Shown: positions 1 through 64,000 of the stretch, in pieces
Numbering within the stretch: position 1 is the first letter of the stretch
Layout of the letters: every line of letters starts with the position of its first letter
DNA from: Opitutaceae bacterium
GTDB lineage: Bacteria > Verrucomicrobiota > Verrucomicrobiia > Opitutales > Opitutaceae
Direction: 5' to 3'
Length of the DNA stretch: 64,000 nucleotides
NCBI GenBank assembly: GCA_003151515.1
Contig: PLXS01000025.1
Coordinates: forward strand, 62,001-126,000
Program-made: the position numbers and the translations under genes
Notes under the pieces: generated by a model
Databases searched by the model: none
Seen by the model: only the letters and a program-made list of their open reading frames with translations
What the model was told of the DNA's origin: nothing

Positions 1-1
1 C

Positions 2-388
2 AACGTGACGGCCACCCAGGTGGCCGAGGCTCAGGCGATCACCGACGTCGTGTGCGTGCAGAACTACTATAACCTGGCCCACCGCCACGACGACGCGCTG
101 ATCGACGACTTGGCCCGGCGGGGCATCGCATACGTTCCGTTCTTCCCGCTCGGCGGGTTCACGCCGCTGCAGTCCTCCACCCTGTCGGCCGTAGCGCAGA
201 GGCTCGGGGTCAGGCCGATGCAGGTTGCGCTCGCGTGGCTGCTCCATCGCTCGCCCAACATCCTGCTGATCCCCGGCACGTCGTCCGTCGCCCACCTGCG
301 GGAGAACCTAGCCGCCGCGCAGTTGAAGCTGTCAGCGCAAACCTTGGCGGAGTTGGACGGTATTGGCGCCGGGGCGGCGAAGCACTGA
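2..388 (+). CDS. Aldo/keto reductase, C-terminal part (cut by window edge)
   Basis: The visible 128 residues are the end of an aldo/keto reductase, a TIM-barrel NAD(P)H-dependent enzyme reducing carbonyls. The SNVTATQVAEA-like start of the fragment, the QNYYNLAHR segment, and IPGTSSVAHLRENLAAA near the end match the conserved late strands of the family; the last is the cofactor-phosphate binding loop. The catalytic Tyr/Lys/His lie in the missing upstream part, so substrate cannot be inferred. It ends at TGA 386-388 and is convergent with the efflux operon that follows. The 118 bases between them show no clear terminator. Confidence 0.85.
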   Translation, partial: NVTATQVAEAQAITDVVCVQNYYNLAHRHDDALIDDLARRGIAYVPFFPLGGFTPLQSSTLSAVAQRLGVRPMQVALAWLLHRSPNILLIPGTSSVAHLRENLAAAQLKLSAQTLAELDGIGAGAAKH

Positions 389-506
389 CTGGTGGTGGAC
401 CCGAGCTGCCCTCTGAGCGGGGTGCAGGGAGAGCGGAGCGGAGCGATGTGAGGCATCGGTCACGAATTCGGGAGGCCCTGCGCCAACCCAAAACCGTCCC
501 CGCGAA

Positions 507-2096
507 TCACTCCGCTACGAACTTGGCCTCCACCGCGCCGCCGGCCTCCTCCTCCCTCGCGAGGTGGTGGGCGGAGGGCTTGAGCATCAGGCACAGGGGG
601 ATGCCGGCGAGAAGGATCAGGCCCGCCAGCACAAAGCCGTTCTCGAAGCCCAGGGCCTGGGCGCGCCGGCCAATTGCCTCGCTGGCGGCGAACGCGAGCT
701 TGTTCTGGGGGTTGGCGACAAGGCCTGCCTCGTGGTGGAAGACAACCGACGCCGCACGCAGGCCGAGGCGCACTTCGAAGCGCTGCGACTGCACCGGGAA
801 GACCTCGCCCAGCCTGACCGCATGCCGGTGGATCGAATTGGTCACGAAAGTGTTGAGCACGGCGATGCCGAGCGACCCACCGACGTTCTGAAAGACGTTC
901 AGGAAGCTGCTCGCCATCGGCACTTCGTTGCGGGGGACAGCGTTTAGCGCCGCGGTCATGAGGGGCGCCATCATGAGCGCGAGGCCGGCGCCGCGGCCGA
1001 GCTGCGGCAGGACGAGCAGGGGCCAGCTTGAAAGCGGGTCAAGCAAGCCGAAGAGCAGAAGCGACAGGCCCACGGTCACGCATCCCACCGTCGCCAGCAC
1101 GGCCGGGCTGTAGCGGTCGGCCAGGCGCCCGGCGATCGGCATGGTCAGGCCCACCGCCAGGGCGTTGGGCAGCATCCACAGCCCGGCCTGCACGGGCGTG
1201 TATCCGGTGATGGTCTGCAGGAAAATCGGGAACAGGAAGATGCTGCCGAAAAGCCCGACCGCGCGGAAGATGGCGAGCAGGAGGCTCAGCAGGTAGTTGC
1301 GCACAATCATGAGGCGCAGGTCCAGGAGGGGGTTCTCGGCGCCGAGCTCGACGCAGATGAACATCACCAGGCCCGCCGTCGCCAGGGCCTCGCACACGTG
1401 GATGTAGTCGGACTGCCAGCCCTTGATCTGCCCGTTGGAGAGTGCGGTCAGGGCGGCTATGAGCGCTGTCGACAGGAAGACAAACCCCAGGAGGTCGAAC
1501 GGGCGCTTGTCGCGCCTCGAGCGCAGCGGGCCCATGACCATCATGCCGGCGAAGAGCGTGAGGACGCCGACAGGAAGGTTGACCGAGAAGATCGTCCGCC
1601 AGCTGTAGGCGTCGGTCAGGTATCCGCCAAGGGTCGGCCCTATCGCAGGGCCGGCCATGATGCCCATGCCCCAGATCCCGAGGGCCTTGCCCCTCTCGTG
1701 CGGCTCGAAGAGCTCGGCCACGATCGCCATGCCGATCGGCTGGATCGCCCCGCCGCCGATGGCCTGCAGTATCCGTGCGGCGATCAGCGACTCGTAGCTC
1801 CACGCCATCGCGCAGAGGCCGCTCGCGACCGTGAAGACGACCAGGCTCGTCAGGTAGAGCGTCTTGTAGCTGATCCGGCTGGTCAGCCAGCCGACGAGCG
1901 GCATGACGACCGCCGACGTGAGCATGAAGCCGGTCGCAACCCACTCGATCTGCTCCCGGTCGACGCCGAACGTGCTCATCATGTGGGGAAGCGCCACGTT
2001 GACGATGCTCGAGTCCAGGACGGCCATGAAGGTCCCCAGCATGATGATGCTGAGCACCGCCCACCGGTTGGCGCGCTCGTACGCGTTGCTGCTCAT
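507..2096 (-). CDS. DHA2-family (EmrB/QacA-type) multidrug efflux MFS transporter
   Basis: A 529-residue polytopic inner-membrane protein with the length and 14-helix hydrophobicity expected of the DHA2 drug:proton antiporters. The N-terminal helix contains LDSSIVNVALPHM, the family's motif D1, and the GWLTSRISYK loop is motif A. It lies 10 bases after an HlyD/EmrA-type adaptor gene, so the pair should form an EmrAB-like pump moving drugs or other hydrophobic compounds across the envelope. The TetR gene that starts the operon probably represses it. Substrate is unknown. Confidence 0.92.
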   Translation of the reverse strand: MSSNAYERANRWAVLSIIMLGTFMAVLDSSIVNVALPHMMSTFGVDREQIEWVATGFMLTSAVVMPLVGWLTSRISYKTLYLTSLVVFTVASGLCAMAWSYESLIAARILQAIGGGAIQPIGMAIVAELFEPHERGKALGIWGMGIMAGPAIGPTLGGYLTDAYSWRTIFSVNLPVGVLTLFAGMMVMGPLRSRRDKRPFDLLGFVFLSTALIAALTALSNGQIKGWQSDYIHVCEALATAGLVMFICVELGAENPLLDLRLMIVRNYLLSLLLAIFRAVGLFGSIFLFPIFLQTITGYTPVQAGLWMLPNALAVGLTMPIAGRLADRYSPAVLATVGCVTVGLSLLLFGLLDPLSSWPLLVLPQLGRGAGLALMMAPLMTAALNAVPRNEVPMASSFLNVFQNVGGSLGIAVLNTFVTNSIHRHAVRLGEVFPVQSQRFEVRLGLRAASVVFHHEAGLVANPQNKLAFAASEAIGRRAQALGFENGFVLAGLILLAGIPLCLMLKPSAHHLAREEEAGGAVEAKFVAE

Positions 2097-2106
2097 CCCT
2101 GTGCCC

Positions 2107-3273
2107 TTACCTCGGCGCCGGGCGGCCGGCCGTTCCGGAATGGATCCTCACCTCGACGGACAGGCCGGGGCCCAGGGCCAGCTCGGGCGGCGCTCCCTCG
2201 ACGGCGATGCGAAGAGGCACGCGCTGGGTCACCTTGATGAAGGTGCCCGAGACGCCCTCGGCCGGGATGAGGCTGAATTCCGAGTTGGCCGCGCGCAGGA
2301 TCTCGCTCACCCGCCCCTGGAGCCTGAGCGAGGGAAAGGCGTCGACCGAGATGTAGGCCACGTCGCCGATCGCGACGTCATGGAGGTCCTTCTCCTCGAT
2401 GTTTGCGTCCACGCGCAGGGTCGCCGGGTCAAACATGCTTATCACGGGCTGCGCGGTCAGCGGCATCGCGCCCGGGTCCAGCCAGCGGCGCACCACCCAG
2501 CCGTCGAAGGGCGCCCGCACGACGCACCGCGCTAGGTCGCTCTTCGCGTTGTCGACGCTCGCGGAGGCCTCTGCCACCCGGCTGCGCGCGAGCTCGGCGG
2601 CCGCCTTGGCGGCCGCGATGTCCTCGGAGCGCGGACCCTTGCGCAGGAGGATCAGGCTCTCGTTTGCGCTCTCGAGGCTCTGGCGCGCCGACTCGTAGGT
2701 GGTGCGTGCCCGGTCGAGAATGTCCTGCGAGACCGCGCGGTCCTTGAAGAGCGAGCTTGACCGGTCGAAGTCCAGCCGGGCCATGGCCGCCTCGTTCTCA
2801 AGGCGGCCGGCCGTGGCCTCGGCTCCCCTTATCTCCTCGGGGCGGCTCCCGTTGAGGGCCCTCTGGTAGAGGGCTTCGCCCGAGTCCAGGCTGGCCCTGG
2901 CCGAGAGGAGCGATGCCTCGGCCCTGCGTAAGGCCGCCTCGGGGATCGCCGGGTCCAGGCTGAAGACGACCGCGCCCTTGTGCACGAACATCCCCTCGTG
3001 GACCGCGACCTCGACAAGGCGCCCGCTGATCTCCGGCGAGACGTCGACGAGATGGCCGCCGAAGCGGGCGTCGTCCGTGTAGACGATGCCCCGCATGAAG
3101 ATGAGCCAGTAGGCGAGAACGATTGCTGCCATGGCCGCGAGTATCATGGCGCCGACGCGCATCATCCTGCCGCGCCGGCCGCCGTTGCCGTTCGTCTCAT
3201 TGCGTCCGCCCGCGTCTCCCACGGGATCGCGGGCTCCCGGCGACGGGGCTTTCTGCTCAATGATTGCGCTCAT
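2107..3273 (-). CDS. HlyD/EmrA-family membrane fusion adaptor
   Basis: 388 residues. A single membrane helix follows a short basic cytoplasmic tail (about residues 37-60), then come a lipoyl-type half (HLVDVSPEISGRLVEV, VHEGMFVHKGAVVFSLD), a long alpha-hairpin rich in Ala, Glu and Arg, a second lipoyl half (VVRAPFDGWVVRR) and a beta-barrel domain. This is the periplasmic adaptor that couples the downstream DHA2 transporter to an outer-membrane channel. The gene overlaps the end of the TetR gene by 17 bases and is followed after 10 bases by the transporter, indicating one transcript. No outer-membrane factor is encoded in this operon. Confidence 0.9.
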   Translation of the reverse strand: MSAIIEQKAPSPGARDPVGDAGGRNETNGNGGRRGRMMRVGAMILAAMAAIVLAYWLIFMRGIVYTDDARFGGHLVDVSPEISGRLVEVAVHEGMFVHKGAVVFSLDPAIPEAALRRAEASLLSARASLDSGEALYQRALNGSRPEEIRGAEATAGRLENEAAMARLDFDRSSSLFKDRAVSQDILDRARTTYESARQSLESANESLILLRKGPRSEDIAAAKAAAELARSRVAEASASVDNAKSDLARCVVRAPFDGWVVRRWLDPGAMPLTAQPVISMFDPATLRVDANIEEKDLHDVAIGDVAYISVDAFPSLRLQGRVSEILRAANSEFSLIPAEGVSGTFIKVTQRVPLRIAVEGAPPELALGPGLSVEVRIHSGTAGRPAPR

Positions 3274-3877
3274 TCTGTTGACTTAGGGGGGCGGCCTGCG
3301 AGGGGGTCGCCCCCCTCAGGAACAGGTCGACAACGCTCGCGTGGCTGCGCTGCGACTCGGGCCAGCCCTCAAGCTCCCATGAGCGCGTTCTAAGGAGGCC
3401 CAGCAGGTACTCCGCGAGGACCCTGGCCGGCATGTCTGTTCTTAGTTCGCCCGCGGCCATGCCCTGCTCGAGGAGCTCCGACACAGCCTCGGTCATCGTC
3501 TGGCGGCGCTTGCGCCAGCGCTGCCTCAGGCCGGGCCCGCCGCTCTCCATGACGCGCTCGCCCTCCGATAGCACGATGCGGAAGAGCGGCCGGCGCACCT
3601 GGAAGAACTCGACAATCTCCGCGCAGGTGCGAAGCAGGCGCTCCCGGAACATGCCGGGCTGGGCGGCCTTCTCCCTAAGGATCTGGCACATCTCGTCAAA
3701 GCCCGAGACCGCGGTCTGGAAGAGCAGGTCCTCCTTGTCCGTGAAGTAGAGGTAGATAGTTCCCTTGCCCACGTCGGCCTGCTGGGCCACCTGCTCCAGG
3801 GTGACCTCGTGCACCCGCTTGGTTCCGAAGAGGAACTCGGCGGCCTGCATGATCCGGTGTCTCTTGTCCTTCTGCAC
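3257..3877 (-). CDS. TetR-family transcriptional regulator of the efflux operon
   Basis: 206 residues. The N-terminal helix-turn-helix is classical: RIMQAAEFLFG, VTLEQVAQQADVGKGTIYLYF and the DKEDLL helix. The C-terminal region is the usual variable ligand-binding domain. The start used is GTG at 3875-3877, because family members begin about ten residues before the first conserved helix; an ATG ten codons later is the alternative and would truncate helix 1. A perfect 9-base inverted repeat ends one base upstream of the GTG, which implies autorepression and a very short or absent leader. It is first in the operon with the adaptor and transporter. Confidence 0.9.
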   Translation of the reverse strand: MQKDKRHRIMQAAEFLFGTKRVHEVTLEQVAQQADVGKGTIYLYFTDKEDLLFQTAVSGFDEMCQILREKAAQPGMFRERLLRTCAEIVEFFQVRRPLFRIVLSEGERVMESGGPGLRQRWRKRRQTMTEAVSELLEQGMAAGELRTDMPARVLAEYLLGLLRTRSWELEGWPESQRSHASVVDLFLRGATPSQAAPLSQQNERNH

Positions 3878-3878
3878 G

Positions 3879-3900
3879 ACTGACTGACCAGTCAGTCAGT
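3879..3900. promoter_or_regulatory. Probable TetR operator palindrome
   Basis: Two perfect 9-base arms, ACTGACTGA and TCAGTCAGT, flank the 4-base spacer CCAG. The element sits directly upstream of the TetR-HlyD-DHA2 operon. TetR-family proteins bind such palindromes, and TGACTGGTCAGTCA-like sites are common in front of tetR-efflux operons. Binding here would block transcription or initiation of the operon. Confidence 0.7.
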
Positions 3901-4036
3901 TCTTTGTCGAAAGTCAATTCCGGGCGACTCGGCAACCATAAACCACGGCGTTTCAATATCTTGCTTCGACGCGAACGTTGCGCCATCCCCATCCCCCTCG
4001 GGGAAGGCCCCCTTCGCATCGCGCCGCGTGCCCCGC

Positions 4037-6195
4037 CTACGCCGTTGCCTTCGCGGCCATCGCCGCCTTGAGCCGCGCGGGCGTTATCGGAATCTGCAGC
4101 ATGCGGATTCCAACGGCGTCATACACGGCATTCGCGATCAGGGCCCCCATGAGGATGACGGACGGCTCGCCTCCGCCCTTCGCGGAGAGGTCGGGCGCAT
4201 CCAGGATGACGGTCTCAATCCTCGGCAGCTCGGAGAAATGCGGCAGCCTGTACCGGTCGAAGTTCAGGTCCTGGATCGCACCGTCCTTGAAGTGGATCTC
4301 CTCGGAGAGCGCGTATCCCAGGCTCTGGGTGATCCCGCCCTCGATCTGGATGCGCGCGCCGGCCGGGTTGATGACCAGCCCCATCTCCTGCACGAGGAGG
4401 ACCCGCTTCACCGCCACCCTGCCCTCCTTGGCGTCGACCTCAACCTGGGCGATGGCGGCGACGTAGGCGTCCGCGTCGGAGCCGCATGCGAAGCCGAGGC
4501 CCCTGCCGCTCGGTGCCTTGGCGGGCGTCCACGCCCAGTGCTCGGCGGCGGCCCTGAGGACGCGCTCCAGGCGCGTGTCGTTCTGCTGGCGCAGGCGGAA
4601 CTCGATCGGGTCCACCCCGGCCATGGAAGCCAGCTGATCCACGTGGGACTCGCGGGCGAAGGCGTTGTTGCTCGAGCCCGGGGCGCGCCAGGCGCCGACT
4701 CCGAAAGGATGGACCCCCGGCGGTCCCTGGAATCCGCCTATCGCCGTCGTGCGGTGGTTGGGGATGTCGTAGAGGTGCGCGACCGCGCGGTCGCCCGCGA
4801 ATCGCACCTCGTAGTCCCAGAAGGCGATCCGCCCGGCGCTGTCCAGGCCCGACTGGATCGAGATCACGGAGGCGGGCCTGAACGTGTCGTTGAAGAACTC
4901 CTCCTCCCGCGTCCACATGACCTGGACCGGCCTGCCTGTCGCCCTGGAGAGGCGCGCGGCCTCGACAGCCTGCAGGTTGAAGCTCTTGCCCCCGAAGCCG
5001 CCCCCGACGAACGGGGTGATGACCCTCACGCTTGGGATGGGCAGCCCGAGGACCCCCGCGATCTCCTCGCGCGCCCCGAACGGGTTCTGCGTGGACGCCC
5101 ACACGGTCGCCTTGTCTTGCTGGACGCTGGCGAGGGCCGCGTGCGTCTCCATGGCGGCGTGGGCGACGTAGGAGCCCAGGTACTTCTGGTCGTAGCGCCG
5201 CGCGGCCTGCGCGCGGCCCGCCTCGAGGCTGCCGCCATGGGAGACGACCCGTGCCTCGAGGTCCTGCTTCTCGAGGTGCTCGTATATGTTGCGGTCGTCC
5301 AGCTTCGAAGGCGACGGGTCGAACTGCGCCCGCACCTTGGAGAGCGCGTCGTCGGCGACATCCGGGAGCGGGTGCAGGACGGCCACGAGGCCGGGCTCCT
5401 GCACGACGACGACCCCGTCGATCGCCGCGGCCGCCGACGTGTCCACGGTGCGTAGACTGGCCCCGTGCGCGGGGTTGCGCAGGATCCGCGCGTAGAGCAT
5501 CCCGGGCAGGCGCAAGTCGCCCGAATAGAGGGCCCTGCCGGTCACCTTGTCGCGCGAGTCCCTCCTCAGGAGGGGCTTGCCTATCACCCTGAACTGCCCG
5601 GGGGACTTGACGCTGGGCTTGACCGTCAGGCGCCGCTCAATGCGCTTTCCCCCCGCCAGCTGGCCGTAGGTGATCTTCCTGGACGCGTCCCTTGTGTCGC
5701 TGACGACCCCGTCCCGGACAGCGAGCTGCGATACGGGGACCCCGAGGGCGTCGGCCGCCAGCTCGAGCAGCACGCCCCTGGCCTCCGCGGCCGCGGCGCG
5801 CCAGATCTTGCCGAAGACGGGCGTCGTCATCGAGCCCCAGGTCCCGGCGTCAAAGGGGCACAGCTCGGTGTCTCCCATCACCATGTCGACGGCGTCGACC
5901 GACACGTCGAGGTCCTCGGCGAGCATCTGCGGCAGAGAGGTGACCGGGCCCTGGCCCATCTCGATCTTTCCGGTGAAGCAGGTCACGCGCCCGTCGCTGC
6001 CTATGCTCAGGAACGCGTTGAAGTCGTCGGCCGCCTTCGGGATGAACCGGGTCGGGTGCGCGGCCTCGGAGACCTGGGCACCGGCCGTTCGGCGAAGCAC
6101 CACCCAGACCACGAGGCCGCTGCCCACGCGCCTGAGGAACTCGCGGCGGCTGGGAAGGTCCATGATGGAGGCCGATGCGCCCGCGTGCGTGGGGC

Positions 6196-6199
<4 letters not shown>
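4037..6199 (-). CDS. Molybdopterin-binding subunit of an isoquinoline 1-oxidoreductase-type (xanthine dehydrogenase family) enzyme
   Basis: 720 residues. The N-terminus carries a twin-arginine signal (SRREFLRR, about residues 17-24) followed by a hydrophobic stretch, so the folded holoenzyme is exported to the periplasm. The body has the aldehyde-oxidase/xanthine-dehydrogenase cofactor loops, for example TPFVGGGFGGKS, VGAWRAPGSSNNAFA and the near-C-terminal GGGEPSV containing the catalytic Glu. Such enzymes hydroxylate N-heterocycles or oxidise aldehydes using water. The start overlaps the stop of the 2Fe-2S subunit gene by 4 bases (ATGA). No dedicated cytochrome or chaperone gene is adjacent, so the electron acceptor and substrate are unknown. 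Confidence 0.9.
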
Positions 6200-6678
<479 letters not shown>

Positions 6679-6883
6679 GGGTTGGTTGGCACCTGCGTCC
6701 CCGGCTGTGCGGCCCTTGCCGCGGCCGCCTGTGCGCTGCTGACTGCCGCCATTCTGGAGGGGTCGCCGGGAAAAGTCCACCGCCTAGCATTGAATAAGTA
6801 GCTCGTCTCAGGGGCGCCATCAGTTGGTGCGCTGGCGCATCGTAGCCCATTGCGCCGTTCGCGCCCGTGTGAAAGCATGGGGC

Positions 6884-7621
6884 ATGGATGAGATCCCGCA
6901 GGAATTCACCCTCACCGGAGCGGTCTCCTACTGGAACGTCGATCGCGACAACCTGCTCACGCTGAGGAGCCTGTTCGCGTTCCTGCAGGAGGCGGCCATC
7001 AAGCACGCCGACAAGTGCGGCGCGGGCGCCCACGCGAAGGAGGCCCGGGGCGAGTCCTGGGTGCTCCACAGGATGGCCGTGCGCGTCCACCGCTATCCGC
7101 GCTATGAGGAGGCGCTCAAGGTCTCGACCTGGTCCTCGGGCATCCGGGCCTTCAAGGGCTTCCGCGATTTCCGCGTCCACTGCGGCGACGATCTTGTCGT
7201 TTCGGCGTCCTCGGTCTGGCTCTACCTGAGCCTGGCGACAAAGACCGTCTGCAGGGTTCCCAGGGAGATCGCCGCAGGCTTCCCGACGCGCCCGGCGGAG
7301 GTGTTCTGCAGGGAGCTCGAGAAGATGAGGCTGGAGGCGCCCGGCGAGGGCAGCCCCGCGCGGGACATCTCGGTGAGGTACTCGGACTACGACGCCAACG
7401 ACCATGTGAACAACACGGCCTACTTCGACTACCTGCAGACGGCCCTTGCCTCCAGCGGGCTGCCGGCCCGCCCGGGGCTGCTCCGGGCCGAATTCCTGCG
7501 GGAGATACCGCTCGCGGTGGACCAGGTCACGCTGGCGCTCGAGCGCCGGGGCGACGCGGTCGCATTCAGCCTCGGGCATCCCGGCGGCCTCTTCGCGCGC
7601 GGTCTTGCCGAGGGAGCCTAA
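6884..7621 (+). CDS. Acyl-ACP thioesterase-family protein (double hotdog)
   Basis: 245 residues. The layout is two hotdog halves: an N-terminal half (FTLTGAVSYWNVDRDNLL, then FLQEAAIKHADKCG) and a C-terminal half beginning with SVRYSDYDANDHVNNTAYFDYL, the conserved D-x-N-x-HVNN active-site segment of the FatA/FatB-like acyl-ACP thioesterases. It should release fatty acids from acyl carrier protein or CoA in the cytoplasm. The ATG at 6884 is chosen because the upstream in-frame sequence is not family-like. It is divergent from the molybdoenzyme pair. It is 16 kb from the pigment locus, so a role there is only a possibility. Confidence 0.85.
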   Translation: MDEIPQEFTLTGAVSYWNVDRDNLLTLRSLFAFLQEAAIKHADKCGAGAHAKEARGESWVLHRMAVRVHRYPRYEEALKVSTWSSGIRAFKGFRDFRVHCGDDLVVSASSVWLYLSLATKTVCRVPREIAAGFPTRPAEVFCRELEKMRLEAPGEGSPARDISVRYSDYDANDHVNNTAYFDYLQTALASSGLPARPGLLRAEFLREIPLAVDQVTLALERRGDAVAFSLGHPGGLFARGLAEGA

Positions 7622-7702
7622 GGATGCTCGCGTAGGGCACCGCTTCCGGGAGCCCCGGGGCACCCCGAACGCAACCCGGGGTCAGAGGGAGCGGTTCCAA
7701 CC

Positions 7703-10684
7703 TTGAAGATACTCAGATTCCTCGCCACCGTTCTGGCAATCGCGGCCGCGCTGCTCTTCCTTGCCGCCCTGACCGCGATGGTGCCGGCGGTGCAGACGTG
7801 GGCGGCCCAGTTTGCGCTCAACCGCCAGCCGGGCGTCCAAGCGACCCTGGGCTCCGTCATGGCCGGCTTCGGTGAGGTCGAGGTCGAGGATGCGCACCTG
7901 GAGAGCGCCGGCGGCGTGCTGACCGTCCCCCTTCTTCGCGCTCGGCTTCCGATCCTGAGGTCGCTTAAGACCAGCCGGCTGCATATCGCAAGCCTCTCGG
8001 CGAAGGGCTGGATGCTTGACCTGAGCCGCGCCCAGGCACGGGCTGCGCCCGCGGGACAGGGGAAGGTCGTCCCGGCCGGCGCGCCTGCGCGCCCCTGGGT
8101 CAGCTCTGCCGCCGAGGCCGCGTCCTTGGCTATGTCCGCATTCCGCTCCTGGCAGGTCCCCTTCGCGGGGTCGGTGGACGGGGTCGAGCTCGAAGGCGAC
8201 GTGCTCCTCGCCTCCCAGCCAGGCGGGGCGCCCGTGCAGGTTCACCTCCTGATAAAAGGGGGTGGCTTCGGCGCGGGCCGCAAGGCGAGCTTCGACGTCG
8301 AGGCCGCCGTCGTCGGCGCGCAGATACCTGCGGCATTCACCTTCGCGCGCGGCCACGTCCTTGCGGATCTTGGGGCGGATGGGAGGCTCGGACGGCTTGA
8401 CGCTAAGGCGGACTTCTCGCCAGCGGGCGACTCGGACCCGAACAACCCCGGCATGTCGGTCGAGGTGTCGGCCGACCGGGGGCGGGACGGATCCACATTC
8501 GAGGTGAATGCCGCGAGGGGCGCCAGGCGCCTTGCGACCGTGCGCGCACAGGCGGACGACGCCTCGGGTCGCCTGGCCGGCTCCTGGTCGGTCGACCTGC
8601 GCGGCGCCGACGTCGCCCCGTTCGGCCCGTACGCGGAGCTTCCGTCGGCCACCGTAGCCGGCGGCGGCTCGTTCGAGGCGTCGCGCCCCTTTGATAGAGT
8701 GCGCGCCCGGGGGCGCCTGAAGGCGGCGGTCGAGCGGCTCGCCGGCCTTGCCCCGATGCTGGAGAGGGCCGGAAACATCAGCCTGGACGCCGAGTTCGAC
8801 GTGACGGCCGGAGCCGCTTCGCTGACAGTGGCCGGCCTGAATGTGTCCGCAGACGCAGCCGGAGCCGCCGTCGCCTTTAGGACGCTAAAGGCGTTCGATT
8901 TTGACCCGGGCGTCGGCCTCGCCTCGCTTCCCGGCGTGTCCGGCGATTTCATCGAGGGCTCCTTCCGGAACCTTCCCCTGGCCCTCCTTTCGGGCCCGGC
9001 GTCGCGGATGGGCTTCGCGGACGGCCGGGCTTCCGGCGAATTCACCGTGCGGGCTGCGGATGGGAAATTGTCCCTCGAGCTCAAGCGGCCGGCCACGGCC
9101 TCGGGAGTCGCCCTGCTGGGGCCGGGCCGCCTTCTGGGCGCCGGCCTGGAGGCGTCGCTTTCGCTCAAGGCGAGCTATGCGTCGGGGGCCTGGGACATCG
9201 CGGTCGCGCTTCTGGCCATCCGGAGGGCCGGCCGTGACTTGGCGAGCTTGGAGGCGACGGCCACGCGGCCAGCGGGCGCCGGACAGGCGTTTTCGGTGCG
9301 GGGAGCCTGGAGCGTGGATCCGCAGGCTGTCGAGCTGGACCCGGGCAGCCCCGGGGCCGGCTTGGCGCACGTGAAGTCGCTGTCCGGGAGCTTCACGGCG
9401 ACCGTCGCCGAATCAGTCTCTGTCACGGGAAAGGTCGCCGCGATGGGGCGCGACCCGGGCCGCACGTTCAGCGCCGACGTCCGGGCGGACATCGACAGCG
9501 AGGGCGACTTCACGTTCACCGTCCCCGCGCGGGTCGCCCTGGGCAAGGACGCCTCGGAATTCACGGCGGATGGGGGCGTTAGCTTCGACACCACGGAGAC
9601 CCGCATCGAGGCGAAGGTCGAGGGGGACGACGTCGCCCTCGCCCACCTGGGGCTCCTCGCGGGCCCGCTGATGGCGCTGCAGGCGCCGGCGCGAGCGCCG
9701 GGGGCGCCCCCGGCGGCCCGCACGCCGGCATGGGGCGCGCTCAAGGGCCGCGTGGAATTCTCCTTCAAGCACCTCCGGACGGCGGACGACACCTTTGAGG
9801 GCGTATCAGGCGTGTTCACGCTCGACCACGGCTCCGTGAGGCTGAACGGCGGCCGGGTCTGGCTCCTGCAGCACGACCTGGCGTTTGTAACCGGGCTGCT
9901 CACGTTCGACCCCTTCGGGAAGCCCGCATACGACCTTAAGGCGAACGTGTCGGTGAGCGACTTTGACGCTGCCGCCGTCTTCGGGAAGGCGAGCTCGGAG
10001 CGCCTGGCGCCGGTCGAGGGGCGCTTCTCGTTCGAGGATACGGTGACCGCGGATGGGGCAGACCTGGCCGGGCTCGTCGGCTCGGCGCAGGAGGACATGA
10101 AGGTGCGCAGCTCGGGCGGCATCCTTCGCCTGCTCAAAGTGGACGTTGCGGACGCGATACCGGAGGAGAAGACGCGCGTGTCCGATACCCTAGGAACCGT
10201 GGGCTCCGCGGTCGGCGCGATCTTCGGGGTTAAGCACGACTCCGACAACGCCGGCAAGAACCCGGTGAGCAAGGCGGCCGAAGCGGTCCTCTCGTTCACC
10301 TACGACATCTCGGAGATAGGCTACGACAAGCTCGCGGCCAGGATACTGCGCGATCCTCAGGGAGGCATGCATCTGACGGACATCGACGTCGAAGCGCCAA
10401 ACGAGCACATCACCGGGGCGGGCGAAATCGCCTATGCGCGCGGCCTTGGCTTGCCCGCCCGGCCGCTGAGCCTTGTCCTCAAGCTCGCCGTCAAGGGGGA
10501 CCCGGCCAAGCTCCTGGGCGCGGCGGGCCTGCTGTCCGGCGAGAAGGACGCCCAGGGCTACAGCGCCCTGGCCCAGCCCATCCGGCTTCGGGGCACGCTT
10601 GAGCAGGTTGACGCGGCGCCCTGGCACGACCTCCTGGCGGCGGTTGCCGCCAAGGCGGCCGCCGAGGGCCCGAAGGCCAAGTGA
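7703..10684 (+). CDS. Large AsmA-like envelope protein
   Basis: 993 residues with a TTG start (7703-7705) placed just before MKILRFLATVLAIAAALLF, a single N-terminal membrane anchor. The rest is long, repetitive beta-structure with alternating short strands and late segments (GSVRLNGGRVWLLQHDLAFV, SSGGILRLLKVD, ITGAGEIAYARGLGL) that resemble the C-terminal region of AsmA/AsmA_2-type proteins. These proteins are thought to bridge inner and outer membranes and help phospholipid transport or outer-membrane assembly. The assignment rests on architecture rather than on a catalytic motif. It stands alone on the plus strand, convergent with the mannanase gene 8 bases downstream. Confidence 0.7.
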   Translation: MKILRFLATVLAIAAALLFLAALTAMVPAVQTWAAQFALNRQPGVQATLGSVMAGFGEVEVEDAHLESAGGVLTVPLLRARLPILRSLKTSRLHIASLSAKGWMLDLSRAQARAAPAGQGKVVPAGAPARPWVSSAAEAASLAMSAFRSWQVPFAGSVDGVELEGDVLLASQPGGAPVQVHLLIKGGGFGAGRKASFDVEAAVVGAQIPAAFTFARGHVLADLGADGRLGRLDAKADFSPAGDSDPNNPGMSVEVSADRGRDGSTFEVNAARGARRLATVRAQADDASGRLAGSWSVDLRGADVAPFGPYAELPSATVAGGGSFEASRPFDRVRARGRLKAAVERLAGLAPMLERAGNISLDAEFDVTAGAASLTVAGLNVSADAAGAAVAFRTLKAFDFDPGVGLASLPGVSGDFIEGSFRNLPLALLSGPASRMGFADGRASGEFTVRAADGKLSLELKRPATASGVALLGPGRLLGAGLEASLSLKASYASGAWDIAVALLAIRRAGRDLASLEATATRPAGAGQAFSVRGAWSVDPQAVELDPGSPGAGLAHVKSLSGSFTATVAESVSVTGKVAAMGRDPGRTFSADVRADIDSEGDFTFTVPARVALGKDASEFTADGGVSFDTTETRIEAKVEGDDVALAHLGLLAGPLMALQAPARAPGAPPAARTPAWGALKGRVEFSFKHLRTADDTFEGVSGVFTLDHGSVRLNGGRVWLLQHDLAFVTGLLTFDPFGKPAYDLKANVSVSDFDAAAVFGKASSERLAPVEGRFSFEDTVTADGADLAGLVGSAQEDMKVRSSGGILRLLKVDVADAIPEEKTRVSDTLGTVGSAVGAIFGVKHDSDNAGKNPVSKAAEAVLSFTYDISEIGYDKLAARILRDPQGGMHLTDIDVEAPNEHITGAGEIAYARGLGLPARPLSLVLKLAVKGDPAKLLGAAGLLSGEKDAQGYSALAQPIRLRGTLEQVDAAPWHDLLAAVAAKAAAEGPKAK

Positions 10685-10692
10685 GCGCGCGC

Positions 10693-12300
10693 CTACTTTC
10701 GGTCGAACACAAGCTCGATGTTCTGCTCGCCCCTCTGGGAGATGACGTGCCTGTGAATGGATAGGTGGCGGCCGGCGTCGGTGAGCCTCCACACATCGGA
10801 GATCGTCAGCTTCGGGCCGCCAGCAAACGTCACGGTGGAATCCATGTGCAGCTCGTCCCCCGAAGCGCTCAGGCTGGCCGTCGTCACTTGCGGCGAATTC
10901 ATGAACTCGGACCTGTTCTCGGCGCCGTCGAGCGTGAGCTTCTGCTCCGTCACCTGGTCGTCGGCGAATTCGACGATGCGCGTGGTCCTGACCGAAAGGT
11001 TCTTGCCGGTCTGCGTCACGTCCAGCGCCGCAGGGGCCCCCATGCCGCCCATCCTCCCGAGGATGCTCCTGTCCTCGTCGAACACCCACGTTCCCGTGAA
11101 GTCGGCGGGCTTGGGCTCGAAGTGAAGCGGCGGCAGGGCGCACGCGCGCCGATAGGACTGCGTCGCCGCGCCGTAGGCGGCGTCCTCGAGCCACAGGATG
11201 CGCGGATCCGCGAGGAGGGCGTCGTACTGTTTGCGCGACGTCAGGTGCACCATGCCAGCCCAGGTCATGTAATAGGCCCAGCGCGGCTGCTTCTCGAGGA
11301 TCTCGGGCGACGGCGGCGTGCCGATCTCGGCGAGCGCGAGGGGCTTTCCCTGCGAAAGCGCCGCAAGACTGTCGTAGTAAGACTGGTTGAAGTCGCTGCC
11401 GTACACGTCGAGCGACAGCACGTCGACGTACTGGATGCCCGGAAAATACTTGGCGAACTCCCTGCCGGGCTGGCTCGGCCGGTCCATGTTCCACACCCAC
11501 ACCAGATTGGTCAGGTGGTGATGGTTAACCAGGCGGTCAAAAATCTGGCGGTAGAGGGTCGCCGTGCCGAGCTCGCCGGTCTTTCCGCCCCACCAGAACC
11601 AGTCGCCGTTCATCTCATGGTACGGGCGCCAGAGGACCGGGACGTGCGCCGCCTCGAGCTGCTTGAGGAAGCCGGCAATCGCGTCGACCTGGGCGCACCA
11701 ATGGTCGTAGAGGGCGGTGCCCGGCGTCAGGATGTCGCGGAACTGTTCGTCAAGGAGCTTGCCCTGGACGCTCGCCAGGCGCTTCGGGTCGCTGTTGGGA
11801 AGCGGCCTGAAGGTGCCCGGCTCGTCCGTCGTGGGCGGCACCGCGTGCCAGCACAGGGCCACGATCGATCCCTTTGCGTTCTGCCGGATGGCCTCTTGGA
11901 CGATGTCTGGGCGGGCCAGGTACGAGTCGGAGTCGCCGGCCTTCGCGTGGCCCCAGTCCGAGCCAAAGATGATGGGCGTCTTCCCGAGGTACCTCGAGGC
12001 GAAATCGGAATTCCTGGACTTGGTGTTCGGATTGTTGTGCTGCCCGGTAAGGGTGTACTTCCCGGAAATGTCGTAGAGAAACTGCAGGAGCGCCCGCGCC
12101 TCGGGCGAGGCGTTTGGCGTCACCGGTACAGCCTGTCCGGGCGCCGGGTCGGCGAGCGCCGCATGCGCGGCAAGAATGACGGCGAGCGCGGCCGCCGCGG
12201 CCTTGACCAGGACCGACCGCCCAAGGGTGCGCCGTGCCGGGCGCCGGGTGGCCCGGCCGGCGGCCGAGCGGGCATTCGAAGCCATAAGATATTGGTTCAT
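10693..12300 (-). CDS. GH26 beta-mannanase-like secreted enzyme with C-terminal beta domain
   Basis: 535 residues. A basic N-terminus and hydrophobic segment ending near residue 50 (AAHAALADP) form a signal peptide; an ATG five codons later is an alternative start. Residues about 60-385 are a GH26 catalytic domain: RPYHEMNGDWFWWG holds the acid/base Glu229 and LALAEIGTPP the nucleophile Glu325, with TLTGQHNN near the start of the barrel. GH26 enzymes hydrolyse beta-1,4-mannans. From about residue 398 a separate domain starts with FTGTWVFDEDRS and looks like a small lipocalin-type beta barrel of unknown role. No other mannan gene is directly adjacent. Confidence 0.88.
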   Translation of the reverse strand: MNQYLMASNARSAAGRATRRPARRTLGRSVLVKAAAAALAVILAAHAALADPAPGQAVPVTPNASPEARALLQFLYDISGKYTLTGQHNNPNTKSRNSDFASRYLGKTPIIFGSDWGHAKAGDSDSYLARPDIVQEAIRQNAKGSIVALCWHAVPPTTDEPGTFRPLPNSDPKRLASVQGKLLDEQFRDILTPGTALYDHWCAQVDAIAGFLKQLEAAHVPVLWRPYHEMNGDWFWWGGKTGELGTATLYRQIFDRLVNHHHLTNLVWVWNMDRPSQPGREFAKYFPGIQYVDVLSLDVYGSDFNQSYYDSLAALSQGKPLALAEIGTPPSPEILEKQPRWAYYMTWAGMVHLTSRKQYDALLADPRILWLEDAAYGAATQSYRRACALPPLHFEPKPADFTGTWVFDEDRSILGRMGGMGAPAALDVTQTGKNLSVRTTRIVEFADDQVTEQKLTLDGAENRSEFMNSPQVTTASLSASGDELHMDSTVTFAGGPKLTISDVWRLTDAGRHLSIHRHVISQRGEQNIELVFDRK

Positions 12301-12523
12301 AGACTATTGCATCGGGGTTCTTGTTGCCTGCCAAGCGAAGCAGAAGCGTAGGCGCAAAGCGGCCTCGCGCAAACACCGTTTCAGTTTTCCCGAGGACGGG
12401 CGGCATTCGGGGCCGCTGCGCGCCTCGGGCGCCTCGCAATTTATGCGTGGGGAAAGTCAATAGCCGACGAGCGGCGCGGCTTGACTGGTGGCAGAATAGA
12501 GGCATCGGCTGGTCCCAACCGTC

Positions 12524-13978
12524 ATGCCCACGGACACAACACCTGAGCAGAATTCCAAGTACGCCTGGTCGACGATCCTGCGGGCGGCCCCGCCGAAGCG
12601 GCCCGCGACGGACCGCATCCAGGATTTCCACGAGATCTACTCCGACTACGACCAGGAGGTCGCGCGCCAGCAGGCGAGCCGCTGCATCCAGTGCCCCAGC
12701 CCGCTCTGCATGCAGGGCTGCCCCCTTTCCAACCGAATTCCGGAGTGGCTCGCCCTGGCTGCCGAGGGGAAGTTCCTCGAGGCGGCCGCGCTCTCGCGCT
12801 CGACGAGCAACATGCCCGAGATCTGCTCGCGGGTGTGCCCCCAGGAGCGCCTTTGCGAGGGGGCGTGCATACTCAACGCGAAGGGCGAGCCGGTGGCCAT
12901 CGGCTCGGTCGAGCGCTTCATAAACGACTTCGCATTCGACATGGGGGACGTGGCCGCCTGCGCCGCGCCGCCGAACGGCTGGCGGGTGGCGGTCGTGGGG
13001 TCGGGTCCCGGCGGGATAGCCTGCGCCGACGAGCTGTCCCGCGAGGGTACCGCCGTCACGATCTTCGAGTCGCACATGATCCCCGGCGGCCTCCTCGTGA
13101 ACGGGATACCGGCCTTCAAGCTCGAGAAGCAGGTCGTCAACAGGCGCATCGAAAACCTCACGAGGCAGGGGGTCGTCCTCAAGCTCGGGGTGAGGGTCGG
13201 CTGGGACATATCGCTTGCGGACTTGCGGCGCGAATTCGACGCCGTCTTCCTGGGAATCGGGGCCCTTAAGCCGAAGCCGCTCGACATACCGGGGGACAAG
13301 GCGAGCGGGATTGCGGACGCGCTGCCCTTCCTGATCCAGAAAAACGTGAGCTCCCCGCTCGTCAACATACCGCCGATCGAGGTCGCCGGAAGCCGCGTGG
13401 CCGTCCTCGGCGGCGGCGACACGGCGATGGACTGCCTGCGTACGGCGCTGCGCGCCGGGGCCAGCGAGGCGGTCTGCCTCTACCGCCGCGACCTGGCGAA
13501 CATGCCCGGAAGCCGAAAGGAGTACCTCAATGCCATCGAGGAGGGCGCCAAGTTCGAGTTCCTGACCAATCCCGTGGAGATACTGGCGCGCGCCGACGGG
13601 TCCGTTGAGAGCGTGCGCTGCGTGCGCATGGAGCTGGGCGAGCCCGACGCCTCGGGACGGCGCAAGCCGCGCCCGGTCGCCGGCTCCGAGTTCATAGTGC
13701 CGGCGGACTTCATCATCGTGGCCTACGGCTTCGAGCCCATCCCGTTCCCGCCGGGCAGCGACCTGGCGCAGATTGAGACCGACGCCTGGGGCGGGATAGC
13801 CGTCGACAAGAGCCAGATGACAAGCATTTCCGGGGTCTTCGCCGGGGGTGACTCCGTGCGGGGGCCGAGCCTCGTCGTTCACGCCGTGCGGGACGCGCGG
13901 AGCGCGGCCGGCGGCATCCTGCGATACCTCCAGGCGGGGCGCGATGGCGCCAGGGTCGAAGGGCCCGCTCAGGTGTAG
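12524..13978 (+). CDS. gltD: GltD-type NADPH-dependent oxidoreductase (glutamate synthase small-subunit family)
   Basis: 484 residues. The N-terminal Fe-S domain has two cysteine groups, C54/C57/C62/C66 (CIQCPSPLCMQGC) and C101/C105/C111/C115. A FAD-binding GSGPGG motif lies at residues 159-164, and a NADPH site GGGDTAMD near 296-303. This is the full architecture of glutamate synthase beta subunits, which pass NADPH electrons to GltB. No gltB is adjacent, so it could instead serve another partner, as related GltD-like proteins do. It starts at ATG 12524 and overlaps the malic enzyme gene tail-to-tail by 10 bases. Confidence 0.88.
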   Translation: MPTDTTPEQNSKYAWSTILRAAPPKRPATDRIQDFHEIYSDYDQEVARQQASRCIQCPSPLCMQGCPLSNRIPEWLALAAEGKFLEAAALSRSTSNMPEICSRVCPQERLCEGACILNAKGEPVAIGSVERFINDFAFDMGDVAACAAPPNGWRVAVVGSGPGGIACADELSREGTAVTIFESHMIPGGLLVNGIPAFKLEKQVVNRRIENLTRQGVVLKLGVRVGWDISLADLRREFDAVFLGIGALKPKPLDIPGDKASGIADALPFLIQKNVSSPLVNIPPIEVAGSRVAVLGGGDTAMDCLRTALRAGASEAVCLYRRDLANMPGSRKEYLNAIEEGAKFEFLTNPVEILARADGSVESVRCVRMELGEPDASGRRKPRPVAGSEFIVPADFIIVAYGFEPIPFPPGSDLAQIETDAWGGIAVDKSQMTSISGVFAGGDSVRGPSLVVHAVRDARSAAGGILRYLQAGRDGARVEGPAQV

Positions 13979-15639
13979 TCGGGATAGTCCGGTTGGAACA
14001 TCCGGCCCCTGATGTCCTCGGCGAGGTCGGCGGGACGCGCGACGCGCGCGATGCCCCTTTCGTGTGCCACCTGGGCGACTGCGGCGGCGATCGCGAGCGA
14101 AACCTCGCGGATCCTGGTGAGCGCCGGATAGATGCGGCCCGCCTCGAGATCCTCCTTCTGCACGAGGCCTGCGAGCGTGCGGGCGGCCGCGAGGAACATC
14201 TCGTCCGTCACCTCGGTGGCCTCGCTCGCGAGGGCCCCGAGGCCGACGCCCGGGAAGATGTAGATGTTGTTGCCCTGGCCGGGCACGAACGTGCGCCCCT
14301 CGAATTGCACCGGCCCGAACGGGCTTCCCGACGCGAAGACAACGCGCCCGCGCGACCAGGTGTAGGCCTGCTCGGCGGTGCATTCCGCCTTCGATGTGGG
14401 GTTTGAGAGGGCGAAGATGATGGGCCTCTCGTTGATCTGCGTCATGGTCCCGACCACCTCCTTGGTGAAGGCGGCGGGCATGCCCGAGACGCCGATCAGC
14501 GCAGTGGGGCGCAGCGCGCGGATGGCCTCGATAAGGGTGTGGACGGGCGGATGGTCGTGCGCGTAGGGCACCTTGTGCTCGGCCAGCGTGTCGCCGCGCC
14601 CGCGCACCACCAGTCCCTTCGTGTCCAGGAACCAGCAGTTGGCGCGCGCCTGCGCCTGGGTCAGGCCCTCCTGCATGGCGGCCGTCGTGTAAAGGTCGGC
14701 TATCCCGGTCCCCGCCTCCCCTGCCCCGAGGAAGAGGACGCGCTGCTTGGACAGGGCGCCTCCCTTGAGCGCCAGGGCGCCGATCAAACCGGCGAGCGCC
14801 ACGGCGGCCGTGCCCTGGATGTCGTCGTTGAAGCAGGGCAGCACGCTGCGATAGCGGCGCAGCAGGCGGAAGGCGTTCGCATTGCCGAAGTCCTCCCACT
14901 GCAGGAGCGCCCTTGGGAACACTTCCTTCACGGCCTGGCAGAACTCCTCGATGAAGTCGTCGTAGGTCTTGCCGCGGGCGCGATGCTCGTTGATCCCGAT
15001 GTAGAAGGGCCCGTTCAGGAGAGACTCGGTGTCGGTGCCGACGTCGAGCGTTATCGGTAGGGTGTAATACGGGTGGACGCCCGCGCAGGCCGTGTAGAGG
15101 GAGAGCTTGCCGACCGGAATGCCCATGCCGAGAGCCCCCAGGTCGCCGAGCCCGAGGATCCTCTCGCCGTCGGTGACGACAATCAGGCGGGCGCCCTCGT
15201 GGGGCCAGAGCCGGAGCATCTCCGCGATTCGCCCGCGCTCCCTTAGCGTTATGAAGAGGCCCCGCGGGCGCCGGTAGATTGAGCCATACTGCAGGCAGGC
15301 CTCCCCGACCGTCGGCGTGTAGATCAGGGGGACCATCTCCTCGATGTTGTCGATCACGAGGCGGTAGAACAGCATCTCATTGCGGTTCTGCAGGTTGGTG
15401 AGGTAAATGTACTTCTCGATGTTGTCCTGCTTGCGGCGCACGGCCCCGAGCGAGCGCTGCACCTGCTCGGCCATCGTGAACACCCTGGGCGGCAGGAGCG
15501 GCCGGATGCCGAGAATGTCGCGCTCCCTCTCCGTGAAAGCCGTGCCCTTGTTCAACAGCGGTTCCGCTAGGATCGCGGTGCCGCGCTGGGGGTCCGATTG
15601 CCCCCACGCAGACAGACCTGAATGCATTGGCGATGCCAT
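13969..15639 (-). CDS. maeA: NAD(P)-dependent malic enzyme (oxaloacetate-decarboxylating, long form)
   Basis: 556 residues, close to the ~565 of E. coli SfcA/MaeA. It converts malate to pyruvate, CO2 and reduced cofactor. Conserved segments include IYTPTVGEACLQYG, the LGLGDLGALGMGIPVGKL loop, the metal-binding CFNDDIQGTAAV, and the nucleotide-binding FLGAGEAGTGIAD. ATG at 15637-15639 is chosen; the frame is open upstream but that part is not family-like. A perfect TATAAT lies at 15648-15653 on the minus strand, only about eight bases before this ATG, which could mean a nearly leaderless transcript. Cofactor preference cannot be read from the sequence with certainty. Confidence 0.93.
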   Translation of the reverse strand: MASPMHSGLSAWGQSDPQRGTAILAEPLLNKGTAFTERERDILGIRPLLPPRVFTMAEQVQRSLGAVRRKQDNIEKYIYLTNLQNRNEMLFYRLVIDNIEEMVPLIYTPTVGEACLQYGSIYRRPRGLFITLRERGRIAEMLRLWPHEGARLIVVTDGERILGLGDLGALGMGIPVGKLSLYTACAGVHPYYTLPITLDVGTDTESLLNGPFYIGINEHRARGKTYDDFIEEFCQAVKEVFPRALLQWEDFGNANAFRLLRRYRSVLPCFNDDIQGTAAVALAGLIGALALKGGALSKQRVLFLGAGEAGTGIADLYTTAAMQEGLTQAQARANCWFLDTKGLVVRGRGDTLAEHKVPYAHDHPPVHTLIEAIRALRPTALIGVSGMPAAFTKEVVGTMTQINERPIIFALSNPTSKAECTAEQAYTWSRGRVVFASGSPFGPVQFEGRTFVPGQGNNIYIFPGVGLGALASEATEVTDEMFLAAARTLAGLVQKEDLEAGRIYPALTRIREVSLAIAAAVAQVAHERGIARVARPADLAEDIRGRMFQPDYPDYT

Positions 15640-15740
15640 GCGCCCGATTATAGGCGATTGGAGCCGGCGCGTCTGGGCAATTCTTGGCATTACCTAATCC
15701 ATTCTTGCCCTTCGCGCGGCCGGCGCCCCTCCTTCGCACC

Positions 15741-16490
15741 ATGGACGAATTCACGGTGGCTGTCCCGACATCGGAGGGCCCGATGGACCTCCACGGCTTT
15801 GTCCCGCAGGCCGGGAGCGCGGGGCGCATCCCCGCCGTCATCGTTCTGCAGGAGGCCTTCGGGGTGAACCCCCACGTGAAGAGGGTCTGCCGCCGGGTCG
15901 CCGAGCTCGGGTACGCGGCGTTCGCCCCCGAACTCTTCCACCGCAGCGGCCGCGGCGCGATCTTCGGCTACGACGAGTTTCCCAAGGTCCGATCGATCCT
16001 CGCCCAGCTGACCAATGAGAGGATCCTCGAGGACCTGCGGGCCGCTTACCGCTACGTGGCCGGGATGCCCCAGGTTGATCCGGGCCGCATCGCGGCGTGG
16101 GGCTTCTGCATGGGCGGCTGGGCTTCCGTCTTCGCCGCGTGCGAGCTGCCGCTCGCGGCAGCGATCTCGTTTTACGGCGGCGGGATGGTGCGCGCGCGCG
16201 AGGGCATCGCGTTCACCCCGATTGTCGGGCGCCTCGGCGAGGCGGGCTGCCCGCTGCTCCTGGTGTACGGCGGCAAGGACCCAAGCATAACCCCTGAGGA
16301 CATCGGCGCCGTCCGCGCGGCGCTTTCGAGCCATGGCAAGCCGCACGAGGTCGAGATCTACCCCGAGGGCGGGCACGGGTTCTTCTGCGAGGACCGGGCC
16401 GCCTACCATGAGGCGTCGGCCAAGGCGGCGTGGACGAGGGCGGCCGGCTGGCTGTGCGCGAGGCTGGCCCAGGGGAGGGCCGAAGCCTAG
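15741..16490 (+). CDS. Dienelactone hydrolase-family alpha/beta hydrolase
   Basis: 249 residues from ATG 15741. The nucleophile elbow reads GFCMGG, with cysteine in the usual serine position as in carboxymethylenebutenolidase. The other triad members are the Asp of VYGGKD and the His of EGGHGFF; LQEAFGVNPHVK contains the conserved Glu that primes the cysteine. These enzymes open dienelactones in chloroaromatic breakdown, but many homologues act on other esters and lactones, and no other aromatic-degradation gene is adjacent. The end overlaps the nitrilase gene tail-to-tail on a CTAG. Confidence 0.9.
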   Translation: MDEFTVAVPTSEGPMDLHGFVPQAGSAGRIPAVIVLQEAFGVNPHVKRVCRRVAELGYAAFAPELFHRSGRGAIFGYDEFPKVRSILAQLTNERILEDLRAAYRYVAGMPQVDPGRIAAWGFCMGGWASVFAACELPLAAAISFYGGGMVRAREGIAFTPIVGRLGEAGCPLLLVYGGKDPSITPEDIGAVRAALSSHGKPHEVEIYPEGGHGFFCEDRAAYHEASAKAAWTRAAGWLCARLAQGRAEA

Positions 16491-17398
16491 CTCCTTCGCC
16501 CGCGGGGAGCCCGGGCCCCCGGCCGCTCGCCCCCGTCCCAGAGGCGCGCCCAGGCCGCCCCCCGTGCGGGCCGCGGCTCCGGCGCTATCTCCACGGTCAG
16601 AAGCCGCGCCGACCTGGCGCCGTAGGGTCCGACGAGGACCGGCTCCCCGCGCGGGTCCACAACGAGGGAGCACCCGATGCAGGAATGGCCCTTCCACGGG
16701 CCGCCGTTTATGCGCCCGACGCCACTGCAGCCCGCGATCCACATCCGGAAGTCCCTCGCGACCATGCCGTAGTTCTCCCTCCACATCCCGCCGTACGGGT
16801 GCTTCGCGTTGTCGTATCCCGCCTGCACGGCCCAGGCCGACGGGGAAAGGACGACATCGGCGCCCATCAGCCCCAGGGCGCGGGTCACAAACTGCCCGCG
16901 CACGGCGCCGTCCGCGCAGATCATCAGGCCAAACGTGGCCAGGGGCGTGTGCGCCACCGCAAGGCGGTCTCCCTGGTCGTAAACATCATGGCCGATCTCG
17001 AGCTCGTTGAGCTTGCGGTGGTGTAGGAGCACCTGGCCCGTCGGCGACACCAGAACGGCCGCGTTGTAGACGCGATCGCCGGCCCTCTCCGTGAGGCCGG
17101 CGCAGACGTACAGCCCGCATTCCTGCGCCGCGTCGCGCAGGGCCGTGCACACCCGCCCGCCCGGCACGGCGTCGGCGAGCTCGCGGCCCGACGGGTGTGT
17201 CCAGCCCGCGTCCAGGGCCTCGGGCAGAAGCACCACCTGGGCTCCCGCCCTCGCGGCCGCCGCGATCATGCGCAGCGCGCCGCGCAGGTTCGCGTCCAGG
17301 TCGCCGCCGACTACGCGCATCTGCCCCAGCGCCAGTCTGAAGCGCCTCCTTCTCTCGGTCGTCACAGGGTTGCCGGCGGTTGAATTGACTCTCGCCAA
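16487..17398 (-). CDS. Nitrilase-superfamily carbon-nitrogen hydrolase
   Basis: About 303 residues. The Glu-Lys-Cys triad is intact: Glu in LLPEALDAGW, Lys in HHRKLNELE, Cys in LMICADGAVR. The superfamily hydrolyses amides, nitriles or carbamoyl groups. The residues around the active sites do not point to one branch, so the substrate is open. The start is uncertain: TTG at 17396-17398 is the furthest, and GTG codons downstream, including the one before TTERRRRF, are reasonable. It follows the seven-haem cytochrome gene by 42 bases on the same strand and may be co-transcribed. Confidence 0.88.
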   Translation of the reverse strand: MARVNSTAGNPVTTERRRRFRLALGQMRVVGGDLDANLRGALRMIAAAARAGAQVVLLPEALDAGWTHPSGRELADAVPGGRVCTALRDAAQECGLYVCAGLTERAGDRVYNAAVLVSPTGQVLLHHRKLNELEIGHDVYDQGDRLAVAHTPLATFGLMICADGAVRGQFVTRALGLMGADVVLSPSAWAVQAGYDNAKHPYGGMWRENYGMVARDFRMWIAGCSGVGRINGGPWKGHSCIGCSLVVDPRGEPVLVGPYGARSARLLTVEIAPEPRPARGAAWARLWDGGERPGARAPRGRRS

Positions 17399-17440
17399 AC
17401 CGGGGATGCCGCCCGCCTTCGGGCCATCCAGCCCCCGGGG

Positions 17441-18946
17441 CTAGTTCTCCTGGTTCTTGCCGTTGTGGCAGTCGCTGCAGCTGAGCCCTAGGCCGTCGAT
17501 GTCGGTCGAGGGGTGCTTGAAGGCGACGCCGTTCGGGGCGAGCTTGGCCAGGTCGGCGCCGGAGCCCTGCGCCAGGATGACGTGGCAGCTGTCGCACGCC
17601 GTCGCGGGAACGGGACCGCCCGACTCTGACTTGTGGTCTCCGTCGTGGCAGCGGAAGCAACCGGGGCTGTCAAGGTGGCCGATATTCTCCGGGTACTTGC
17701 TCCAGTCGACCTTCATCTCGGGGAAGAAATTGTTGCGGTAGATGTCCAGCACCTCGGCGACGGCGCCGTCGACGCCCTTCGCCCCGGCGTACTTCTTGCG
17801 CAGCCCGTCGGATATCCTCGCCTCGCCCTCGGCCCGCGTGGCGTAGGGCTGCGCCAGGAGGTCGACCGCCGTGCGCTTGACCGCCGGAAGGGCGCGGTCG
17901 ACGCGCCCCAGGTAGATCGCCTCGTCCATGGCGTCGTCCGGGGAGTTGTAGCGGTGCGCCGGCCGGTTGTGGCAGTCGATGCAGTCCATCTGGCGGACGA
18001 GGCGCGGGTCCGGGTTGTCCTTGTAGCCCTTCTTGCGGTAGACGGTCACCGCGCCGCTCTTGTCGGTGACGCGCACCCAGGGGATCGTCTGGCGCTTGTC
18101 GTCCGTCGCGTAGTACTCGACCTTCGTGTCCCTGCTCGTGTGCCAGTGGATGCCCCCCGGCCTGCCGTGCTCGCTGCCGCTGCCGCCGACCTTGAGGAGG
18201 AGGCGCACGGAGTACGGCGTATTGGCGTCGTCCGCCAGGTAGCGGTTCAAGGTGCGCTCCAGGTTGCCCGTGTGCTTCTCGGGCCAGTGGCAGTGCTCGC
18301 ATGTCTCGCGGGCCGGGCGCAGGTTGTGGATCGGCGCGGGGATCGGGCGGGAGAAGGTGTTGAAGGTGATGGCGTAGAGCTGGCGCACGCCGTTGATCTT
18401 GGCGTTTATGTAGCTTGCCGCCCCCTCCCCCACGTGGCAGTCGACGCACGCCACGCGCGCGTGGGCGAACCTGTGGTACGCCGTGAGCTCGGGCCCCATC
18501 ACTGTGTGGCAGACCATGCCGCAGAAGGTGTCGGACTCCGTGTACTCGTAGGTCTGGTAGCTGCCGACGGCCGTCAGGAGCAGGTAGACCATCGTGAGTC
18601 CGCCAAAGACGCCCAGGATGCGCCGGTCCCTCTCCCGCGACAGGTCGATCGCAAGCGGCTGGGGGGCGCCGAGCCCGCGCAGAATGGCAAGCTCGTGGCG
18701 CCGCCTGACCGCGCCCCCAATGACCAGGGCGAGACCGCATGCAAGGAAGAACGGCGCCACCACGTAGCAGAGTATCCCCATGTAGGGGTTGCTCTTGCCC
18801 GACCCCGTCATGTCCAGCGTGAACAGGAACAGGAACGCGAAGAGGCTGCCGCTGGCGATGATCGCCCCGGCCAGGCTGTACCAGTTGCGCCAGATCGACT
18901 GCCTGGCCTGCCCCGCCGAATCGGGAGATGGGGTCTGCCCGGTCAC
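17441..18946 (-). CDS. Membrane-anchored seven-haem NapC/NirT-type cytochrome c
   Basis: 501 residues with three N-terminal membrane helices (about 22-46, 55-80 and 107-130) and seven CxxCH haem sites starting at residues 142, 167, 216, 322, 430, 451 and 490. The first (CGMVCH) and its surroundings match the NapC/NrfH/NirT quinol dehydrogenases, which usually have one helix and four or five haems. It probably takes electrons from the quinone pool and passes them to periplasmic acceptors. The GTG start overlaps the stop of the small cytochrome c gene by 4 bases. The terminal reductase is not in the window. Confidence 0.88.
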   Translation of the reverse strand: MTGQTPSPDSAGQARQSIWRNWYSLAGAIIASGSLFAFLFLFTLDMTGSGKSNPYMGILCYVVAPFFLACGLALVIGGAVRRRHELAILRGLGAPQPLAIDLSRERDRRILGVFGGLTMVYLLLTAVGSYQTYEYTESDTFCGMVCHTVMGPELTAYHRFAHARVACVDCHVGEGAASYINAKINGVRQLYAITFNTFSRPIPAPIHNLRPARETCEHCHWPEKHTGNLERTLNRYLADDANTPYSVRLLLKVGGSGSEHGRPGGIHWHTSRDTKVEYYATDDKRQTIPWVRVTDKSGAVTVYRKKGYKDNPDPRLVRQMDCIDCHNRPAHRYNSPDDAMDEAIYLGRVDRALPAVKRTAVDLLAQPYATRAEGEARISDGLRKKYAGAKGVDGAVAEVLDIYRNNFFPEMKVDWSKYPENIGHLDSPGCFRCHDGDHKSESGGPVPATACDSCHVILAQGSGADLAKLAPNGVAFKHPSTDIDGLGLSCSDCHNGKNQEN

Positions 18947-19272
18947 TTGGCCAGCGTGCGCACGTAGCTCACCAGCGCCTTGATCTCGTCATCCGAGAGC
19001 TTGTCCGAGAACGGCTTCATCTTCTCGGCTCCGTCCGCCGTCTTCATGCCGCTCTTGAGCGCCCCGAAGGCGTCGTCATCCTTGAAGGTCTTCTGGTAGG
19101 CGGCGTCGGTCAGGTCCTTCACGTCGAGCTTCTTGCCGGCCTTGGTGTGGCCCGCCCCATCCTTGCCGTGGCAGGAGGCGCACATGTGCGTCCAGTTGTC
19201 GGCGGGTTCGGCGGCATAGGCCGCGCAGGCGGCTACGGTCAGGGCTGCGGCGATCGAGGCGATGATCTTCAT
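18943..19272 (-). CDS. Small periplasmic cytochrome c
   Basis: 109 residues. Signal peptide of about 20 residues (MKIIASIAAALTVAACAAYA), one CASCH haem site at residues 31-35, and a late Met in KMKPFSDKLSDDEI as candidate sixth ligand, followed by the C-terminal helix LVSYVRTLAK. This is a class I cytochrome c shuttle. The ATG at 19272 is fixed by the signal peptide. The gene is first in a two-gene unit with the seven-haem cytochrome (4-base overlap), so the two probably exchange electrons. A candidate sigma-70 promoter lies about 50 bases upstream. Confidence 0.9.
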   Translation of the reverse strand: MKIIASIAAALTVAACAAYAAEPADNWTHMCASCHGKDGAGHTKAGKKLDVKDLTDAAYQKTFKDDDAFGALKSGMKTADGAEKMKPFSDKLSDDEIKALVSYVRTLAK

Positions 19273-19327
19273 GGGTTTTCTGGGTTGTTGGGGGGAAAAT
19301 TTGCGGCAAGTCCCGGCGGACAGCCTT

Positions 19328-19355
19328 GTTATCGCGGCCGGCTCACCCTTGTAAA
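19328..19355 (-). promoter_or_regulatory. Candidate promoter of the cytochrome c operon
   Basis: On the minus strand, TTTACA (19355-19350) and GATAAC (19333-19328) are separated by 16 bases, matching sigma-70 consensus at five and four of six positions. Transcription would start near 19320, leaving a leader of about 48 bases before the small cytochrome c gene. The 241-base gap to the pyruvate kinase gene fits an independent promoter. Confidence 0.4.
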
Positions 19356-19513
19356 CAGCGAACGCTGCACGCAGGGCTCCCTGCGGGGACAAAAAGGGCC
19401 ACTGGGTCAAGGTAGGACATGGCGCAAGGCTACCATAGGCGCCTGCTCGCGGTCTTGCCAGTTCTTGGTAAACAATGTGCCGATATTGGCGTGCGCAGCC
19501 GAGCGGGCCGCGC

Positions 19514-20959
19514 TCACTCGACAGGGCGCATCTGGATGGAGTCGACCACCTTCTCTCCGGCGAGCACGTTCGTGACCACGACCATCCAGTCGCCCTTCGA
19601 AACCCACCCGCGCCTCAGGAGGTACGCGAAAGCCTCGGTGATCGTGTCCTCGGGCCCCGACCTGAAGGCCACCAGGAAGGGCTCCACCCCCCAGACGAGC
19701 AGCATCTGGCGAAACGCCGTCGTGTCGTCGGTGAAGGCGTAGATGGGGCAGCGCAGGGGCCGAAGCGCCGCCAGCGACTGAGGCAGCTGGCCGTTGCGGG
19801 TGAAGACGACGATGCCGTTGTCGCCGAGCTCCTGGGCGAGAAGGACCGCCGAGCGCAGCAGGCGGTCCTTGTTCGTCTTGAGCGGCAGCGCGCTGTTGTA
19901 GCCCTTGGCCGCGCTCGCCTCGATGCGCCCCGCGATGCGCTTCATGAACTGGACGCACTCGAGGGGGTACTTGCCCGTGGTCGTCTCGCCCGAGAGCATG
20001 ATCGCGTCGGCCGTGGACCACACGGCGGTTGCGATGTCGCTTACCTCGGCCCGGGTCGGCACCGGCGAGAGGATCATGGACTCCAAGAGGTGCGTGGCGA
20101 CGATCACCGGCTTGCGCAGCCGGATGCAGGCGTCTATCGCCCTCTTCTGGATGAGCGGCAGATCCTCCATCGGCACCTCGATGCCAAGGTCCCCGCGCGC
20201 CACCATCAGGGCGTCGGACGCGACGATGATCTCGTCGAGGTTGTCGATGCCCGACTGGTCTTCGACCTTGGCGATGATCTTGGCGGGGCTCTTCATCTCC
20301 GAGAGCATGCGCCGCAGGATGTCGACGTCGTCGGCCTCGCGCACGAAGGACAGCGCGAAAAAGTCCACCTTCTCCTCGACGCCGATGGCGATGTCGGCGC
20401 GGTCCTTGGCCGTGAGCGCGGGAAGGCGCACCTTGACCCCGGGCAGGTTGACGTGGCGCCGGCTGCTCAGCCAGCCGCCCACGACCACCCTGCAGCGCAC
20501 GCGCTCCGGCGCGCTGGCGATCGCCTCGAGCCGGATGAGGCCGCTGTCGACGAGCACCGTCGAGCCGGCGATGACATCCTCGGCGAACTTCGGGTAGTTG
20601 ACCCCGACGCCGACGACACCCCGCTCGGGCTTCCCCCCAGGGGGCAGCAGGTCGATCATCTGCCCGGGCTTGAGCTCGACGGGCTTGGAGAGGTCCCCGG
20701 TCCTGATTTCGGGGCCCTTCACGTCCATCATGAGGGCGATGTGGCGCTGGGTCCTCTCGCAGACGTCGCGGATGCGCCGGATCATGGTGCGCGTCCACTC
20801 GGGATCGGCGTGCGCCATGTTGAGCCTGCAGACGTCGACGCCCGCTAGGATCAGCTGCTCGAGCATGGCCTCGTCCTCCGTTGACGGCCCCAGCGTGAAA
20901 ATGACCTTCGTCAGGCGGAAGGCCGACTTGGGCTTGGGTGCCGGCGAATGTGGGTTCAC
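19514..20959 (-). CDS. pyk: Pyruvate kinase
   Basis: 481 residues; makes pyruvate and ATP from phosphoenolpyruvate at the end of glycolysis. Recognised by FTLGPSTED, RLNMAHAD (residues 45-52), MDVKGPEIRTG (78-88), the catalytic-Lys region FALSFVREADD and VMLSGETTTGKYP. Two usual residues differ: Ser of RxNxSH is Ala49, and the Thr after the metal Asp79 is Val80, both in the potassium site of the well-studied enzymes; the Glu of KGPEIR is kept. The GTG at 20957-20959 is the start. It is monocistronic or upstream of the cytochromes by 241 bases. Confidence 0.93.
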   Translation of the reverse strand: MNPHSPAPKPKSAFRLTKVIFTLGPSTEDEAMLEQLILAGVDVCRLNMAHADPEWTRTMIRRIRDVCERTQRHIALMMDVKGPEIRTGDLSKPVELKPGQMIDLLPPGGKPERGVVGVGVNYPKFAEDVIAGSTVLVDSGLIRLEAIASAPERVRCRVVVGGWLSSRRHVNLPGVKVRLPALTAKDRADIAIGVEEKVDFFALSFVREADDVDILRRMLSEMKSPAKIIAKVEDQSGIDNLDEIIVASDALMVARGDLGIEVPMEDLPLIQKRAIDACIRLRKPVIVATHLLESMILSPVPTRAEVSDIATAVWSTADAIMLSGETTTGKYPLECVQFMKRIAGRIEASAAKGYNSALPLKTNKDRLLRSAVLLAQELGDNGIVVFTRNGQLPQSLAALRPLRCPIYAFTDDTTAFRQMLLVWGVEPFLVAFRSGPEDTITEAFAYLLRRGWVSKGDWMVVVTNVLAGEKVVDSIQMRPVE

Positions 20960-21044
20960 GACGCGTTGAAAGCAGGACGGATGCCGAGGCGCGGCATGCT
21001 CGGCGAGGTCCGCCCGGTTGTCAAAGCGCCGGCGCCGGGCCCCG

Positions 21045-22031
21045 TTACTTTTGCGCGGCGCCGGCCTGCTGCAGGTTGTATACCGGGAAGAGCGTGTTGG
21101 ATCGCTTGTCGTCGCCGTAGACCGTCACGGCGCCGTGCCCATCCGTGCCCGCCGTCATCAAGGCGCGCCGCACGCCCGCGGAAGAGTTCGCGAATACGAA
21201 CCCCCCGTTATCGTCCTCGGCGGCCCCGAACGCCACGCTGCCGTCCTTCGCCAGGAGCGTGAGCCGGTCGGGCGCGAGCCAGAGCGTGAGGCCCGCCGGG
21301 GAGCCCGAGACGGAGAGGGACGGCGTGGCGTCCTTCGGGCCCGTCGACAGGGTGACCCGCTTGGAGGCGTCGGCCTCCGCGACGACGCTCAGCGTGGCCG
21401 GGGAGTCTCCGATCGGCGCGTCCATGGAGACCGTCCCCGAGCCGCGCCCCGATACAAAGATGCTCGACCCCGAGTCCTGGATGCGCAGGCCCGCGACCGC
21501 CGCCGCCGCATCATCCTTTTCGGTCGGCCCGCGCTGGACGGAATAGCCCTCGCTCCCAAAGGCGGCCAGCTGCACGAGGTGCGCCGCGTCGGAGCCCGTG
21601 TCAGACCTGAACGTGACCCGCGACTTGCCGGCCGAGGAGGCCAGCACGGCGCTGCTCGAACCGTCGGCGGAGGCCACCGTGACGGTGCCGCCCTGGTCAG
21701 GCGCGGAGCCCAGCGTGACCAGCGCCTTGCCGCCCGAGACGACCCTTAGCGAGCGCAGCGACAGATCCATCTCGCCGCTCGCGATCCCCCTGGCGAGCAC
21801 CTGGAGCGTTCCGTTTGCGCCTATCGCGGATTCGGCCTGCTTGGACTGCTGCGCCAGGCTGTCGACGGTCGCCTTGAGCGAGGCGACGCGCGCCTCGAGG
21901 GCCGCCTTGTCGCCCTTCAGCTCGGCGATCTCGCCCGCGTTGCCATTCACCTTGACCACGGCGTACGCGAGCCCCAGGCAAAGGACGGCGGCGACCGCGG
22001 CGGCGGCCGCCATGGGCGGTGTGATTTTCAT
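21045..22031 (-). CDS. Unknown membrane-anchored protein with coiled coil and beta-rich domain
   Basis: 328 residues from ATG 22029-22031. One N-terminal membrane helix (about residues 8-25) is followed by a short coiled coil (IAELKGDKAALEARVASLKA) and then some 240 residues of Ser/Thr/Gly/Ala-rich beta structure with repeating short units such as LTLLAKDGSVAFGA and VRRALMTAGTDG. No catalytic motif was recognised. The build suggests a surface or periplasmic domain on a stalk. It lies between pyruvate kinase (same strand, 85 bases downstream) and the divergent methylglyoxal synthase gene. Function is unknown. Confidence 0.7.
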   Translation of the reverse strand: MKITPPMAAAAAVAAVLCLGLAYAVVKVNGNAGEIAELKGDKAALEARVASLKATVDSLAQQSKQAESAIGANGTLQVLARGIASGEMDLSLRSLRVVSGGKALVTLGSAPDQGGTVTVASADGSSSAVLASSAGKSRVTFRSDTGSDAAHLVQLAAFGSEGYSVQRGPTEKDDAAAAVAGLRIQDSGSSIFVSGRGSGTVSMDAPIGDSPATLSVVAEADASKRVTLSTGPKDATPSLSVSGSPAGLTLWLAPDRLTLLAKDGSVAFGAAEDDNGGFVFANSSAGVRRALMTAGTDGHGAVTVYGDDKRSNTLFPVYNLQQAGAAQK

Positions 22032-22177
22032 GTCTCGAAGGGTGTATGCCCTCGGGGCGACATGTTCAAGAGCCGCCTTTGCCAGGGCGGGCCCGGGTGC
22101 AGCCCTCTTGACCTGGGCAGCGGGATAGCGTTTTTGGAGCAAAGGCCGGATGCCGGCCCGACAGACCCTGCGACACC

Positions 22178-22684
22178 ATGAAAATGAAGACGATCGATAT
22201 GGGCGTGAACAAGAAGATCGCCCTAGTGGCCCACGACAACAAGAAGCCGGACCTGCTCGAGTGGGCGAAGTTCAACCGCGACCTCCTCGCCCACCACAAG
22301 ATATTCGCGACGGGGACGACGGGCAGCTTCCTCGAGAAGGAGCTCGGGTTCCCGATCAGGAGGCTTGAGAGCGGCCCCCTCGGAGGCGACCAGCAGATCG
22401 GCTCCAAGATCGTCGATGGAGAGATCGACTTCTTGATCTTCTTCTTCTTCTTCTGGGACCCGCTCGAGCCGCAGCCGCACGACCCGGACGTGAAGGCCCT
22501 GCTTCGCATGGCGGTTGTCTGGAACATACCGATCGCGTGCGACCGCTCCTCCGCCGACTTCATGATTTCCTCGCCCCTCATGGACGAGACCTACCAGCGA
22601 ATCGTGCCGGATTACTCCGAGTACCGCGGTCGCCGGCTGCCGTCGGAGGCGCCCGCGGCGCAGCCGGCGAAGGAAAAGGAGTGA
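22178..22684 (+). CDS. mgsA: Methylglyoxal synthase
   Basis: 168 residues; converts dihydroxyacetone phosphate to methylglyoxal and phosphate, a bypass of lower glycolysis when phosphate is short. [32 protein letters not shown] (catalytic Asp71) and [18 protein letters not shown] are conserved. Between LI and WDPL there are five Phe (residues 88-92) where E. coli has two, encoded by a run of TTC codons. The C-terminal 15 residues are a charged tail. ATG 22178 is used; an ATG three codons later is possible. Having this gene near pyruvate kinase fits central carbon control. Confidence 0.93.
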
Positions 22685-22694
22685 GCGGAAGGGG

Positions 22695-22709
22695 GGCGCC
22701 GGTGGCGCC
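22695..22709 (+). terminator. Possible short hairpin after mgsA
   Basis: GGCGCC-GGT-GGCGCC forms a 6-base-pair stem 10 bases after the mgsA stop, followed by GACTGTTGTTT. The loop is tight and the T-run is broken, so it is only a weak intrinsic-terminator candidate. Confidence 0.3.
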
Positions 22710-22806
22710 GACTGTTGTTTACAACGCGCGCGTCATCGTAGATGATGCGCATGCATTCGGAGAGATTCACCTTCCGAAGCAGAAAAAAACCAACGAAGGG
22801 ACCACC

Positions 22807-22866
22807 ATGGCTAAGAAGCGCGTCAAGAAAAAGGCAGCAAAGTCCTCAAAGAAAAAGAAGAGGTAG
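22807..22866 (+). CDS. 19-residue lysine-rich basic peptide
   Basis: ATG at 22807 follows a good ribosome-binding site (GAAGG at 22795-22799, seven bases before the ATG). The product, MAKKRVKKKAAKSSKKKKR, has eleven Lys, two Arg and no acidic residue. It resembles histone-H1-like or ribosome-associated basic tails and would be expected to bind nucleic acid. It has its own intergenic space (122 bases after mgsA) and is followed by two strong hairpins. Being so short, it could be a leader peptide or a chance frame, but the clean start signal argues for translation. Function is unknown. Confidence 0.55.
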   Translation: MAKKRVKKKAAKSSKKKKR

Positions 22867-22878
22867 CTGCTCGTCTAG

Positions 22879-22908
22879 GCTTCCCGGGCCTTCGGGCCCG
22901 GATGAAGC
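22879..22908 (+). terminator. Hairpin with UUCG loop after the lysine-rich peptide gene
   Basis: CCGGGCC and GGCCCGG (22884-22890 and 22895-22901) pair perfectly around a TTCG tetraloop, one of the most stable RNA loops. GCTTC (22879-22883) and GAAGC (22904-22908) extend the stem across a two-base bulge. No T-run follows, so it may act as an RNA stabiliser or a weak or Rho-assisted terminator. Confidence 0.55.
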
Positions 22909-22933
22909 AATCGCATAATCAAAAGCACATTCT

Positions 22934-22956
22934 CCCGGTGGCTCCATGCCACCGGG
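22934..22956 (+). terminator. Second hairpin downstream of the lysine-rich peptide gene
   Basis: CCCGGTGG and CCACCGGG form a perfect 8-base-pair stem with the 7-base loop CTCCATG. CACA (22927-22930) and TGTG (22959-22962) could lengthen it. GGTGTGTTG follows, only mildly T-rich. With the previous hairpin it separates the peptide gene from the O-methyltransferase gene. Confidence 0.5.
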
Positions 22957-23040
22957 GGTGTGTTGCACAGCCCGGGAGGGCCGCCCGGCTGTTCCGAAGA
23001 ATCGGATTGTCCGTGAGGCGGGATGCTGAAGGCTTGGTCC

Positions 23041-23712
23041 ATGGGACGAACACAGTGGGCCGATGTCGACCGTTACATTAACGCCACCCCTGTCGGGGAG
23101 GACGAGGCACTTGCCGGCGCCATTCGCGCGAGCGCGCAGGCCGGACTTCCCCCGATCCACGTCTCGCCCGCCCAGGGCAAGCTCCTTCACCTGATCGCCC
23201 GGCTGCAGGGCGCGCGCGAGGTGCTCGAGATAGGAACCCTTGGGGGCTACAGCACCATCTGGCTCGCCCGCGCGCTGCCGGACGGCGGGCGCCTCGTTAC
23301 CCTGGAGGCGGAGCCCCGGCACGCGGAGGTCGCCCGCGCAAACCTCGAGCGCGCACAGGTCTCGTCACGCGTGGACCTGCGCGTCGGCAGGGCCCAGGAG
23401 CTGCTGCCCGCCCTGGCGGCCGAAGGGCGCCCGCCCTTTGACCTTGTATTCATAGACGCGGACAAGGCGGGCATACCGGAGTACTTCGCATGGGCCCTGA
23501 GGCTGTCGCGGCGGGGCGCGGCCATCATCGTCGACAACGTGGTGCGGCAAGGGTCTGTCCTGGACGCCGCCAGTACGGACCCGAGCGTTCAGGGGGTGCG
23601 GCGGTTCAACGAGCTTCTTGCCGCAGAGCGGCGCGTGAGCGCGACCACCGTGCAGACCGTCGGGACCAAGGGCTACGACGGCTTCACCCTCGCGGTCGTC
23701 GTGGGCGACTGA
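23041..23712 (+). CDS. Class I SAM-dependent O-methyltransferase (COMT-like)
   Basis: 223 residues. Contains the SAM-binding VLEIGTLGGYSTIWLA, the acidic strand VTLEAEPRHAEVA, FIDADKAGIPEYF with the metal-binding Asp, and IIVDNVVRQG. These are the hallmarks of the cation-dependent family that methylates catechols and caffeoyl-CoA-like phenols. ATG 23041 gives the typical start TQWADVDRYI; an in-frame ATG six codons earlier is the alternative. It ends inside the 3' end of the convergent MMPL gene (40-base overlap). Location at the edge of an aryl-polyene-like locus makes head-group methylation a plausible but unproven role. Confidence 0.88.
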   Translation: MGRTQWADVDRYINATPVGEDEALAGAIRASAQAGLPPIHVSPAQGKLLHLIARLQGAREVLEIGTLGGYSTIWLARALPDGGRLVTLEAEPRHAEVARANLERAQVSSRVDLRVGRAQELLPALAAEGRPPFDLVFIDADKAGIPEYFAWALRLSRRGAAIIVDNVVRQGSVLDAASTDPSVQGVRRFNELLAAERRVSATTVQTVGTKGYDGFTLAVVVGD

Positions 23713-26075
23713 CCCCGCGGGGAGCGCGCCATCGGCGCCAGCTCCGTGATCGCGAGGGCCGACAGGACGATCAGAGCGACCGTGGAGCCGAGCGCCGCCA
23801 CGACCGGAATGCGGCTGATCCCAAGGATGCCGAAGGATGCCGCGGCCGCCAACGCCGACATGCGGATCGACGGAGGGGGCTCCTCCCCGCGCAGCGCGCT
23901 CTCGGCGGAGAAGATCGCATAGTTATGGCTCAGGCAGACCCCGAGGAACGCGCCAAGCAGGTTGAAGAGGTTGAGCGTCGCCCCTGCGAGGCCGAACAGC
24001 CCGAACGCGAAAAGGCACGCGCCGACGGGCACCGCGAATATCCGAACCCCCCTGCGCGGACCGTACAGGACGAGCACGCTCGCCCCGACGATGCCAAGGC
24101 CGACCGAGCTTAGCCTGAGCGCCGAGAGGCGGTACCGGGCGAAGAGGCGGTTCAGGTTCTGCAGCTGGCTGTCGGTCACGGTGTAGGTGCCGGGGGGCGG
24201 CTCCAGCGCCGCACCATCCTCGGCCGTGCTCACAAACCAGCAGAGCGACGGGTCCCGGTGCACGAGTGCCGCCAGGGGCCCGTGCAATGACGCCAGGACG
24301 CCCTCGGCGGCGTTGGCAAACGAGGCGCGCCCGGCCGACTCAAGCTGCGCCCGCCAGGACTCGAAGAACGGGCCGAAGGACGAGGGCTCGAAGCCGTGGC
24401 GCGCCAGGGCCGCCCTGAAATCACCCTCGAACGGGGAGAGGGCGGAGAGCTGCTGCGCCAGCCCCTGCATCTGCTCGCCGCTCGGCAGGACGCTGCCCAG
24501 GCTAAGAAGCGGCGCATCCGGAAAGCGCGAGTCGTGCCAGGCGATGAAGGCCTGAAGGTTGGAGCGGGCCTGCGCGAGGCTCGCCCCCCGCGTCAGATAG
24601 ACGGAGCGCCTCGGCGACTGGCCGAAGAGCGAGCGGACGAAGACGTCGTTGGACTTGAGCGCGGGCGCCGGTATCTCGAGCTCGCGGATGTCGTCCCTCC
24701 ACTGCAGGCGCCAGGGCCCGACGAGGGCGACGGCGGCCCCGGCCGCGAGGAGAAGCCGCGCCGCGGTGCGGCCGGCCGCGCCCCCGCCCGAGAAGCGCCG
24801 CCTGATGAAATCGCGCGTCTCGAGGTACGGGTCGCGGATCTGCGCAAACCAAAGGAACGCGGTGGCGAGCGCGCACACGAGGCCCGCGCTTACGAACACG
24901 CCCAGCTGGCGTATGAGCGGAAGATCGGACCAGAGCAGGATGGAGAAGCCGATGACCGTCGTCAGCGCGCTGGCGAGCAGCGGGCGCAGGAGCCGCCCGG
25001 CCCGCTCCAGGTAGGGCTCGTCCGGGCGCGCCCGCGGCTGCAGGTAGAGGTAGAAGCCGTAATCAACGGCAACGCCGGCCAGGAGGGACCCGAGGACGAA
25101 GACAAGGACGTGAAGGTGCGGCCAGGCCGCCGCCGTCACGACCCAGGCGCCCAGGAGCGAGCCGAGTATGACCGGGGCCAGGTGCGCCGCCCGGTGCGCC
25201 CGGCGCACGCACGCGAGCGCCACCAAGGCCACAGCGGCTATCGAGAGCAGGTTCAGGGTCGCCAGCTCTCGCTGGATCCTGAGGCGGCTCGCGGCGGCAA
25301 AACGGGCGATTCCGGTCCAGCGCAGGTCCGCCCCGGGATCGGCCTTGCGAACCTCGCCCAGCGCCCGCTCAAGAGCGTCAAAGACGGGCTGCTGGCCCGA
25401 ATCCGAGAGCGGGGAGTCCCTGCTCCTGGCCCAGACGAGCCAGTAGTCCCCCGCCCTCCCCTCCGCTGCGCCCGCCTCCGCAAGGCCCGCCATCCGGCCT
25501 GCGAGGCCGGGCACGAGAAGGATCGGGTCGGACGTGAGGATGTCCTGGGTGGCCAGGGCCTCCGGCCTCGCGATGTAGGCCTCCAGATCGGCGGCGGCCC
25601 TTTCGGCCAGCCATGCGCTCCAGGGCGCCGCCGAACCCGAGGACGCGTACTGCCGCCTCCTTGCCTCAAGCCAGCCGGGAAGGAGAAGCTCGAGGCGGCG
25701 CGCAAAGATGGCGCCCGCCAGGTCGTTTCGGGGTCCGGTGTCGGAGAGCTTCAGAGCCTCCGCGATTGCCGGCGATCGCCCGAGGGCCCGCGCGAACATG
25801 CCCGCGAGCCGCCCTCCCCGCTGCTCGTAGGCGCCTTCGTCCTCGCTGGCGCCCCGCGGGACGCTCAGGGCAAGGAGGAGAACCCGAGCCTCATCCTGGG
25901 CGGCGAGGCCCCTCACAATGGCGAGTTCGGGCGACCTCTCGTCGCGGGGGACCAGGTCCAGGATGTCCGTCGAAATCCTGCGCCCGAGGTCGAGGCGCCA
26001 CAGGCAGCACAGGCCCGCGAGGGCCCCCGCGAGCAGCAGTGCGCGCGCGGTCCATTTTTGGCGGCTAAGCTCCAT
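23673..26075 (-). CDS. MMPL/RND-superfamily exporter of the pigment locus
   Basis: 800 residues, two repeats each of one helix, a large periplasmic domain and five further helices. Sequence such as AVDYGFYLYL in the first half and FLGVCLSHNYAIF in the second occupies the proton-relay helices. The family moves lipids and polyketide-like products out of the inner membrane; close relatives sit in every aryl-polyene and xanthomonadin cluster. It is the last gene of the minus-strand biosynthetic operon, 14 bases after the LolA-like gene, and probably hands the finished aryl-polyene lipid to that carrier. Confidence 0.88.
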   Translation of the reverse strand: MELSRQKWTARALLLAGALAGLCCLWRLDLGRRISTDILDLVPRDERSPELAIVRGLAAQDEARVLLLALSVPRGASEDEGAYEQRGGRLAGMFARALGRSPAIAEALKLSDTGPRNDLAGAIFARRLELLLPGWLEARRRQYASSGSAAPWSAWLAERAAADLEAYIARPEALATQDILTSDPILLVPGLAGRMAGLAEAGAAEGRAGDYWLVWARSRDSPLSDSGQQPVFDALERALGEVRKADPGADLRWTGIARFAAASRLRIQRELATLNLLSIAAVALVALACVRRAHRAAHLAPVILGSLLGAWVVTAAAWPHLHVLVFVLGSLLAGVAVDYGFYLYLQPRARPDEPYLERAGRLLRPLLASALTTVIGFSILLWSDLPLIRQLGVFVSAGLVCALATAFLWFAQIRDPYLETRDFIRRRFSGGGAAGRTAARLLLAAGAAVALVGPWRLQWRDDIRELEIPAPALKSNDVFVRSLFGQSPRRSVYLTRGASLAQARSNLQAFIAWHDSRFPDAPLLSLGSVLPSGEQMQGLAQQLSALSPFEGDFRAALARHGFEPSSFGPFFESWRAQLESAGRASFANAAEGVLASLHGPLAALVHRDPSLCWFVSTAEDGAALEPPPGTYTVTDSQLQNLNRLFARYRLSALRLSSVGLGIVGASVLVLYGPRRGVRIFAVPVGACLFAFGLFGLAGATLNLFNLLGAFLGVCLSHNYAIFSAESALRGEEPPPSIRMSALAAAASFGILGISRIPVVAALGSTVALIVLSALAITELAPMARSPRGQSPTTTARVKPS

Positions 26076-26089
26076 CGCGGCGCCTATGA

Positions 26090-26725
26090 TCAGCGGAAGA
26101 ACCGCTTGAGTTCGTCGGGGCCGAAGTCCTGCCCAGTGCGCGCCGCCCCCACGTCGATCTCGATCCGCTGCGCCGCCGACCTGCGAAATTCCAGCCGGCG
26201 CACCTCGGGGCCCGAGCCGCCGACCTTGATCTCTCCCAGGGACGCCGCAAGCGAGGGGTCCCGGGGAACGAAGTCCAGCGTCCAGTCCCCGCCGGCGCGC
26301 CGTCCCCGTATCTCGAAGCGCGAATAGAGAGGCGCCAGATCGAACCTGAGGATCGGCAGGAGCGACGCGAGAGACCCCGCCTCGCGGGAGCCCGCGGGAA
26401 GCGTCCGCACCCGGCCGTCCGCATCCCTAAGGACGAGCCCGGCGCTGTCCACGATGACGATGCTTGGTTGCGGATCGGTGTACTGGAGGCTTAGGCCCTT
26501 TTCCCTCGATATCCGAAGCACGCCGTGAAGGACGAGCGGATCGTGGCGGAATGTGAAATACCTGCGCTCCGTGAAGGGCGCGACGACCGTGGGTCGCGCC
26601 GCCAGCGCGTCCAAGAGCGGTCTCCAGTCCGCGGAGTTGCCGGGATCAAGAACCGTGCCGGCGTCCTGGGCGGCGAGGGCCGAGGCGAAGGCGACGAAGG
26701 CCGCGATGGCGAGCGGCCGCATCAT
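26090..26725 (-). CDS. LolA-like outer-membrane lipid/lipoprotein carrier
   Basis: 211 residues starting at ATGATG 26725; a signal peptide ends near ASALAAQDA. The mature part has the short-strand pattern of LolA: FTERRYFTFRHDPLVLHGVLRI, LSLQYTDPQPSIVIVDSAGLVLRD in two pieces, then WTLDFVPRD, and a C-terminal GPDELKRFFR. LolA normally ferries lipoproteins across the periplasm; the version in aryl-polyene clusters is thought to carry the pigment lipid. Its start overlaps the glycosyltransferase stop by 4 bases (ATGA), and the MMPL gene follows after 14 bases. Confidence 0.85.
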   Translation of the reverse strand: MMRPLAIAAFVAFASALAAQDAGTVLDPGNSADWRPLLDALAARPTVVAPFTERRYFTFRHDPLVLHGVLRISREKGLSLQYTDPQPSIVIVDSAGLVLRDADGRVRTLPAGSREAGSLASLLPILRFDLAPLYSRFEIRGRRAGGDWTLDFVPRDPSLAASLGEIKVGGSGPEVRRLEFRRSAAQRIEIDVGAARTGQDFGPDELKRFFR

Positions 26726-27465
26726 GAAGACTGGGCTCCCCGGCGTCCGGCAATCAGCCACGCGATGAGGCGCGCATGCATCGCCACCATCCGCGCATTG
26801 TCCCCGAAGTAGCGGAAATGGGAGACTCCGCCGCTCTCCTTGCTCACGTAGACGCACGGCGCATCAAGGTTGGCGGCCGGAACTCCGCTCCACGCGAGCC
26901 TCACGGCGACCTCGGGGTCGAAGTCGTAGCCCCGCGCGCCGCTCGTCGAGGCGAGGGCGGCCACCAGCGCGGTGAGCGGATAGACCCGAAAGCCGAAGAG
27001 CGGGTCCGCCGCCCCCTTCCCAAGCGTCTCCGCGCGCGCAAGCCACGCGCTCAGCCTGCGTCCGGCAAGGCGGATCCAGGGGGCGTCGGGGCCGAACACC
27101 GGGCGCCCGCATACAAGGGTGCCGGGCGAGCGCATCGATGCCTCCATGAAGGCGCCTATGCGCCCGGCGGGATGCTGGCAGTCGGCGTCCATGACCAGGG
27201 CGTGGGTTCGGCCCTCGCCCAGCGCCTGGGTGGCCCCCGTTAGCACCGCCGCCCCCTTGCCGCCGCGCCGCTCCCGCACGATGACGCGAAGCCCGGGCCG
27301 GGGCGCGCCGCCCGCCAGCAGCCCGTCGTGGCTCCCGTCCGTGCTCCCGTCCACGACGACCCACACGTTCTCCCAATGTCCGAGCGCCCCGGCCACCGTG
27401 CGCGCAAGCAGGCCGCCTGGGTTGAACGCGGGTATGAGGACTATGTGGGAGCCGCGGCGGGTCAT
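26722..27465 (-). CDS. GT2-family glycosyltransferase of the pigment locus
   Basis: 247 residues. N-terminal GT-A fold: HIVLIPAFNPGGLLARTV, VVVDGSTDGS, and MDADCQHP with the metal-binding D-x-D. A C-terminal hydrophobic helix (MHARLIAWLIAG) suggests membrane association. Aryl-polyene loci often encode a GT2, sometimes fused to an acyltransferase, that builds the polar lipid head to which the polyene is attached. Here the acyltransferase is a separate gene overlapping upstream by 4 bases, and the LolA-like gene overlaps downstream by 4 bases. Sugar donor and acceptor are unknown. Confidence 0.88.
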   Translation of the reverse strand: MTRRGSHIVLIPAFNPGGLLARTVAGALGHWENVWVVVDGSTDGSHDGLLAGGAPRPGLRVIVRERRGGKGAAVLTGATQALGEGRTHALVMDADCQHPAGRIGAFMEASMRSPGTLVCGRPVFGPDAPWIRLAGRRLSAWLARAETLGKGAADPLFGFRVYPLTALVAALASTSGARGYDFDPEVAVRLAWSGVPAANLDAPCVYVSKESGGVSHFRYFGDNARMVAMHARLIAWLIAGRRGAQSS

Positions 27466-28217
27466 CCGGTCGCCTTGCTGGAGAGCACCTCGCAGATTCG
27501 CAGCTCCACGATGCGGGTCAACTCCTTGGCGGATCGCCCGGGCTCGTAGTCCCAAGTCCGGTCGAGCGTGATCTCGACCCAGCATGGAAGCACGGCCGGG
27601 GCCGGCCAGAGCGGGCGCCCTCGCACGCCCAGCTCGGGCGACGCCCGAATGATCATCAGGCTAACCGGCGCCTTGGCCTGGGCCGCTATCAGCGCGAAAC
27701 CGGGCTTCATCTTGCCGAGCATGGTGCCGGCGGCAGTGCGGGTACCCTCGGGGAACACGAGCATCGACTGGCCAGCGGCGACCTTGGCGCCTGCGGCCTT
27801 GATGATGTCGAGGCCCGTGTCGCCGCGGACGTAGCCGGCCATGGCCGCCGCGGGCCCGATGGCCGGGTTGCGCATGAGCGCCGGCTTAAAAATGCATACG
27901 GCGTCCGGCAGGCGAGCGAGGATGAGCGTCGCGTCGACGATCGACGGGTGGTTCGCAACGTAAACGCTCCCCCTCGGCAGCGGGGCGTCGAATCCTATCC
28001 AGGTCACCTTCGTAATGCCGCTGGCGCGCAGCCAAGCGAGCCAGCCCGCAAGGATCCACCTGATCGCGCCGCGCACCGCGGGCTCGAACGCGGCGCGCCG
28101 GGGAAAGAGCGTCAGCACGAGGCACGCCAGGTTCAGCAGCAGCCCGGCTGCCCCGAACAGGGCCCAGGACAGGTAAAAGAGGAACACAAGCCAGGCACGT
28201 CTGACGCGCTTCTTCAC
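27462..28217 (-). CDS. PlsC-like 1-acyl-glycerol-phosphate-type acyltransferase
   Basis: 251 residues with an N-terminal hydrophobic region (about 9-37) and the acyltransferase motifs NHPSIVDATL (H-x4-D) and FPEGTRT. It transfers an acyl chain from ACP or CoA to a hydroxyl group at the membrane. In this operon it probably acylates a lipid carrier with the aryl polyene or a partner fatty acid. The GTG start overlaps the previous gene's TGA by 4 bases. Distinct from PlsY at 56 kb, so it is not the only phospholipid acyltransferase here. Confidence 0.88.
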   Translation of the reverse strand: MKKRVRRAWLVFLFYLSWALFGAAGLLLNLACLVLTLFPRRAAFEPAVRGAIRWILAGWLAWLRASGITKVTWIGFDAPLPRGSVYVANHPSIVDATLILARLPDAVCIFKPALMRNPAIGPAAAMAGYVRGDTGLDIIKAAGAKVAAGQSMLVFPEGTRTAAGTMLGKMKPGFALIAAQAKAPVSLMIIRASPELGVRGRPLWPAPAVLPCWVEITLDRTWDYEPGRSAKELTRIVELRICEVLSSKATG

Positions 28218-29104
28218 AGCGGGCGGAAGTTGAACCAGTCGTAGGGGTGCGCGCGCAGGTAGGACTCGACGCGCGCGAGGAACGCCTGGAAGTGCGCCCT
28301 TGCGCGCTCCAGCCCCGCCGCCCGCGGCTCGCCGGCGAGGGGTTCGAACGCCGGCGAAGCGTGCACGACGGAGACATCCGGCCCGCCCGGGACGCCGACG
28401 GACAGGAAAACCGGCCTGTTGAAGATGAATGCCAGGTGGTAGATCGTGATAGGGAATGTGCGCTTCGCCCCGAGGAAATCAAAGGTCTCGGTTCGCGAGC
28501 TGTGCTCGGCCCGGTCGCATTGGAGCGCCACCGCTTCCCCGCTCGCGCAGGCCTCCTTCAGGGCGAAGAGAAGGTCCCCGGGATCGTTCACCCAGATGAA
28601 ACGGACGAGTCCGCCCAGCCGCCGCGCAAGCGCTTCCGTGTCTTCGGAGTTGCCCACCCTGTGCCGCACGATGTGGACGCGCCGGCGGTCCTGCAAGGCC
28701 AGGAGGAAGCCCGTGAGGTCGGAGTTTCCGACGTGGAGGGTGCCGAGGAACGCGGGGCCGCCCGACTTGAGCCACCTGCCAAAGTCACCCGAGTCGGGGC
28801 CAAGGACGAGCCGGTGGGCCGTCCCGTTCGCCACCCGCAGCTTGAGCATGAGCGACTCGCACAGGGAGAAAAAGTGCCGAAACTGGTCCAGGAGGCGCGG
28901 CTCTCGGCCCAGCGCGGCCCGAAGGTAGTCCCGGGAGGCGCGCCTCTGCTGGGACATGCTTGCCAGGGCAACCCACGTGCCCGCGGCCCTGAGCGGCCGG
29001 AAGACCGGTTCGGGCAGCGCCAGGTCGGCAAGCCTCAGAAACTGGAGCCCACGGGAGGGTCCCGGATTGCGCGTGCTGGCAAAGACCTGCCGCGTCAGCG
29101 CCAT
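28214..29104 (-). CDS. LpxL/HtrB-like lipid acyltransferase
   Basis: 296 residues. Resembles the lauroyl/myristoyl acyltransferase family: the LGTLHVGNSDLTGFLL segment corresponds to the H-x4-D/E region (His and Asp present), then come VALQCDRAEHSSRTETFDFLG in part, and FRPL at the end. The family adds acyl chains to lipid A-like acceptors; homologues occur in aryl-polyene loci as acyltransferases for attachment of the polyene. ATG 29104 is used, overlapping the previous gene by 10 bases. No clear membrane helix beyond a weak N-terminal one. Confidence 0.8.
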   Translation of the reverse strand: MALTRQVFASTRNPGPSRGLQFLRLADLALPEPVFRPLRAAGTWVALASMSQQRRASRDYLRAALGREPRLLDQFRHFFSLCESLMLKLRVANGTAHRLVLGPDSGDFGRWLKSGGPAFLGTLHVGNSDLTGFLLALQDRRRVHIVRHRVGNSEDTEALARRLGGLVRFIWVNDPGDLLFALKEACASGEAVALQCDRAEHSSRTETFDFLGAKRTFPITIYHLAFIFNRPVFLSVGVPGGPDVSVVHASPAFEPLAGEPRAAGLERARAHFQAFLARVESYLRAHPYDWFNFRPL

Positions 29105-29748
29105 TCGATGAGCAGCCTCCATCCCGCGGCGGCCTGGCAGTCGAGGTTCCTCCTGTCCCTGAGCGCGTCGAAGAGCGCGGAAAGCCCGAGTTCGCCCCCG
29201 CCGTCCCTGGGCTCCAGGCGGACAAGCCCGAGCGGCGCCGCGCCCGGCGCCTTGGCGGCGGCCAGCGCGAACGCGTACGTGCGCTCGCTGGCCAGCTTGT
29301 GCTCAAGGAGCCAGGTGCCGCGCTCCTCGCCTCCGCATACGATGACCCGCTGCGCCGGCGAGAGCGCCGCGGCCCGGAGCGCCTGGAAGGCGAGGAGGGC
29401 GCCGCCGGAGAGCGGCATGAGCTCGTCCACCGGGGTCTGCCGCCCGATCATGAGCTGCTGCACCGCGCTCGGCTGGATCGACGTCTGAAAGAGTGTCGGG
29501 CTCGCCGCGGGGAAGCTGTCGATGAAGTCCTCGAGCGCCCGGCTCTCGGCGTAACCGGAGGCGTAGACGATCGCGTCTCCGGGCGACGGCTGAGCCCTTG
29601 CGACGGCGTTGCCGACGAGCATTCCGAGCGTCGTCATGCGCCGGGCGGCGCCCGCGGGGAAGCAGCCCTTCAGCCGCTCGCGGGTTGCGGCGGGCGCCTC
29701 CTCGCCGGGGTCATCGGCGAACGCGGAATGGATGTGAAGCTCAAGCAT
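29095..29748 (-). CDS. Short ketosynthase-like protein (chain-length-factor type, ApeC-like)
   Basis: 217 residues, about half the size of a ketosynthase. YASGYAESRALEDFIDSF, SPTLFQTSIQPSAVQQLMIGR and LSGGALLAFQALRAA correspond to the N-terminal half of a thiolase fold, but there is no active-site Cys nor the two His motifs. Such truncated proteins (Pfam beta-ketoacyl synthase N-terminal-like) occur in aryl-polyene loci, where one (ApeC) acts as chain-length partner of the ketosynthase. ATG 29748 overlaps the ketosynthase stop by 8 bases; a TTG two codons earlier is possible. Confidence 0.8.
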   Translation of the reverse strand: MLELHIHSAFADDPGEEAPAATRERLKGCFPAGAARRMTTLGMLVGNAVARAQPSPGDAIVYASGYAESRALEDFIDSFPAASPTLFQTSIQPSAVQQLMIGRQTPVDELMPLSGGALLAFQALRAAALSPAQRVIVCGGEERGTWLLEHKLASERTYAFALAAAKAPGAAPLGLVRLEPRDGGGELGLSALFDALRDRRNLDCQAAAGWRLLIEWR

Positions 29749-30850
29749 GGCCAATCATGAAGGCGCCGTGGGCCCCCCCGAAGGCGTTGCTGGCGCAGAC
29801 GGCGGCATCGTAGCCCCGGTTGTCGAAGCCCTGCATGGAGACGTTGGCCCCCATGGATGGAGGCGCGCCCGCCACGGTGCCCGGCGTGCGGCCGGATCGG
29901 ATGGACTCCAGGGCCACCGCCATCTCCACGAGGCCGCAGCTTCCGAGCGTGTGCCCAAGGCTGCCCTTCCAGCCGACGACGGGCGCGGATGGGAAGGCGC
30001 GGGCTGCCGAGGCGACCTCAAGCCTGCCAGCCTCCAGTGTTCCCGTCCCATGGCCCTTGAACCACACGCGCCTGCCGCGGGCCGCGCGCGCGGTCGGCTC
30101 CAGGCAGCGCGCGAAGCCGGAGCCGTCCTGCCGGTTCGCCGTGAAGTGGTGCATCTCGTTGAAGAGACTCTGCCCCTCGATGGCGAATTCACCCCGGTCG
30201 AGCGAAAGCACGGCGAAGGCGGCACCGTCGCCCAGGCCGATCGCACCAGTGGGCCTCTCGCTGTAGGGCGACGGGAACTCGGCGTTGAGGATCTTCAGGG
30301 CGTGAAACCCCCCGGCGACAAAGGGGCTCAGGAAGTCGAAGGACACGACGAGCGACTCGTCAGCGAGGCCCGCTTGAAGCACCCTCGAGGCCTGAAGGAG
30401 GCCGAGGTGCGCGGACACGCACGCGAGCGAAAGCACCGAGACGTCGGGCCCCCAGCCGAGCTCGGCGCCCAGGCGCTCGGCGCAGGCGGGCGGCGCGCCC
30501 CAGCGGGCGAAGGCTGCGCTGCCGAAACGGCGCAGCGCATAGACCCCGCCGACGCCAAAGTTGCTTCCCGTGAGGAAAACGGGGCGTCGCGGCCCCCCCC
30601 AGTCTCCCGCCGGGACAGCCGCGCACAGGCTTTTGACGGCGGCCATCCATGCGGGCGGGTCCTCCTCGTCCAGGAGGCGCCCGGGCATGAGGGCCAGCGG
30701 CACAGGATCGCCGCCCTCGCGACCCAGCACCGGAACCGGGCGAAGCGCCCTGTCGCCGCGCAGCAGGGCCGCATGGGTCGCCGCCGCGTCGCCCAGGGGC
30801 GTCGAGCAGCCGTAGGCCACGATGCGCACCGGTGCGGCGGGCTCGGCCAT
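29741..30850 (-). CDS. Beta-ketoacyl-ACP synthase of the pigment locus
   Basis: 369 residues, a complete FabF-like condensing enzyme. Catalytic Cys144 lies in SLACVSAH, His267 in KGHGTGT, Lys295 and His300 in WKGSLGHTLGSCG; the C-terminus has NAFGGAHGAFMIG. It would extend the hydroxybenzoyl starter with malonyl units on the acyl carrier protein encoded 22 bases upstream, probably as a complex with the short ketosynthase-like protein encoded immediately downstream (8-base overlap). All catalytic residues are present, so it is likely active. Confidence 0.88.
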   Translation of the reverse strand: MAEPAAPVRIVAYGCSTPLGDAAATHAALLRGDRALRPVPVLGREGGDPVPLALMPGRLLDEEDPPAWMAAVKSLCAAVPAGDWGGPRRPVFLTGSNFGVGGVYALRRFGSAAFARWGAPPACAERLGAELGWGPDVSVLSLACVSAHLGLLQASRVLQAGLADESLVVSFDFLSPFVAGGFHALKILNAEFPSPYSERPTGAIGLGDGAAFAVLSLDRGEFAIEGQSLFNEMHHFTANRQDGSGFARCLEPTARAARGRRVWFKGHGTGTLEAGRLEVASAARAFPSAPVVGWKGSLGHTLGSCGLVEMAVALESIRSGRTPGTVAGAPPSMGANVSMQGFDNRGYDAAVCASNAFGGAHGAFMIGHA

Positions 30851-30872
30851 TCGTGGGAGGCGGCGGGTGCCG

Positions 30873-31148
30873 TCAGGTCGGCAGCCGTGCCGGGTCGCCG
30901 CGCTCGCGGATGTACGCCGCCAGGGCGGCGACGCTCGCCAGGGCCTGGCGGGCCTCCTCGCTGCTGGCTATCTTGATCCCGAACTCCCGCTCCATGCGAA
31001 CCACGAGCTCAAGCGCGTCGATGGAGTCAAGCGACAGGCCCCCGCCAATCAGCGGCTCGTTGTCGGCGATGTCCGCGGGAGCGACCTCCTCGAGGCGCAG
31101 GGTTTCGACGATCAGCTGTTTCAGCCGGGGGAGAAGCGGATCGGGCAT
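30873..31148 (-). CDS. Acyl carrier protein of the pigment locus
   Basis: 91 residues. The phosphopantetheine site is LSLDSIDALEL with Ser42. The acidic helix 2/3 region and the overall size fit a discrete carrier protein of type II systems. It is the first gene of the minus-strand operon and is divergent from the ligase gene that is predicted to load it; 119 bases separate the two starts. It should hold the starter and growing polyene for the ketosynthase. Confidence 0.9.
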   Translation of the reverse strand: MPDPLLPRLKQLIVETLRLEEVAPADIADNEPLIGGGLSLDSIDALELVVRMEREFGIKIASSEEARQALASVAALAAYIRERGDPARLPT

Positions 31149-31161
31149 AGACTGTTGCAGG

Positions 31162-31191
31162 ATGATGACCGCAATTGGCGCCGGCTTTCAA
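31162..31191 (-). promoter_or_regulatory. Candidate promoter of the pigment operon
   Basis: On the minus strand TTGAAA (31191-31186) is followed after 18 bases by CATCAT (31167-31162), five and four matches to the sigma-70 boxes. It would give a leader of only a few bases before the carrier-protein ATG at 31148, so it may direct near-leaderless transcription. Confidence 0.3.
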
Positions 31192-31267
31192 CCCGTAATC
31201 GGCCGGAGGCAAACCGGGCCGTCGAAATTTACTCGCCGGGGCGCCCGCCGGAAACACCCTTGGGGCG

Positions 31268-32653
31268 ATGAGCGAGTCCATGTTCAAGCTCTGGATGGCG
31301 ACCGCGCGGCGGGCTCCCTCGGCCGTCGCCGTCACGGACCGCGAGGCGCGGCGGGACTGGACGCGGGAGGGCCTCTCGCGGGCCGCCGGGGAGCTTGCGG
31401 CCTCTCTGGCCAGGGGCGGCGGGGCGGCGCTCGCGGGCCACCGGGTCGCCATGGCCGTGCCCAACGGCGCCGAATGGTTCAAAGTCTTCCTCGCGCTGCT
31501 TGGCGCAGGCGCTTCGCCGGTGCCGATGGATTCGTCCGAGCCCGAGGTGGCCCAGCGCGCCCTGGCGGCGTCCGCCGGGGCCTCTCACCTCTGGAGCGCC
31601 GGCGCGCTGCACCGCCTTGCATCCCGCTCGCGCCGGGCGGCCCCGGGGGAATGCCTGGTGAAGCTCACGAGCGGAAGCAGCGGCGCGCCCAAGGCGCTTT
31701 CCGTAACCCACGCGCAGCTTGCGGCGGACGGGCGCCAGATCTGCGAGTCCATGGGCATCGGCCCCGGGGACGTGAACCTGGCGGCAATCCCGCTTGGGTA
31801 CTCCTACGGTCTGGGCAACGTCGTGGCGCCGCTTCTGCTGCAGGGCAGCAGGTCGGTCTGCATTTCGGCCGCGCTGCCGCACGCCGTGGCCGCTGCGGTG
31901 CGCGAGGACGGCGCCACGGTGTTTCCCGCGGTGCCACCGATTCTGCGCGCGCTCGTCGAGAGCGATGTCCCCGCCGGTTCGCTCAAGGGCCTGAGGCTGG
32001 TCATCTCGGCCGGCTCGCCGCTCTCCCGCGATCTGGCGCAGGCCTTCGCCGCGAAATTCGGCATCCGCGTTCACGGGTTCTACGGGACGAGCGAGACCGG
32101 GGGGATAGCCTATGACAGGAACGGCGAGGCGACCCTCGAGGGCCGAAGCGTGGGGACGCCCCTCTCGGGGGTGAGCGTGACGGCCGCGCCAGGCGGGCGC
32201 CTCAGGGTCGCAAGCCCGGCCGTGGCAGGGCGCGGCGCGTTTACTCCTGCGGACCGCGCGGTGATCGACAAGGCGGGCGAGCTTGTCCTGCAGGGCCGCA
32301 CGGACCGCATGGTCAAGATTGCCGGTCGAAGGGTCGACCTCGCGGAGGTTGAGGCGGCGCTCAGGTCCGTCCCCAGGGTGCGCGACGCCCACGCGGCCAT
32401 GGACACGGGGCCCGGCGCGTCCCTAGGGGCCGCGGTGGCGACGGACCACAGCGCAGCCGCGGTCAGACGGATCCTCAGGGGGCGGATCGCCCCATGGAAA
32501 GTCCCGGAGCGGATCGTCGTGCTCGGGGAGTTTCCCCGCACGGCGCGCGGAAAGACGGACGTGGCGAAGCTGCGTCAGCTGCTCGCCGCGCCGCGAATCG
32601 CGACCTCGATCTCCACGTTTAGCGCCTCGCGGCAGACGTCGGCGCGCAGGTAG
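31268..32653 (+). CDS. AMP-dependent aryl-acid ligase loading the pigment ACP
   Basis: 461 residues of the acyl/aryl-CoA synthetase superfamily. P-loop LTSGSSGAPK at residues 133-142, FYGTSETGG near 271-279, LQGRTDRMVKIAGRRVDL near 341-358, and RTARGKTD with the catalytic Lys429. It should activate a hydroxybenzoic acid as adenylate and transfer it to the carrier protein encoded divergently next to it, priming the polyene. The last 26 codons run antisense to the 3' end of the chorismatase gene (79-base overlap), so the enzymes that make and load the starter face each other. Confidence 0.85.
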   Translation: MSESMFKLWMATARRAPSAVAVTDREARRDWTREGLSRAAGELAASLARGGGAALAGHRVAMAVPNGAEWFKVFLALLGAGASPVPMDSSEPEVAQRALAASAGASHLWSAGALHRLASRSRRAAPGECLVKLTSGSSGAPKALSVTHAQLAADGRQICESMGIGPGDVNLAAIPLGYSYGLGNVVAPLLLQGSRSVCISAALPHAVAAAVREDGATVFPAVPPILRALVESDVPAGSLKGLRLVISAGSPLSRDLAQAFAAKFGIRVHGFYGTSETGGIAYDRNGEATLEGRSVGTPLSGVSVTAAPGGRLRVASPAVAGRGAFTPADRAVIDKAGELVLQGRTDRMVKIAGRRVDLAEVEAALRSVPRVRDAHAAMDTGPGASLGAAVATDHSAAAVRRILRGRIAPWKVPERIVVLGEFPRTARGKTDVAKLRQLLAAPRIATSISTFSASRQTSARR

Positions 32654-33480
32654 CTAACGAGGTCTCCGCGCGACAGGACGGAATCCGCCAGGGCGCGCGC
32701 GACCGCCGGCTGATCCGAGGGATCCCTGAGGTATACCTTGAAGTGGCGGGTGCACCCGCTGCCCTCCCCCAGCCTGTCCCCGAGCCCGCAGGCGCGCGAG
32801 ATGAGCGCCAGGTTCTCGACCGTCCGGCCGACCTGGCCGCGCGTGTCGTGCGCCGCGACCGTCGCGTGGCCGAAAATCGCCGAGGTGCCGGATATGAAGG
32901 CGTCGAGCCCCCCCCGCCTCTCGACGAGCGTGGCCCGCGCGAAGCTCGGCGGCCTCGACCCGTGCTCCGGCGGGTAGCGGTACGCGGGAACCTGAACCGG
33001 GCTCTCGAAGTGCTTGGCGGGCCGGTCTCCTGCCAGGAAGACCACCGTGAGACGGCCGTCCGGGCCCCCGACCGCCGACGCGGCGGGCAGCGAGCCGTGA
33101 AAGTCCGGCCCGAGGGCACGCTCAAAGGCGAGCGAGCGGCCCCGGCAGAACGACCGGTAGTTCTCAAGCCCGTCACCTCCGTCCTCGTTTATGCGCGGCA
33201 CGAAGTTCCATATCCTGTACAGGCTGCTACCGCGGGCGGCCTCCAGGAGGTCCCCGTATGCCCTGCCCGCTGCGGCCTCGAGGCCCGGGCCGGCATCCGC
33301 CTGGCCGAACCCGACAAGGACGCCGTCGCCGCGCCAGATGCGGAAGGCGCCCGCGACCCCGACCGCCCTGACCCCTTCGGCAATGTTCTCCGTTGGCGCA
33401 CCGTCCAGGACAGGCACCCCGGTATCGAGCACGACCGCGGGCCCGCCGCCCGCGAGGCCGAGGGCGAAGGAGAACGTCAT
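32575..33480 (-). CDS. Chorismatase (FkbO/Hyg5/XanB2 family), probable hydroxybenzoate synthase
   Basis: 301 residues from the ATG at 33478-33480; the frame stays open upstream but that part is not family-like. RIWNFVPRIN (89-98), ENYRSFCRGRSLAFE (106-120), VPAYRYPPEHGSRPPSFARA (164-183 in part), ISGTSAIFGH and the late ADVCREALNVEIE are family hallmarks; the final Glu is the proposed proton donor. The family splits chorismate into pyruvate and a dihydroxycyclohexadienoate, 3-hydroxybenzoate or 4-hydroxybenzoate; XanB2 supplies hydroxybenzoate for xanthomonadin. Neighbouring ligase and ACP genes favour a starter-unit role. Which isomer is made cannot be told. Confidence 0.87.
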   Translation of the reverse strand: MTFSFALGLAGGGPAVVLDTGVPVLDGAPTENIAEGVRAVGVAGAFRIWRGDGVLVGFGQADAGPGLEAAAGRAYGDLLEAARGSSLYRIWNFVPRINEDGGDGLENYRSFCRGRSLAFERALGPDFHGSLPAASAVGGPDGRLTVVFLAGDRPAKHFESPVQVPAYRYPPEHGSRPPSFARATLVERRGGLDAFISGTSAIFGHATVAAHDTRGQVGRTVENLALISRACGLGDRLGEGSGCTRHFKVYLRDPSDQPAVARALADSVLSRGDLVSYLRADVCREALNVEIEVAIRGAASS

Positions 33481-33616
33481 ACAAGTCGACCTACAAGCAA
33501 GCCGGTGCATGCGACAAGCAATTTCCGGTTTGTTTGCCGCCACGGCGCGCAATACGTTCGGTAATGGACACGAGCGTCTGGTCGGCGAATTCTCCCCGGA
33601 TGCCCCCGGGGGCGGC

Positions 33617-34378
33617 GTGAGACCCTGGATACCGGTCGCCGTCTCGTTCAAGGCCTGCGCGGTCGCGCTCGCCTTTTCGCACCACCCGGCCGCGGCGTTG
33701 CTCGCCTTCTTCGCCCCGGACCCCTGGATATTCATGCAGTTCGTCCTTGCGCGCTCCCAGGCGTTCGGCCCGGCGGTGACCCGCTTCGCGACGCCGCGGC
33801 GCGAAGTGTGGCTCACGATCGACGACGGCCCGCACCCCGAGAGCACCCCGGCGGTCCTTGAGCTCCTGCGCGGCCACGGCGCCCGGGCGACCTTCTTCCT
33901 CGTGGGCGAGCAGGTGAGGAGCCATCCCGAGCTTGCGAGGCGGATCGCCGCCGAGGGGCACGGGATCGGCAACCACACGCTAAGCCATCCCGCATGGAGC
34001 TTCTGGAGCGCCCTGCCGGGGCGCACGGCCCATGAGATCGACGGCTGCGTTGCCGCGCTGCTTCTTTCAAACGCCCCCTTCCAGCGCCTCTTCCGGCCCC
34101 CCGTGGGCGTCAGGAACCCATTTCTGGATCCCCTGCTGGCGTCGCGCGGCATGCGCCTCGTCCTGTGGAGCGCTCGCGGGTTCGACGGCGGGCGGCGGCG
34201 CCCGCCGGCGGCCCTGCGGGCAATCTCGCGCGGAATCCGCCCCGGGGCGATCCTCCTAGCCCACGAGGGCGGCCCCGGCGCTTCGCGCCGCCGGGAGTTC
34301 CTGGCCCTGCTGCTCGACCACCTCTCGAGGGAGGGCTACTCGTGCGTGATCCCGGAGGACGGGGACCTGCGCTGCTAG
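33617..34378 (+). CDS. Polysaccharide deacetylase (NodB-homology) with N-terminal membrane segment
   Basis: 253 residues from GTG 33617; an in-frame ATG at 33509 would add 36 residues. Two hydrophobic segments come first, then the NodB domain: TIDDGPHP with the metal and catalytic Asp pair, GNHTLSHP with the two metal His, and FRPPVGVRNP. It removes N- or O-acetyl groups from a glycan or glycolipid outside or at the inner membrane. It is divergent from chorismatase (136 bases) and ends on a CTAG shared with the convergent GH3 gene. It may modify the glycosylated lipid made by the adjacent locus, but this is inference. Confidence 0.83.
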   Translation: MRPWIPVAVSFKACAVALAFSHHPAAALLAFFAPDPWIFMQFVLARSQAFGPAVTRFATPRREVWLTIDDGPHPESTPAVLELLRGHGARATFFLVGEQVRSHPELARRIAAEGHGIGNHTLSHPAWSFWSALPGRTAHEIDGCVAALLLSNAPFQRLFRPPVGVRNPFLDPLLASRGMRLVLWSARGFDGGRRRPPAALRAISRGIRPGAILLAHEGGPGASRRREFLALLLDHLSREGYSCVIPEDGDLRC

Positions 34379-36699
34379 TCGACGCGCAGCGCGCCCTTGA
34401 GCGTGTCGACCGAGGAGGCGCCGACCAGCACCTCAAAGTCGCCGGGCTGGACGGTTCGCCTCATGGCGAGGTCGAAGGCCTCCAGCTTGTCCGGGGTGAT
34501 GCTGAAGGAGAGTGTCCTCGTCTCGCCCGGGCCGAGCGTGACGCGCGAAAAATCCTTGAGCTCCTCGACCGGCCGCACGGGCAGGCTTACGACCGCGTGG
34601 ACGTAAAGCTCCACCACCTCGTCCGCGCTGCGCCCGCCGGTGTTGGTCACATCGACCGTCACCTGGGCCGTCCCATCCCGGGCGATCGCCGCCGGCGAGA
34701 TCCGCAGGTTCTTGTATGCGAAGCTTGAGTAGCTGAGCCCGTAGCCGAAGGGATAGAGCGGTGTCGAGTCGGCGAGGACGTAGTTCCTCATCCGGGACGG
34801 CTTGTGGTCGTAGTAGTCGGGTATCTGGCCGACCGACCTCGGGAACGTGACCGTGAGCTTGCCGCCCGGGCTCGCCTGGCCGAAGAGCACATCCGCCACG
34901 GCGCCGCCCGTCTCCTGCCCCAGGTACCAGCACTCGATGATCGCCGGGGCGTGATCCTGCAGGTAGTTGACCGCAAGGGGGCCGCCGTTGACCAGCAGGA
35001 CGACGACCGGCTTGCCTGTCGCCAGGATGGCCCTGGCGAGCTCGTCCTGGCGGCCGACGAGCTCAAGCGTCTCCCGGTCCCCAAGGTGGTTCTCGCTATA
35101 GGCCTCGCGCCGAAGGAGCTCGTTCTCGCCGAGGACGAGGATGACCGCGTCGCTCTTCAGCGCCGTTGAGACCGCCTCGTCGATGAGCTTTGAGTCGGCC
35201 GCCTCGTCGTTGAGAACCGGGTTCTCGTTCACGAGCCACCCGGAGGCGTGGTTCATGGTGAGCGCGCATCCCTGGGCGTAGAGGACCTTGGCGCCGTCGC
35301 CCAGGAAGTCCCTGACGCCCTGCAGCACGCTCACGCCCTGCATGGGCACCGCCGAGTATGCCCCTAGGTGGATGTCCGCGGCGTTCGGGCCGATGACGGC
35401 GAGGGTCTTGAGCTTCGAGCGGTCCAGGGGCAGCACGGCGCGGTCGTTCTTGAGGAGAATCATAGCCTCGTCGGCGGCCTGGCGTGCGAGGGCCCTGTGC
35501 TCGGGGGAGTTCGTGACCTTCGCGACGTTGTCCGGGTCGGCATAGGGCCTGTCGAACATGCCGCAGAGGAACTTGACCCGCAGCACGTTCGTGACCGCCC
35601 GGTCGATGGCGGCGAGGGAGACCCTGCCGGCCCTCTGCTCGTCCGCCAGCTTGGAGAAGCAGCGGCCCTTGCCCCCGAGGTCATAGTCGAGGCCGGCCTC
35701 GATGCTGAGGATCCCGGCGTCCTCCGGGCCGGCGGCGGCGTGGTGGTCCTGGTAGAGAACGTCAATGCCGCCCCCGTCGCTCATCACGTAGCCGTCGAAT
35801 CCCCACTCCGTGCGCAGGATGTCCGTGAGCAGCCGGCGGTTCGCATGGTTGGGGACCCCGTCCCACTCGTTGTACGAGGCCATGACCGAGTGGGCGTGCG
35901 CCACTTTGACCGCCATCTCGAACGGGTAGAGGTGGTTCGTGCGGAACTCGCGCTCCGAAATGCTTACGGGCGCGATGTTGCGGCCCCCCTCGGGCTGGCC
36001 GTGCCCCGCAAAGTGCTTGAGCGTGACGGCGACGTGCTCGGCGTCGACGATGTCCGTTCGGCCCTGAAGCCCGAAGACAGCCGCCATCCCCATGCGGGAG
36101 ACAAGGTAGGGGTCCTCCCCGTAGCACTCCTCGAACCTCCCCCACCTCGGGTCCCTGGCCAGGTCCAAAACGGGGCTCAGGACCTGGCGGACGCCCCGCG
36201 CGCTCGCCTCCTGGGCGGCGGCCGTGAACACGCGCTCGACGAGCCCGGTGTCCCAGGTGCTGCCCAGGGCGACGGCCGCCGGGAAGCTCGTCGCCCCGGC
36301 GGCCATGTAGCCGTGCAGCGCCTCGGCGAAGGTGAAGGCCGGTATCCCGAGCCGGGTCTTCTCCCTCATGTACTTCTGCAGGGAGTTGAGGCGAAGCACC
36401 GCCGTGCGGGGGTCGGAGGCGAACCGGTCGCCCCCGGCGTAGACCGCTCCCGCGCCGTTGTTGAGGGCCGCCGCGTCGCTGCCCCCGACGAATTCGCCCT
36501 TTTCGTCGAAGGCATGGGGGTCCTTCGGGCGGAAGGACTGCAGCTGCGCGACCTTCTCCTCCAGCGTCATGCGGGAGACGAGGTCGCGCACGCGTGACTC
36601 GACGGCAAGCGCGTTATCCTTGTAGGGGACGGTGCCCTGGGCCGCGAGGGGCGCGGCGAGCAGCAGGCTAGCGAAACAGCAGCTGAGTGTGCGGATCAT
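34375..36699 (-). CDS. Secreted GH3 beta-glycosidase
   Basis: 774 residues with signal peptide MIRTLSCCFASLLLAAPLAA. The GH3 N-terminal barrel carries KHFAGHG (228-234) and YVMSDGGG with nucleophile Asp308; the alpha/beta sandwich follows (AVIGPNAADIHLGAY), and a fibronectin-III-like domain ends the protein (VTVDVTNTGGRSADEVVELY in part). It cleaves terminal beta-glucose or xylose from oligosaccharides, probably in the periplasm. The start at 36697-36699 is set by the signal peptide. It lies 41 bases after the TonB-like gene on the same strand and could be co-transcribed with it. Confidence 0.92.
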   Translation of the reverse strand: MIRTLSCCFASLLLAAPLAAQGTVPYKDNALAVESRVRDLVSRMTLEEKVAQLQSFRPKDPHAFDEKGEFVGGSDAAALNNGAGAVYAGGDRFASDPRTAVLRLNSLQKYMREKTRLGIPAFTFAEALHGYMAAGATSFPAAVALGSTWDTGLVERVFTAAAQEASARGVRQVLSPVLDLARDPRWGRFEECYGEDPYLVSRMGMAAVFGLQGRTDIVDAEHVAVTLKHFAGHGQPEGGRNIAPVSISEREFRTNHLYPFEMAVKVAHAHSVMASYNEWDGVPNHANRRLLTDILRTEWGFDGYVMSDGGGIDVLYQDHHAAAGPEDAGILSIEAGLDYDLGGKGRCFSKLADEQRAGRVSLAAIDRAVTNVLRVKFLCGMFDRPYADPDNVAKVTNSPEHRALARQAADEAMILLKNDRAVLPLDRSKLKTLAVIGPNAADIHLGAYSAVPMQGVSVLQGVRDFLGDGAKVLYAQGCALTMNHASGWLVNENPVLNDEAADSKLIDEAVSTALKSDAVILVLGENELLRREAYSENHLGDRETLELVGRQDELARAILATGKPVVVLLVNGGPLAVNYLQDHAPAIIECWYLGQETGGAVADVLFGQASPGGKLTVTFPRSVGQIPDYYDHKPSRMRNYVLADSTPLYPFGYGLSYSSFAYKNLRISPAAIARDGTAQVTVDVTNTGGRSADEVVELYVHAVVSLPVRPVEELKDFSRVTLGPGETRTLSFSITPDKLEAFDLAMRRTVQPGDFEVLVGASSVDTLKGALRVD

Positions 36700-36740
36700 G
36701 GAGCGTTCGGGGTTAAAGGGGCGTGGCGGCCGCGGACGGC

Positions 36741-37580
36741 CTACTGGCTCTCGTCCTCGCGCATCTTGAAGGTCATCTCGACAGTCTCGCTCCTGCCGTC
36801 GGGCCTCGCGCCGATGGAGCGCGTGTGCTCGCAAGCCTCGACGACCGACCTGTCGAAGTCGGCGTTGCCGGACGACCTCGCGATGCGCACGTGCGAAAGA
36901 GACCCGTCGGCGGCCACGAAGAACTCGACGCGGGCCTCGAGGCTGTTGCTCACGCCCTCCGGCGGCACGTGATTCTCCTTTATCCGCGCCTTCAGAAGCG
37001 CGAAGTACGCGTCGAGCTCGCTGCCCTCCTCGCGCGTGAGCGCCTTGCCGCCCGCGCCGCCCGTCCTGTTCTCGGTCGAGCCCCCGATGACGCCCTCCTT
37101 GATGCCCTCGGCGTCGATGTGCGAGACCTTGGCGCCGGCCTTGGCCGCCGCCTGCTGCTTCTCAAACTCCTCCTGCGTGATCCTCTTTCGCTCGGCCTCC
37201 TCCCTCTTCTGGTACTGCGCCTCGAGCTTTCGCTCGCGCCGCTCCTCGACCCGCTTAAGCTGCGCGACCAGGTCCACCGGCTTGGCGGGCTTGGCCGGCG
37301 CGGCCTCCGGGGCCGCCTGGATTGGGGACGGCGCCGGCTTGGCCGGCGCCGGCCGGGGCTCCTCGCGCACGGCGCCCGGCACCTTAATGCCTCCCGGCGA
37401 GCCGAGGGCGGGGGCCGCCCGGGCCGCGTAATTGTCGCCGGCTCCCGCCACGAGCTCGAAAACCTTCGGGGAGTCCTGCACCACCCTCGACGCGGCGAAG
37501 CTGAAGAAGAGGATAAGGCCGACGACCGCGGCGTGCAGCAGCGAAGAGATGGCCAGTGCCCCGGGTGCGTTCGACCTCAT
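36741..37580 (-). CDS. TonB/TolA-like energy transducer
   Basis: 279 residues: one N-terminal helix (ISSLLHAAVVGLILFFSFA), a Pro/Ala/Lys-rich spacer (about 65-105), a charged helical stretch rich in Lys, Glu and Arg (about 106-150) and a C-terminal TonB-type domain (LEARVEFFVAADGSLSHVRIARSSG). It links the ExbBD proton motor to outer-membrane receptors, or acts as TolA in cell division; the helical middle is somewhat TolA-like. The start overlaps the exbD-like stop by 4 bases. Confidence 0.85.
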   Translation of the reverse strand: MRSNAPGALAISSLLHAAVVGLILFFSFAASRVVQDSPKVFELVAGAGDNYAARAAPALGSPGGIKVPGAVREEPRPAPAKPAPSPIQAAPEAAPAKPAKPVDLVAQLKRVEERRERKLEAQYQKREEAERKRITQEEFEKQQAAAKAGAKVSHIDAEGIKEGVIGGSTENRTGGAGGKALTREEGSELDAYFALLKARIKENHVPPEGVSNSLEARVEFFVAADGSLSHVRIARSSGNADFDRSVVEACEHTRSIGARPDGRSETVEMTFKMREDESQ

Positions 37581-38014
37581 TTAGCTGGTGTCTGCGTGTC
37601 GAAAGTGAACTTGAGCAGGTTTGCCTTCTTGAGCTCGTCCATGAGCTGAACGATCTTCTCGTAGGGGACGCGCGCGTCGCCGCGGATGCGGATCACCGGG
37701 GGCTTCGACTCGGCGCCGTACAGGCGCAGGCGGCTGCGCAATTCCGCCATGCTTATGGGAGTCACGCGGTCCTCGAGGTAATAGTTGCCCTTCGCGTCGG
37801 TCGAGATCGCCACGAAGCGCAGGCTCTTGTCCACCTTTTGCTGCGGGCTCCTCGACTCCATGGGCAGGTTGACCGGGATCGTCTGCTCCTGGTTTATGAG
37901 CGGGGTCGCGATCATGAAGATGATCAGGAGCGTGAATCCTAGGTCGATCAGATTGGTCACGTTCATCTCCGCGATCGGGTGTGAAAGGCGGGGCCGCCTG
38001 AATGTCCGGGCCAT
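37577..38014 (-). CDS. exbD: ExbD/TolR-family biopolymer transport protein
   Basis: 145 residues. One membrane helix near residues 20-38 with the key Asp in MNVTNLIDLGFTLLIIFMI, followed by a periplasmic domain ending VQLMDELKKANLLKF. It is the proton-conducting partner of ExbB/TolQ. It lies 24 bases after exbB and overlaps the tonB-like gene by 4 bases, forming one energising unit. ExbD and TolR cannot be separated from sequence alone. Confidence 0.9.
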   Translation of the reverse strand: MARTFRRPRLSHPIAEMNVTNLIDLGFTLLIIFMIATPLINQEQTIPVNLPMESRSPQQKVDKSLRFVAISTDAKGNYYLEDRVTPISMAELRSRLRLYGAESKPPVIRIRGDARVPYEKIVQLMDELKKANLLKFTFDTQTPAK

Positions 38015-38038
38015 GGGGTGTGCTCCCAGCGCTGCGGG

Positions 38039-38737
38039 TTACGTCGACTCGAGCTCGATTCGGTCGGCCAGCGAGCTGGCGTAGTTCTCGAGCTCGGTTA
38101 TGAGGCGCTTCGTCGATGCGAAGAGCAGGTTGTAGCCGAAAAGGCACGGTATGGCGACCAGCAGGCCCGAGATGGTGGTCAAGAGCGCGGCGGAGACGCC
38201 GGGCGCGAGGGTCTGGATGCTCGCGGTCTGCTGCAGCGAGACGGCGCTGAAGGCGTCCATGACGCCCCAGACGGTGCCCAGCAGGCCGAGGAACGGAGCC
38301 CCGGAGACGATCGACGCGAGGAAGATCATGCTCGACTCGTAGCGCAGGGTCTGGCGGGCGAGCGCCCGGTGCAGGGCGTTCTCGGTGTGCTCGAGTCGGA
38401 AGCGCATCGAATCCATGCCCTTCTCCTTGCCGATCGCGGCGGACTTCCAGTAGGCCTCGACCGCATCGCTGAAAAGGTCGGCGTAGGGGATGTCCCGGCG
38501 CTCCCGCAGGGACTCCGGCAAGTCGAGTATGTTCTTCTGGTCGCGCAGGTGCCGCTCAAAGTTGCGGTTCAGGCGCCGAAGCATGTTCAGCTCGCTTCGC
38601 TTTCCGAACATGACCGCCCACGCGATGATGCTAAAGACGGCAAGCAGGCTCGTGATGACCTGGCCCACGACGTCGCAGTGCTCGAAGACGTCGATGATGT
38701 TGGTCGATGCGAGGAAGGGGGATAGCAGCGCGGACAT
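38039..38737 (-). CDS. exbB: ExbB/TolQ-family proton channel protein
   Basis: 232 residues from ATG 38735-38737. One N-terminal helix (DVVGQVITSLLAVFSIIAWAV in part), a cytoplasmic loop, then two helices (LASIVSGAPFLGLLGTVWGVM in part, and AALLTTISGLLVAIPCLFGYN in part) with the conserved Gly/Ala/Thr pattern. It is the pentameric motor subunit that drives TonB or TolA. First gene of an exbB-exbD-tonB operon, with GH3 41 bases further on; divergent from tmk, 92 bases between starts. Confidence 0.9.
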   Translation of the reverse strand: MSALLSPFLASTNIIDVFEHCDVVGQVITSLLAVFSIIAWAVMFGKRSELNMLRRLNRNFERHLRDQKNILDLPESLRERRDIPYADLFSDAVEAYWKSAAIGKEKGMDSMRFRLEHTENALHRALARQTLRYESSMIFLASIVSGAPFLGLLGTVWGVMDAFSAVSLQQTASIQTLAPGVSAALLTTISGLLVAIPCLFGYNLLFASTKRLITELENYASSLADRIELEST

Positions 38738-38829
38738 GACCTGAGAGTTGGCGTTAATTCTGCGTTTCGTCCAATTGAAAGCAAAGCTTCCTCGCCAAGT
38801 GGAGCGAAATTGCCCAACCTCGCGAGTCG

Positions 38830-39480
38830 ATGCCTCTAAAGTCAAAGCACACCGGCAAGCTCATTTCATTCGAGGGATCCGAGGGCAGCGGCAAGACCTC
38901 CCAGATCGCCCGCCTCGCCGACCGGTTGCAGAAGCTCGGCCGCGATGTCGTGACCGTGCGCGAGCCGGGCGGCACCGAGATCGGGGAGCAGATCCGGAAC
39001 ATCATCGTGCACAACTCCAAGGGCGACGAGATGTGCCCCGAGACCGAGCTTTTGCTGTTCGCGGCGTCGCGCGCCCAGCTCGTGCGGGAGGTCATAGCCC
39101 CGGCCCTCATGCGCGGGGTCATCGTCCTGAGCGACCGCTTCCTCGACTCGTCCACCGTCTACCAGGGGATCGGGCGCAACCTCGCGGCGGACCCGGTGAA
39201 CAAGATCAACCGCTTCGCCGTCGGCAACGTCATGCCCGACCTGACGATCGTCATCGATGTTCCGACCAAGGTGGGCCTTGCGAGGATCCGCCAGCGCGCC
39301 TCGGACCTCCCGGACCGGATGGAGCGCGAGAACATCGACTTCTACAACAAGATCCGGGCGGGCTACCTCGTTCTGGCCAAGGGGCTTCCGAGGCGCTTCG
39401 CCGTCGTCGACGGCCGCAAGAGCGAGTCGGAGACAGAGAAGAGGATCTGGCGCGCCGTGAAGGCCCGCATAGACGGATGA
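38830..39480 (+). CDS. tmk: Thymidylate kinase
   Basis: 216 residues; phosphorylates dTMP to dTDP. P-loop FEGSEGSGKTSQ, the substrate-binding REPGGTEIGEQIR, DRFLDSSTVYQG, and a LID region RQRASDLPDRMERE. Start ATG 38830 is well placed before KLISFEG. The TGA overlaps the ATG of holB by 4 bases; tmk-holB pairs are common in bacteria. Confidence 0.95.
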   Translation: MPLKSKHTGKLISFEGSEGSGKTSQIARLADRLQKLGRDVVTVREPGGTEIGEQIRNIIVHNSKGDEMCPETELLLFAASRAQLVREVIAPALMRGVIVLSDRFLDSSTVYQGIGRNLAADPVNKINRFAVGNVMPDLTIVIDVPTKVGLARIRQRASDLPDRMERENIDFYNKIRAGYLVLAKGLPRRFAVVDGRKSESETEKRIWRAVKARIDG

Positions 39481-40442
39481 CCGAGGAGGCGCTCCCCTGG
39501 CCCAGCGCGCTCGCGGGCACCCCCGCCGTCTCCGTGATCGAGAAGGCCATCGGGCGGGGCCGCCTGTCGCACAGCCTGCTCCTGGCGGGCGACGACCCGG
39601 AATGCCTGGCGGCGGCCGCCATGGCGATCGCCGACCGCCTCCTCAAGCTGGGCTCGGAGGCGTCCTCGCCCCACTATCCCGCCGACCGCCACCCCGACTG
39701 CATCCAGGTGCGCCCGGCCGGAAAGTCCCGTTCGATCTCGGCCGGGGCCGTGCGCGAGCTCGTGGCGAGGGTGAACGTGGCCTCCAGCTTCTCGCGCAAC
39801 AAGGTGGCCGTGTTCCACGACGCGGACCGCATGAACGCCGCCGCGGCGAACATCCTCCTAAAGACGCTCGAGGAGCCGCCGGCCCGCACCACCCTGCTGC
39901 TGCTGACGGGCCGGCCGCACGCCCTGCTTCCGACCATACGCAGCCGGGTGCTTCACTTCAGATTCCCCGGCATTTCAGCGCCCGTTGCGGCGGCGGGATG
40001 GCCGGAATGGGTCGCCGACTACAGGTCGTGGCTCGGCCGGCTGGGCCAGGGGGTGGCGACGGCGCGCGCCGCGGCCGACGCCGTCCTCGCGCTCTACGGG
40101 CTGGTGGCGCGTTTCGCCTCGATGCTCGAGAAGGCCTCGGCCGCGGAGTTGGCCAGGCGCAAGGCGACCCTGCCAGAGGGCCTCGAGGACGACGAGCTTG
40201 AGGCGATCGAGGCCGAGATCGCGGTCGGCCTTCGCCTTCGCATGTTCGCGGCCATCGAGGAGGCGACAAGCGGCCACTACCGCTCCCTCATCGGCGAGCC
40301 GGGAAGCCCCGCCGGGAGGCTCGGGGCCTCGGCGACCGACAGCCTGGAGCGGTCCGCCTCGCTCCTTAGGGTCAACCTGAACGACGGGGCCGCGCTCGAG
40401 GACTTCCTGCTCGCGTCGCTCAGGATCTGGGCCAGGCGCTGA
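39477..40442 (+). CDS. holB: DNA polymerase III delta-prime subunit
   Basis: 321 residues. It follows tmk with a 4-base overlap. SHSLLLAGDDPE replaces a working Walker A, as is usual in delta-prime. FHDADRMNAAAANILLKTLEEPPARTTLLLLT in successive pieces and PTIRSRVLHFRF are the clamp-loader box and SRC-like region. The zinc-binding cysteines of many delta-prime proteins are missing. Its role is in loading the sliding clamp. The end overlaps the ROK kinase gene tail-to-tail by 23 bases. Confidence 0.87.
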   Translation: MTEEALPWPSALAGTPAVSVIEKAIGRGRLSHSLLLAGDDPECLAAAAMAIADRLLKLGSEASSPHYPADRHPDCIQVRPAGKSRSISAGAVRELVARVNVASSFSRNKVAVFHDADRMNAAAANILLKTLEEPPARTTLLLLTGRPHALLPTIRSRVLHFRFPGISAPVAAAGWPEWVADYRSWLGRLGQGVATARAAADAVLALYGLVARFASMLEKASAAELARRKATLPEGLEDDELEAIEAEIAVGLRLRMFAAIEEATSGHYRSLIGEPGSPAGRLGASATDSLERSASLLRVNLNDGAALEDFLLASLRIWARR

Positions 40443-41334
40443 GGAGGGCCGCGCCGAAGACGCCGGCGCTGTCGCCGAGCGTCGGCCTCAAGAACTCCGT
40501 GTGGAGCACCGGATTGAAGACGTGGCGCAGGACGGCGCGCCGGGTCGCCTCGGTGTACAGGATGTCGATGTTGCCCACGCCGCCGCCGATGACGACGGCG
40601 TCCGGGTCGAGTATGTTGATGACGGCGGCGATCGCCTGGCCGAACTTGCCGACCAGGCGCCTGAGCGTCGCCCTCGCCGCCCGCTCGCCCGCGACGGCGC
40701 GGGCCACGATCTCGGGCAGGCGCACTGAGCGGCCCGTCAGGCCCCTGTAGTGGCGCTCAAGGGCGGGTCCGCTTATGACCGTCTCCACGCAGCCGCGCCT
40801 TCCGCAGTAGCAGAGGGAGTGCTCCCCCGGGATCGGGTTGTGGCCCCACTCGCCCGCGATGCCGTGGATGCCGTCCAGGACCCGGCCGTTGACGACCACG
40901 CCCCCGCCGCAGCCCGTGCCAAGGATCAGGCCCATGACCACCTTCCTGTCGCGCGCGGCTCCGAACAACGCCTCCGCGAGCGCAAAGCAGTTGGCGTCGT
41001 TAGCGATGCGCGCCTCGGCGCCCAGGGCCTCGGAGAGGTCGTCGCGCAGGCGCCGCCCGTTGAGGCAGAGCGTGTTCGAATTCTTGAGTATGCCGGTTGC
41101 CGGGTCGATGGCCCCGGGAGTCCCGAAGCCGATGCACCGGGGCCGGCGCATGCCCGACTCCTTCTCCAGCATCGCGACCACGCGGACGATCTGGCGCACG
41201 ACGTGGTCGTAGCCCTTCGACCCCTCGGTCGGCAGCCTCAGGCGGCAGATGGCCCGGTCCGGCCGGGTCCTGTCGACCACGGCCCCCTCGATCTTCGTCC
41301 CCCCGAGGTCGATCCCGAAAAGGCGCGCCCCCAT
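40420..41334 (-). CDS. ROK-family sugar kinase
   Basis: 304 residues from ATG 41332-41334. ATP-binding [56 protein letters not shown] with the catalytic/zinc His, CYCGRRGC with zinc cysteines, and [11 protein letters not shown] kinases phosphorylate glucose, fructose, mannose or N-acetylhexosamines; the exact sugar is not evident. No DNA-binding domain, so not a repressor. It faces away from the sugar-type ABC ATPase gene across 303 bases that may hold shared control. Confidence 0.9.
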
Positions 41335-41637
41335 GGGGTCAGGTGGTCTGGGCGGCGCGGGCGGCCGCCCGGGGCCCCCCCGCGCACGGGGAAGCCGCTC
41401 TTGGCAGGGTTTGCATGGTCTTGGGTTGCTCGGAGGCTGCGCCGGCAGGGTCGCTCGCGCGCAACCGGACTTCGCACTGAGGACGGGGCACAAGCAAGGC
41501 CTTGTCAAGGCCGGCCCGGCCGCGCGCGATTTGGAGTTGCCAGACCAACGCAATCGTTCTGTTTAACGAAAACCCCTGCGCAAAACGGGCCCGCGGCCCG
41601 TGCCGCCCGGCGCGCGGGCGCACCTAATCCCGATCCC
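41335..41637. other. 303-base divergent intergenic region (ROK kinase / ABC ATPase)
   Basis: No gene was seen. Near 41547-41568 there is an alternating set AACG-CAAT-CGTT-CTGTTT-AACG, that is, two overlapping inverted repeats of the AACG half-site, in the only AT-richer part of the region. TTGCCA at 41537-41542 is followed 17 bases later by TGTTTA, a weak promoter for the plus-strand gene. The rest is GC-rich without obvious signals. Confidence 0.35.
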
Positions 41638-42768
<1,131 letters not shown>

Positions 42769-42772
42769 CGGC

Positions 42773-42994
42773 TCACTTCTGGGGCGGGCCGCCCGCGCCG
42801 TTCTTGCGGCTTGCCAGGAAGAGCATCAGGGCGCCGAAGATGAGCAGGACGACCCCCCAGATCAGGTTTATGTTGATCCCGAGGGAGCGGCTGTACATCG
42901 CGGCGTCGCTCCGAGTGATGAAGCCGAAGACCGTCATCACCAGGCCGACCAGCGTGAACATTAGGCCAATTGGCCAGCGGATATCGAGTCCCAT
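42773..42994 (-). CDS. 73-residue two-helix membrane protein paired with a symporter
   Basis: Two predicted membrane helices (about 8-25 and 43-60) with a short polar loop and a GAGGPPQK tail. The family was not recognised. It follows the sodium:solute symporter gene by 12 bases on the same strand, so it is probably translated with it and may be an accessory subunit, as known for other short proteins next to this transporter family. Confidence 0.75.
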   Translation of the reverse strand: MGLDIRWPIGLMFTLVGLVMTVFGFITRSDAAMYSRSLGININLIWGVVLLIFGALMLFLASRKNGAGGPPQK

Positions 42995-43006
42995 GGTTTT
43001 TCCTTT

Positions 43007-44944
43007 CTACCAGAAGATGAGGTTTAGGACGGCGCAGCCGCCGAGAAGGGCGGTCCCAATGACGCCGGGGCGCTGGTACCAGGGGGTGCCCTCGACCTTG
43101 ATCCTGGGCGTTAGCGAGTAGACGAGCCCGGCAAGCTCCTCGTCGGGCTTCGTGCGCCGGGTGACGAGGGATATCCCCGCCGTCATCACGAAGCAGACGA
43201 TGAAGGCGAAGGTCGCCAGCCAGAAGTTCTGGGCCATCTCGCTCGGGAAGGTGTGGGCGACCCCGAGGTAGCCGCCCTTCATCCCGGGCGCGTTGCCCTG
43301 GGCGATCGTCAGCGCATGCACGAGGCCGGAGGCCATTGTGCCGAGGAGCAACCCGACGAAAGCCCCGGTCCCCGTCGTGCGCTTCCAGAACATTCCCAGC
43401 AGGAACGTCGCGAAGAGCGGGGCGTTCACAAAGGCGAACACGAGCTGGATGATGTCCATCGCGTTGTTGTAGAGCTTGGCGAAGTACGCGCAGGCGATGC
43501 TCGCCAATATGCCGAACAGGGTCACCACCTGCGCCACCCTCATGTAGTGCTCGTCGCTCTTGTTGGGCGCCACGTACGCCTGGTAGAGGTCGTAGGTGAA
43601 GACCGTGTTGAAGGCCGTGACGTTGCCCGCCATGCCGGACATGAACGAGGCGAGGAGCCCGGTGAGGGCGAGGCCGAGCAGCCCCGTCGGGCAGTAGCGC
43701 TTGACGAGGGAGAGGATGACCCCGTCGTAGTCGTACTCGTCGACGGCGTTCCAGAGCCTGTCGTCGAAGGCCGCCTCGGACATGGGCCCAGCGGCGCAGT
43801 CGGCGACCAGGGCCGCGACCTTGGCGGGGTCCATACGACGGCCAACGGCGGCGCTCACCTCCTTGAAGGCCTGGTCGGCGGGCTCCCGGGCTGCGGCGGC
43901 CACCGCGGCCTGGGCCCTTGCATAGACCGCGTTGTCCAGGATGGGCGCCGGGATCCGATAGCCCTTGGAGGGCATCGCCATAAGCGCCACGGCGATCATG
44001 CCGGGAAGGATGACGAGGGCCGGGAAAAGCATCTTCGGGACCGCGGCGATGAGCGGCGTGTTGCGCGCCGCCGTCATGTTGCGCGCCGCCATCGCGCGCT
44101 GCACGACCAGGAAGTTCGTGCACCAGTAGCCGAACGAGAGGACGAACCCGAGCCCGAAGACCATGGCGAACCAGTCGACGCCCATGGGGTTGTTGGTCGG
44201 GCCCTCCAGCAGCGTCCTCCAGACGCTCGTCCACGCGCCGGCGCCGTAGGAGACCCCGGGATCGCGCAGGTGAAGCGCGGAGGGGTTCGTGGCGACGCCG
44301 CTCAAGACCCCCGCCATCGCATGGTAGCCGCCGACGTCCTTGAGGCCCAGGTAGACCACCGGGGCGAAGCCCAGGACGATCATGAAGAACTGGAGCACCT
44401 CCGTGTAGATGGCCGAGGTGAGCCCGCCCTTGAGCACGTAGACCAGCACGACGGCGGAGCAGATCCAGAGGCTCGCGTGGTAGTTCCAGCCGAGGAGCAG
44501 GTGCAGGAGCTTCGCCAGGGCGTTCATCGAGATGCCCGAGGCGAATACCGTCATGACGGCGAAGGAGACGGAGTTGAGCGCCCGCACGCGCTCGTCGAAG
44601 CGCATCTTCAGGTACTCGGGCACCGAGCGCGCCCTGGAGCCGTAGTAGAACGGCATCATGAATACCGCCAGGAACACCATCGCCGGGATGGCGCCCACCC
44701 AGTAGAAGTGCGCCGTGATGGCGCCGTACTTGGCGCCGCTTGCCGCCATGCCCACGAGCTCGAGCGCCCCCAGGTTCGCGGAGATGAACGCCAGGCCCGT
44801 CACCCAGGTCGGTATCGAGCGACCGGAGGTGAGGAAGTCCGAGGAGCTCCTCATGTACTTCCGGAGCGCGAAGCCTATGCCGACGACGAAGCCGGTGTAG
44901 GTGAGCAGGATCAGGTAATCGAGCCAGGTTAGCGTGACTTGCAT
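43007..44944 (-). CDS. Sodium:solute symporter (SSS family), 645 residues
   Basis: Typical SSS protein with 13-14 helices. Begins MQVTLTWLDYLILLTYTGFV, then SSDFLTSGRSIPTWV and FISANLGALELVGMA, the helix-1/2 region near the sodium site. Compared with the usual 500-550 residues it has a longer extramembrane insertion (about residues 345-400, with DPAKVAALVADCAAG). Such transporters import sugars, myo-inositol or carboxylates with Na+. A small membrane protein gene follows by 12 bases. It is divergent from a second SSS unit at 45.1-46.7 kb. The carbohydrate genes nearby make a sugar substrate plausible. Confidence 0.9.
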   Translation of the reverse strand: MQVTLTWLDYLILLTYTGFVVGIGFALRKYMRSSSDFLTSGRSIPTWVTGLAFISANLGALELVGMAASGAKYGAITAHFYWVGAIPAMVFLAVFMMPFYYGSRARSVPEYLKMRFDERVRALNSVSFAVMTVFASGISMNALAKLLHLLLGWNYHASLWICSAVVLVYVLKGGLTSAIYTEVLQFFMIVLGFAPVVYLGLKDVGGYHAMAGVLSGVATNPSALHLRDPGVSYGAGAWTSVWRTLLEGPTNNPMGVDWFAMVFGLGFVLSFGYWCTNFLVVQRAMAARNMTAARNTPLIAAVPKMLFPALVILPGMIAVALMAMPSKGYRIPAPILDNAVYARAQAAVAAAAREPADQAFKEVSAAVGRRMDPAKVAALVADCAAGPMSEAAFDDRLWNAVDEYDYDGVILSLVKRYCPTGLLGLALTGLLASFMSGMAGNVTAFNTVFTYDLYQAYVAPNKSDEHYMRVAQVVTLFGILASIACAYFAKLYNNAMDIIQLVFAFVNAPLFATFLLGMFWKRTTGTGAFVGLLLGTMASGLVHALTIAQGNAPGMKGGYLGVAHTFPSEMAQNFWLATFAFIVCFVMTAGISLVTRRTKPDEELAGLVYSLTPRIKVEGTPWYQRPGVIGTALLGGCAVLNLIFW

Positions 44945-45124
44945 GGCGGTTGGGGAATTTGGGTGGCCAAGTCGGGGCGCCGCAGCGGGGGGCGCGGGGG
45001 ATTGCGGGCACCCGAAGGGAAAAGCGTGCTGCGAGACCAGCCCGAATCAAGCCGATATCCATGCGCCGCCGCGCACGATTCTGCTCGCGCCGCCGGGCGC
45101 TCCTGCCGATCCTCCCGCGCACGC

Positions 45125-45319
45125 GTGAAGAGGCCGTCGGCCGCATCGATCCTACTCGCTGCCGTTCCGTTCGTCGGGATGTGCCTGAGCGTCGACCTTT
45201 GGGACAGGGTCGAGCCCAGGGTGCTCGGCGTCCCCTTCAATATGGCCTGGATGCTCGCCTGGATAGCGCTCAGCCCCGCCCTCATGGGAATCGCCTACTG
45301 GATCGAAAAGCGCAGATGA
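45125..45319 (+). CDS. Small DUF3311-like membrane protein paired with a symporter
   Basis: 64 residues from GTG 45125 with two hydrophobic helices (SILLAAVPFVGMCL and FNMAWMLAWIALSPALMGIAYWI in part) and a WIEKRR end. This resembles the short DUF3311-type proteins that are encoded just before sodium:solute symporters. The stop overlaps the next ATG by 4 bases, so the two should be made together. Role unproven; probably transporter stability or activity. Confidence 0.72.
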   Translation: MKRPSAASILLAAVPFVGMCLSVDLWDRVEPRVLGVPFNMAWMLAWIALSPALMGIAYWIEKRR

Positions 45320-46749
45320 GCCCCGGCGCCACCGCGCTCTCCATCATATTCGCGATCGTCGTGATCGGCTCCTTCACGGGCTTCCTCGCGGCGCGCCACC
45401 GCACGAGCAGCCTCGAGGAGTGGGCCGTCGCCGGCCGGGGCCTTGGCCTGGCCCTGGTCTGGATCCTCATGGCCGGCGAGACGTTCACCACGTTCTCCGT
45501 TCTGGGGGTGAGCGGGTGGATCTACTCGAAGGGCGGGCCCACCCTCTACGTCCTGGCCTACCTGACGCTGGGCCAGACGTTCATCTTCTTCTTCGGGCCG
45601 GCCATCTGGGAGCACGGGCGCCGCCTCGGCCTGCAGACCGTGGGCGACTTCTTCGCCGTGCGCTACCGCAGCAGCCTGCTTGGCGCCGTGGTCGCGCTTG
45701 CGGGCGCCGTCTTCCTGGTCGTCTACCTGCAGCTGCAGATCACGGGGCTCGGGATCATCGTCGAGGTGGCGAGCTTCGAGCAAATCGGCCGGGCGCCGGC
45801 CATGCTCGCGGCCACCGCGGTCGTCGCCAGCTTCGTCATGGCGAGCGGCGTCAGGGGGGTCGCGTGGGTGAGCTTCCTGAAGGATTTCCTCATGGTGGCG
45901 GTCGCGGTCTTTGTCGGCTTCGGGCTTCCCTGGGCCCACTTCGGGGGCATTGGGGCGATGTTCGACGCCGTCATCCGGGCCAAGCCCGGCCACCTCGTGA
46001 TGCCCGGGGGCACGCAGAACCTCACGCACTCGTGGTTCATCACCACCGTCCTCGTCAATTCCCTCATGTTCGCGTGGCCCCACTTCTTCGGGGGCATCTT
46101 CACGGCGAAGAGCGCGGACACGGTTCGAAAGAACGCGATCATCATGCCCTTCTACCTGCTGCCCCTGGGGCTCATCATCATCGCGGGCTGCGCCGCGATC
46201 CTGATCGCCCCCGGCATCAGCAACGGCGACCTAGCCCTGCTGACGGCCATCCGAAGGACCTTCGGCCCGGGGATGCTGGGGGTCATAGGCGGCGCGGGAG
46301 CGCTGACGGCCATGGTGCCCGCTGCCATCCACATCCTGACGGCCTCGACGCTCATTGCGAAGAACGTCTACCGCCCGCTGTTCGCGCCGGCCATGTCGGA
46401 CGACGCGACGGCCCGCGTGGCGAGGCTGACGGTCGTAGCCGTGACCGCGGTGGCCCTCGCCCTGGCGCTCAACAGCTCCGCAACCCTGGTCGGCCTCCTC
46501 ATCATGGCCTACTCGGGCGTCGCCCAGTTCGCCCCCGGGATAATCCTTGGGATCCTCTCGCGGCGGGTCTCGTCGCCGGCGGTCCTTGCGGGCCTCATCG
46601 GCGGGCTCGCCGTCGCCGGGGGCCTGAGCTTCACGGGGCGCGACCCCTTCCTGGGGCTCAACGCGGGGTTCATTGGACTCATCGTGAACGTCGCCCTGGT
46701 GGCCGGCGTGGGACGCCTGACGCCCGCGCGCCCCAGCGGCTTTGAGTAG
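45316..46749 (+). CDS. Sodium:solute symporter (SSS family), 477 residues
   Basis: Polytopic SSS protein. SLEEWAVAGRGLGLALVWILMAGETFTTFS in successive pieces is the helix-1 region that binds sodium and substrate; the following FFGPAIWEHGRRLGLQTVGDFFAVRY is the conserved cytoplasmic loop. Relatives paired with a DUF3311-like protein are often annotated as monocarboxylate or pantothenate-type permeases, but the substrate is not clear. ATG 45316 overlaps the small partner's stop by 4 bases. Confidence 0.9.
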   Translation: MSPGATALSIIFAIVVIGSFTGFLAARHRTSSLEEWAVAGRGLGLALVWILMAGETFTTFSVLGVSGWIYSKGGPTLYVLAYLTLGQTFIFFFGPAIWEHGRRLGLQTVGDFFAVRYRSSLLGAVVALAGAVFLVVYLQLQITGLGIIVEVASFEQIGRAPAMLAATAVVASFVMASGVRGVAWVSFLKDFLMVAVAVFVGFGLPWAHFGGIGAMFDAVIRAKPGHLVMPGGTQNLTHSWFITTVLVNSLMFAWPHFFGGIFTAKSADTVRKNAIIMPFYLLPLGLIIIAGCAAILIAPGISNGDLALLTAIRRTFGPGMLGVIGGAGALTAMVPAAIHILTASTLIAKNVYRPLFAPAMSDDATARVARLTVVAVTAVALALALNSSATLVGLLIMAYSGVAQFAPGIILGILSRRVSSPAVLAGLIGGLAVAGGLSFTGRDPFLGLNAGFIGLIVNVALVAGVGRLTPARPSGFE

Positions 46750-46813
46750 CGCCGCGCATCGCCCGCGGCCATCGGGTTGACCCCGCGCCGCGCCGGCGCA
46801 ATGTCGCTTGGAG

Positions 46814-48652
46814 ATGGCTACCTCGCGGACGCGCACGCTCTCCCTTGGTGCGGCCCTCGCCGCCGGCGTCCTGGCTTTGGGCGCGAAGCTCTCGCTCATT
46901 CGCGAATATGGAAGCGACGTCCCGTATATGGACGAGTGGGACGCGGTCGGCCGCCACCTGCTGGTCCCCAGGGCCGCGGGCCAGCTTCACCTCTGGAGCT
47001 TCTTCCTGCCGCAGAACGAGCACCGGATCGTGCTGGCGCGCCTGATGGCCTACGCCCTTGCGGTCTCAAACGGCCAGTGGGACCCGCTCCTCGAGATGAC
47101 GGCCGGGGCGCTGGTGCATTCCGCCTTCTGCGCCGCTCTGGTCCTCCTTGCGCGGCGCTTCGCCTCGGGCGTGCGCTTTGCCGCCGCCGCCGTGGCCATC
47201 GTCCTTGTCTTCGCGCTTCCCTTCAACTGGGAGAACACGCTCCAGGGCCTGCAGGTCCAGCAGTACCTGCTGGACCTGGGCGCGGTTGCCGCGCTCTTCC
47301 TGTGCGTGCCCGCGCCGCCCCTGGGCGGGCGGTGGTGGGCGGGCTTCGCCGCGGCGGCGGCCAGCCTGGGCGCCATGTCCTCCGGTTTCCTTGCGGCGGC
47401 GGTCGTCCTTGGCGCTGCGCTCCTTCGCTCGGCGCTCAGGCGCCGCTTCGGGCTTCGCGACGCGACGGCCTGCGCCCTCCTGGGCGCGCTGTGCGCGGCC
47501 GGGATCTTGTCCATGGCAAGGGTGCCGGGCCACGATGTCCTCAGGGCCCACTCGGCGCGGGAATGGCTCCTTGCGGAGGCGAGCGCCCTCTCCTGGCCCC
47601 TCATCATGTGGCCCGCCGCCGTCGTGGTCCTGCAGGCGCCGATCGTCCTCCTCGGCGTCGGGCGCATCAGGCGGCGGGAGGCGTCCGGCGACGAGGCCGC
47701 GCTGTTCGCGCTTGCCGCATGGGTCGCGCTTCAGGTGGCGGCGATAGCCTACGCCCGCGAGGGATTCGGGATGTTCAGGAGCCCGCGCTACATGGACCTC
47801 TACTCGCTTGGCGCGGTCGTCAACGCGCTCGCCCTGGCGGTCCTCCTCGCCCGCCGTCCGGTGCCGGCGCCGCTGGCGCTTCTCGCGGCCGCATGGTCCG
47901 TAGCCTTCCTGGTCGGCCTCTGGAATCTCGACCGCGGGACCCAGCAGATCTACCTCGGCAGGGTTCCCGGCCTCAAGGCCGTGGAGAGGCACTACGTCCG
48001 CGCATTTCTGGCGTCCGGCGACCTTCCGGCTCTGCGCTCCGCTCCCAGCGACCAGCTTCCCTATCCAAACGCCGACGAGCTCGGCCGTTTTCTCTCGGCT
48101 CCCGGGATCCGCTCGATGCTTCCCGTCGGGATCCGCCCCGCCCTGGTTTTGGCTGCGGACGCCGGCACCAGCGGTTTCGAGAGCGTGGAGCGTTCGGGAC
48201 TGCCGCCCGGAGCGCCAGGACGGGGCTGGGTGGCGCGCCGCGGGCCGGCCCGCTTCGTGAGCCGGCCGCTTGCGGCGGGGCTCCTCCCCTACCTGCATGT
48301 CCTTCTGGCCGGAAGCCGCGACCTTGAAACGTCGGCCGTGAGGCTTGAGTGGGACGGGTCGCAGCGGCAGGCCCAGGCGGGGCCTCCCCTTCGCCCCGAC
48401 TGGAGCAGCGCGGACCTCGCGGTGCCCCCGCAGGCGGGAGTGCGCCTCGTCGCGGAGGTCGCGCCCGGCGAGCATTGGCTCGCGTTCACAGAGCCTGTCG
48501 AGCTGGGGCGCGGCTCGCTTGCAAACCGCTGGTTGCTGCGCCAGAGCGGATCAATCGCCGCGGTGGGCGGGCTGCTCCTTCTTTGCGCCTTCGCCGGCCT
48601 GCTCGCCTCCGATTTGCAGGAACAGCGGAGGCAGGTGTCGCTCGATGGATAG
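46814..48652 (+). CDS. Large polytopic membrane protein of unknown function
   Basis: 612 residues. About ten hydrophobic helices fill residues 1-390, then a soluble domain (about 395-575), then one last helix near the C-terminus. The early periplasmic loop YMDEWDAVGRHLLVP and QNEHRIVLARL are the most conserved-looking parts and recall GT-C-type membrane glycosyltransferases, but no diagnostic D/E-rich catalytic loop could be confirmed. ATG 46814 is used; a TTG two codons earlier is possible. It follows the symporter by 64 bases. Confidence 0.7.
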   Translation: MATSRTRTLSLGAALAAGVLALGAKLSLIREYGSDVPYMDEWDAVGRHLLVPRAAGQLHLWSFFLPQNEHRIVLARLMAYALAVSNGQWDPLLEMTAGALVHSAFCAALVLLARRFASGVRFAAAAVAIVLVFALPFNWENTLQGLQVQQYLLDLGAVAALFLCVPAPPLGGRWWAGFAAAAASLGAMSSGFLAAAVVLGAALLRSALRRRFGLRDATACALLGALCAAGILSMARVPGHDVLRAHSAREWLLAEASALSWPLIMWPAAVVVLQAPIVLLGVGRIRRREASGDEAALFALAAWVALQVAAIAYAREGFGMFRSPRYMDLYSLGAVVNALALAVLLARRPVPAPLALLAAAWSVAFLVGLWNLDRGTQQIYLGRVPGLKAVERHYVRAFLASGDLPALRSAPSDQLPYPNADELGRFLSAPGIRSMLPVGIRPALVLAADAGTSGFESVERSGLPPGAPGRGWVARRGPARFVSRPLAAGLLPYLHVLLAGSRDLETSAVRLEWDGSQRQAQAGPPLRPDWSSADLAVPPQAGVRLVAEVAPGEHWLAFTEPVELGRGSLANRWLLRQSGSIAAVGGLLLLCAFAGLLASDLQEQRRQVSLDG

Positions 48653-48757
48653 GCAAATGCCGGGAGCAGTCGCCGGCGACCCGACCCAGCTGTTCGCAAT
48701 GCCATGGCCTCCAACGAGAAGAGCCGCTCGCTCCGGGGTCTCTCGCCTCAGGAGGAA

Positions 48758-48842
48758 TGGTGGGGGCACTTGGACTCGAACCAAGGAAGGCGTAAGCCAA
48801 CGGATTTACAGTCCGTCTCCATTGCCGCTAGGAAATACCCCC
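48758..48842 (-). tRNA. tRNA-Tyr (anticodon GTA)
   Basis: On the minus strand the acceptor arm GGGGGTA (5') pairs with TGCCCCC before A and the encoded CCA. The anticodon arm is ACGGA-CTGTAAA-TCCGT with GTA in the loop, and the T arm is CTTGG-TTCGAGT-CCAAG. A long variable arm (GGCTTACGCC) fits the class II tRNA-Tyr of bacteria. Length is 85 bases including CCA. Confidence 0.95.
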
Positions 48843-49100
48843 GCTTTGGAAAGAAGAAAAATTGCGGCCACGATTTCAGCGTCAACACCATTCTTCGCCC
48901 GCGCCGGATCGCCCTAATACGCCGTCGCAGACCCATTTCCCGAAGGCGCCCTGAAAGGGGGATCCGTTCCGTCTGCAATCCCCGGGGCGGCTGCGGGCGT
49001 GCGCCCCACGGGCCGCTGGCCGCTTGTGTATTGCGCGCGGCCCGGTAGAAAGGACCCAGAGACCAGGGAGAATCATGCCGGGATCCACAGTTTGGCGCGG

Positions 49101-50537
49101 ATGACCACAGTGCTGCACAAAATCGGGAGTTTTCTGCCGGGGGGATTCCTCGCCCACCTTTCGGCGATCGTCGGCTTCCTGCTCGCCCTCTTTCTCGTGG
49201 CTAGGCTCATGAGCGAGCGCCGGGCGCCCGCGAACACGTTCGCCTGGCTGCTCGGCATCGTGTTTATCCCGTGGCTCGGGGTGCCGCTCTACCTCCTCTT
49301 CGGGGGCCGCAAGCTGCGCAGGCTGGCAAAGGACAAGTCCGCCCTGCGCCCCATCCTGCCGCCGATGTGCGCGCTTGCCGCGGAGCACGTTTGCGAGCCC
49401 GTCGCGCGCACCGTCGAGGCGGCGGGGGGCTATGCCCCCGTGGGGGGAAACAGGGTGCGATTCATCCTCACCGGCGAGGAGGAGTTTGCCGAGCTAGAGC
49501 GCCAGATACTCTCTGCCAAGCGCTCGATCCACATCACGACCTTCATCCTCGGTCGCGACGCCACGGGCCGGCAGATCGTAGAGCTGCTCGCCCGCCGCGC
49601 GCGCGAGGGCGTCAAGGTTCGCCTCCTTCTTGACGCGCTGGGCTGCTTCCTTTCCTCGCGGGGGTTCGTGGAGCCGATTAGAAGGGCCGGAGGCGAGGTG
49701 GGCAGATTCATGCCGGTGATGCCCTTCGCGTCCCGCGGGTCCGCCAACCTGAGAAACCACCGCAAGATGTCGATATTCGACGGCTCGAGGGCTCTGGTGG
49801 GCGGGCGCAACATCGCGCGCGAGTACATGGGGCCCGTCCCCTACGCGAAGCGATGGCGCGACTTTGGCGCCCTGATCGAGGGCCCCGGGGCCGTCGTCCT
49901 GGGCGAGGTGTTCACGGAGGACTGGAGCTATGTCATGCGCAGGCCGCCCGAGGAGACGCGAGCCGACGCCCAGGCGGGCGGCGCGCCGTCAATGGGCTCG
50001 TGCGGGCTCCAGGTGGTCGCCAGCGGGCCCGACGTGCCGGGCGACCCCCTCTACGAGGGGATCGTCGCGATGATCCAGAACGCCGAGCGCAACATCTGGA
50101 TCGTGACGCCCTACTTCATCCCGGACGAGGTGATCCTGCGCTCGCTGATCGTCAAGGCGCGCGCGGGCTGCGCCGTCACGCTCGTCGTGCCGGCGCACTC
50201 GAACCACCCGGTCACGGACTTTGCGCGGCGCAACTTCACCCGGGAGCTGACGCGGGCGGGAGGGCGCCTTCTGCAGTACAATCCCGGCATGCTCCACGCG
50301 AAGGCCATCGTGATCGACGACCGCGTGGCGCTCGTCGGCTCGCCGAACTGCGACCTGCGCAGCCTGTTCGTCAACTTCGAGATCGGCATCTTCATCCACT
50401 CAGAGCCCGAGGTCGTTGCCATCCGCGCCTGGATAGCCGAGCTCATGCTCGACTGCAGCCCCCCGGTCCCGGCGAAGCGCCACCTCCTCTCGGACGTGGC
50501 GGAGGACCTCTGCAGGCTCTTGGCGCCGCTGCTCTGA
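49101..50537 (+). CDS. cls: Cardiolipin synthase (phospholipase D family)
   Basis: 478 residues from ATG 49101. Two N-terminal membrane helices (about 18-35 and 47-66) precede two phospholipase D domains: HxK motif H220/K222/D227 (NHRKMSIFDGSRALVGGRN) and H399/K401/D406 (LHAKAIVIDDRVALVGS). It condenses two phosphatidylglycerols, or phosphatidylglycerol with another lipid, to cardiolipin at the inner membrane. The gene stands alone, convergent with cimA one base away. Confidence 0.93.
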   Translation: MTTVLHKIGSFLPGGFLAHLSAIVGFLLALFLVARLMSERRAPANTFAWLLGIVFIPWLGVPLYLLFGGRKLRRLAKDKSALRPILPPMCALAAEHVCEPVARTVEAAGGYAPVGGNRVRFILTGEEEFAELERQILSAKRSIHITTFILGRDATGRQIVELLARRAREGVKVRLLLDALGCFLSSRGFVEPIRRAGGEVGRFMPVMPFASRGSANLRNHRKMSIFDGSRALVGGRNIAREYMGPVPYAKRWRDFGALIEGPGAVVLGEVFTEDWSYVMRRPPEETRADAQAGGAPSMGSCGLQVVASGPDVPGDPLYEGIVAMIQNAERNIWIVTPYFIPDEVILRSLIVKARAGCAVTLVVPAHSNHPVTDFARRNFTRELTRAGGRLLQYNPGMLHAKAIVIDDRVALVGSPNCDLRSLFVNFEIGIFIHSEPEVVAIRAWIAELMLDCSPPVPAKRHLLSDVAEDLCRLLAPLL

Positions 50538-50538
50538 T

Positions 50539-52119
50539 CTAGGGCTTGGCGCCCCGCGGATGGGACAGGCGGAATTCGACCGCCTCTCGCAGCGCCTCCC
50601 AGGAGGCGTCGATTATGTTGTCGCTCACCCCGACCGTGCCCCAGATCGAGTGCCCGTCGCCGCTCTCCACGAGGACGCGCGTCTTGGAGCCCGACCCCTC
50701 GTTGCCCTCGAGGATGCGCACCTTGTAGTCGCGCAGGGTCATGTCGCGCAGCTCGGGGTAGGTCTTCTCGAGGCCAAGGCGCAGCGCCTTGTCGAGCGCC
50801 CCGATCGGGCCCGACGACTCGGCGACCGTGTGGACCTGCTCCCCTGCGACATTGAGGCGCACGGTCGCCTCGGACCAGATCTCGCCGCCGTGGCGCTCGA
50901 CGATGACGCGGTAGCCCTCGACCTTGAAGAATTCCCTTCGCTGGCCGAGCATGCGCGAGACCAGGAGCTTGAAGGACGCGTCGGCGGCCTCGTACTCGTA
51001 GCCCCGGAACTCGCGCTCCTTCAGCTCGTCGATCAGCCCCTTGAGCTCGGGGCTCTTCTCGTCCAACTCTATGCCGAATTCGCGCGCCTTGACGACCAGG
51101 CTGCTTCGGCCCGCCATGTCCGAGACCAGCACCCGGGTCTGGTTGCCCACTACCGCGGGGTCGATGTGCTCGTAGCTGCGCTTCACCTTCTGGGCGGCGT
51201 TCGCGTGCAGGCCCCCCTTGTGGGCGAAGGCCGAGTGCCCGACAAAGGGCGCCTTGGGGTTCGGGCGCAGGTTGGCTAGCTCGTCAAAGAAAAGCGACAG
51301 GTCGCGCAGCTGCGCCAGGTTGCCTGCGCAGCGCAGGCGCCTGCCCATCTTGAGGACCAGGTTGGGGATGATGGAGACCAGGTTGGCGTTGCCGACCCTC
51401 TCGCCGTAGCCGTTCATCGTTCCCTGCACCAGAGTCGCCCCGGCCTCGATGCCCGCGAGGGACACGGCGACGCCGAGGCCGCTGTCGTTGTGGCAGTGGA
51501 CGCCCACCATCGGGGCGCCGAAGCGCTTGACGGCGTCGGCCGTGATGGAGGCCACCTGGGGGACCAGCTTGCCGCCGTTGGTCTCGCAAAGGGTGAGGTT
51601 CGAGGCGCCGCCGCGGGCCGCGGCCTCGAGGGTGCGCATCGCGTACTCCGGGTTGTCCAGGTACCCGTCAAAGAAGTGCTCGGCGTCGTAGATCACCTCC
51701 CGACCCTGCGATACCAGGTAGCGCACGGAGTCCTCGATCATCTCCAGGTTCTCCTCCGGCGTCGTGCGCAGGATCTCCCTCACGTGCAGCAGCCAGGTCT
51801 TCCCCACGAGCGTCAGGACGGGCATCGCGCTGTCCAAGAGGGCGCGCATCTGCGGGTCCGCGGCCGCCTTGGCCCCGGCCCTGCGGGTCGCCCCGAAGGC
51901 CGCAAGGCGGGCCTGCTGGAGCTTGAGGTGCTTCGCCTCCGAGAAGAAGGCGATGTCGCGCGGGTTCGAGCCCGGGAAGCCGCCCTCGATATAATCGACG
52001 CCGAACTGGTCCAGCCGCTCGACGATCAGGAGCTTGTCCGCTACCGAAAAGCTGATCCCCTCCCCTTGCGTACCGTCGCGCAGGGTCGTGTCGTATACTC
52101 TCACTTCGGCTGTAGCCAT
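50539..52119 (-). CDS. cimA: Citramalate synthase
   Basis: 526 residues. DTTLRDGTQGEGISFS starts the HMG-CoA-lyase-like barrel; GVHCHNDSGLGVAVS supplies metal His; GHSAFAHKGGLHANA lies in the linker; a C-terminal LeuA-like regulatory domain follows. It condenses pyruvate and acetyl-CoA to (R)-citramalate, giving 2-oxobutyrate for isoleucine without threonine. Length and the TQGEG motif separate CimA from 2-isopropylmalate synthase. Last gene of the serA-to-cimA operon, 13 bases after thrC. Confidence 0.93.
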   Translation of the reverse strand: MATAEVRVYDTTLRDGTQGEGISFSVADKLLIVERLDQFGVDYIEGGFPGSNPRDIAFFSEAKHLKLQQARLAAFGATRRAGAKAAADPQMRALLDSAMPVLTLVGKTWLLHVREILRTTPEENLEMIEDSVRYLVSQGREVIYDAEHFFDGYLDNPEYAMRTLEAAARGGASNLTLCETNGGKLVPQVASITADAVKRFGAPMVGVHCHNDSGLGVAVSLAGIEAGATLVQGTMNGYGERVGNANLVSIIPNLVLKMGRRLRCAGNLAQLRDLSLFFDELANLRPNPKAPFVGHSAFAHKGGLHANAAQKVKRSYEHIDPAVVGNQTRVLVSDMAGRSSLVVKAREFGIELDEKSPELKGLIDELKEREFRGYEYEAADASFKLLVSRMLGQRREFFKVEGYRVIVERHGGEIWSEATVRLNVAGEQVHTVAESSGPIGALDKALRLGLEKTYPELRDMTLRDYKVRILEGNEGSGSKTRVLVESGDGHSIWGTVGVSDNIIDASWEALREAVEFRLSHPRGAKP

Positions 52120-52132
52120 GGGCGGGTCGCCG

Positions 52133-53488
52133 TCAGACGGCGCGAGGCTCGATGAAGGCACGAATTGCCGCGGCGTCAGCCACAATCTTGTGGCGCCTGA
52201 CGGGCCTGCCCTTGAGGGCCTCGAGAGAGGGGTGCCTCGGCTCGACCCCGATGGCGTCGCGGATGGTGTCCGGGAACTTGGCCGGATTCGCGGTTGCGAG
52301 CACGACGGCGGGCCGCGAGGGGTCTATCCCGCTGAAGGCGCAGGCCGTGTGCGGGTCGACCACGTAGTCGTAGGCGCGGTGCACCTGCCTTATGATCCCC
52401 AAGATCTCGCGGTCGGCGCAGCTCGACGAGGTGAACGTGTCGCGGTCGAAGTTCTCAAAGCGATAGGCGCCGTCTCGGGCGATCGACGCCATGACCGAGC
52501 AGACACGCTGCGTGTCCCGCCCGAGGCTGTAGTAGAGGAAGCGCTCGAAGTTCGACGCCACCTGGATGTCCATCGACGGGGCGAGGCTCGGGCGCACCTC
52601 CCCCACCCGGTACTCGCCGCCCGTGAAAAGCCGGTGCAGGATGTCGTTCTGGTTTGTCGCCACCCTGAAGCCGCGGATCGGCACCCCCATCTTCTGCAGC
52701 ATCCAGCCCGCGAGGACGTTGCCGAAGTTGCCCGTCGGCACGACGAACTCCGCCTGCTGCTGCGCGGGGGGCAGGCGCAGCCAGGCGTACAGGTAGTAGA
52801 CGCTCTGCGCCAAAACCCGCGCGATGTTTATCGAATTGACGGCCGCCAGCCTGTGGCGGGCGCGGAAGGCGCCGTCACCCAGGATCTCCTTCAGGACCGC
52901 CTGGGCGGCGTCAAACGAGCCGTCGACAGCGATCGCGTACACGTTGTCCGCCCCCGTGCACGCCATCTGGCGCTCCTGGAGCGGCGAGACGAGCCCGTCC
53001 GGATAGAGGATGAAGATCGCGACCCCGGGCCTGCCCATGAGCCCGTGGATGGCCGCGGCCCCGGTGTCGCCCGATGTTGCCCCAAGGACGTTGATCGGCG
53101 CGCCCGTGAGCGCGCACTGGCGGGCGTAGAGGTTGCCCAGCAGCTGGAGCGCGATGTCCTTGAAGGAGAGCGAGGGGCCGTGGAAGAGCTCGAGGACGTG
53201 CAGCTCGGGCGCAAGCTGCAGGAACGGCACGACCTCGGGCCTGTCGAAGCGCGCATAGGAGCGCTCGACCAGGGTGAGAAGCTCCGCCTGCGGGATGTCG
53301 GTGGCGAACCGACGCAGGAAGCGGTGGCACAGGTGCGGGTACGAGAGGCCCCGCATGCCGGCGAGCTCCGGGCCGAAGTCCGGAAGGTTTTCCGGAACCA
53401 GCAGGCCCCCGTCGGGCGCGAGCCCTGCGGCCACGGCCTCGCAGAAGCCGAGCGGTGGGGTCCCGCCGCGCGTCGAGACGTAGCGCAT
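52133..53488 (-). CDS. thrC: Threonine synthase
   Basis: 451 residues. Pyridoxal-phosphate Lys110 in GPSLSFKD; SGDTGAAAIHGL and PTGNFGNVLAG bind the cofactor phosphate. It converts O-phosphohomoserine to threonine. The operon holds aspartokinase and homoserine dehydrogenase, but the homoserine kinase needed for its substrate is not in the window. It lies 12 bases after lysC and 13 bases before cimA. Confidence 0.94.
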   Translation of the reverse strand: MRYVSTRGGTPPLGFCEAVAAGLAPDGGLLVPENLPDFGPELAGMRGLSYPHLCHRFLRRFATDIPQAELLTLVERSYARFDRPEVVPFLQLAPELHVLELFHGPSLSFKDIALQLLGNLYARQCALTGAPINVLGATSGDTGAAAIHGLMGRPGVAIFILYPDGLVSPLQERQMACTGADNVYAIAVDGSFDAAQAVLKEILGDGAFRARHRLAAVNSINIARVLAQSVYYLYAWLRLPPAQQQAEFVVPTGNFGNVLAGWMLQKMGVPIRGFRVATNQNDILHRLFTGGEYRVGEVRPSLAPSMDIQVASNFERFLYYSLGRDTQRVCSVMASIARDGAYRFENFDRDTFTSSSCADREILGIIRQVHRAYDYVVDPHTACAFSGIDPSRPAVVLATANPAKFPDTIRDAIGVEPRHPSLEALKGRPVRRHKIVADAAAIRAFIEPRAV

Positions 53489-53500
53489 GCCGCCCGGAGG

Positions 53501-54718
53501 CTAGACCTTGTCCAGCCCGAACGCGGCGTGCACGGCGCGCACCGCCTCGTCCGCGCGGTCCAGGGCCACGGCGACCGATATCTTTATCTCCGAGGTGCTG
53601 ATGAGGTCGATGTTGATCCCGACGTCGGCCAGCGCCTGGAAGAGCGCCGCGGCGACGCCGCTGTGCGTCTTCATGCCCACCCCGACGACCGACAGCTTGG
53701 CGATGCGCTCGTGCACCGCGACCTGCCCGCCGCCGATCCCGACAAGGACGGGCTCGAGCGCCCTGACCGCCCGGGCCGTGTCAGCATGCGGAACCGTGAA
53801 CGTGAGGTTGGCGACCCCGTGCCGGCCCACGTTCTGCACGATCATGTCCACGATGACGCCCGCGTCGGCCAGGGCCCGGAACACCCTCGCGGCCGAGCCC
53901 GGCTTGTCGGGGATGTCGCTGACAACGACCTTCGCCTGGTCCTTGTCGGCGGCAATGCCGCGGACGACGACCTGTTCCATGTAGGCTACTTCTTCTTTCA
54001 CGAGTGTTCCTGGATTGTGGTTGAATGAGGAGCGGACTTCAAAGACCACGCCGTACTTCTTGGCAAACTCGACCGAGCGGGACTGCATCACCTTCGAGCC
54101 CGCCGAGGCGAGCTCGAGCATCTCGTCGTACGAGATCTCGGAGAGCTTGCGGGCGCTCTTGACGACGCGCGGGTCGGCCGTGTAGACGCCGTCGACGTCG
54201 GTGTAGATCTCGCAGCGGTCCGCCTTGATGGCAGCGGCGAGGGCGACGGCGGTCAGGTCGGAGCCGCCGCGCCCGAGGGTCGTGATCTGGCCCTCGTCGT
54301 CTATGCCCTGGAAGCCGGCCACGATGACGATCGTCCCCTGCGTGAGGTCCCCGAGCACCGGGGTCGGGTCCACCATCTTGATCTTCGCCTTCGTGTGCTC
54401 GGTGTCCGTGAATATGCCCGCCTGGGCGCCCGTGTAGCTGACCGCCGGCACGCCGATCCCGTGAAGCGCCATGGCCATGAGGGCGATCGACTCCTGCTCG
54501 CCGATGGCAAGGAGCTGGTCCAGCTCGCGCTCGCTCGGGTTCGCGCACAGCCCCTTTGCGCGCGCGATCAACTCGTTGGTCACGCCCGCGCGCGCCGAGA
54601 GGACGACGACGACCTCGTTGCCCTCGTCGCGCGTCGCCTTGATCCGGGCTGCGACAATCTTGATTCGGTCGACGTCGCCGACCGAGGTTCCGCCGTATTT
54701 CTGGACGATTCGGGCCAT
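53501..54718 (-). CDS. lysC: Aspartate kinase
   Basis: 405 residues. [13 protein letters not shown] at the N-terminus, [23 protein letters not shown] in pieces, [14 protein letters not shown], and two C-terminal ACT domains (from about residue 265) expected to bind lysine or threonine for feedback control. It makes aspartyl phosphate, first step to lysine, threonine and methionine. The size fits the single-function class. It is 28 bases after hom and 12 before thrC. Confidence 0.95.
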
Positions 54719-54746
54719 GGTAAGTGAAGGTTCCCGCGCCTGCGCA

Positions 54747-56069
54747 TCAGTCCCCCAGGTCCCCGATCCTCAATAGGAGCGGCTCCCCGCGCACGCTCGA
54801 GAGCCTCGCCAGCGCGCGGAGCGCCGAGCGCATCGAGCGCTCGTCGCTCTCGTGGGTCGTCAGGACGAGCGAGGCCGTCCCCTCGCGGTCGCAGGGGTGC
54901 TGGATGACGCTCGCGATGCTCATCCTGTTGCGCGCCATGATGGTCGCCACGCGGGCGAGCACGCCGGGAAGGTCGGCGACCGTCAGCCTGACGTAGTAGC
55001 GGCCCCTTATGCGCTCGGGCGGCATCAGGCGGGCGCGGCCGTCCGCCGGCGCGGTCTCCTCGCCCATGAACTGGGCCCCCTTTCCGTGCACGAGCAGCGC
55101 CACGGCGTCGGCGATGTCGCTAATGACGGCACTCGCGGTCGCGTCCTGGCCGGCGCCTCGCCCGATGTAGAGGGTCGTGCCCACCACGTCGCCCGTCACG
55201 GATATGGCGTTGTAGACGCCGCTCACGCGCGCGATGACGCTGTCCCTGGGCAGGAGAGTCGGGTGGACGCGCACGCAGATCTGGTCCGTGTCGAAGTCGC
55301 GGGTGATGATGGCGAGGAGCTTTATCCCGTATCCCAGCGCCTCGGCGTTGACGAAGTCGGCGGGGGTGATGCGCTCGATCCCCTCGACGATCATCTGCTC
55401 GGGGCGCACCCAGACGCCGTGGGCGAGCCAGGCCAGGATGGAGGCCTTGTGCGCCGTGTCCCAGCCCTCGACGTCGAGAGCCTCCTCGGCCTCGGCGTAG
55501 CCCAGGCGCTTGGCCTCCGCGAGCACGCTCGCGTACGGGGCGTCCAGCTCCTCCATCTTCGTCAGGATGTAGTTGCAGGTGCCGTTCAGTATCCCGTAGA
55601 TGCGCGGGAAGCGGTTGGCGACAAGCCCCTCGCGCACGGCCTTGATGAGCGGGATGCCCCCCGCGACGCTCGCCTCGAAGAGGAAATGCCCCCCGCCCCG
55701 GCGGGCCGCGGCGAAGATCTCGGCCCCGTGCGCGCAGATGAGCGCCTTGTTCGCCGAGACGACTATCTTGCCGCGGGTGAGGGCGGCCAGTGTCACCCGG
55801 CGCGCCGTCTCCACGCCCCCCATCAGCTCGCAGACGATCTGGATGTCGGGGTCGGTCGCCACGGCGAGGGCGTCCGTCGTCAGCTTCGAGCGCGCGATCC
55901 GCACGGCGCGGGCCTTGCCCAGGTCCCTCACCGCGGCCCTGTGCAGGCTGATCCTCGCGCCCAGGCGCGACTCGAGGTCCGCGCGCAGGCGCCCAAAATG
56001 CTTCCAGACGCCCTGGCCTACGGTGCCGAGGCCGCAAAGGCCGATGTTGAGCGTGCGTGAGGCCCTCAT
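54747..56069 (-). CDS. hom: Homoserine dehydrogenase
   Basis: 440 residues. NAD(P) fold GLCGLGTVGQGVWKHF, VSANKALI, catalytic-domain GILNGTCNYILTKME and AEAEEALDVEGWDTAHK with the metal/catalytic residues, then a C-terminal ACT domain (YYVRLTVADLPGVLARVATI). Reduces aspartate semialdehyde to homoserine. The start overlaps plsY by 4 bases. Confidence 0.95.
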   Translation of the reverse strand: MRASRTLNIGLCGLGTVGQGVWKHFGRLRADLESRLGARISLHRAAVRDLGKARAVRIARSKLTTDALAVATDPDIQIVCELMGGVETARRVTLAALTRGKIVVSANKALICAHGAEIFAAARRGGGHFLFEASVAGGIPLIKAVREGLVANRFPRIYGILNGTCNYILTKMEELDAPYASVLAEAKRLGYAEAEEALDVEGWDTAHKASILAWLAHGVWVRPEQMIVEGIERITPADFVNAEALGYGIKLLAIITRDFDTDQICVRVHPTLLPRDSVIARVSGVYNAISVTGDVVGTTLYIGRGAGQDATASAVISDIADAVALLVHGKGAQFMGEETAPADGRARLMPPERIRGRYYVRLTVADLPGVLARVATIMARNRMSIASVIQHPCDREGTASLVLTTHESDERSMRSALRALARLSSVRGEPLLLRIGDLGD

Positions 56070-56779
56070 TCGCCGTCCTCCCTGTCGTCCGGCTTCCTTC
56101 GCTCGAAGCGGTTCTCAGTGCCGCTTAGGAGCCTGACGATGTTGCTGCGGTGGCGAACGACGACGAACAGGGCGATCAGCGCCGTGACCGTGACCGCCAC
56201 CGCGCCTCCGTGGAGCAGCGCCGCCGCCAGCGGGAGGCTCACGGCCGCGAGGATCGAGGCCAGGGACACAAACCGGCTGGCGAAGAAGACGACTGCCCAT
56301 ACGGCCCCCGCGACGGCGAGCGCGTAGGGCATGAGGACGAGGAGGCCGCCGGCCGCCGTCGCCACGCCCTTCCCCCCCCTGAAGCCGGTGAAGCACGAGT
56401 ACGAATGGCCCGTCATCGCGAACGCGAGGCCGACGTAGCCGAGGATGCCCCCGATGCCCAGGGCGGAGGCGACCGCCCCCGGCTCCCCCTGGCCCGACGC
56501 GGCACCCGCCCCGCTCTGCAGGAGCGCGAGCAGAAGCGGCAGCGCGGCCGCGGCGCCCCCCTTGAGGGCGTCGAGGGCGAACACGACGTTTCCCGGGCCG
56601 CTGCCCAGCACCCGGCGCACGTTCGTCGCGCCGGGGCTCTTGCTGCCGACCTCGAAGATGTTGACCCCGCGGGCCCGCGCTACGAGGAAGCCGAAGGGGA
56701 TCGCGCCAAGCAGGTAGCCCCCCGCGGCCACGGCCGCGGCGGGCGCAAGCAGGTCCTTAAACTCGGCGGGGCTTGGCAT
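56066..56779 (-). CDS. plsY: Glycerol-3-phosphate acyltransferase PlsY
   Basis: 237 residues, hydrophobic, about seven helices. The three PlsY motifs are seen: [12 protein letters not shown], a [11 protein letters not shown] acyl-phosphate loop, and [12 protein letters not shown]. It adds the first acyl chain to glycerol-3-phosphate using acyl phosphate, beginning phospholipid synthesis. ATG 56779 is preferred over an upstream TTG because GAGGAG precedes it at good spacing. It sits between serA and hom; the join is a 4-base overlap with hom. Confidence 0.94.
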
Positions 56780-56792
56780 CGGCTCCTCGCGC

Positions 56793-58382
56793 CTAGAGGT
56801 GCACAAACTTCGCGAGCCGGATGGCCTTGTGGGCCTTGAGCTCGCGCCGCGCCGCCTCGCTCGGCTCGCTGTCGAGGTTTATGACCATCAGGGCCGTCTG
56901 GCCGGCCTCCTGGCGGCTTAGGGACATGTTCGCAATGTTGACCCGGTCGCGGCCGAGCAGCGTCCCGACGTAGCCGATCATGCCGGGTTCGTCGCTGTTC
57001 TCGATGATCAGGAGCTTGCCGGTCGCAACCACCTCCACCTCCCGGCCGTTAATGGAGACGATGCGCGGGGCGCTCGCCTTGCCCGTGAGCGTGCCGGACG
57101 CGCTTCGCACGGCGCCGTCGGCGCCGGTCGCCTCCACCTGGATCAGCTCCGTGTAGTCGGCCTCGCCCGTCGACTTGATCACCTCGTACTTGATCCCCAG
57201 GCGCTCAAGCAGGAAGGGGGCGTTCACGAAGTTGACGTTGTCGCCGCTTATGCGCAGAAGCCATCCGCGCAGGATGGCCCGCGTTATCGCGTTTGCGTCC
57301 AGTTCGACGATCTTGCCCCAGTAGGTGATCCTGAGCGAGGCCACCTGCTCGGGCGAGATCTGCTGCACGAGCGTCCCCAGCTTCGATCCCAGGTCCAGGT
57401 ACGGGCGCAGCACCGAGAGCGTCGCCGCGTCAAGCGTCGGCATGTTGACCGCGTTTCGCACAACGCCGCCGTTGAGGACGTCGGCAATCTGCTCGGCCAC
57501 CTCGACCCCGACGGCGTCCTGGGCCTCCGCCGTCGAAGCGCCGAGGTGCGGCGTCAGCGTGACGTTGGGCAGCGTCCGAAGCTCGCTTCCCGCGGGAAGC
57601 GGCTCGTCCTCGTAGACGTCGAGGCCAGCCGCGGCTACGTGGCCGGACTTGAGCGCCGCGACCAGGGCGGCCTCCTTGATGATGCCTCCCCGCGCGCAGT
57701 TGAAGATCCTCACGCCCTTCCTGCACTTCGCGATCGCCGCCTCGTCGATCATGTAGCGGGTGTCGTCGGTCAGCGGCATGTGGACGGTGATGTAGTCCGA
57801 CTGCGCGAGGAGATCGTCGAGCGGCACGCCCTCGATCTGCATGGCCTTGGCGCGGCTCGGCGACAGGTACGGGTCGAACGCCAGGACGCGCATCCCGAAC
57901 GCCTGGGCCCTGCGGGCGACCTCGCCCCCGATGCGCCCTAGGCCGATGATCCCGAGAGTTTTCTTGAAGAGCTCGCTGCCCGAGAAGGTCTTCCTGTCCC
58001 ACTGGCCGCTGCGCATCGAGGCCGCGGCCTGCGGCACGGGCCTCGCGCCGCAGAGCAGGTGCGTGAACGTGAGCTCCGCGGTCGCTATGGTGTTGCCACC
58101 GGGCGTGTTCATGACGATGACCCCGCGCTCCGTGGCCGCCTCCACGTCGACGTTGTCCACGCCCACCCCGGCGCGGCCGACGACCTTGAGTTGCGGGGCC
58201 GCGGCGATCAGGGCCGCCGTGACCTTGGTCTCGGACCTGACGGCGATCGCGTCGACGTCCCTCACGAGCTCGAGCAGCTTCGCCGGCGAGGAGCCGTACG
58301 CCTCAACGACGTCGAAACCCTGCTGCTTCTTCAGCCAGGCGACACCCTTCGCCGATATCTTGTCTGCAACGAGTACTTTCAT
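56793..58382 (-). CDS. serA: D-3-phosphoglycerate dehydrogenase
   Basis: 529 residues. First step of serine synthesis. VGRAGVGVDNVDVEAA, GIIGLGRIGGEVARRAQ (NAD site), FNCARGGIIKEAAL, and LTPHLGASTAEA with the catalytic His; then the intervening ASB domain and a C-terminal ACT domain (LLIIENSDEPGMIGYVGTLL in part), the long form with likely serine feedback. First gene of a six-gene operon (serA-plsY-hom-lysC-thrC-cimA); divergent from the RND pump gene. Confidence 0.95.
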   Translation of the reverse strand: MKVLVADKISAKGVAWLKKQQGFDVVEAYGSSPAKLLELVRDVDAIAVRSETKVTAALIAAAPQLKVVGRAGVGVDNVDVEAATERGVIVMNTPGGNTIATAELTFTHLLCGARPVPQAAASMRSGQWDRKTFSGSELFKKTLGIIGLGRIGGEVARRAQAFGMRVLAFDPYLSPSRAKAMQIEGVPLDDLLAQSDYITVHMPLTDDTRYMIDEAAIAKCRKGVRIFNCARGGIIKEAALVAALKSGHVAAAGLDVYEDEPLPAGSELRTLPNVTLTPHLGASTAEAQDAVGVEVAEQIADVLNGGVVRNAVNMPTLDAATLSVLRPYLDLGSKLGTLVQQISPEQVASLRITYWGKIVELDANAITRAILRGWLLRISGDNVNFVNAPFLLERLGIKYEVIKSTGEADYTELIQVEATGADGAVRSASGTLTGKASAPRIVSINGREVEVVATGKLLIIENSDEPGMIGYVGTLLGRDRVNIANMSLSRQEAGQTALMVINLDSEPSEAARRELKAHKAIRLAKFVHL

Positions 58383-58528
58383 GGGGACAAAATGCGCATA
58401 ATCGAAATCCGCGCCGCCGCCCCTAGCAAGTAAAAGCGCAGCCCCAAGGCGTTATGACGCTCTCGGGGGGGCCGGGCGGCATCGCCCTTTTGATGCGTTC
58501 CAGGCATCGTTTCGGCCCAAAAGAGATA

Positions 58529-58558
58529 TTGGAGGTTTGGATCGAAATAGTGCAGAAT
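58529..58558 (+). promoter_or_regulatory. Candidate promoter of the RND efflux operon
   Basis: TTGGAG (58529-58534) and CAGAAT (58553-58558), 18 bases apart, lie 24 bases before the pump ATG. The -35 match is weak (TTG only) and the -10 match four of six. The 199-base divergent gap to serA otherwise shows no clear signal. Confidence 0.25.
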
Positions 58559-58581
58559 CCGCCCCTTACGCACCTGAAACC

Positions 58582-61500
58582 ATGTGGATTGTCCGCCTAG
58601 CCCTTCGACGCCCCTATACCTTCACAGTGGCGGCGCTCCTGATCGTGATCCTGGGCGTCCTCGCATGGGTCAAGATGGCGAAGGACATCTTCCCGTCCAT
58701 CGACATCCCCGTCGTGACGGTGATCTGGCAGTACACGGGCCTCACCCCCGACGAGATGTCCGAGCGGATCGTGCTCGTTAGCGAGCGGGCGATGACGACC
58801 ACGGTGAACGACATCGAGCACCTGGAGTCGCAGTCGTTCAACGGTACCGGCGTCATCAAGCTCTTCTTCCAGCCGGGGACGAGCGTGGACGCCGCTGTCG
58901 CGCAGGTGACGGCGATCAACCAGACGATCACGAAGATCCTGCCGCCCGGGGGCACGCCCCCGCTCATCATCCGCTTCAACGCCTCGAACGTGCCGATCAT
59001 CCAGTTCGGCCTGGGCAGCAAGACCCTCTCCGAGCAGAGCCTCTTCGACATCGGCCTGAACTACCTGCGGGTGCAGTTCGCGGTCGTGCGGGGCGCGCAG
59101 GTCCCCGTGCCCATAGGAGGCAAGACCAGGCAGATCATGATCGACCTGGACCTGAAGGCCCTCCAGGCGGACGGCCTGACGCCAAACGACGTGAACAACA
59201 CCCTGTCGGCGCAGAACCTCATCATCCCCTCCGGCACCGCGAAGATAGGGGACCGCGAGTACCAGGTGCTTCTCAACAGCAGCCCGGCGCTCGTCTCCGA
59301 GCTGGGCGACCTGCCGATCAAGATCGTGAACGGCGCAACCGTGTACATACGCGACGTCGCCCAGGTGCGCGACGGCTACGTGCCGCAGACGAGCATCGTG
59401 CGCCAGGACGGCAAGAGGGGCGCCCTGACCATCATCCTGAAGAGCGGCAACGCCTCCACCCTCGACGTGATCGACCGCATCAAGGCGGTGCTGCCGCACG
59501 TGAAGACCACGGTGCCGCCCGAACTGGACATGCGCCCCGAGTTCGACCAGTCGATCTTCGTTCGCGGCGCCCTGGACAGCGTCATGAGGGAGGCCGTCAT
59601 CGCAGCGCTCCTCACGGCCCTCATGATCCTCGTCTTCCTGGGCACCTGGAGGAACACGCTTGTCGTCGCCCTCTCGATCCCGCTGTCCATCTTCTGCTCG
59701 GTCATCTGCCTGTACGCCCTGGGCCAGACGATAAACATCATGACGCTCGGCGGCCTGGCGCTCGCCGTCGGCATCCTCGTCGACGACGCGACGGTCGCCA
59801 TCGAGAACATCGACCGCAATCTGCACCTGAAGAAGACGCTCGTGCGGGCGATCCTGGACGGCTCCCAGCAGATCGCCGTGCCGGCCTTCGTCTCGACGCT
59901 GTGCATCTGCATCGTCTTTGTGCCGATCTTCTTTCTGGAGGGCACGGCCAAGTTCCTCTTCAGCCCGCTGGCCATGGCCGTCATGTTCGCGATGCTGGCC
60001 TCCTACGTGCTTTCGCGGACGGTCGTGCCGACCTTCATCCACTACCTGCTCCTCGGAAAGCCGGTCCTGCACGACGACGGTCACGGCCACGCCGACGCGG
60101 GCGACCCCTTCTGGCGCGTGCACGTGAGGTTCAACCGGCACTTCGAGAAGTTCCGATCGGCCTACGTCGACCTGCTCAGGCGCTGCCTGGACCACAAGCG
60201 CACCGTGGCCGTCCTCATGCTGGCGGCCGTCGTCGTCACGGCGCCGCTCGTCGCGTTCCTGGGCAGGGACTTCTTCCCCATCGTCGATGCCGGCCAGTTC
60301 CGGCTGCACCTGCGCGCGCCGGACGGCACCCGTATCGAGGAGACGGAGCGATACTTCACGAAAGCCGAGGGCATCATTCGCCAGGTGATACCGCCCGCCG
60401 AGGTGGAGACCATCATCGACATCATCGGACTGCCCTCGGGCACGGGACTGGCCTTCACCGACTCGGCGTCGGTCGGCACGGCCGACGGCGAGATCCTGGT
60501 CGCCCTGAACCACGAGAAGCACGGCTCGACCTGGGGCTACGTGCGCAAGATCCGCGAGCGCCTCAACCGGGAGATGCCCGACTGCATCATGTTCACGCAA
60601 CCCTCGGACATCGTGGGTCAGATCCTGAACTTCGGGCTCCCCGCCCCCATCGACCTGCAGATCTCCGGAACAAACGCCAAGGAGAACTACCAGCTCGCCC
60701 GCGAACTCTCGGCGCGCGTCGCCAGGATCGCGGGCGCCGTGGACGTGCACGTCCACCAGGTCGTCAATGCCCCCGCGCTGAGGGTCACCGTCGATCGAAC
60801 AAGGGCCGAGCAGGTCGGGCTCACCCAGAACAAAGTGGCCAACAACCTGCTCATTTCGCTGAGCGGGACGGCCCAGGTTTCCCCAAGCTTCTGGCTGAGC
60901 CCGCAGGGCATCCAGTACTTCGTGACCGCCCAGACCCCCCAGTTCAGGGTCGACTCCGTCGATGCGCTAAAGGCGCTGCCCATCGGCACGGCCGGCCCCC
61001 TGAACACCCCCGAGATCCTTAGCAACGTGGCGACCATCGAGCGCACCGTCGCGCCGCAGGTGGTCGGCCACTACAACGTCCTGCCCGTCTTTGACGTCTA
61101 TGCGAACGTCGACGGGCGCGATCTGGGCTCCGTTGCGACGGCCGTCCGAAAGCTGATGCGCGAATTCGAACCGCGCCTTCCCCGGGGCAGCACGCTCATC
61201 CTGCGGGGCCAGGTGCAGAGCATGGATGCCTCGTTCCTGGGGCTCGGCATCGGCGTCATATTCGCAGTCCTCCTTGTCTACCTCCTGATGGTCATCAACT
61301 TCCAATCCTGGCTGGATCCGTTCATCATCATCATGGCGCTTCCGGGGGCGCTCTGCGGCGTCGTCTGGATCCTCTTCATAACATCCACCCCCTTCAGCGT
61401 CCCCTCGCTGATGGGCGCTATCATGAGCGTGGGGGTGGCGACCGCGAACTCGATCCTCGTCGTCACCTTCGCGAACGACCAGCGCATCGAGGGCAAAGAC

Positions 61501-61773
61501 GCGCGGACGGCGGCGCTCGAGGCCGGCTTCACGCGCCTGCGCCCCGTCCTCATGACGGCGCTTGCGATGATCATCGGCATGCTGCCCATGTCCCTCGGAC
61601 TTGGCGAGGGCGGCGAGCAGAACGCCCCGCTCGGCCGCGCCGTGATCGGGGGCCTGGTGGTCGCGACGGCCGCCACGCTCCTCTTTGTCCCCGTCGTCTA
61701 CGCGGCGCTGCGCAAGAGGGCGGGCCACGCGCCCGACGAGGAGATTGCCGAGGAGCTCCGGGAGAACCGGTGA
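58582..61773 (+). CDS. RND-family multidrug/HAE1-type efflux pump
   Basis: 1063 residues from ATG 58582 (MWIVRLALRRPYTFTV). Twelve helices and two large periplasmic loops. Helix 4 carries AVGILVDDATVAIENI with the proton-relay Asp pair; GRDFFPIVDAGQFRLHLRAP opens the second half. It expels drugs or other amphiphiles with the adaptor (36 bases downstream) and the outer-membrane factor. Substrate unknown. The order pump, adaptor, channel is the reverse of the common adaptor-first arrangement. Confidence 0.92.
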   Translation: MWIVRLALRRPYTFTVAALLIVILGVLAWVKMAKDIFPSIDIPVVTVIWQYTGLTPDEMSERIVLVSERAMTTTVNDIEHLESQSFNGTGVIKLFFQPGTSVDAAVAQVTAINQTITKILPPGGTPPLIIRFNASNVPIIQFGLGSKTLSEQSLFDIGLNYLRVQFAVVRGAQVPVPIGGKTRQIMIDLDLKALQADGLTPNDVNNTLSAQNLIIPSGTAKIGDREYQVLLNSSPALVSELGDLPIKIVNGATVYIRDVAQVRDGYVPQTSIVRQDGKRGALTIILKSGNASTLDVIDRIKAVLPHVKTTVPPELDMRPEFDQSIFVRGALDSVMREAVIAALLTALMILVFLGTWRNTLVVALSIPLSIFCSVICLYALGQTINIMTLGGLALAVGILVDDATVAIENIDRNLHLKKTLVRAILDGSQQIAVPAFVSTLCICIVFVPIFFLEGTAKFLFSPLAMAVMFAMLASYVLSRTVVPTFIHYLLLGKPVLHDDGHGHADAGDPFWRVHVRFNRHFEKFRSAYVDLLRRCLDHKRTVAVLMLAAVVVTAPLVAFLGRDFFPIVDAGQFRLHLRAPDGTRIEETERYFTKAEGIIRQVIPPAEVETIIDIIGLPSGTGLAFTDSASVGTADGEILVALNHEKHGSTWGYVRKIRERLNREMPDCIMFTQPSDIVGQILNFGLPAPIDLQISGTNAKENYQLARELSARVARIAGAVDVHVHQVVNAPALRVTVDRTRAEQVGLTQNKVANNLLISLSGTAQVSPSFWLSPQGIQYFVTAQTPQFRVDSVDALKALPIGTAGPLNTPEILSNVATIERTVAPQVVGHYNVLPVFDVYANVDGRDLGSVATAVRKLMREFEPRLPRGSTLILRGQVQSMDASFLGLGIGVIFAVLLVYLLMVINFQSWLDPFIIIMALPGALCGVVWILFITSTPFSVPSLMGAIMSVGVATANSILVVTFANDQRIEGKDARTAALEAGFTRLRPVLMTALAMIIGMLPMSLGLGEGGEQNAPLGRAVIGGLVVATAATLLFVPVVYAALRKRAGHAPDEEIAEELRENR

Positions 61774-61809
61774 CGCCGCGCGGCCCCCTTTTGACCCAAC
61801 ATAACGACC

Positions 61810-62946
61810 ATGAAGCCAGCCCGACTCAAGATACTAGCACTTGCAGCCGCTGCCGCGGCGGTTGTCGCCGCCGCGATAGTCCCGAGGTTCCTCGCGGCAG
61901 CGGCGCTCGCGGCGCGCGCCGAGGCCTCGGCGCACACGATCGTCAATGTGGTCATCGCCGCGCCCAAGGCGACGGCGACCGTCTTCACGCTGCCGGCCTC
62001 GATCCAGGCTTTCCAGGACACCCCGATCTACGCCCGCACGACGGGCTTCATCGCAAAGTGGACAACCGACATCGGCGACCGCGTCAAGGCCGGCCAGGTG
62101 ATGGCCGTAATCGACGCCCCCGACCTGGACCAGGAGCTTAACCAGGCGCGCGCGGCCCTAGAGCAGGCGAAGGCGAACCTTGAGATCGCGCGCATAAGCG
62201 CGGACCGCTGGAGGGACCTGGGTACCCAGAACGCCGTGGCGCAGCAGGATGTCGACCAGAAGGCCGCCGACTTCGCCGGCGCAAAGGCCGCCGTCGTCGC
62301 CGCGCAGGCGAACGTCGAGCGGCTGGCCCAGCTCAAGGACTTCCAGCAGGTGACCGCCCCCTACGACGGCGTTGTCACCGCCCGCAACGTCCAGGTCGGC
62401 CAGCTGATAACGGCCAACCTGAGCACCGGCATCGAGCTCTTCCACATCGCCGAGACCGACGTCCTGCGGGTGTTTGTGGACGTTCCCCAGGCCTACGTGC
62501 GCTCGGTCAGGGAGGGCCTCGCGGTCGACATCACCGTGCCCGAGTTCCCCGGGCGCGCCTTCACGGGCGCCGTCGCCCGCTACGCCGGGGCGCTCGACAG
62601 CGCATCGCGGACGCTGCTGGTGGAGATCCACCTTCCCAACCCCAAGGGCGAGCTCTTCGCGGGCATGTTTGGGCAGGCCCGCTTCAGCATCCCGCCCACC
62701 CAGTCGACCATCATTCTGCCCTCCAACGCGGCGATCTTCAATGCGGCCGGCACGCAGGTCGCCGTCGTCGACGACTCGAACCACATCCGGCTTCTCCAGG
62801 TCAAGTTCGGCCGCGACTTCGGCACGCAGATCGAGATCATCGAGGGCCTGAAGGCCGGCGCGCACGTGGTGGCCAATCCGAGCGACGCCCTGACGGACGG
62901 CCTGGAGGTGTCCCCCGTTCTGCAGCAGGGGGCGCCCAAGAAGTGA
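61810..62946 (+). CDS. RND efflux periplasmic adaptor (HlyD/AcrA family)
   Basis: 378 residues. N-terminal membrane helix or signal (LKILALAAAAAAVVAAAIV), then lipoyl half GFIAKWTTDIGDRVKAGQVMAVIDAPDL in pieces, an alpha-hairpin rich in Ala and Gln (QARAALEQAKANLEIARI), second lipoyl half VTAPYDGVVTARNVQVGQL and beta-barrel. Joins the pump to the outer-membrane factor. Its stop is overlapped by the next gene's GTG (GTGA). Confidence 0.93.
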   Translation: MKPARLKILALAAAAAAVVAAAIVPRFLAAAALAARAEASAHTIVNVVIAAPKATATVFTLPASIQAFQDTPIYARTTGFIAKWTTDIGDRVKAGQVMAVIDAPDLDQELNQARAALEQAKANLEIARISADRWRDLGTQNAVAQQDVDQKAADFAGAKAAVVAAQANVERLAQLKDFQQVTAPYDGVVTARNVQVGQLITANLSTGIELFHIAETDVLRVFVDVPQAYVRSVREGLAVDITVPEFPGRAFTGAVARYAGALDSASRTLLVEIHLPNPKGELFAGMFGQARFSIPPTQSTIILPSNAAIFNAAGTQVAVVDDSNHIRLLQVKFGRDFGTQIEIIEGLKAGAHVVANPSDALTDGLEVSPVLQQGAPKK

Positions 62947-64000
62947 GCGCGAGAGCCCAGCGCACGTCCCTTCTCGCAGCGGCTGCGGCGCTCATCCTGG
63001 CGTCGGGCTGCGCGGTCGGCCCGGACTACGAGCGGCCCAAGGCGGAGGCGCCGCAGTCCTTCTCGGAGGCGGGACCCTGGAAGGTCGCCGAACCCAAGGA
63101 CTCCCTGCCGAGGGAGGGCTGGTGGCGGGTCTTCCGCGACCCCGTGCTCGACTCCCTCGAGGCCCGGGCGGTCGGGGCAAGCCCCACCCTTGCGTCGGCG
63201 CTTGCCCGCTACGACCAAGCCCTCGCGGCCGCCCGCGTCTCGGCCGCGAGCCTCTACCCGACGGTCTCCATCCAGGCGAGCGACAACCGACAGCTCTACC
63301 CGCGCAACCGCCAGTCCGAATACCCCTCGACGACGTTCGGCTACACGAGCAACTCCTTCAACCTGCCCCTCGTCCTCGACTACGAGGTCGACGTCTTCGG
63401 CCAGGCCCGCCGCGCCCTGGAAAGCGCACGCGCGTCGGCCCAGGCTCAGGGGGCCCTGTACCAGAATGTCCTCCTCACGCTCGAGTCCGGCGTCGCCCAG
63501 AACTACTTCACGCTGCGCTCGCTGGTGACCCAGCGCGCCCTGCTGCGCGAAAACGTCGTCCTGCTGCGCGATGCCCTGGACCTCGTCCTGAAGCTGAGGC
63601 GCGGGGGCGCGAACAGCGACCTGGACGTCTACCAGGCGCAGGCGCAGCTCGCGACGGTCGAGGCCGGCGAGCTCGCGGCCGAGCAGGCCATCGCCGAGCA
63701 GACGCACGCCCTTGCGGTCCTTGTCGGCGAGAGGCCGGAGGGCTTCGCAATCGAGGAGCGCCCTCTTGACGCGCAGGTGCCGGCGATCCCCGTGGGCCTG
63801 CCGAGCGACCTTCTGGAGCGCCGGCCGGACGTGGCGGCCGCCGAGCGGGCCCTTGCGGGCGCGAACGCGAGGATCGGCGTCGCCAAGGCGGCGTTCTTCC
63901 CTTCGATCGGGCTGACGGCGTTGGCGGGAGCGAACAGCAGCGCCCTGAACAACCTGCTGAGCGGAAACAGCGCACAGTGGGCGGTTGCCCCCTTCGTGTC
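62943..64000 (+). CDS. NodT/OprM-type outer-membrane efflux lipoprotein (cut by window end)
   Basis: Starts at GTG 62943 inside the adaptor's stop (4-base overlap) and stays open to the window end, 352 residues. A lipoprotein signal ends in the lipobox LASGC, followed by AVGPDYERPKAEAP, the typical start of NodT-type channels. Later WWRVFRDPVLDSLEARA, NLPLVLDYEVDVFGQARRA, GGANSDLDVYQAQAQLA and LERRPDVAAAERALAGANARIGVAKAAFFP (in pieces) are hallmarks. It forms the trimeric outer-membrane duct for the RND pump. About 100 C-terminal residues are outside the window. Confidence 0.93.
   Translation, partial: MSARAQRTSLLAAAAALILASGCAVGPDYERPKAEAPQSFSEAGPWKVAEPKDSLPREGWWRVFRDPVLDSLEARAVGASPTLASALARYDQALAAARVSAASLYPTVSIQASDNRQLYPRNRQSEYPSTTFGYTSNSFNLPLVLDYEVDVFGQARRALESARASAQAQGALYQNVLLTLESGVAQNYFTLRSLVTQRALLRENVVLLRDALDLVLKLRRGGANSDLDVYQAQAQLATVEAGELAAEQAIAEQTHALAVLVGERPEGFAIEERPLDAQVPAIPVGLPSDLLERRPDVAAAERALAGANARIGVAKAAFFPSIGLTALAGANSSALNNLLSGNSAQWAVAPFV

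What the first reader, a model, noticed from the sequence alone, without database searches (positions are those of the whole stretch)
23673..34378. Chorismate-fed aryl-polyene/xanthomonadin-like locus lacking its own reductive enzymes
Sequence shows chorismatase, aryl-AMP ligase, ACP, complete ketosynthase (Cys144, His267, His300), short ketosynthase-like partner, two acyltransferases, GT2, LolA-like carrier and MMPL exporter, most joined by 4- to 22-base junctions. Known aryl-polyene (Ape) and xanthomonadin loci contain these parts but also ketoreductase, dehydratase, second ACP and thioesterase genes. None of those lies between 23.0 and 34.4 kb. Either the reductive genes are elsewhere in the genome, general fatty-acid enzymes are borrowed, or the product is a less reduced aryl polyketide lipid. 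A chorismatase rather than an ammonia-lyase as starter source links it to the Xanthomonas type, in an organism that does not look like a proteobacterium.
Basis: partly seen in the sequence, partly recalled or inferred. Interest (0 to 1): 0.75.

Follow-up and report, generated by a model that had tools for sequence, protein, structure and literature searches.

The report
Aryl-polyene-like locus without its reductases
A bacterium of the phylum Verrucomicrobiota carries the starter, chain-building and export genes of a known family of yellow membrane pigments, but not the enzymes that normally reduce and dehydrate the growing chain, and the related loci examined in its family share that gap.

Summary
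The locus encodes a chorismatase, AMP ligase, ApeE-type ACP, ketosynthase with a half-size chain-length factor, two acyltransferases, GT2, LolA-like carrier, MMPL exporter and an overlooked polysaccharide deacetylase. The ketosynthase pair matches solved ApeO-ApeC; the partner's profile finds nothing else in the PDB. The locus has no ketoreductase, dehydratase or thioesterase; the genome has no ApeP match and nothing over cut-off for ApeI or ApeQ.

The gap is shared. KS orthologues occur in 34 of 95 genomes searched (own included), three of them single-contig. In 113 loci, many cut by contig ends, no ketoreductase lies among the core genes. ApeI-like and ApeP-like dehydratases sit at two fixed places in Opitutales loci outside Opitutaceae; in the Opitutaceae loci those places hold none and are mostly closed. 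The window copy also lacks the second KS, second ACP and halogenase-like genes of many relatives.

Best reading: an Opitutaceae branch of aryl-polyene/xanthomonadin-type biosynthesis whose reduction and dehydration are borrowed in trans. Against it, Acinetobacter FabG is reported unable to replace ApeQ, so an unreduced aryl polyketide remains possible. New variant of a known kind; antiSMASH already labels one relative's locus arylpolyene.

The parts
23673..26075 (-). MMPL/RND-family transporter (ApeM-like exporter)
   Evidence: PF03176 32.9 bits; 23% to E. coli ApeM, E 2e-14
26090..26725 (-). LolA-like periplasmic carrier (ApeL-like)
   Evidence: PF19574 27 bits; weak blastp to ApeL, E 0.003
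26722..27465 (-). family-2 glycosyltransferase (N-terminal half of ApeJ)
   Evidence: PF00535 59.8 bits; 32% to ApeJ residues 1-231, E 2e-32
27462..28217 (-). PlsC-type acyltransferase (ApeD-like)
   Evidence: PF01553 46.7 bits; 30% to ApeD, E 4e-19
28214..29104 (-). LpxL-type acyltransferase (C-terminal half of ApeJ)
   Evidence: PF03279 16.4 bits, below cut-off; 24% to ApeJ residues 296-545, E 3e-8
29095..29748 (-). half-size chain-length factor (ApeC-like)
   Evidence: no Pfam/NCBIfam hit; profile A2 finds only the ApeC chains 7f28_A and 6qsp_B in PDB at E up to 10; fold match 6qsp_B E 2.8e-10
29741..30850 (-). elongating ketosynthase (ApeO-like), Cys144/His267/His300
   Evidence: NF006618 88 bits, below cut-off 407; profile A1 best PDB hits 7f28_B 3e-27 and 6qsp_A 4e-22, the ApeO chains; tree
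30873..31148 (-). acyl carrier protein (ApeE-like)
   Evidence: PF00550 37.7 bits; 52% to ApeE, E 1e-21
31268..32653 (+). AMP-forming aryl-ACP/CoA ligase (ApeH/ArcT-like role)
   Evidence: PF00501 140 bits; weak to ApeH, E 2e-10
32575..33495 (-). FkbO/Hyg5-family chorismatase
   Evidence: PF21168 82.7 bits; TIGR04444 169.5 bits, below cut-off 325 (longer frame); phmmer to 5ag3_A 3e-39 and FkbO 4bps 2e-32
33617..34378 (+). polysaccharide deacetylase (start uncertain; the open frame begins at 33191)
   Evidence: PF01522 92.5 bits on the longer frame; also in 19 of 55 titled loci that hold seven core genes
31149..31267 (.). 119-b divergent gap where many relatives keep FAD520, ACP2 and KS2 genes
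   Evidence: neighbourhoods of L055, L049 and others

Best explanation
An aryl-polyene/xanthomonadin-type type II polyketide locus of the Opitutaceae. The chorismatase makes a hydroxybenzoate (or dihydrodiol) from chorismate. The ligase loads it on the ApeE-like ACP. The ApeO-ApeC-like KS-CLF pair extends it with malonyl units. Acyl- and glycosyltransferases attach the chain to a lipid anchor, and LolA/MMPL carry it to the outer membrane. Ketoreduction and dehydration are not encoded in the locus and are supplied in trans, most simply by the genome's FabG and a FabZ-type enzyme (LpxC-FabZ, the FabZ-like gene of L010, or the ACP-dehydratase fusion of L012). Shown: gene content, KS-CLF identity, absence of ketoreductase and dehydratase across the family's loci examined. 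Inferred: every chemical step and the trans supply.
For: KS and CLF profiles pick out solved ApeO and ApeC. KS1 plus ApeO are split from FabF, ApeR and KS2 with 96/94 support. ACP 52% to ApeE. The genes are under constraint, dN/dS 0.13-0.39 against a same-genus copy. Loci outside Opitutaceae that keep both dehydratases still have no ketoreductase among the core genes: 0 of 7 distinct loci (L151, L173, L174 and L177, the last on the same contig as L061; L060, L062, L063). A dehydratase needs a reduced substrate, so ketoreduction in trans looks ancestral. FabG is the single match at E<=1e-50 in 31 of the 34 KS1 genomes. ApeO-ApeC alone gives fully elongated polyene in vitro, the second KS raising throughput (PMC8358021, passages); loss of apeF leaves partial pigment in E. 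coli (PMC8253772, passages and section 6).
Against: A. baumannii FabG gave almost no product in place of ApeQ in vitro (PMC8041823 section 9). The window's FabG has the FabG-type Phe and lid, as do the other 28 family FabGs read, with or without the locus, so no adaptation is visible. In E. coli all cluster genes except perhaps apeR seem required for full assembly or attachment (PMC8253772, passages), so its FAS does not make good the loss; the same paper cites Grammbitter et al. for ApeR being needed for initiation, and the window has neither ApeR nor KS2.
Confidence: 0.55

Rival explanations
1. The product is not a polyene: the KS-CLF makes an unreduced or barely reduced aryl polyketide (or does few extensions) that is attached to a lipid or glycolipid and exported by the same machinery. 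Loss of both dehydratases in Opitutaceae marks a change of product.
For: Both dehydratase genes, reported to act as one ApeI-ApeP heterodimer in Acinetobacter (PMC8041823, passages), are absent together in Opitutaceae loci while KS, CLF, ACP and exporter stay. No ApeQ-type reductase over cut-off in any of the 34 KS1 genomes (in genomes with more than 25 first-look candidates only 25 were scored; own genome 14 of 14). FabG is reported unable to replace ApeQ.
Against: No cyclase or aromatase was seen in the locus to stabilise a poly-keto chain. ASA1, whose KS1 locus is L046, forms whitish-yellow colonies that turn yellow (PMC12193912, passages), weak evidence for pigment.
Confidence: 0.25
2. A dedicated but unrecognised reductive partner set lies elsewhere, above all the L012 operon (ACP-dehydratase fusion, KS, SDR). 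Its KS groups with the KS2 of the relatives' loci, and it encodes the four domain types that the window locus lacks.
For: KS2 plus L012-type KS form a 100/100 clade, apart from ApeR. ACP2 of L055 matches the L012 ACP part, E 9e-13. The ACP-dehydratase protein is matched over most of its length (E<=1e-85) in 70 of 95 genomes (my count).
Against: It is kept at 77-90% identity in genomes without the locus (G001, G006, G015), so it has another job. Its SDR scores no higher with ketoacyl-ACP reductase models than with 3-ketosphinganine reductase, and it lies near a serine-palmitoyltransferase-like gene. In two outgroup copies (L192, L199) no SDR was matched beside the KS.
Confidence: 0.12
3. The locus is decaying or the missing genes fall in assembly gaps.
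For: The genome is 92.4% complete in 42 contigs. The window copy lacks KS2, ACP2 and both halogenase-like genes that many relatives keep. Three relatives' long stretches (L054, L127, L132) keep little more than KS, CLF and LolA, with an SDR some kilobases away outside the core, so reduction of the locus does happen.
Against: All ORFs of the window locus are intact with dN/dS below 1. Single-contig genomes (G016, G025, G060) also lack ketoreductase and dehydratase in the locus and have no ApeP or ApeQ match over cut-off (for ApeQ 25 of 37 and 25 of 31 candidates were scored in G025 and G060).
Confidence: 0.06

Closest known systems
Aryl polyene (ape) cluster of E. coli CFT073 / Xenorhabdus doucetiae / Acinetobacter
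   Same: ApeO-ApeC-type KS-CLF, ApeE-type ACP, AMP ligase, ApeD acyltransferase, ApeJ (here split into GT2 and LpxL-type genes), ApeL LolA, ApeM MMPL
   Different: no ApeQ, ApeI, ApeP or ApeK-like gene by HMM; none of the eleven genes is a blastp match to ApeF-, ApeR-, ApeG-, ApeN- or ApeB-type roles; a chorismatase is in the locus; another phylum
Arcuflavin (arc) and xanthomonadin (xan) clusters
   Same: chorismatase, AMP ligase, ACP, KS with an N-terminal-KS-domain partner, acyltransferases, GT, LolA, exporter and (arc) a polysaccharide deacetylase; relatives also have halogenase-like genes (PMC3949708 passages)
   Different: no reductase (arcH) or dehydratases (arcI, arcS) in the locus; halogenase-like genes absent from the window copy; no dialkylresorcinol genes seen in the locus
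antiSMASH 'arylpolyene' region 4 of Congregicoccus parvus ASA1
   Same: its KS1 orthologue (G025:C1:5422711-5423799) lies inside the published region 5,402,678-5,443,805 (PMC10927696 passages)
   Different: the passages I read discuss neither gene content nor missing reductive enzymes

Membership tests
Aryl polyene (APE) cluster | KS paired with a half-size chain-length factor (ApeO-ApeC) | tested here: met
Aryl polyene (APE) cluster | ApeE-type starter ACP | tested here: met
   52% to ApeE; NF006617 63.8 bits, just below cut-off 70
Aryl polyene (APE) cluster | dedicated ketoreductase (ApeQ) | tested here: not met
   none in the locus; TIGR01831 over cut-off in 1 of 95 genomes (TAV5), 0 of 34 with KS1; of 13 own-genome SDR matches 11 were aligned and none has the ApeQ-type Leu (the L010 FabI-like and the second L012 SDR were not aligned)
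Aryl polyene (APE) cluster | dedicated dehydratases (ApeI, ApeP) | tested here: not met
   no PF22817 match, PF22818 only below cut-off (LpxC-FabZ) in own genome; none in the locus, fusions included
Aryl polyene (APE) cluster | thioesterase ApeK | tested here: not met
   no 4HBT match over 20 bits in 113 loci, window included; model reach unproven beyond its training set
Aryl polyene (APE) cluster | ApeD/ApeJ attachment and ApeL/ApeM export proteins | tested here: met
   (LolA match weak)
Aryl polyene (APE) cluster | product is an aryl polyene | not testable with these tools
   needs chemistry
Xanthomonadin/arcuflavin type | XanB2/FkbO-family chorismatase as starter source | tested here: met
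   product specificity not decided
Xanthomonadin/arcuflavin type | halogenase | tested here: not met
   absent in the window locus; HAL in 15 of 55 and FAD520 in 20 of 55 titled loci with seven core genes
Xanthomonadin/arcuflavin type | aromatic acid specificity of the ligase | tested here: inconclusive
   AMP-binding family only

The most novel reading that the evidence does not exclude
Opitutaceae have turned an aryl-polyene pathway into one that makes unreduced or little-reduced aryl polyketide lipids: an ApeO-ApeC-type synthase working without any ketoreductase or dehydratase of its own, with the dehydratase pair lost after the split from other Opitutales.
Probability: 0.2. Interest if true: 0.7.

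Novelty: new variant of a known kind. Interest (0 to 1): 0.5.

Why it matters
[quoted passage not shown] A bacterial family that keeps the synthase, loading and export genes while dropping those steps shows either that housekeeping fatty-acid enzymes can serve aryl polyene synthesis, against the one FabG test I read, or that the pathway makes another product. Both are directly testable in cultured Opitutaceae.

Tried and rejected
ApeI/ApeP/ApeQ families in the own genome: nothing over cut-off. FabG adaptation: Phe and lid are the same in 15 KS1-positive and 14 KS1-negative genomes (one of 30 sequences not read). L010 operon as donor: its KS is in 86 of 95 genomes, so it is not locus-linked. 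Remnants or fusions of dehydratases: in 113 loci the only hits over 8 bits outside the carriers were of 8.5-12 bits and lay outside the two slots (L090 and L161, one contig; L094 and L165, one contig). My first tables showed only the best role per open frame and so hid fused domains, such as ApeI on the ligase in L097 and L098; searched every frame for dehydratases and SDRs and changed nothing for the KS1 loci except adding L166. Prints on Verrucomicrobiota: searches with 'arylpolyene', 'aryl polyene' and 'xanthomonadin' gave antiSMASH-type mentions (passages of PMC10927696, PMC12193912 and PMC9865893 read); I saw nothing on missing reductive genes, in this library and in those passages only.
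Full report
1. Where it is. The window is G000:C11:62001-126000 of a 3.6-Mb, 42-contig, 92.4%-complete genome. In the collection of titled genomes, 77 of the 80 kept KS1 loci carry titles of Verrucomicrobiota taxa, mostly Opitutaceae/Opitutia; two say only 'bacterium' and one 'PVC group bacterium' (105 candidates encoded a relative, 25 were not kept). Two unnamed relatives have the chromosome lengths published for Opitutaceae TAV5 (G017; PMC4358385, search listing; length) and for ASA1 (G025; PMC10927696, passages; length). I therefore call the window's family f1 Opitutaceae; this is an inference. ASA1's authors place it in Alterococcaceae.

2. A home-made gene caller and six-frame ORFs give one - strand run ACP, KS, half-size KS-like gene, LpxL-type and PlsC-type acyltransferases, GT2, LolA-like, MMPL with overlaps of 4-10 b and gaps of 14 and 22 b; a + strand ligase; a - strand chorismatase; a + strand polysaccharide deacetylase. 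The reported catalytic residues are right and invariant in 14 aligned orthologues.

3. What the pieces are. The KS1 family profile finds ApeO chains 7f28_B and 6qsp_A first among PDB chains. The profile of the short partner finds only the ApeC chains 7f28_A (E 1e-7) and 6qsp_B (E 1e-5) at E up to 10, and its predicted fold (pLDDT 85.8) matches 6qsp_B best (6QSP is named ApeO-ApeC in PMC8358021, passages, which also holds the term 7F28). In a maximum-likelihood tree KS1 and ApeO lie on one side of a 96/94 branch, with FabF, ApeR, KS2 and other KSs on the other; the KS1 branch is long. Against E. coli CFT073 (L003) the ACP is 52% to ApeE, GT2 and the LpxL-type gene match the two halves of ApeJ, PlsC matches ApeD, MMPL matches ApeM; LolA and ligase match weakly; the short partner gives no blastp match to ApeC but its HMM, built without ApeC, scores 27-28 bits on it. 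The chorismatase matches 5ag3/5a3k and FkbO 4bps.

4. The gap is shared. KS1 orthologues (E below 1e-90) are in 34 of 95 genomes searched, own included: 29 of 61 in f1 and 5 of 34 in other families of the order. I examined 113 locus stretches: the window, 32 unnamed loci (27 of f1, 5 outside; G007, on a short contig, was not fetched) and 80 titled loci; several unnamed and titled loci are the same contigs, and many are cut by contig ends: 55 of the 80 hold seven core genes, 44 also ligase and chorismatase. SDR domains over 20 bits occur in 7 of 113 stretches (L048, L054, L064, L127, L132, L136, L165), all outside the core genes; L136 has its SDR just beyond the core end. Thioesterase-like domains: 0 of 113. 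Dehydratases: in the 28 f1 stretches none. Among titled loci the small ApeI-like gene is in 6 of 64 adjacent PlsC-GT2 pairs and the ApeP-like gene in 4 of 44 adjacent MMPL-ligase pairs. The carriers are titled Pelagicoccus (L151) or Opitutales (L166, L173, L174, L177, L178), none Opitutaceae. Of the 5 unnamed loci outside f1, 4 carry both (L060-L063), L064 neither. 'ApeI-like' is weakly founded: the L151 copy scores 26.1 bits with PF22818 (cut-off 28.5) and the L062 copy does not match it; the ApeP-like copies of L060 and L062 pass PF22817. Where absent, the spaces are mostly closed: median 82.5 b for PlsC-GT2 (58 pairs, only L118 over 300 b) and 29 b for MMPL-ligase (40 pairs; L157 has 468 b, and L116, L125, L129 and L133 have 1.5-1.6 kb), the last with a radical-SAM match in three copies (L085, L086, L087). 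L153 (Opitutae) and L179 (Puniceicoccaceae) also lack dehydratases.

5. Exceptions to the locus plan. Ligase and chorismatase are not near the KS in all long stretches: L105, L123, L138 and L158 lack both, L107 the chorismatase; L127 and L132 lack most core genes, as does the unnamed L054. LolA was not recognised in 17 of the 55 fuller loci, probably through divergence.

6. Genome-wide searches. Own genome: ApeP-like 0 matches, ApeI-like one match under cut-off, an LpxC-FabZ fusion. Relatives: ApeP-like over cut-off in 5 of 95; two (G017, G056) have ape-like loci without a KS1 orthologue, three (G063, G068, G079) have it in the KS1 locus. ApeQ-type TIGR01831 over cut-off in 1 of 95, TAV5 (at most 25 candidates a genome were scored, own 14 of 14). 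FabG is the single match at E<=1e-50 in 31 of the 34 KS1 genomes; G010, G044 and G045 have a second. The FabGs read keep the FabG-type Phe where ApeQ has Leu; the meaning of that residue is from PMC8041823 (passages and section 9).

7. What the window copy lacks. Many relatives carry between ligase and ACP a halogenase-like FAD gene, a second ACP and a second KS, and a CmlS-like halogenase nearby: in titled loci with seven core genes KS2 39 of 55, ACP2 40, FAD520 20, HAL 15. The window has 119 b there. It keeps ApeO-ApeC and the ApeE-type ACP; whether that suffices without ApeR is disputed between the in vitro results (PMC8358021) and those cited in PMC8253772. dN/dS against the same-genus copy L056 is 0.13-0.39 (highest chorismatase 0.39, CLF 0.37, ligase 0.34), against the more distant L088 0.17-0.68; dS is near 1, so the ratios are rough.

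8. Mechanism. Loading, extension, attachment and export follow by homology. Ketoreduction and dehydration must be borrowed or not used. For borrowing: outgroup loci keep dehydratases without a ketoreductase, which makes sense only if the ketoreductase acts in trans; candidates are in the genome. Against: the published FabG test and no visible FabG change. The L012 operon encodes ACP, dehydratase, KS and SDR, and its KS is the closest kin of KS2, but it is kept in genomes without the locus and its neighbourhood looks sphingolipid-like.

9. Known or new. antiSMASH has labelled the ASA1 locus arylpolyene, so the class is not new. The missing reductive steps and the two-place loss of the dehydratases were not in the passages I read. 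I rate it a new variant of a known kind, interest 0.5.

Noticed in passing
L010 (G000:C11:40000-59999) 3342-10982, outside the window: Operon of KS, ACP, two phytoene-desaturase-like FAD proteins, FabZ-like, FabI-like, a PRK09258 KAS III (451 bits, over cut-off) and a haloalkane-dehalogenase-like hydrolase; the KS is in 86 of 95 genomes. It recalls Ole-type hydrocarbon genes (recalled, untested).
   Followed up: partly
L012 (G000:C11:266000-285999) 4925-12773, outside the window: ACP-dehydratase fusion, KS and SDR next to a diglucosyl-diacylglycerol-synthase-like and near a serine-palmitoyltransferase-like gene; the fusion is matched over most of its length in 70 of 95 genomes.
   Followed up: partly
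L048 17280-18599; MMPL-ligase gap of L085, L086, L087: A B12/radical-SAM protein near TIGR04072 (rSAM_ladder_B12, 337 bits against cut-off 360) lies beside MMPL in L048; radical-SAM matches lie in three loci at the place where outgroups have the ApeP-like dehydratase.
   Followed up: partly
L098 (G056:C28:56000-75999): An ape-like locus with an ApeP-like gene, a ligase-fused ApeI-like domain and a halogenase-like gene but no SDR found in the stretch.
   Followed up: partly
L054, L127, L132: Long stretches in which KS1 and CLF stay while most core genes are gone, each with an SDR some kilobases away.
   Followed up: no
window 23023-23712 (+): O-methyltransferase (PF01596) convergent with the MMPL gene, overlapping its end by 40 b; also near the locus in L055. 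A head-group methylase is possible but untested.
   Followed up: no
G000:C38:55622-55954 (L100): A further ACP-like stretch (50% to the L012 ACP part) not found by the PP-binding search of the own genome.
   Followed up: no
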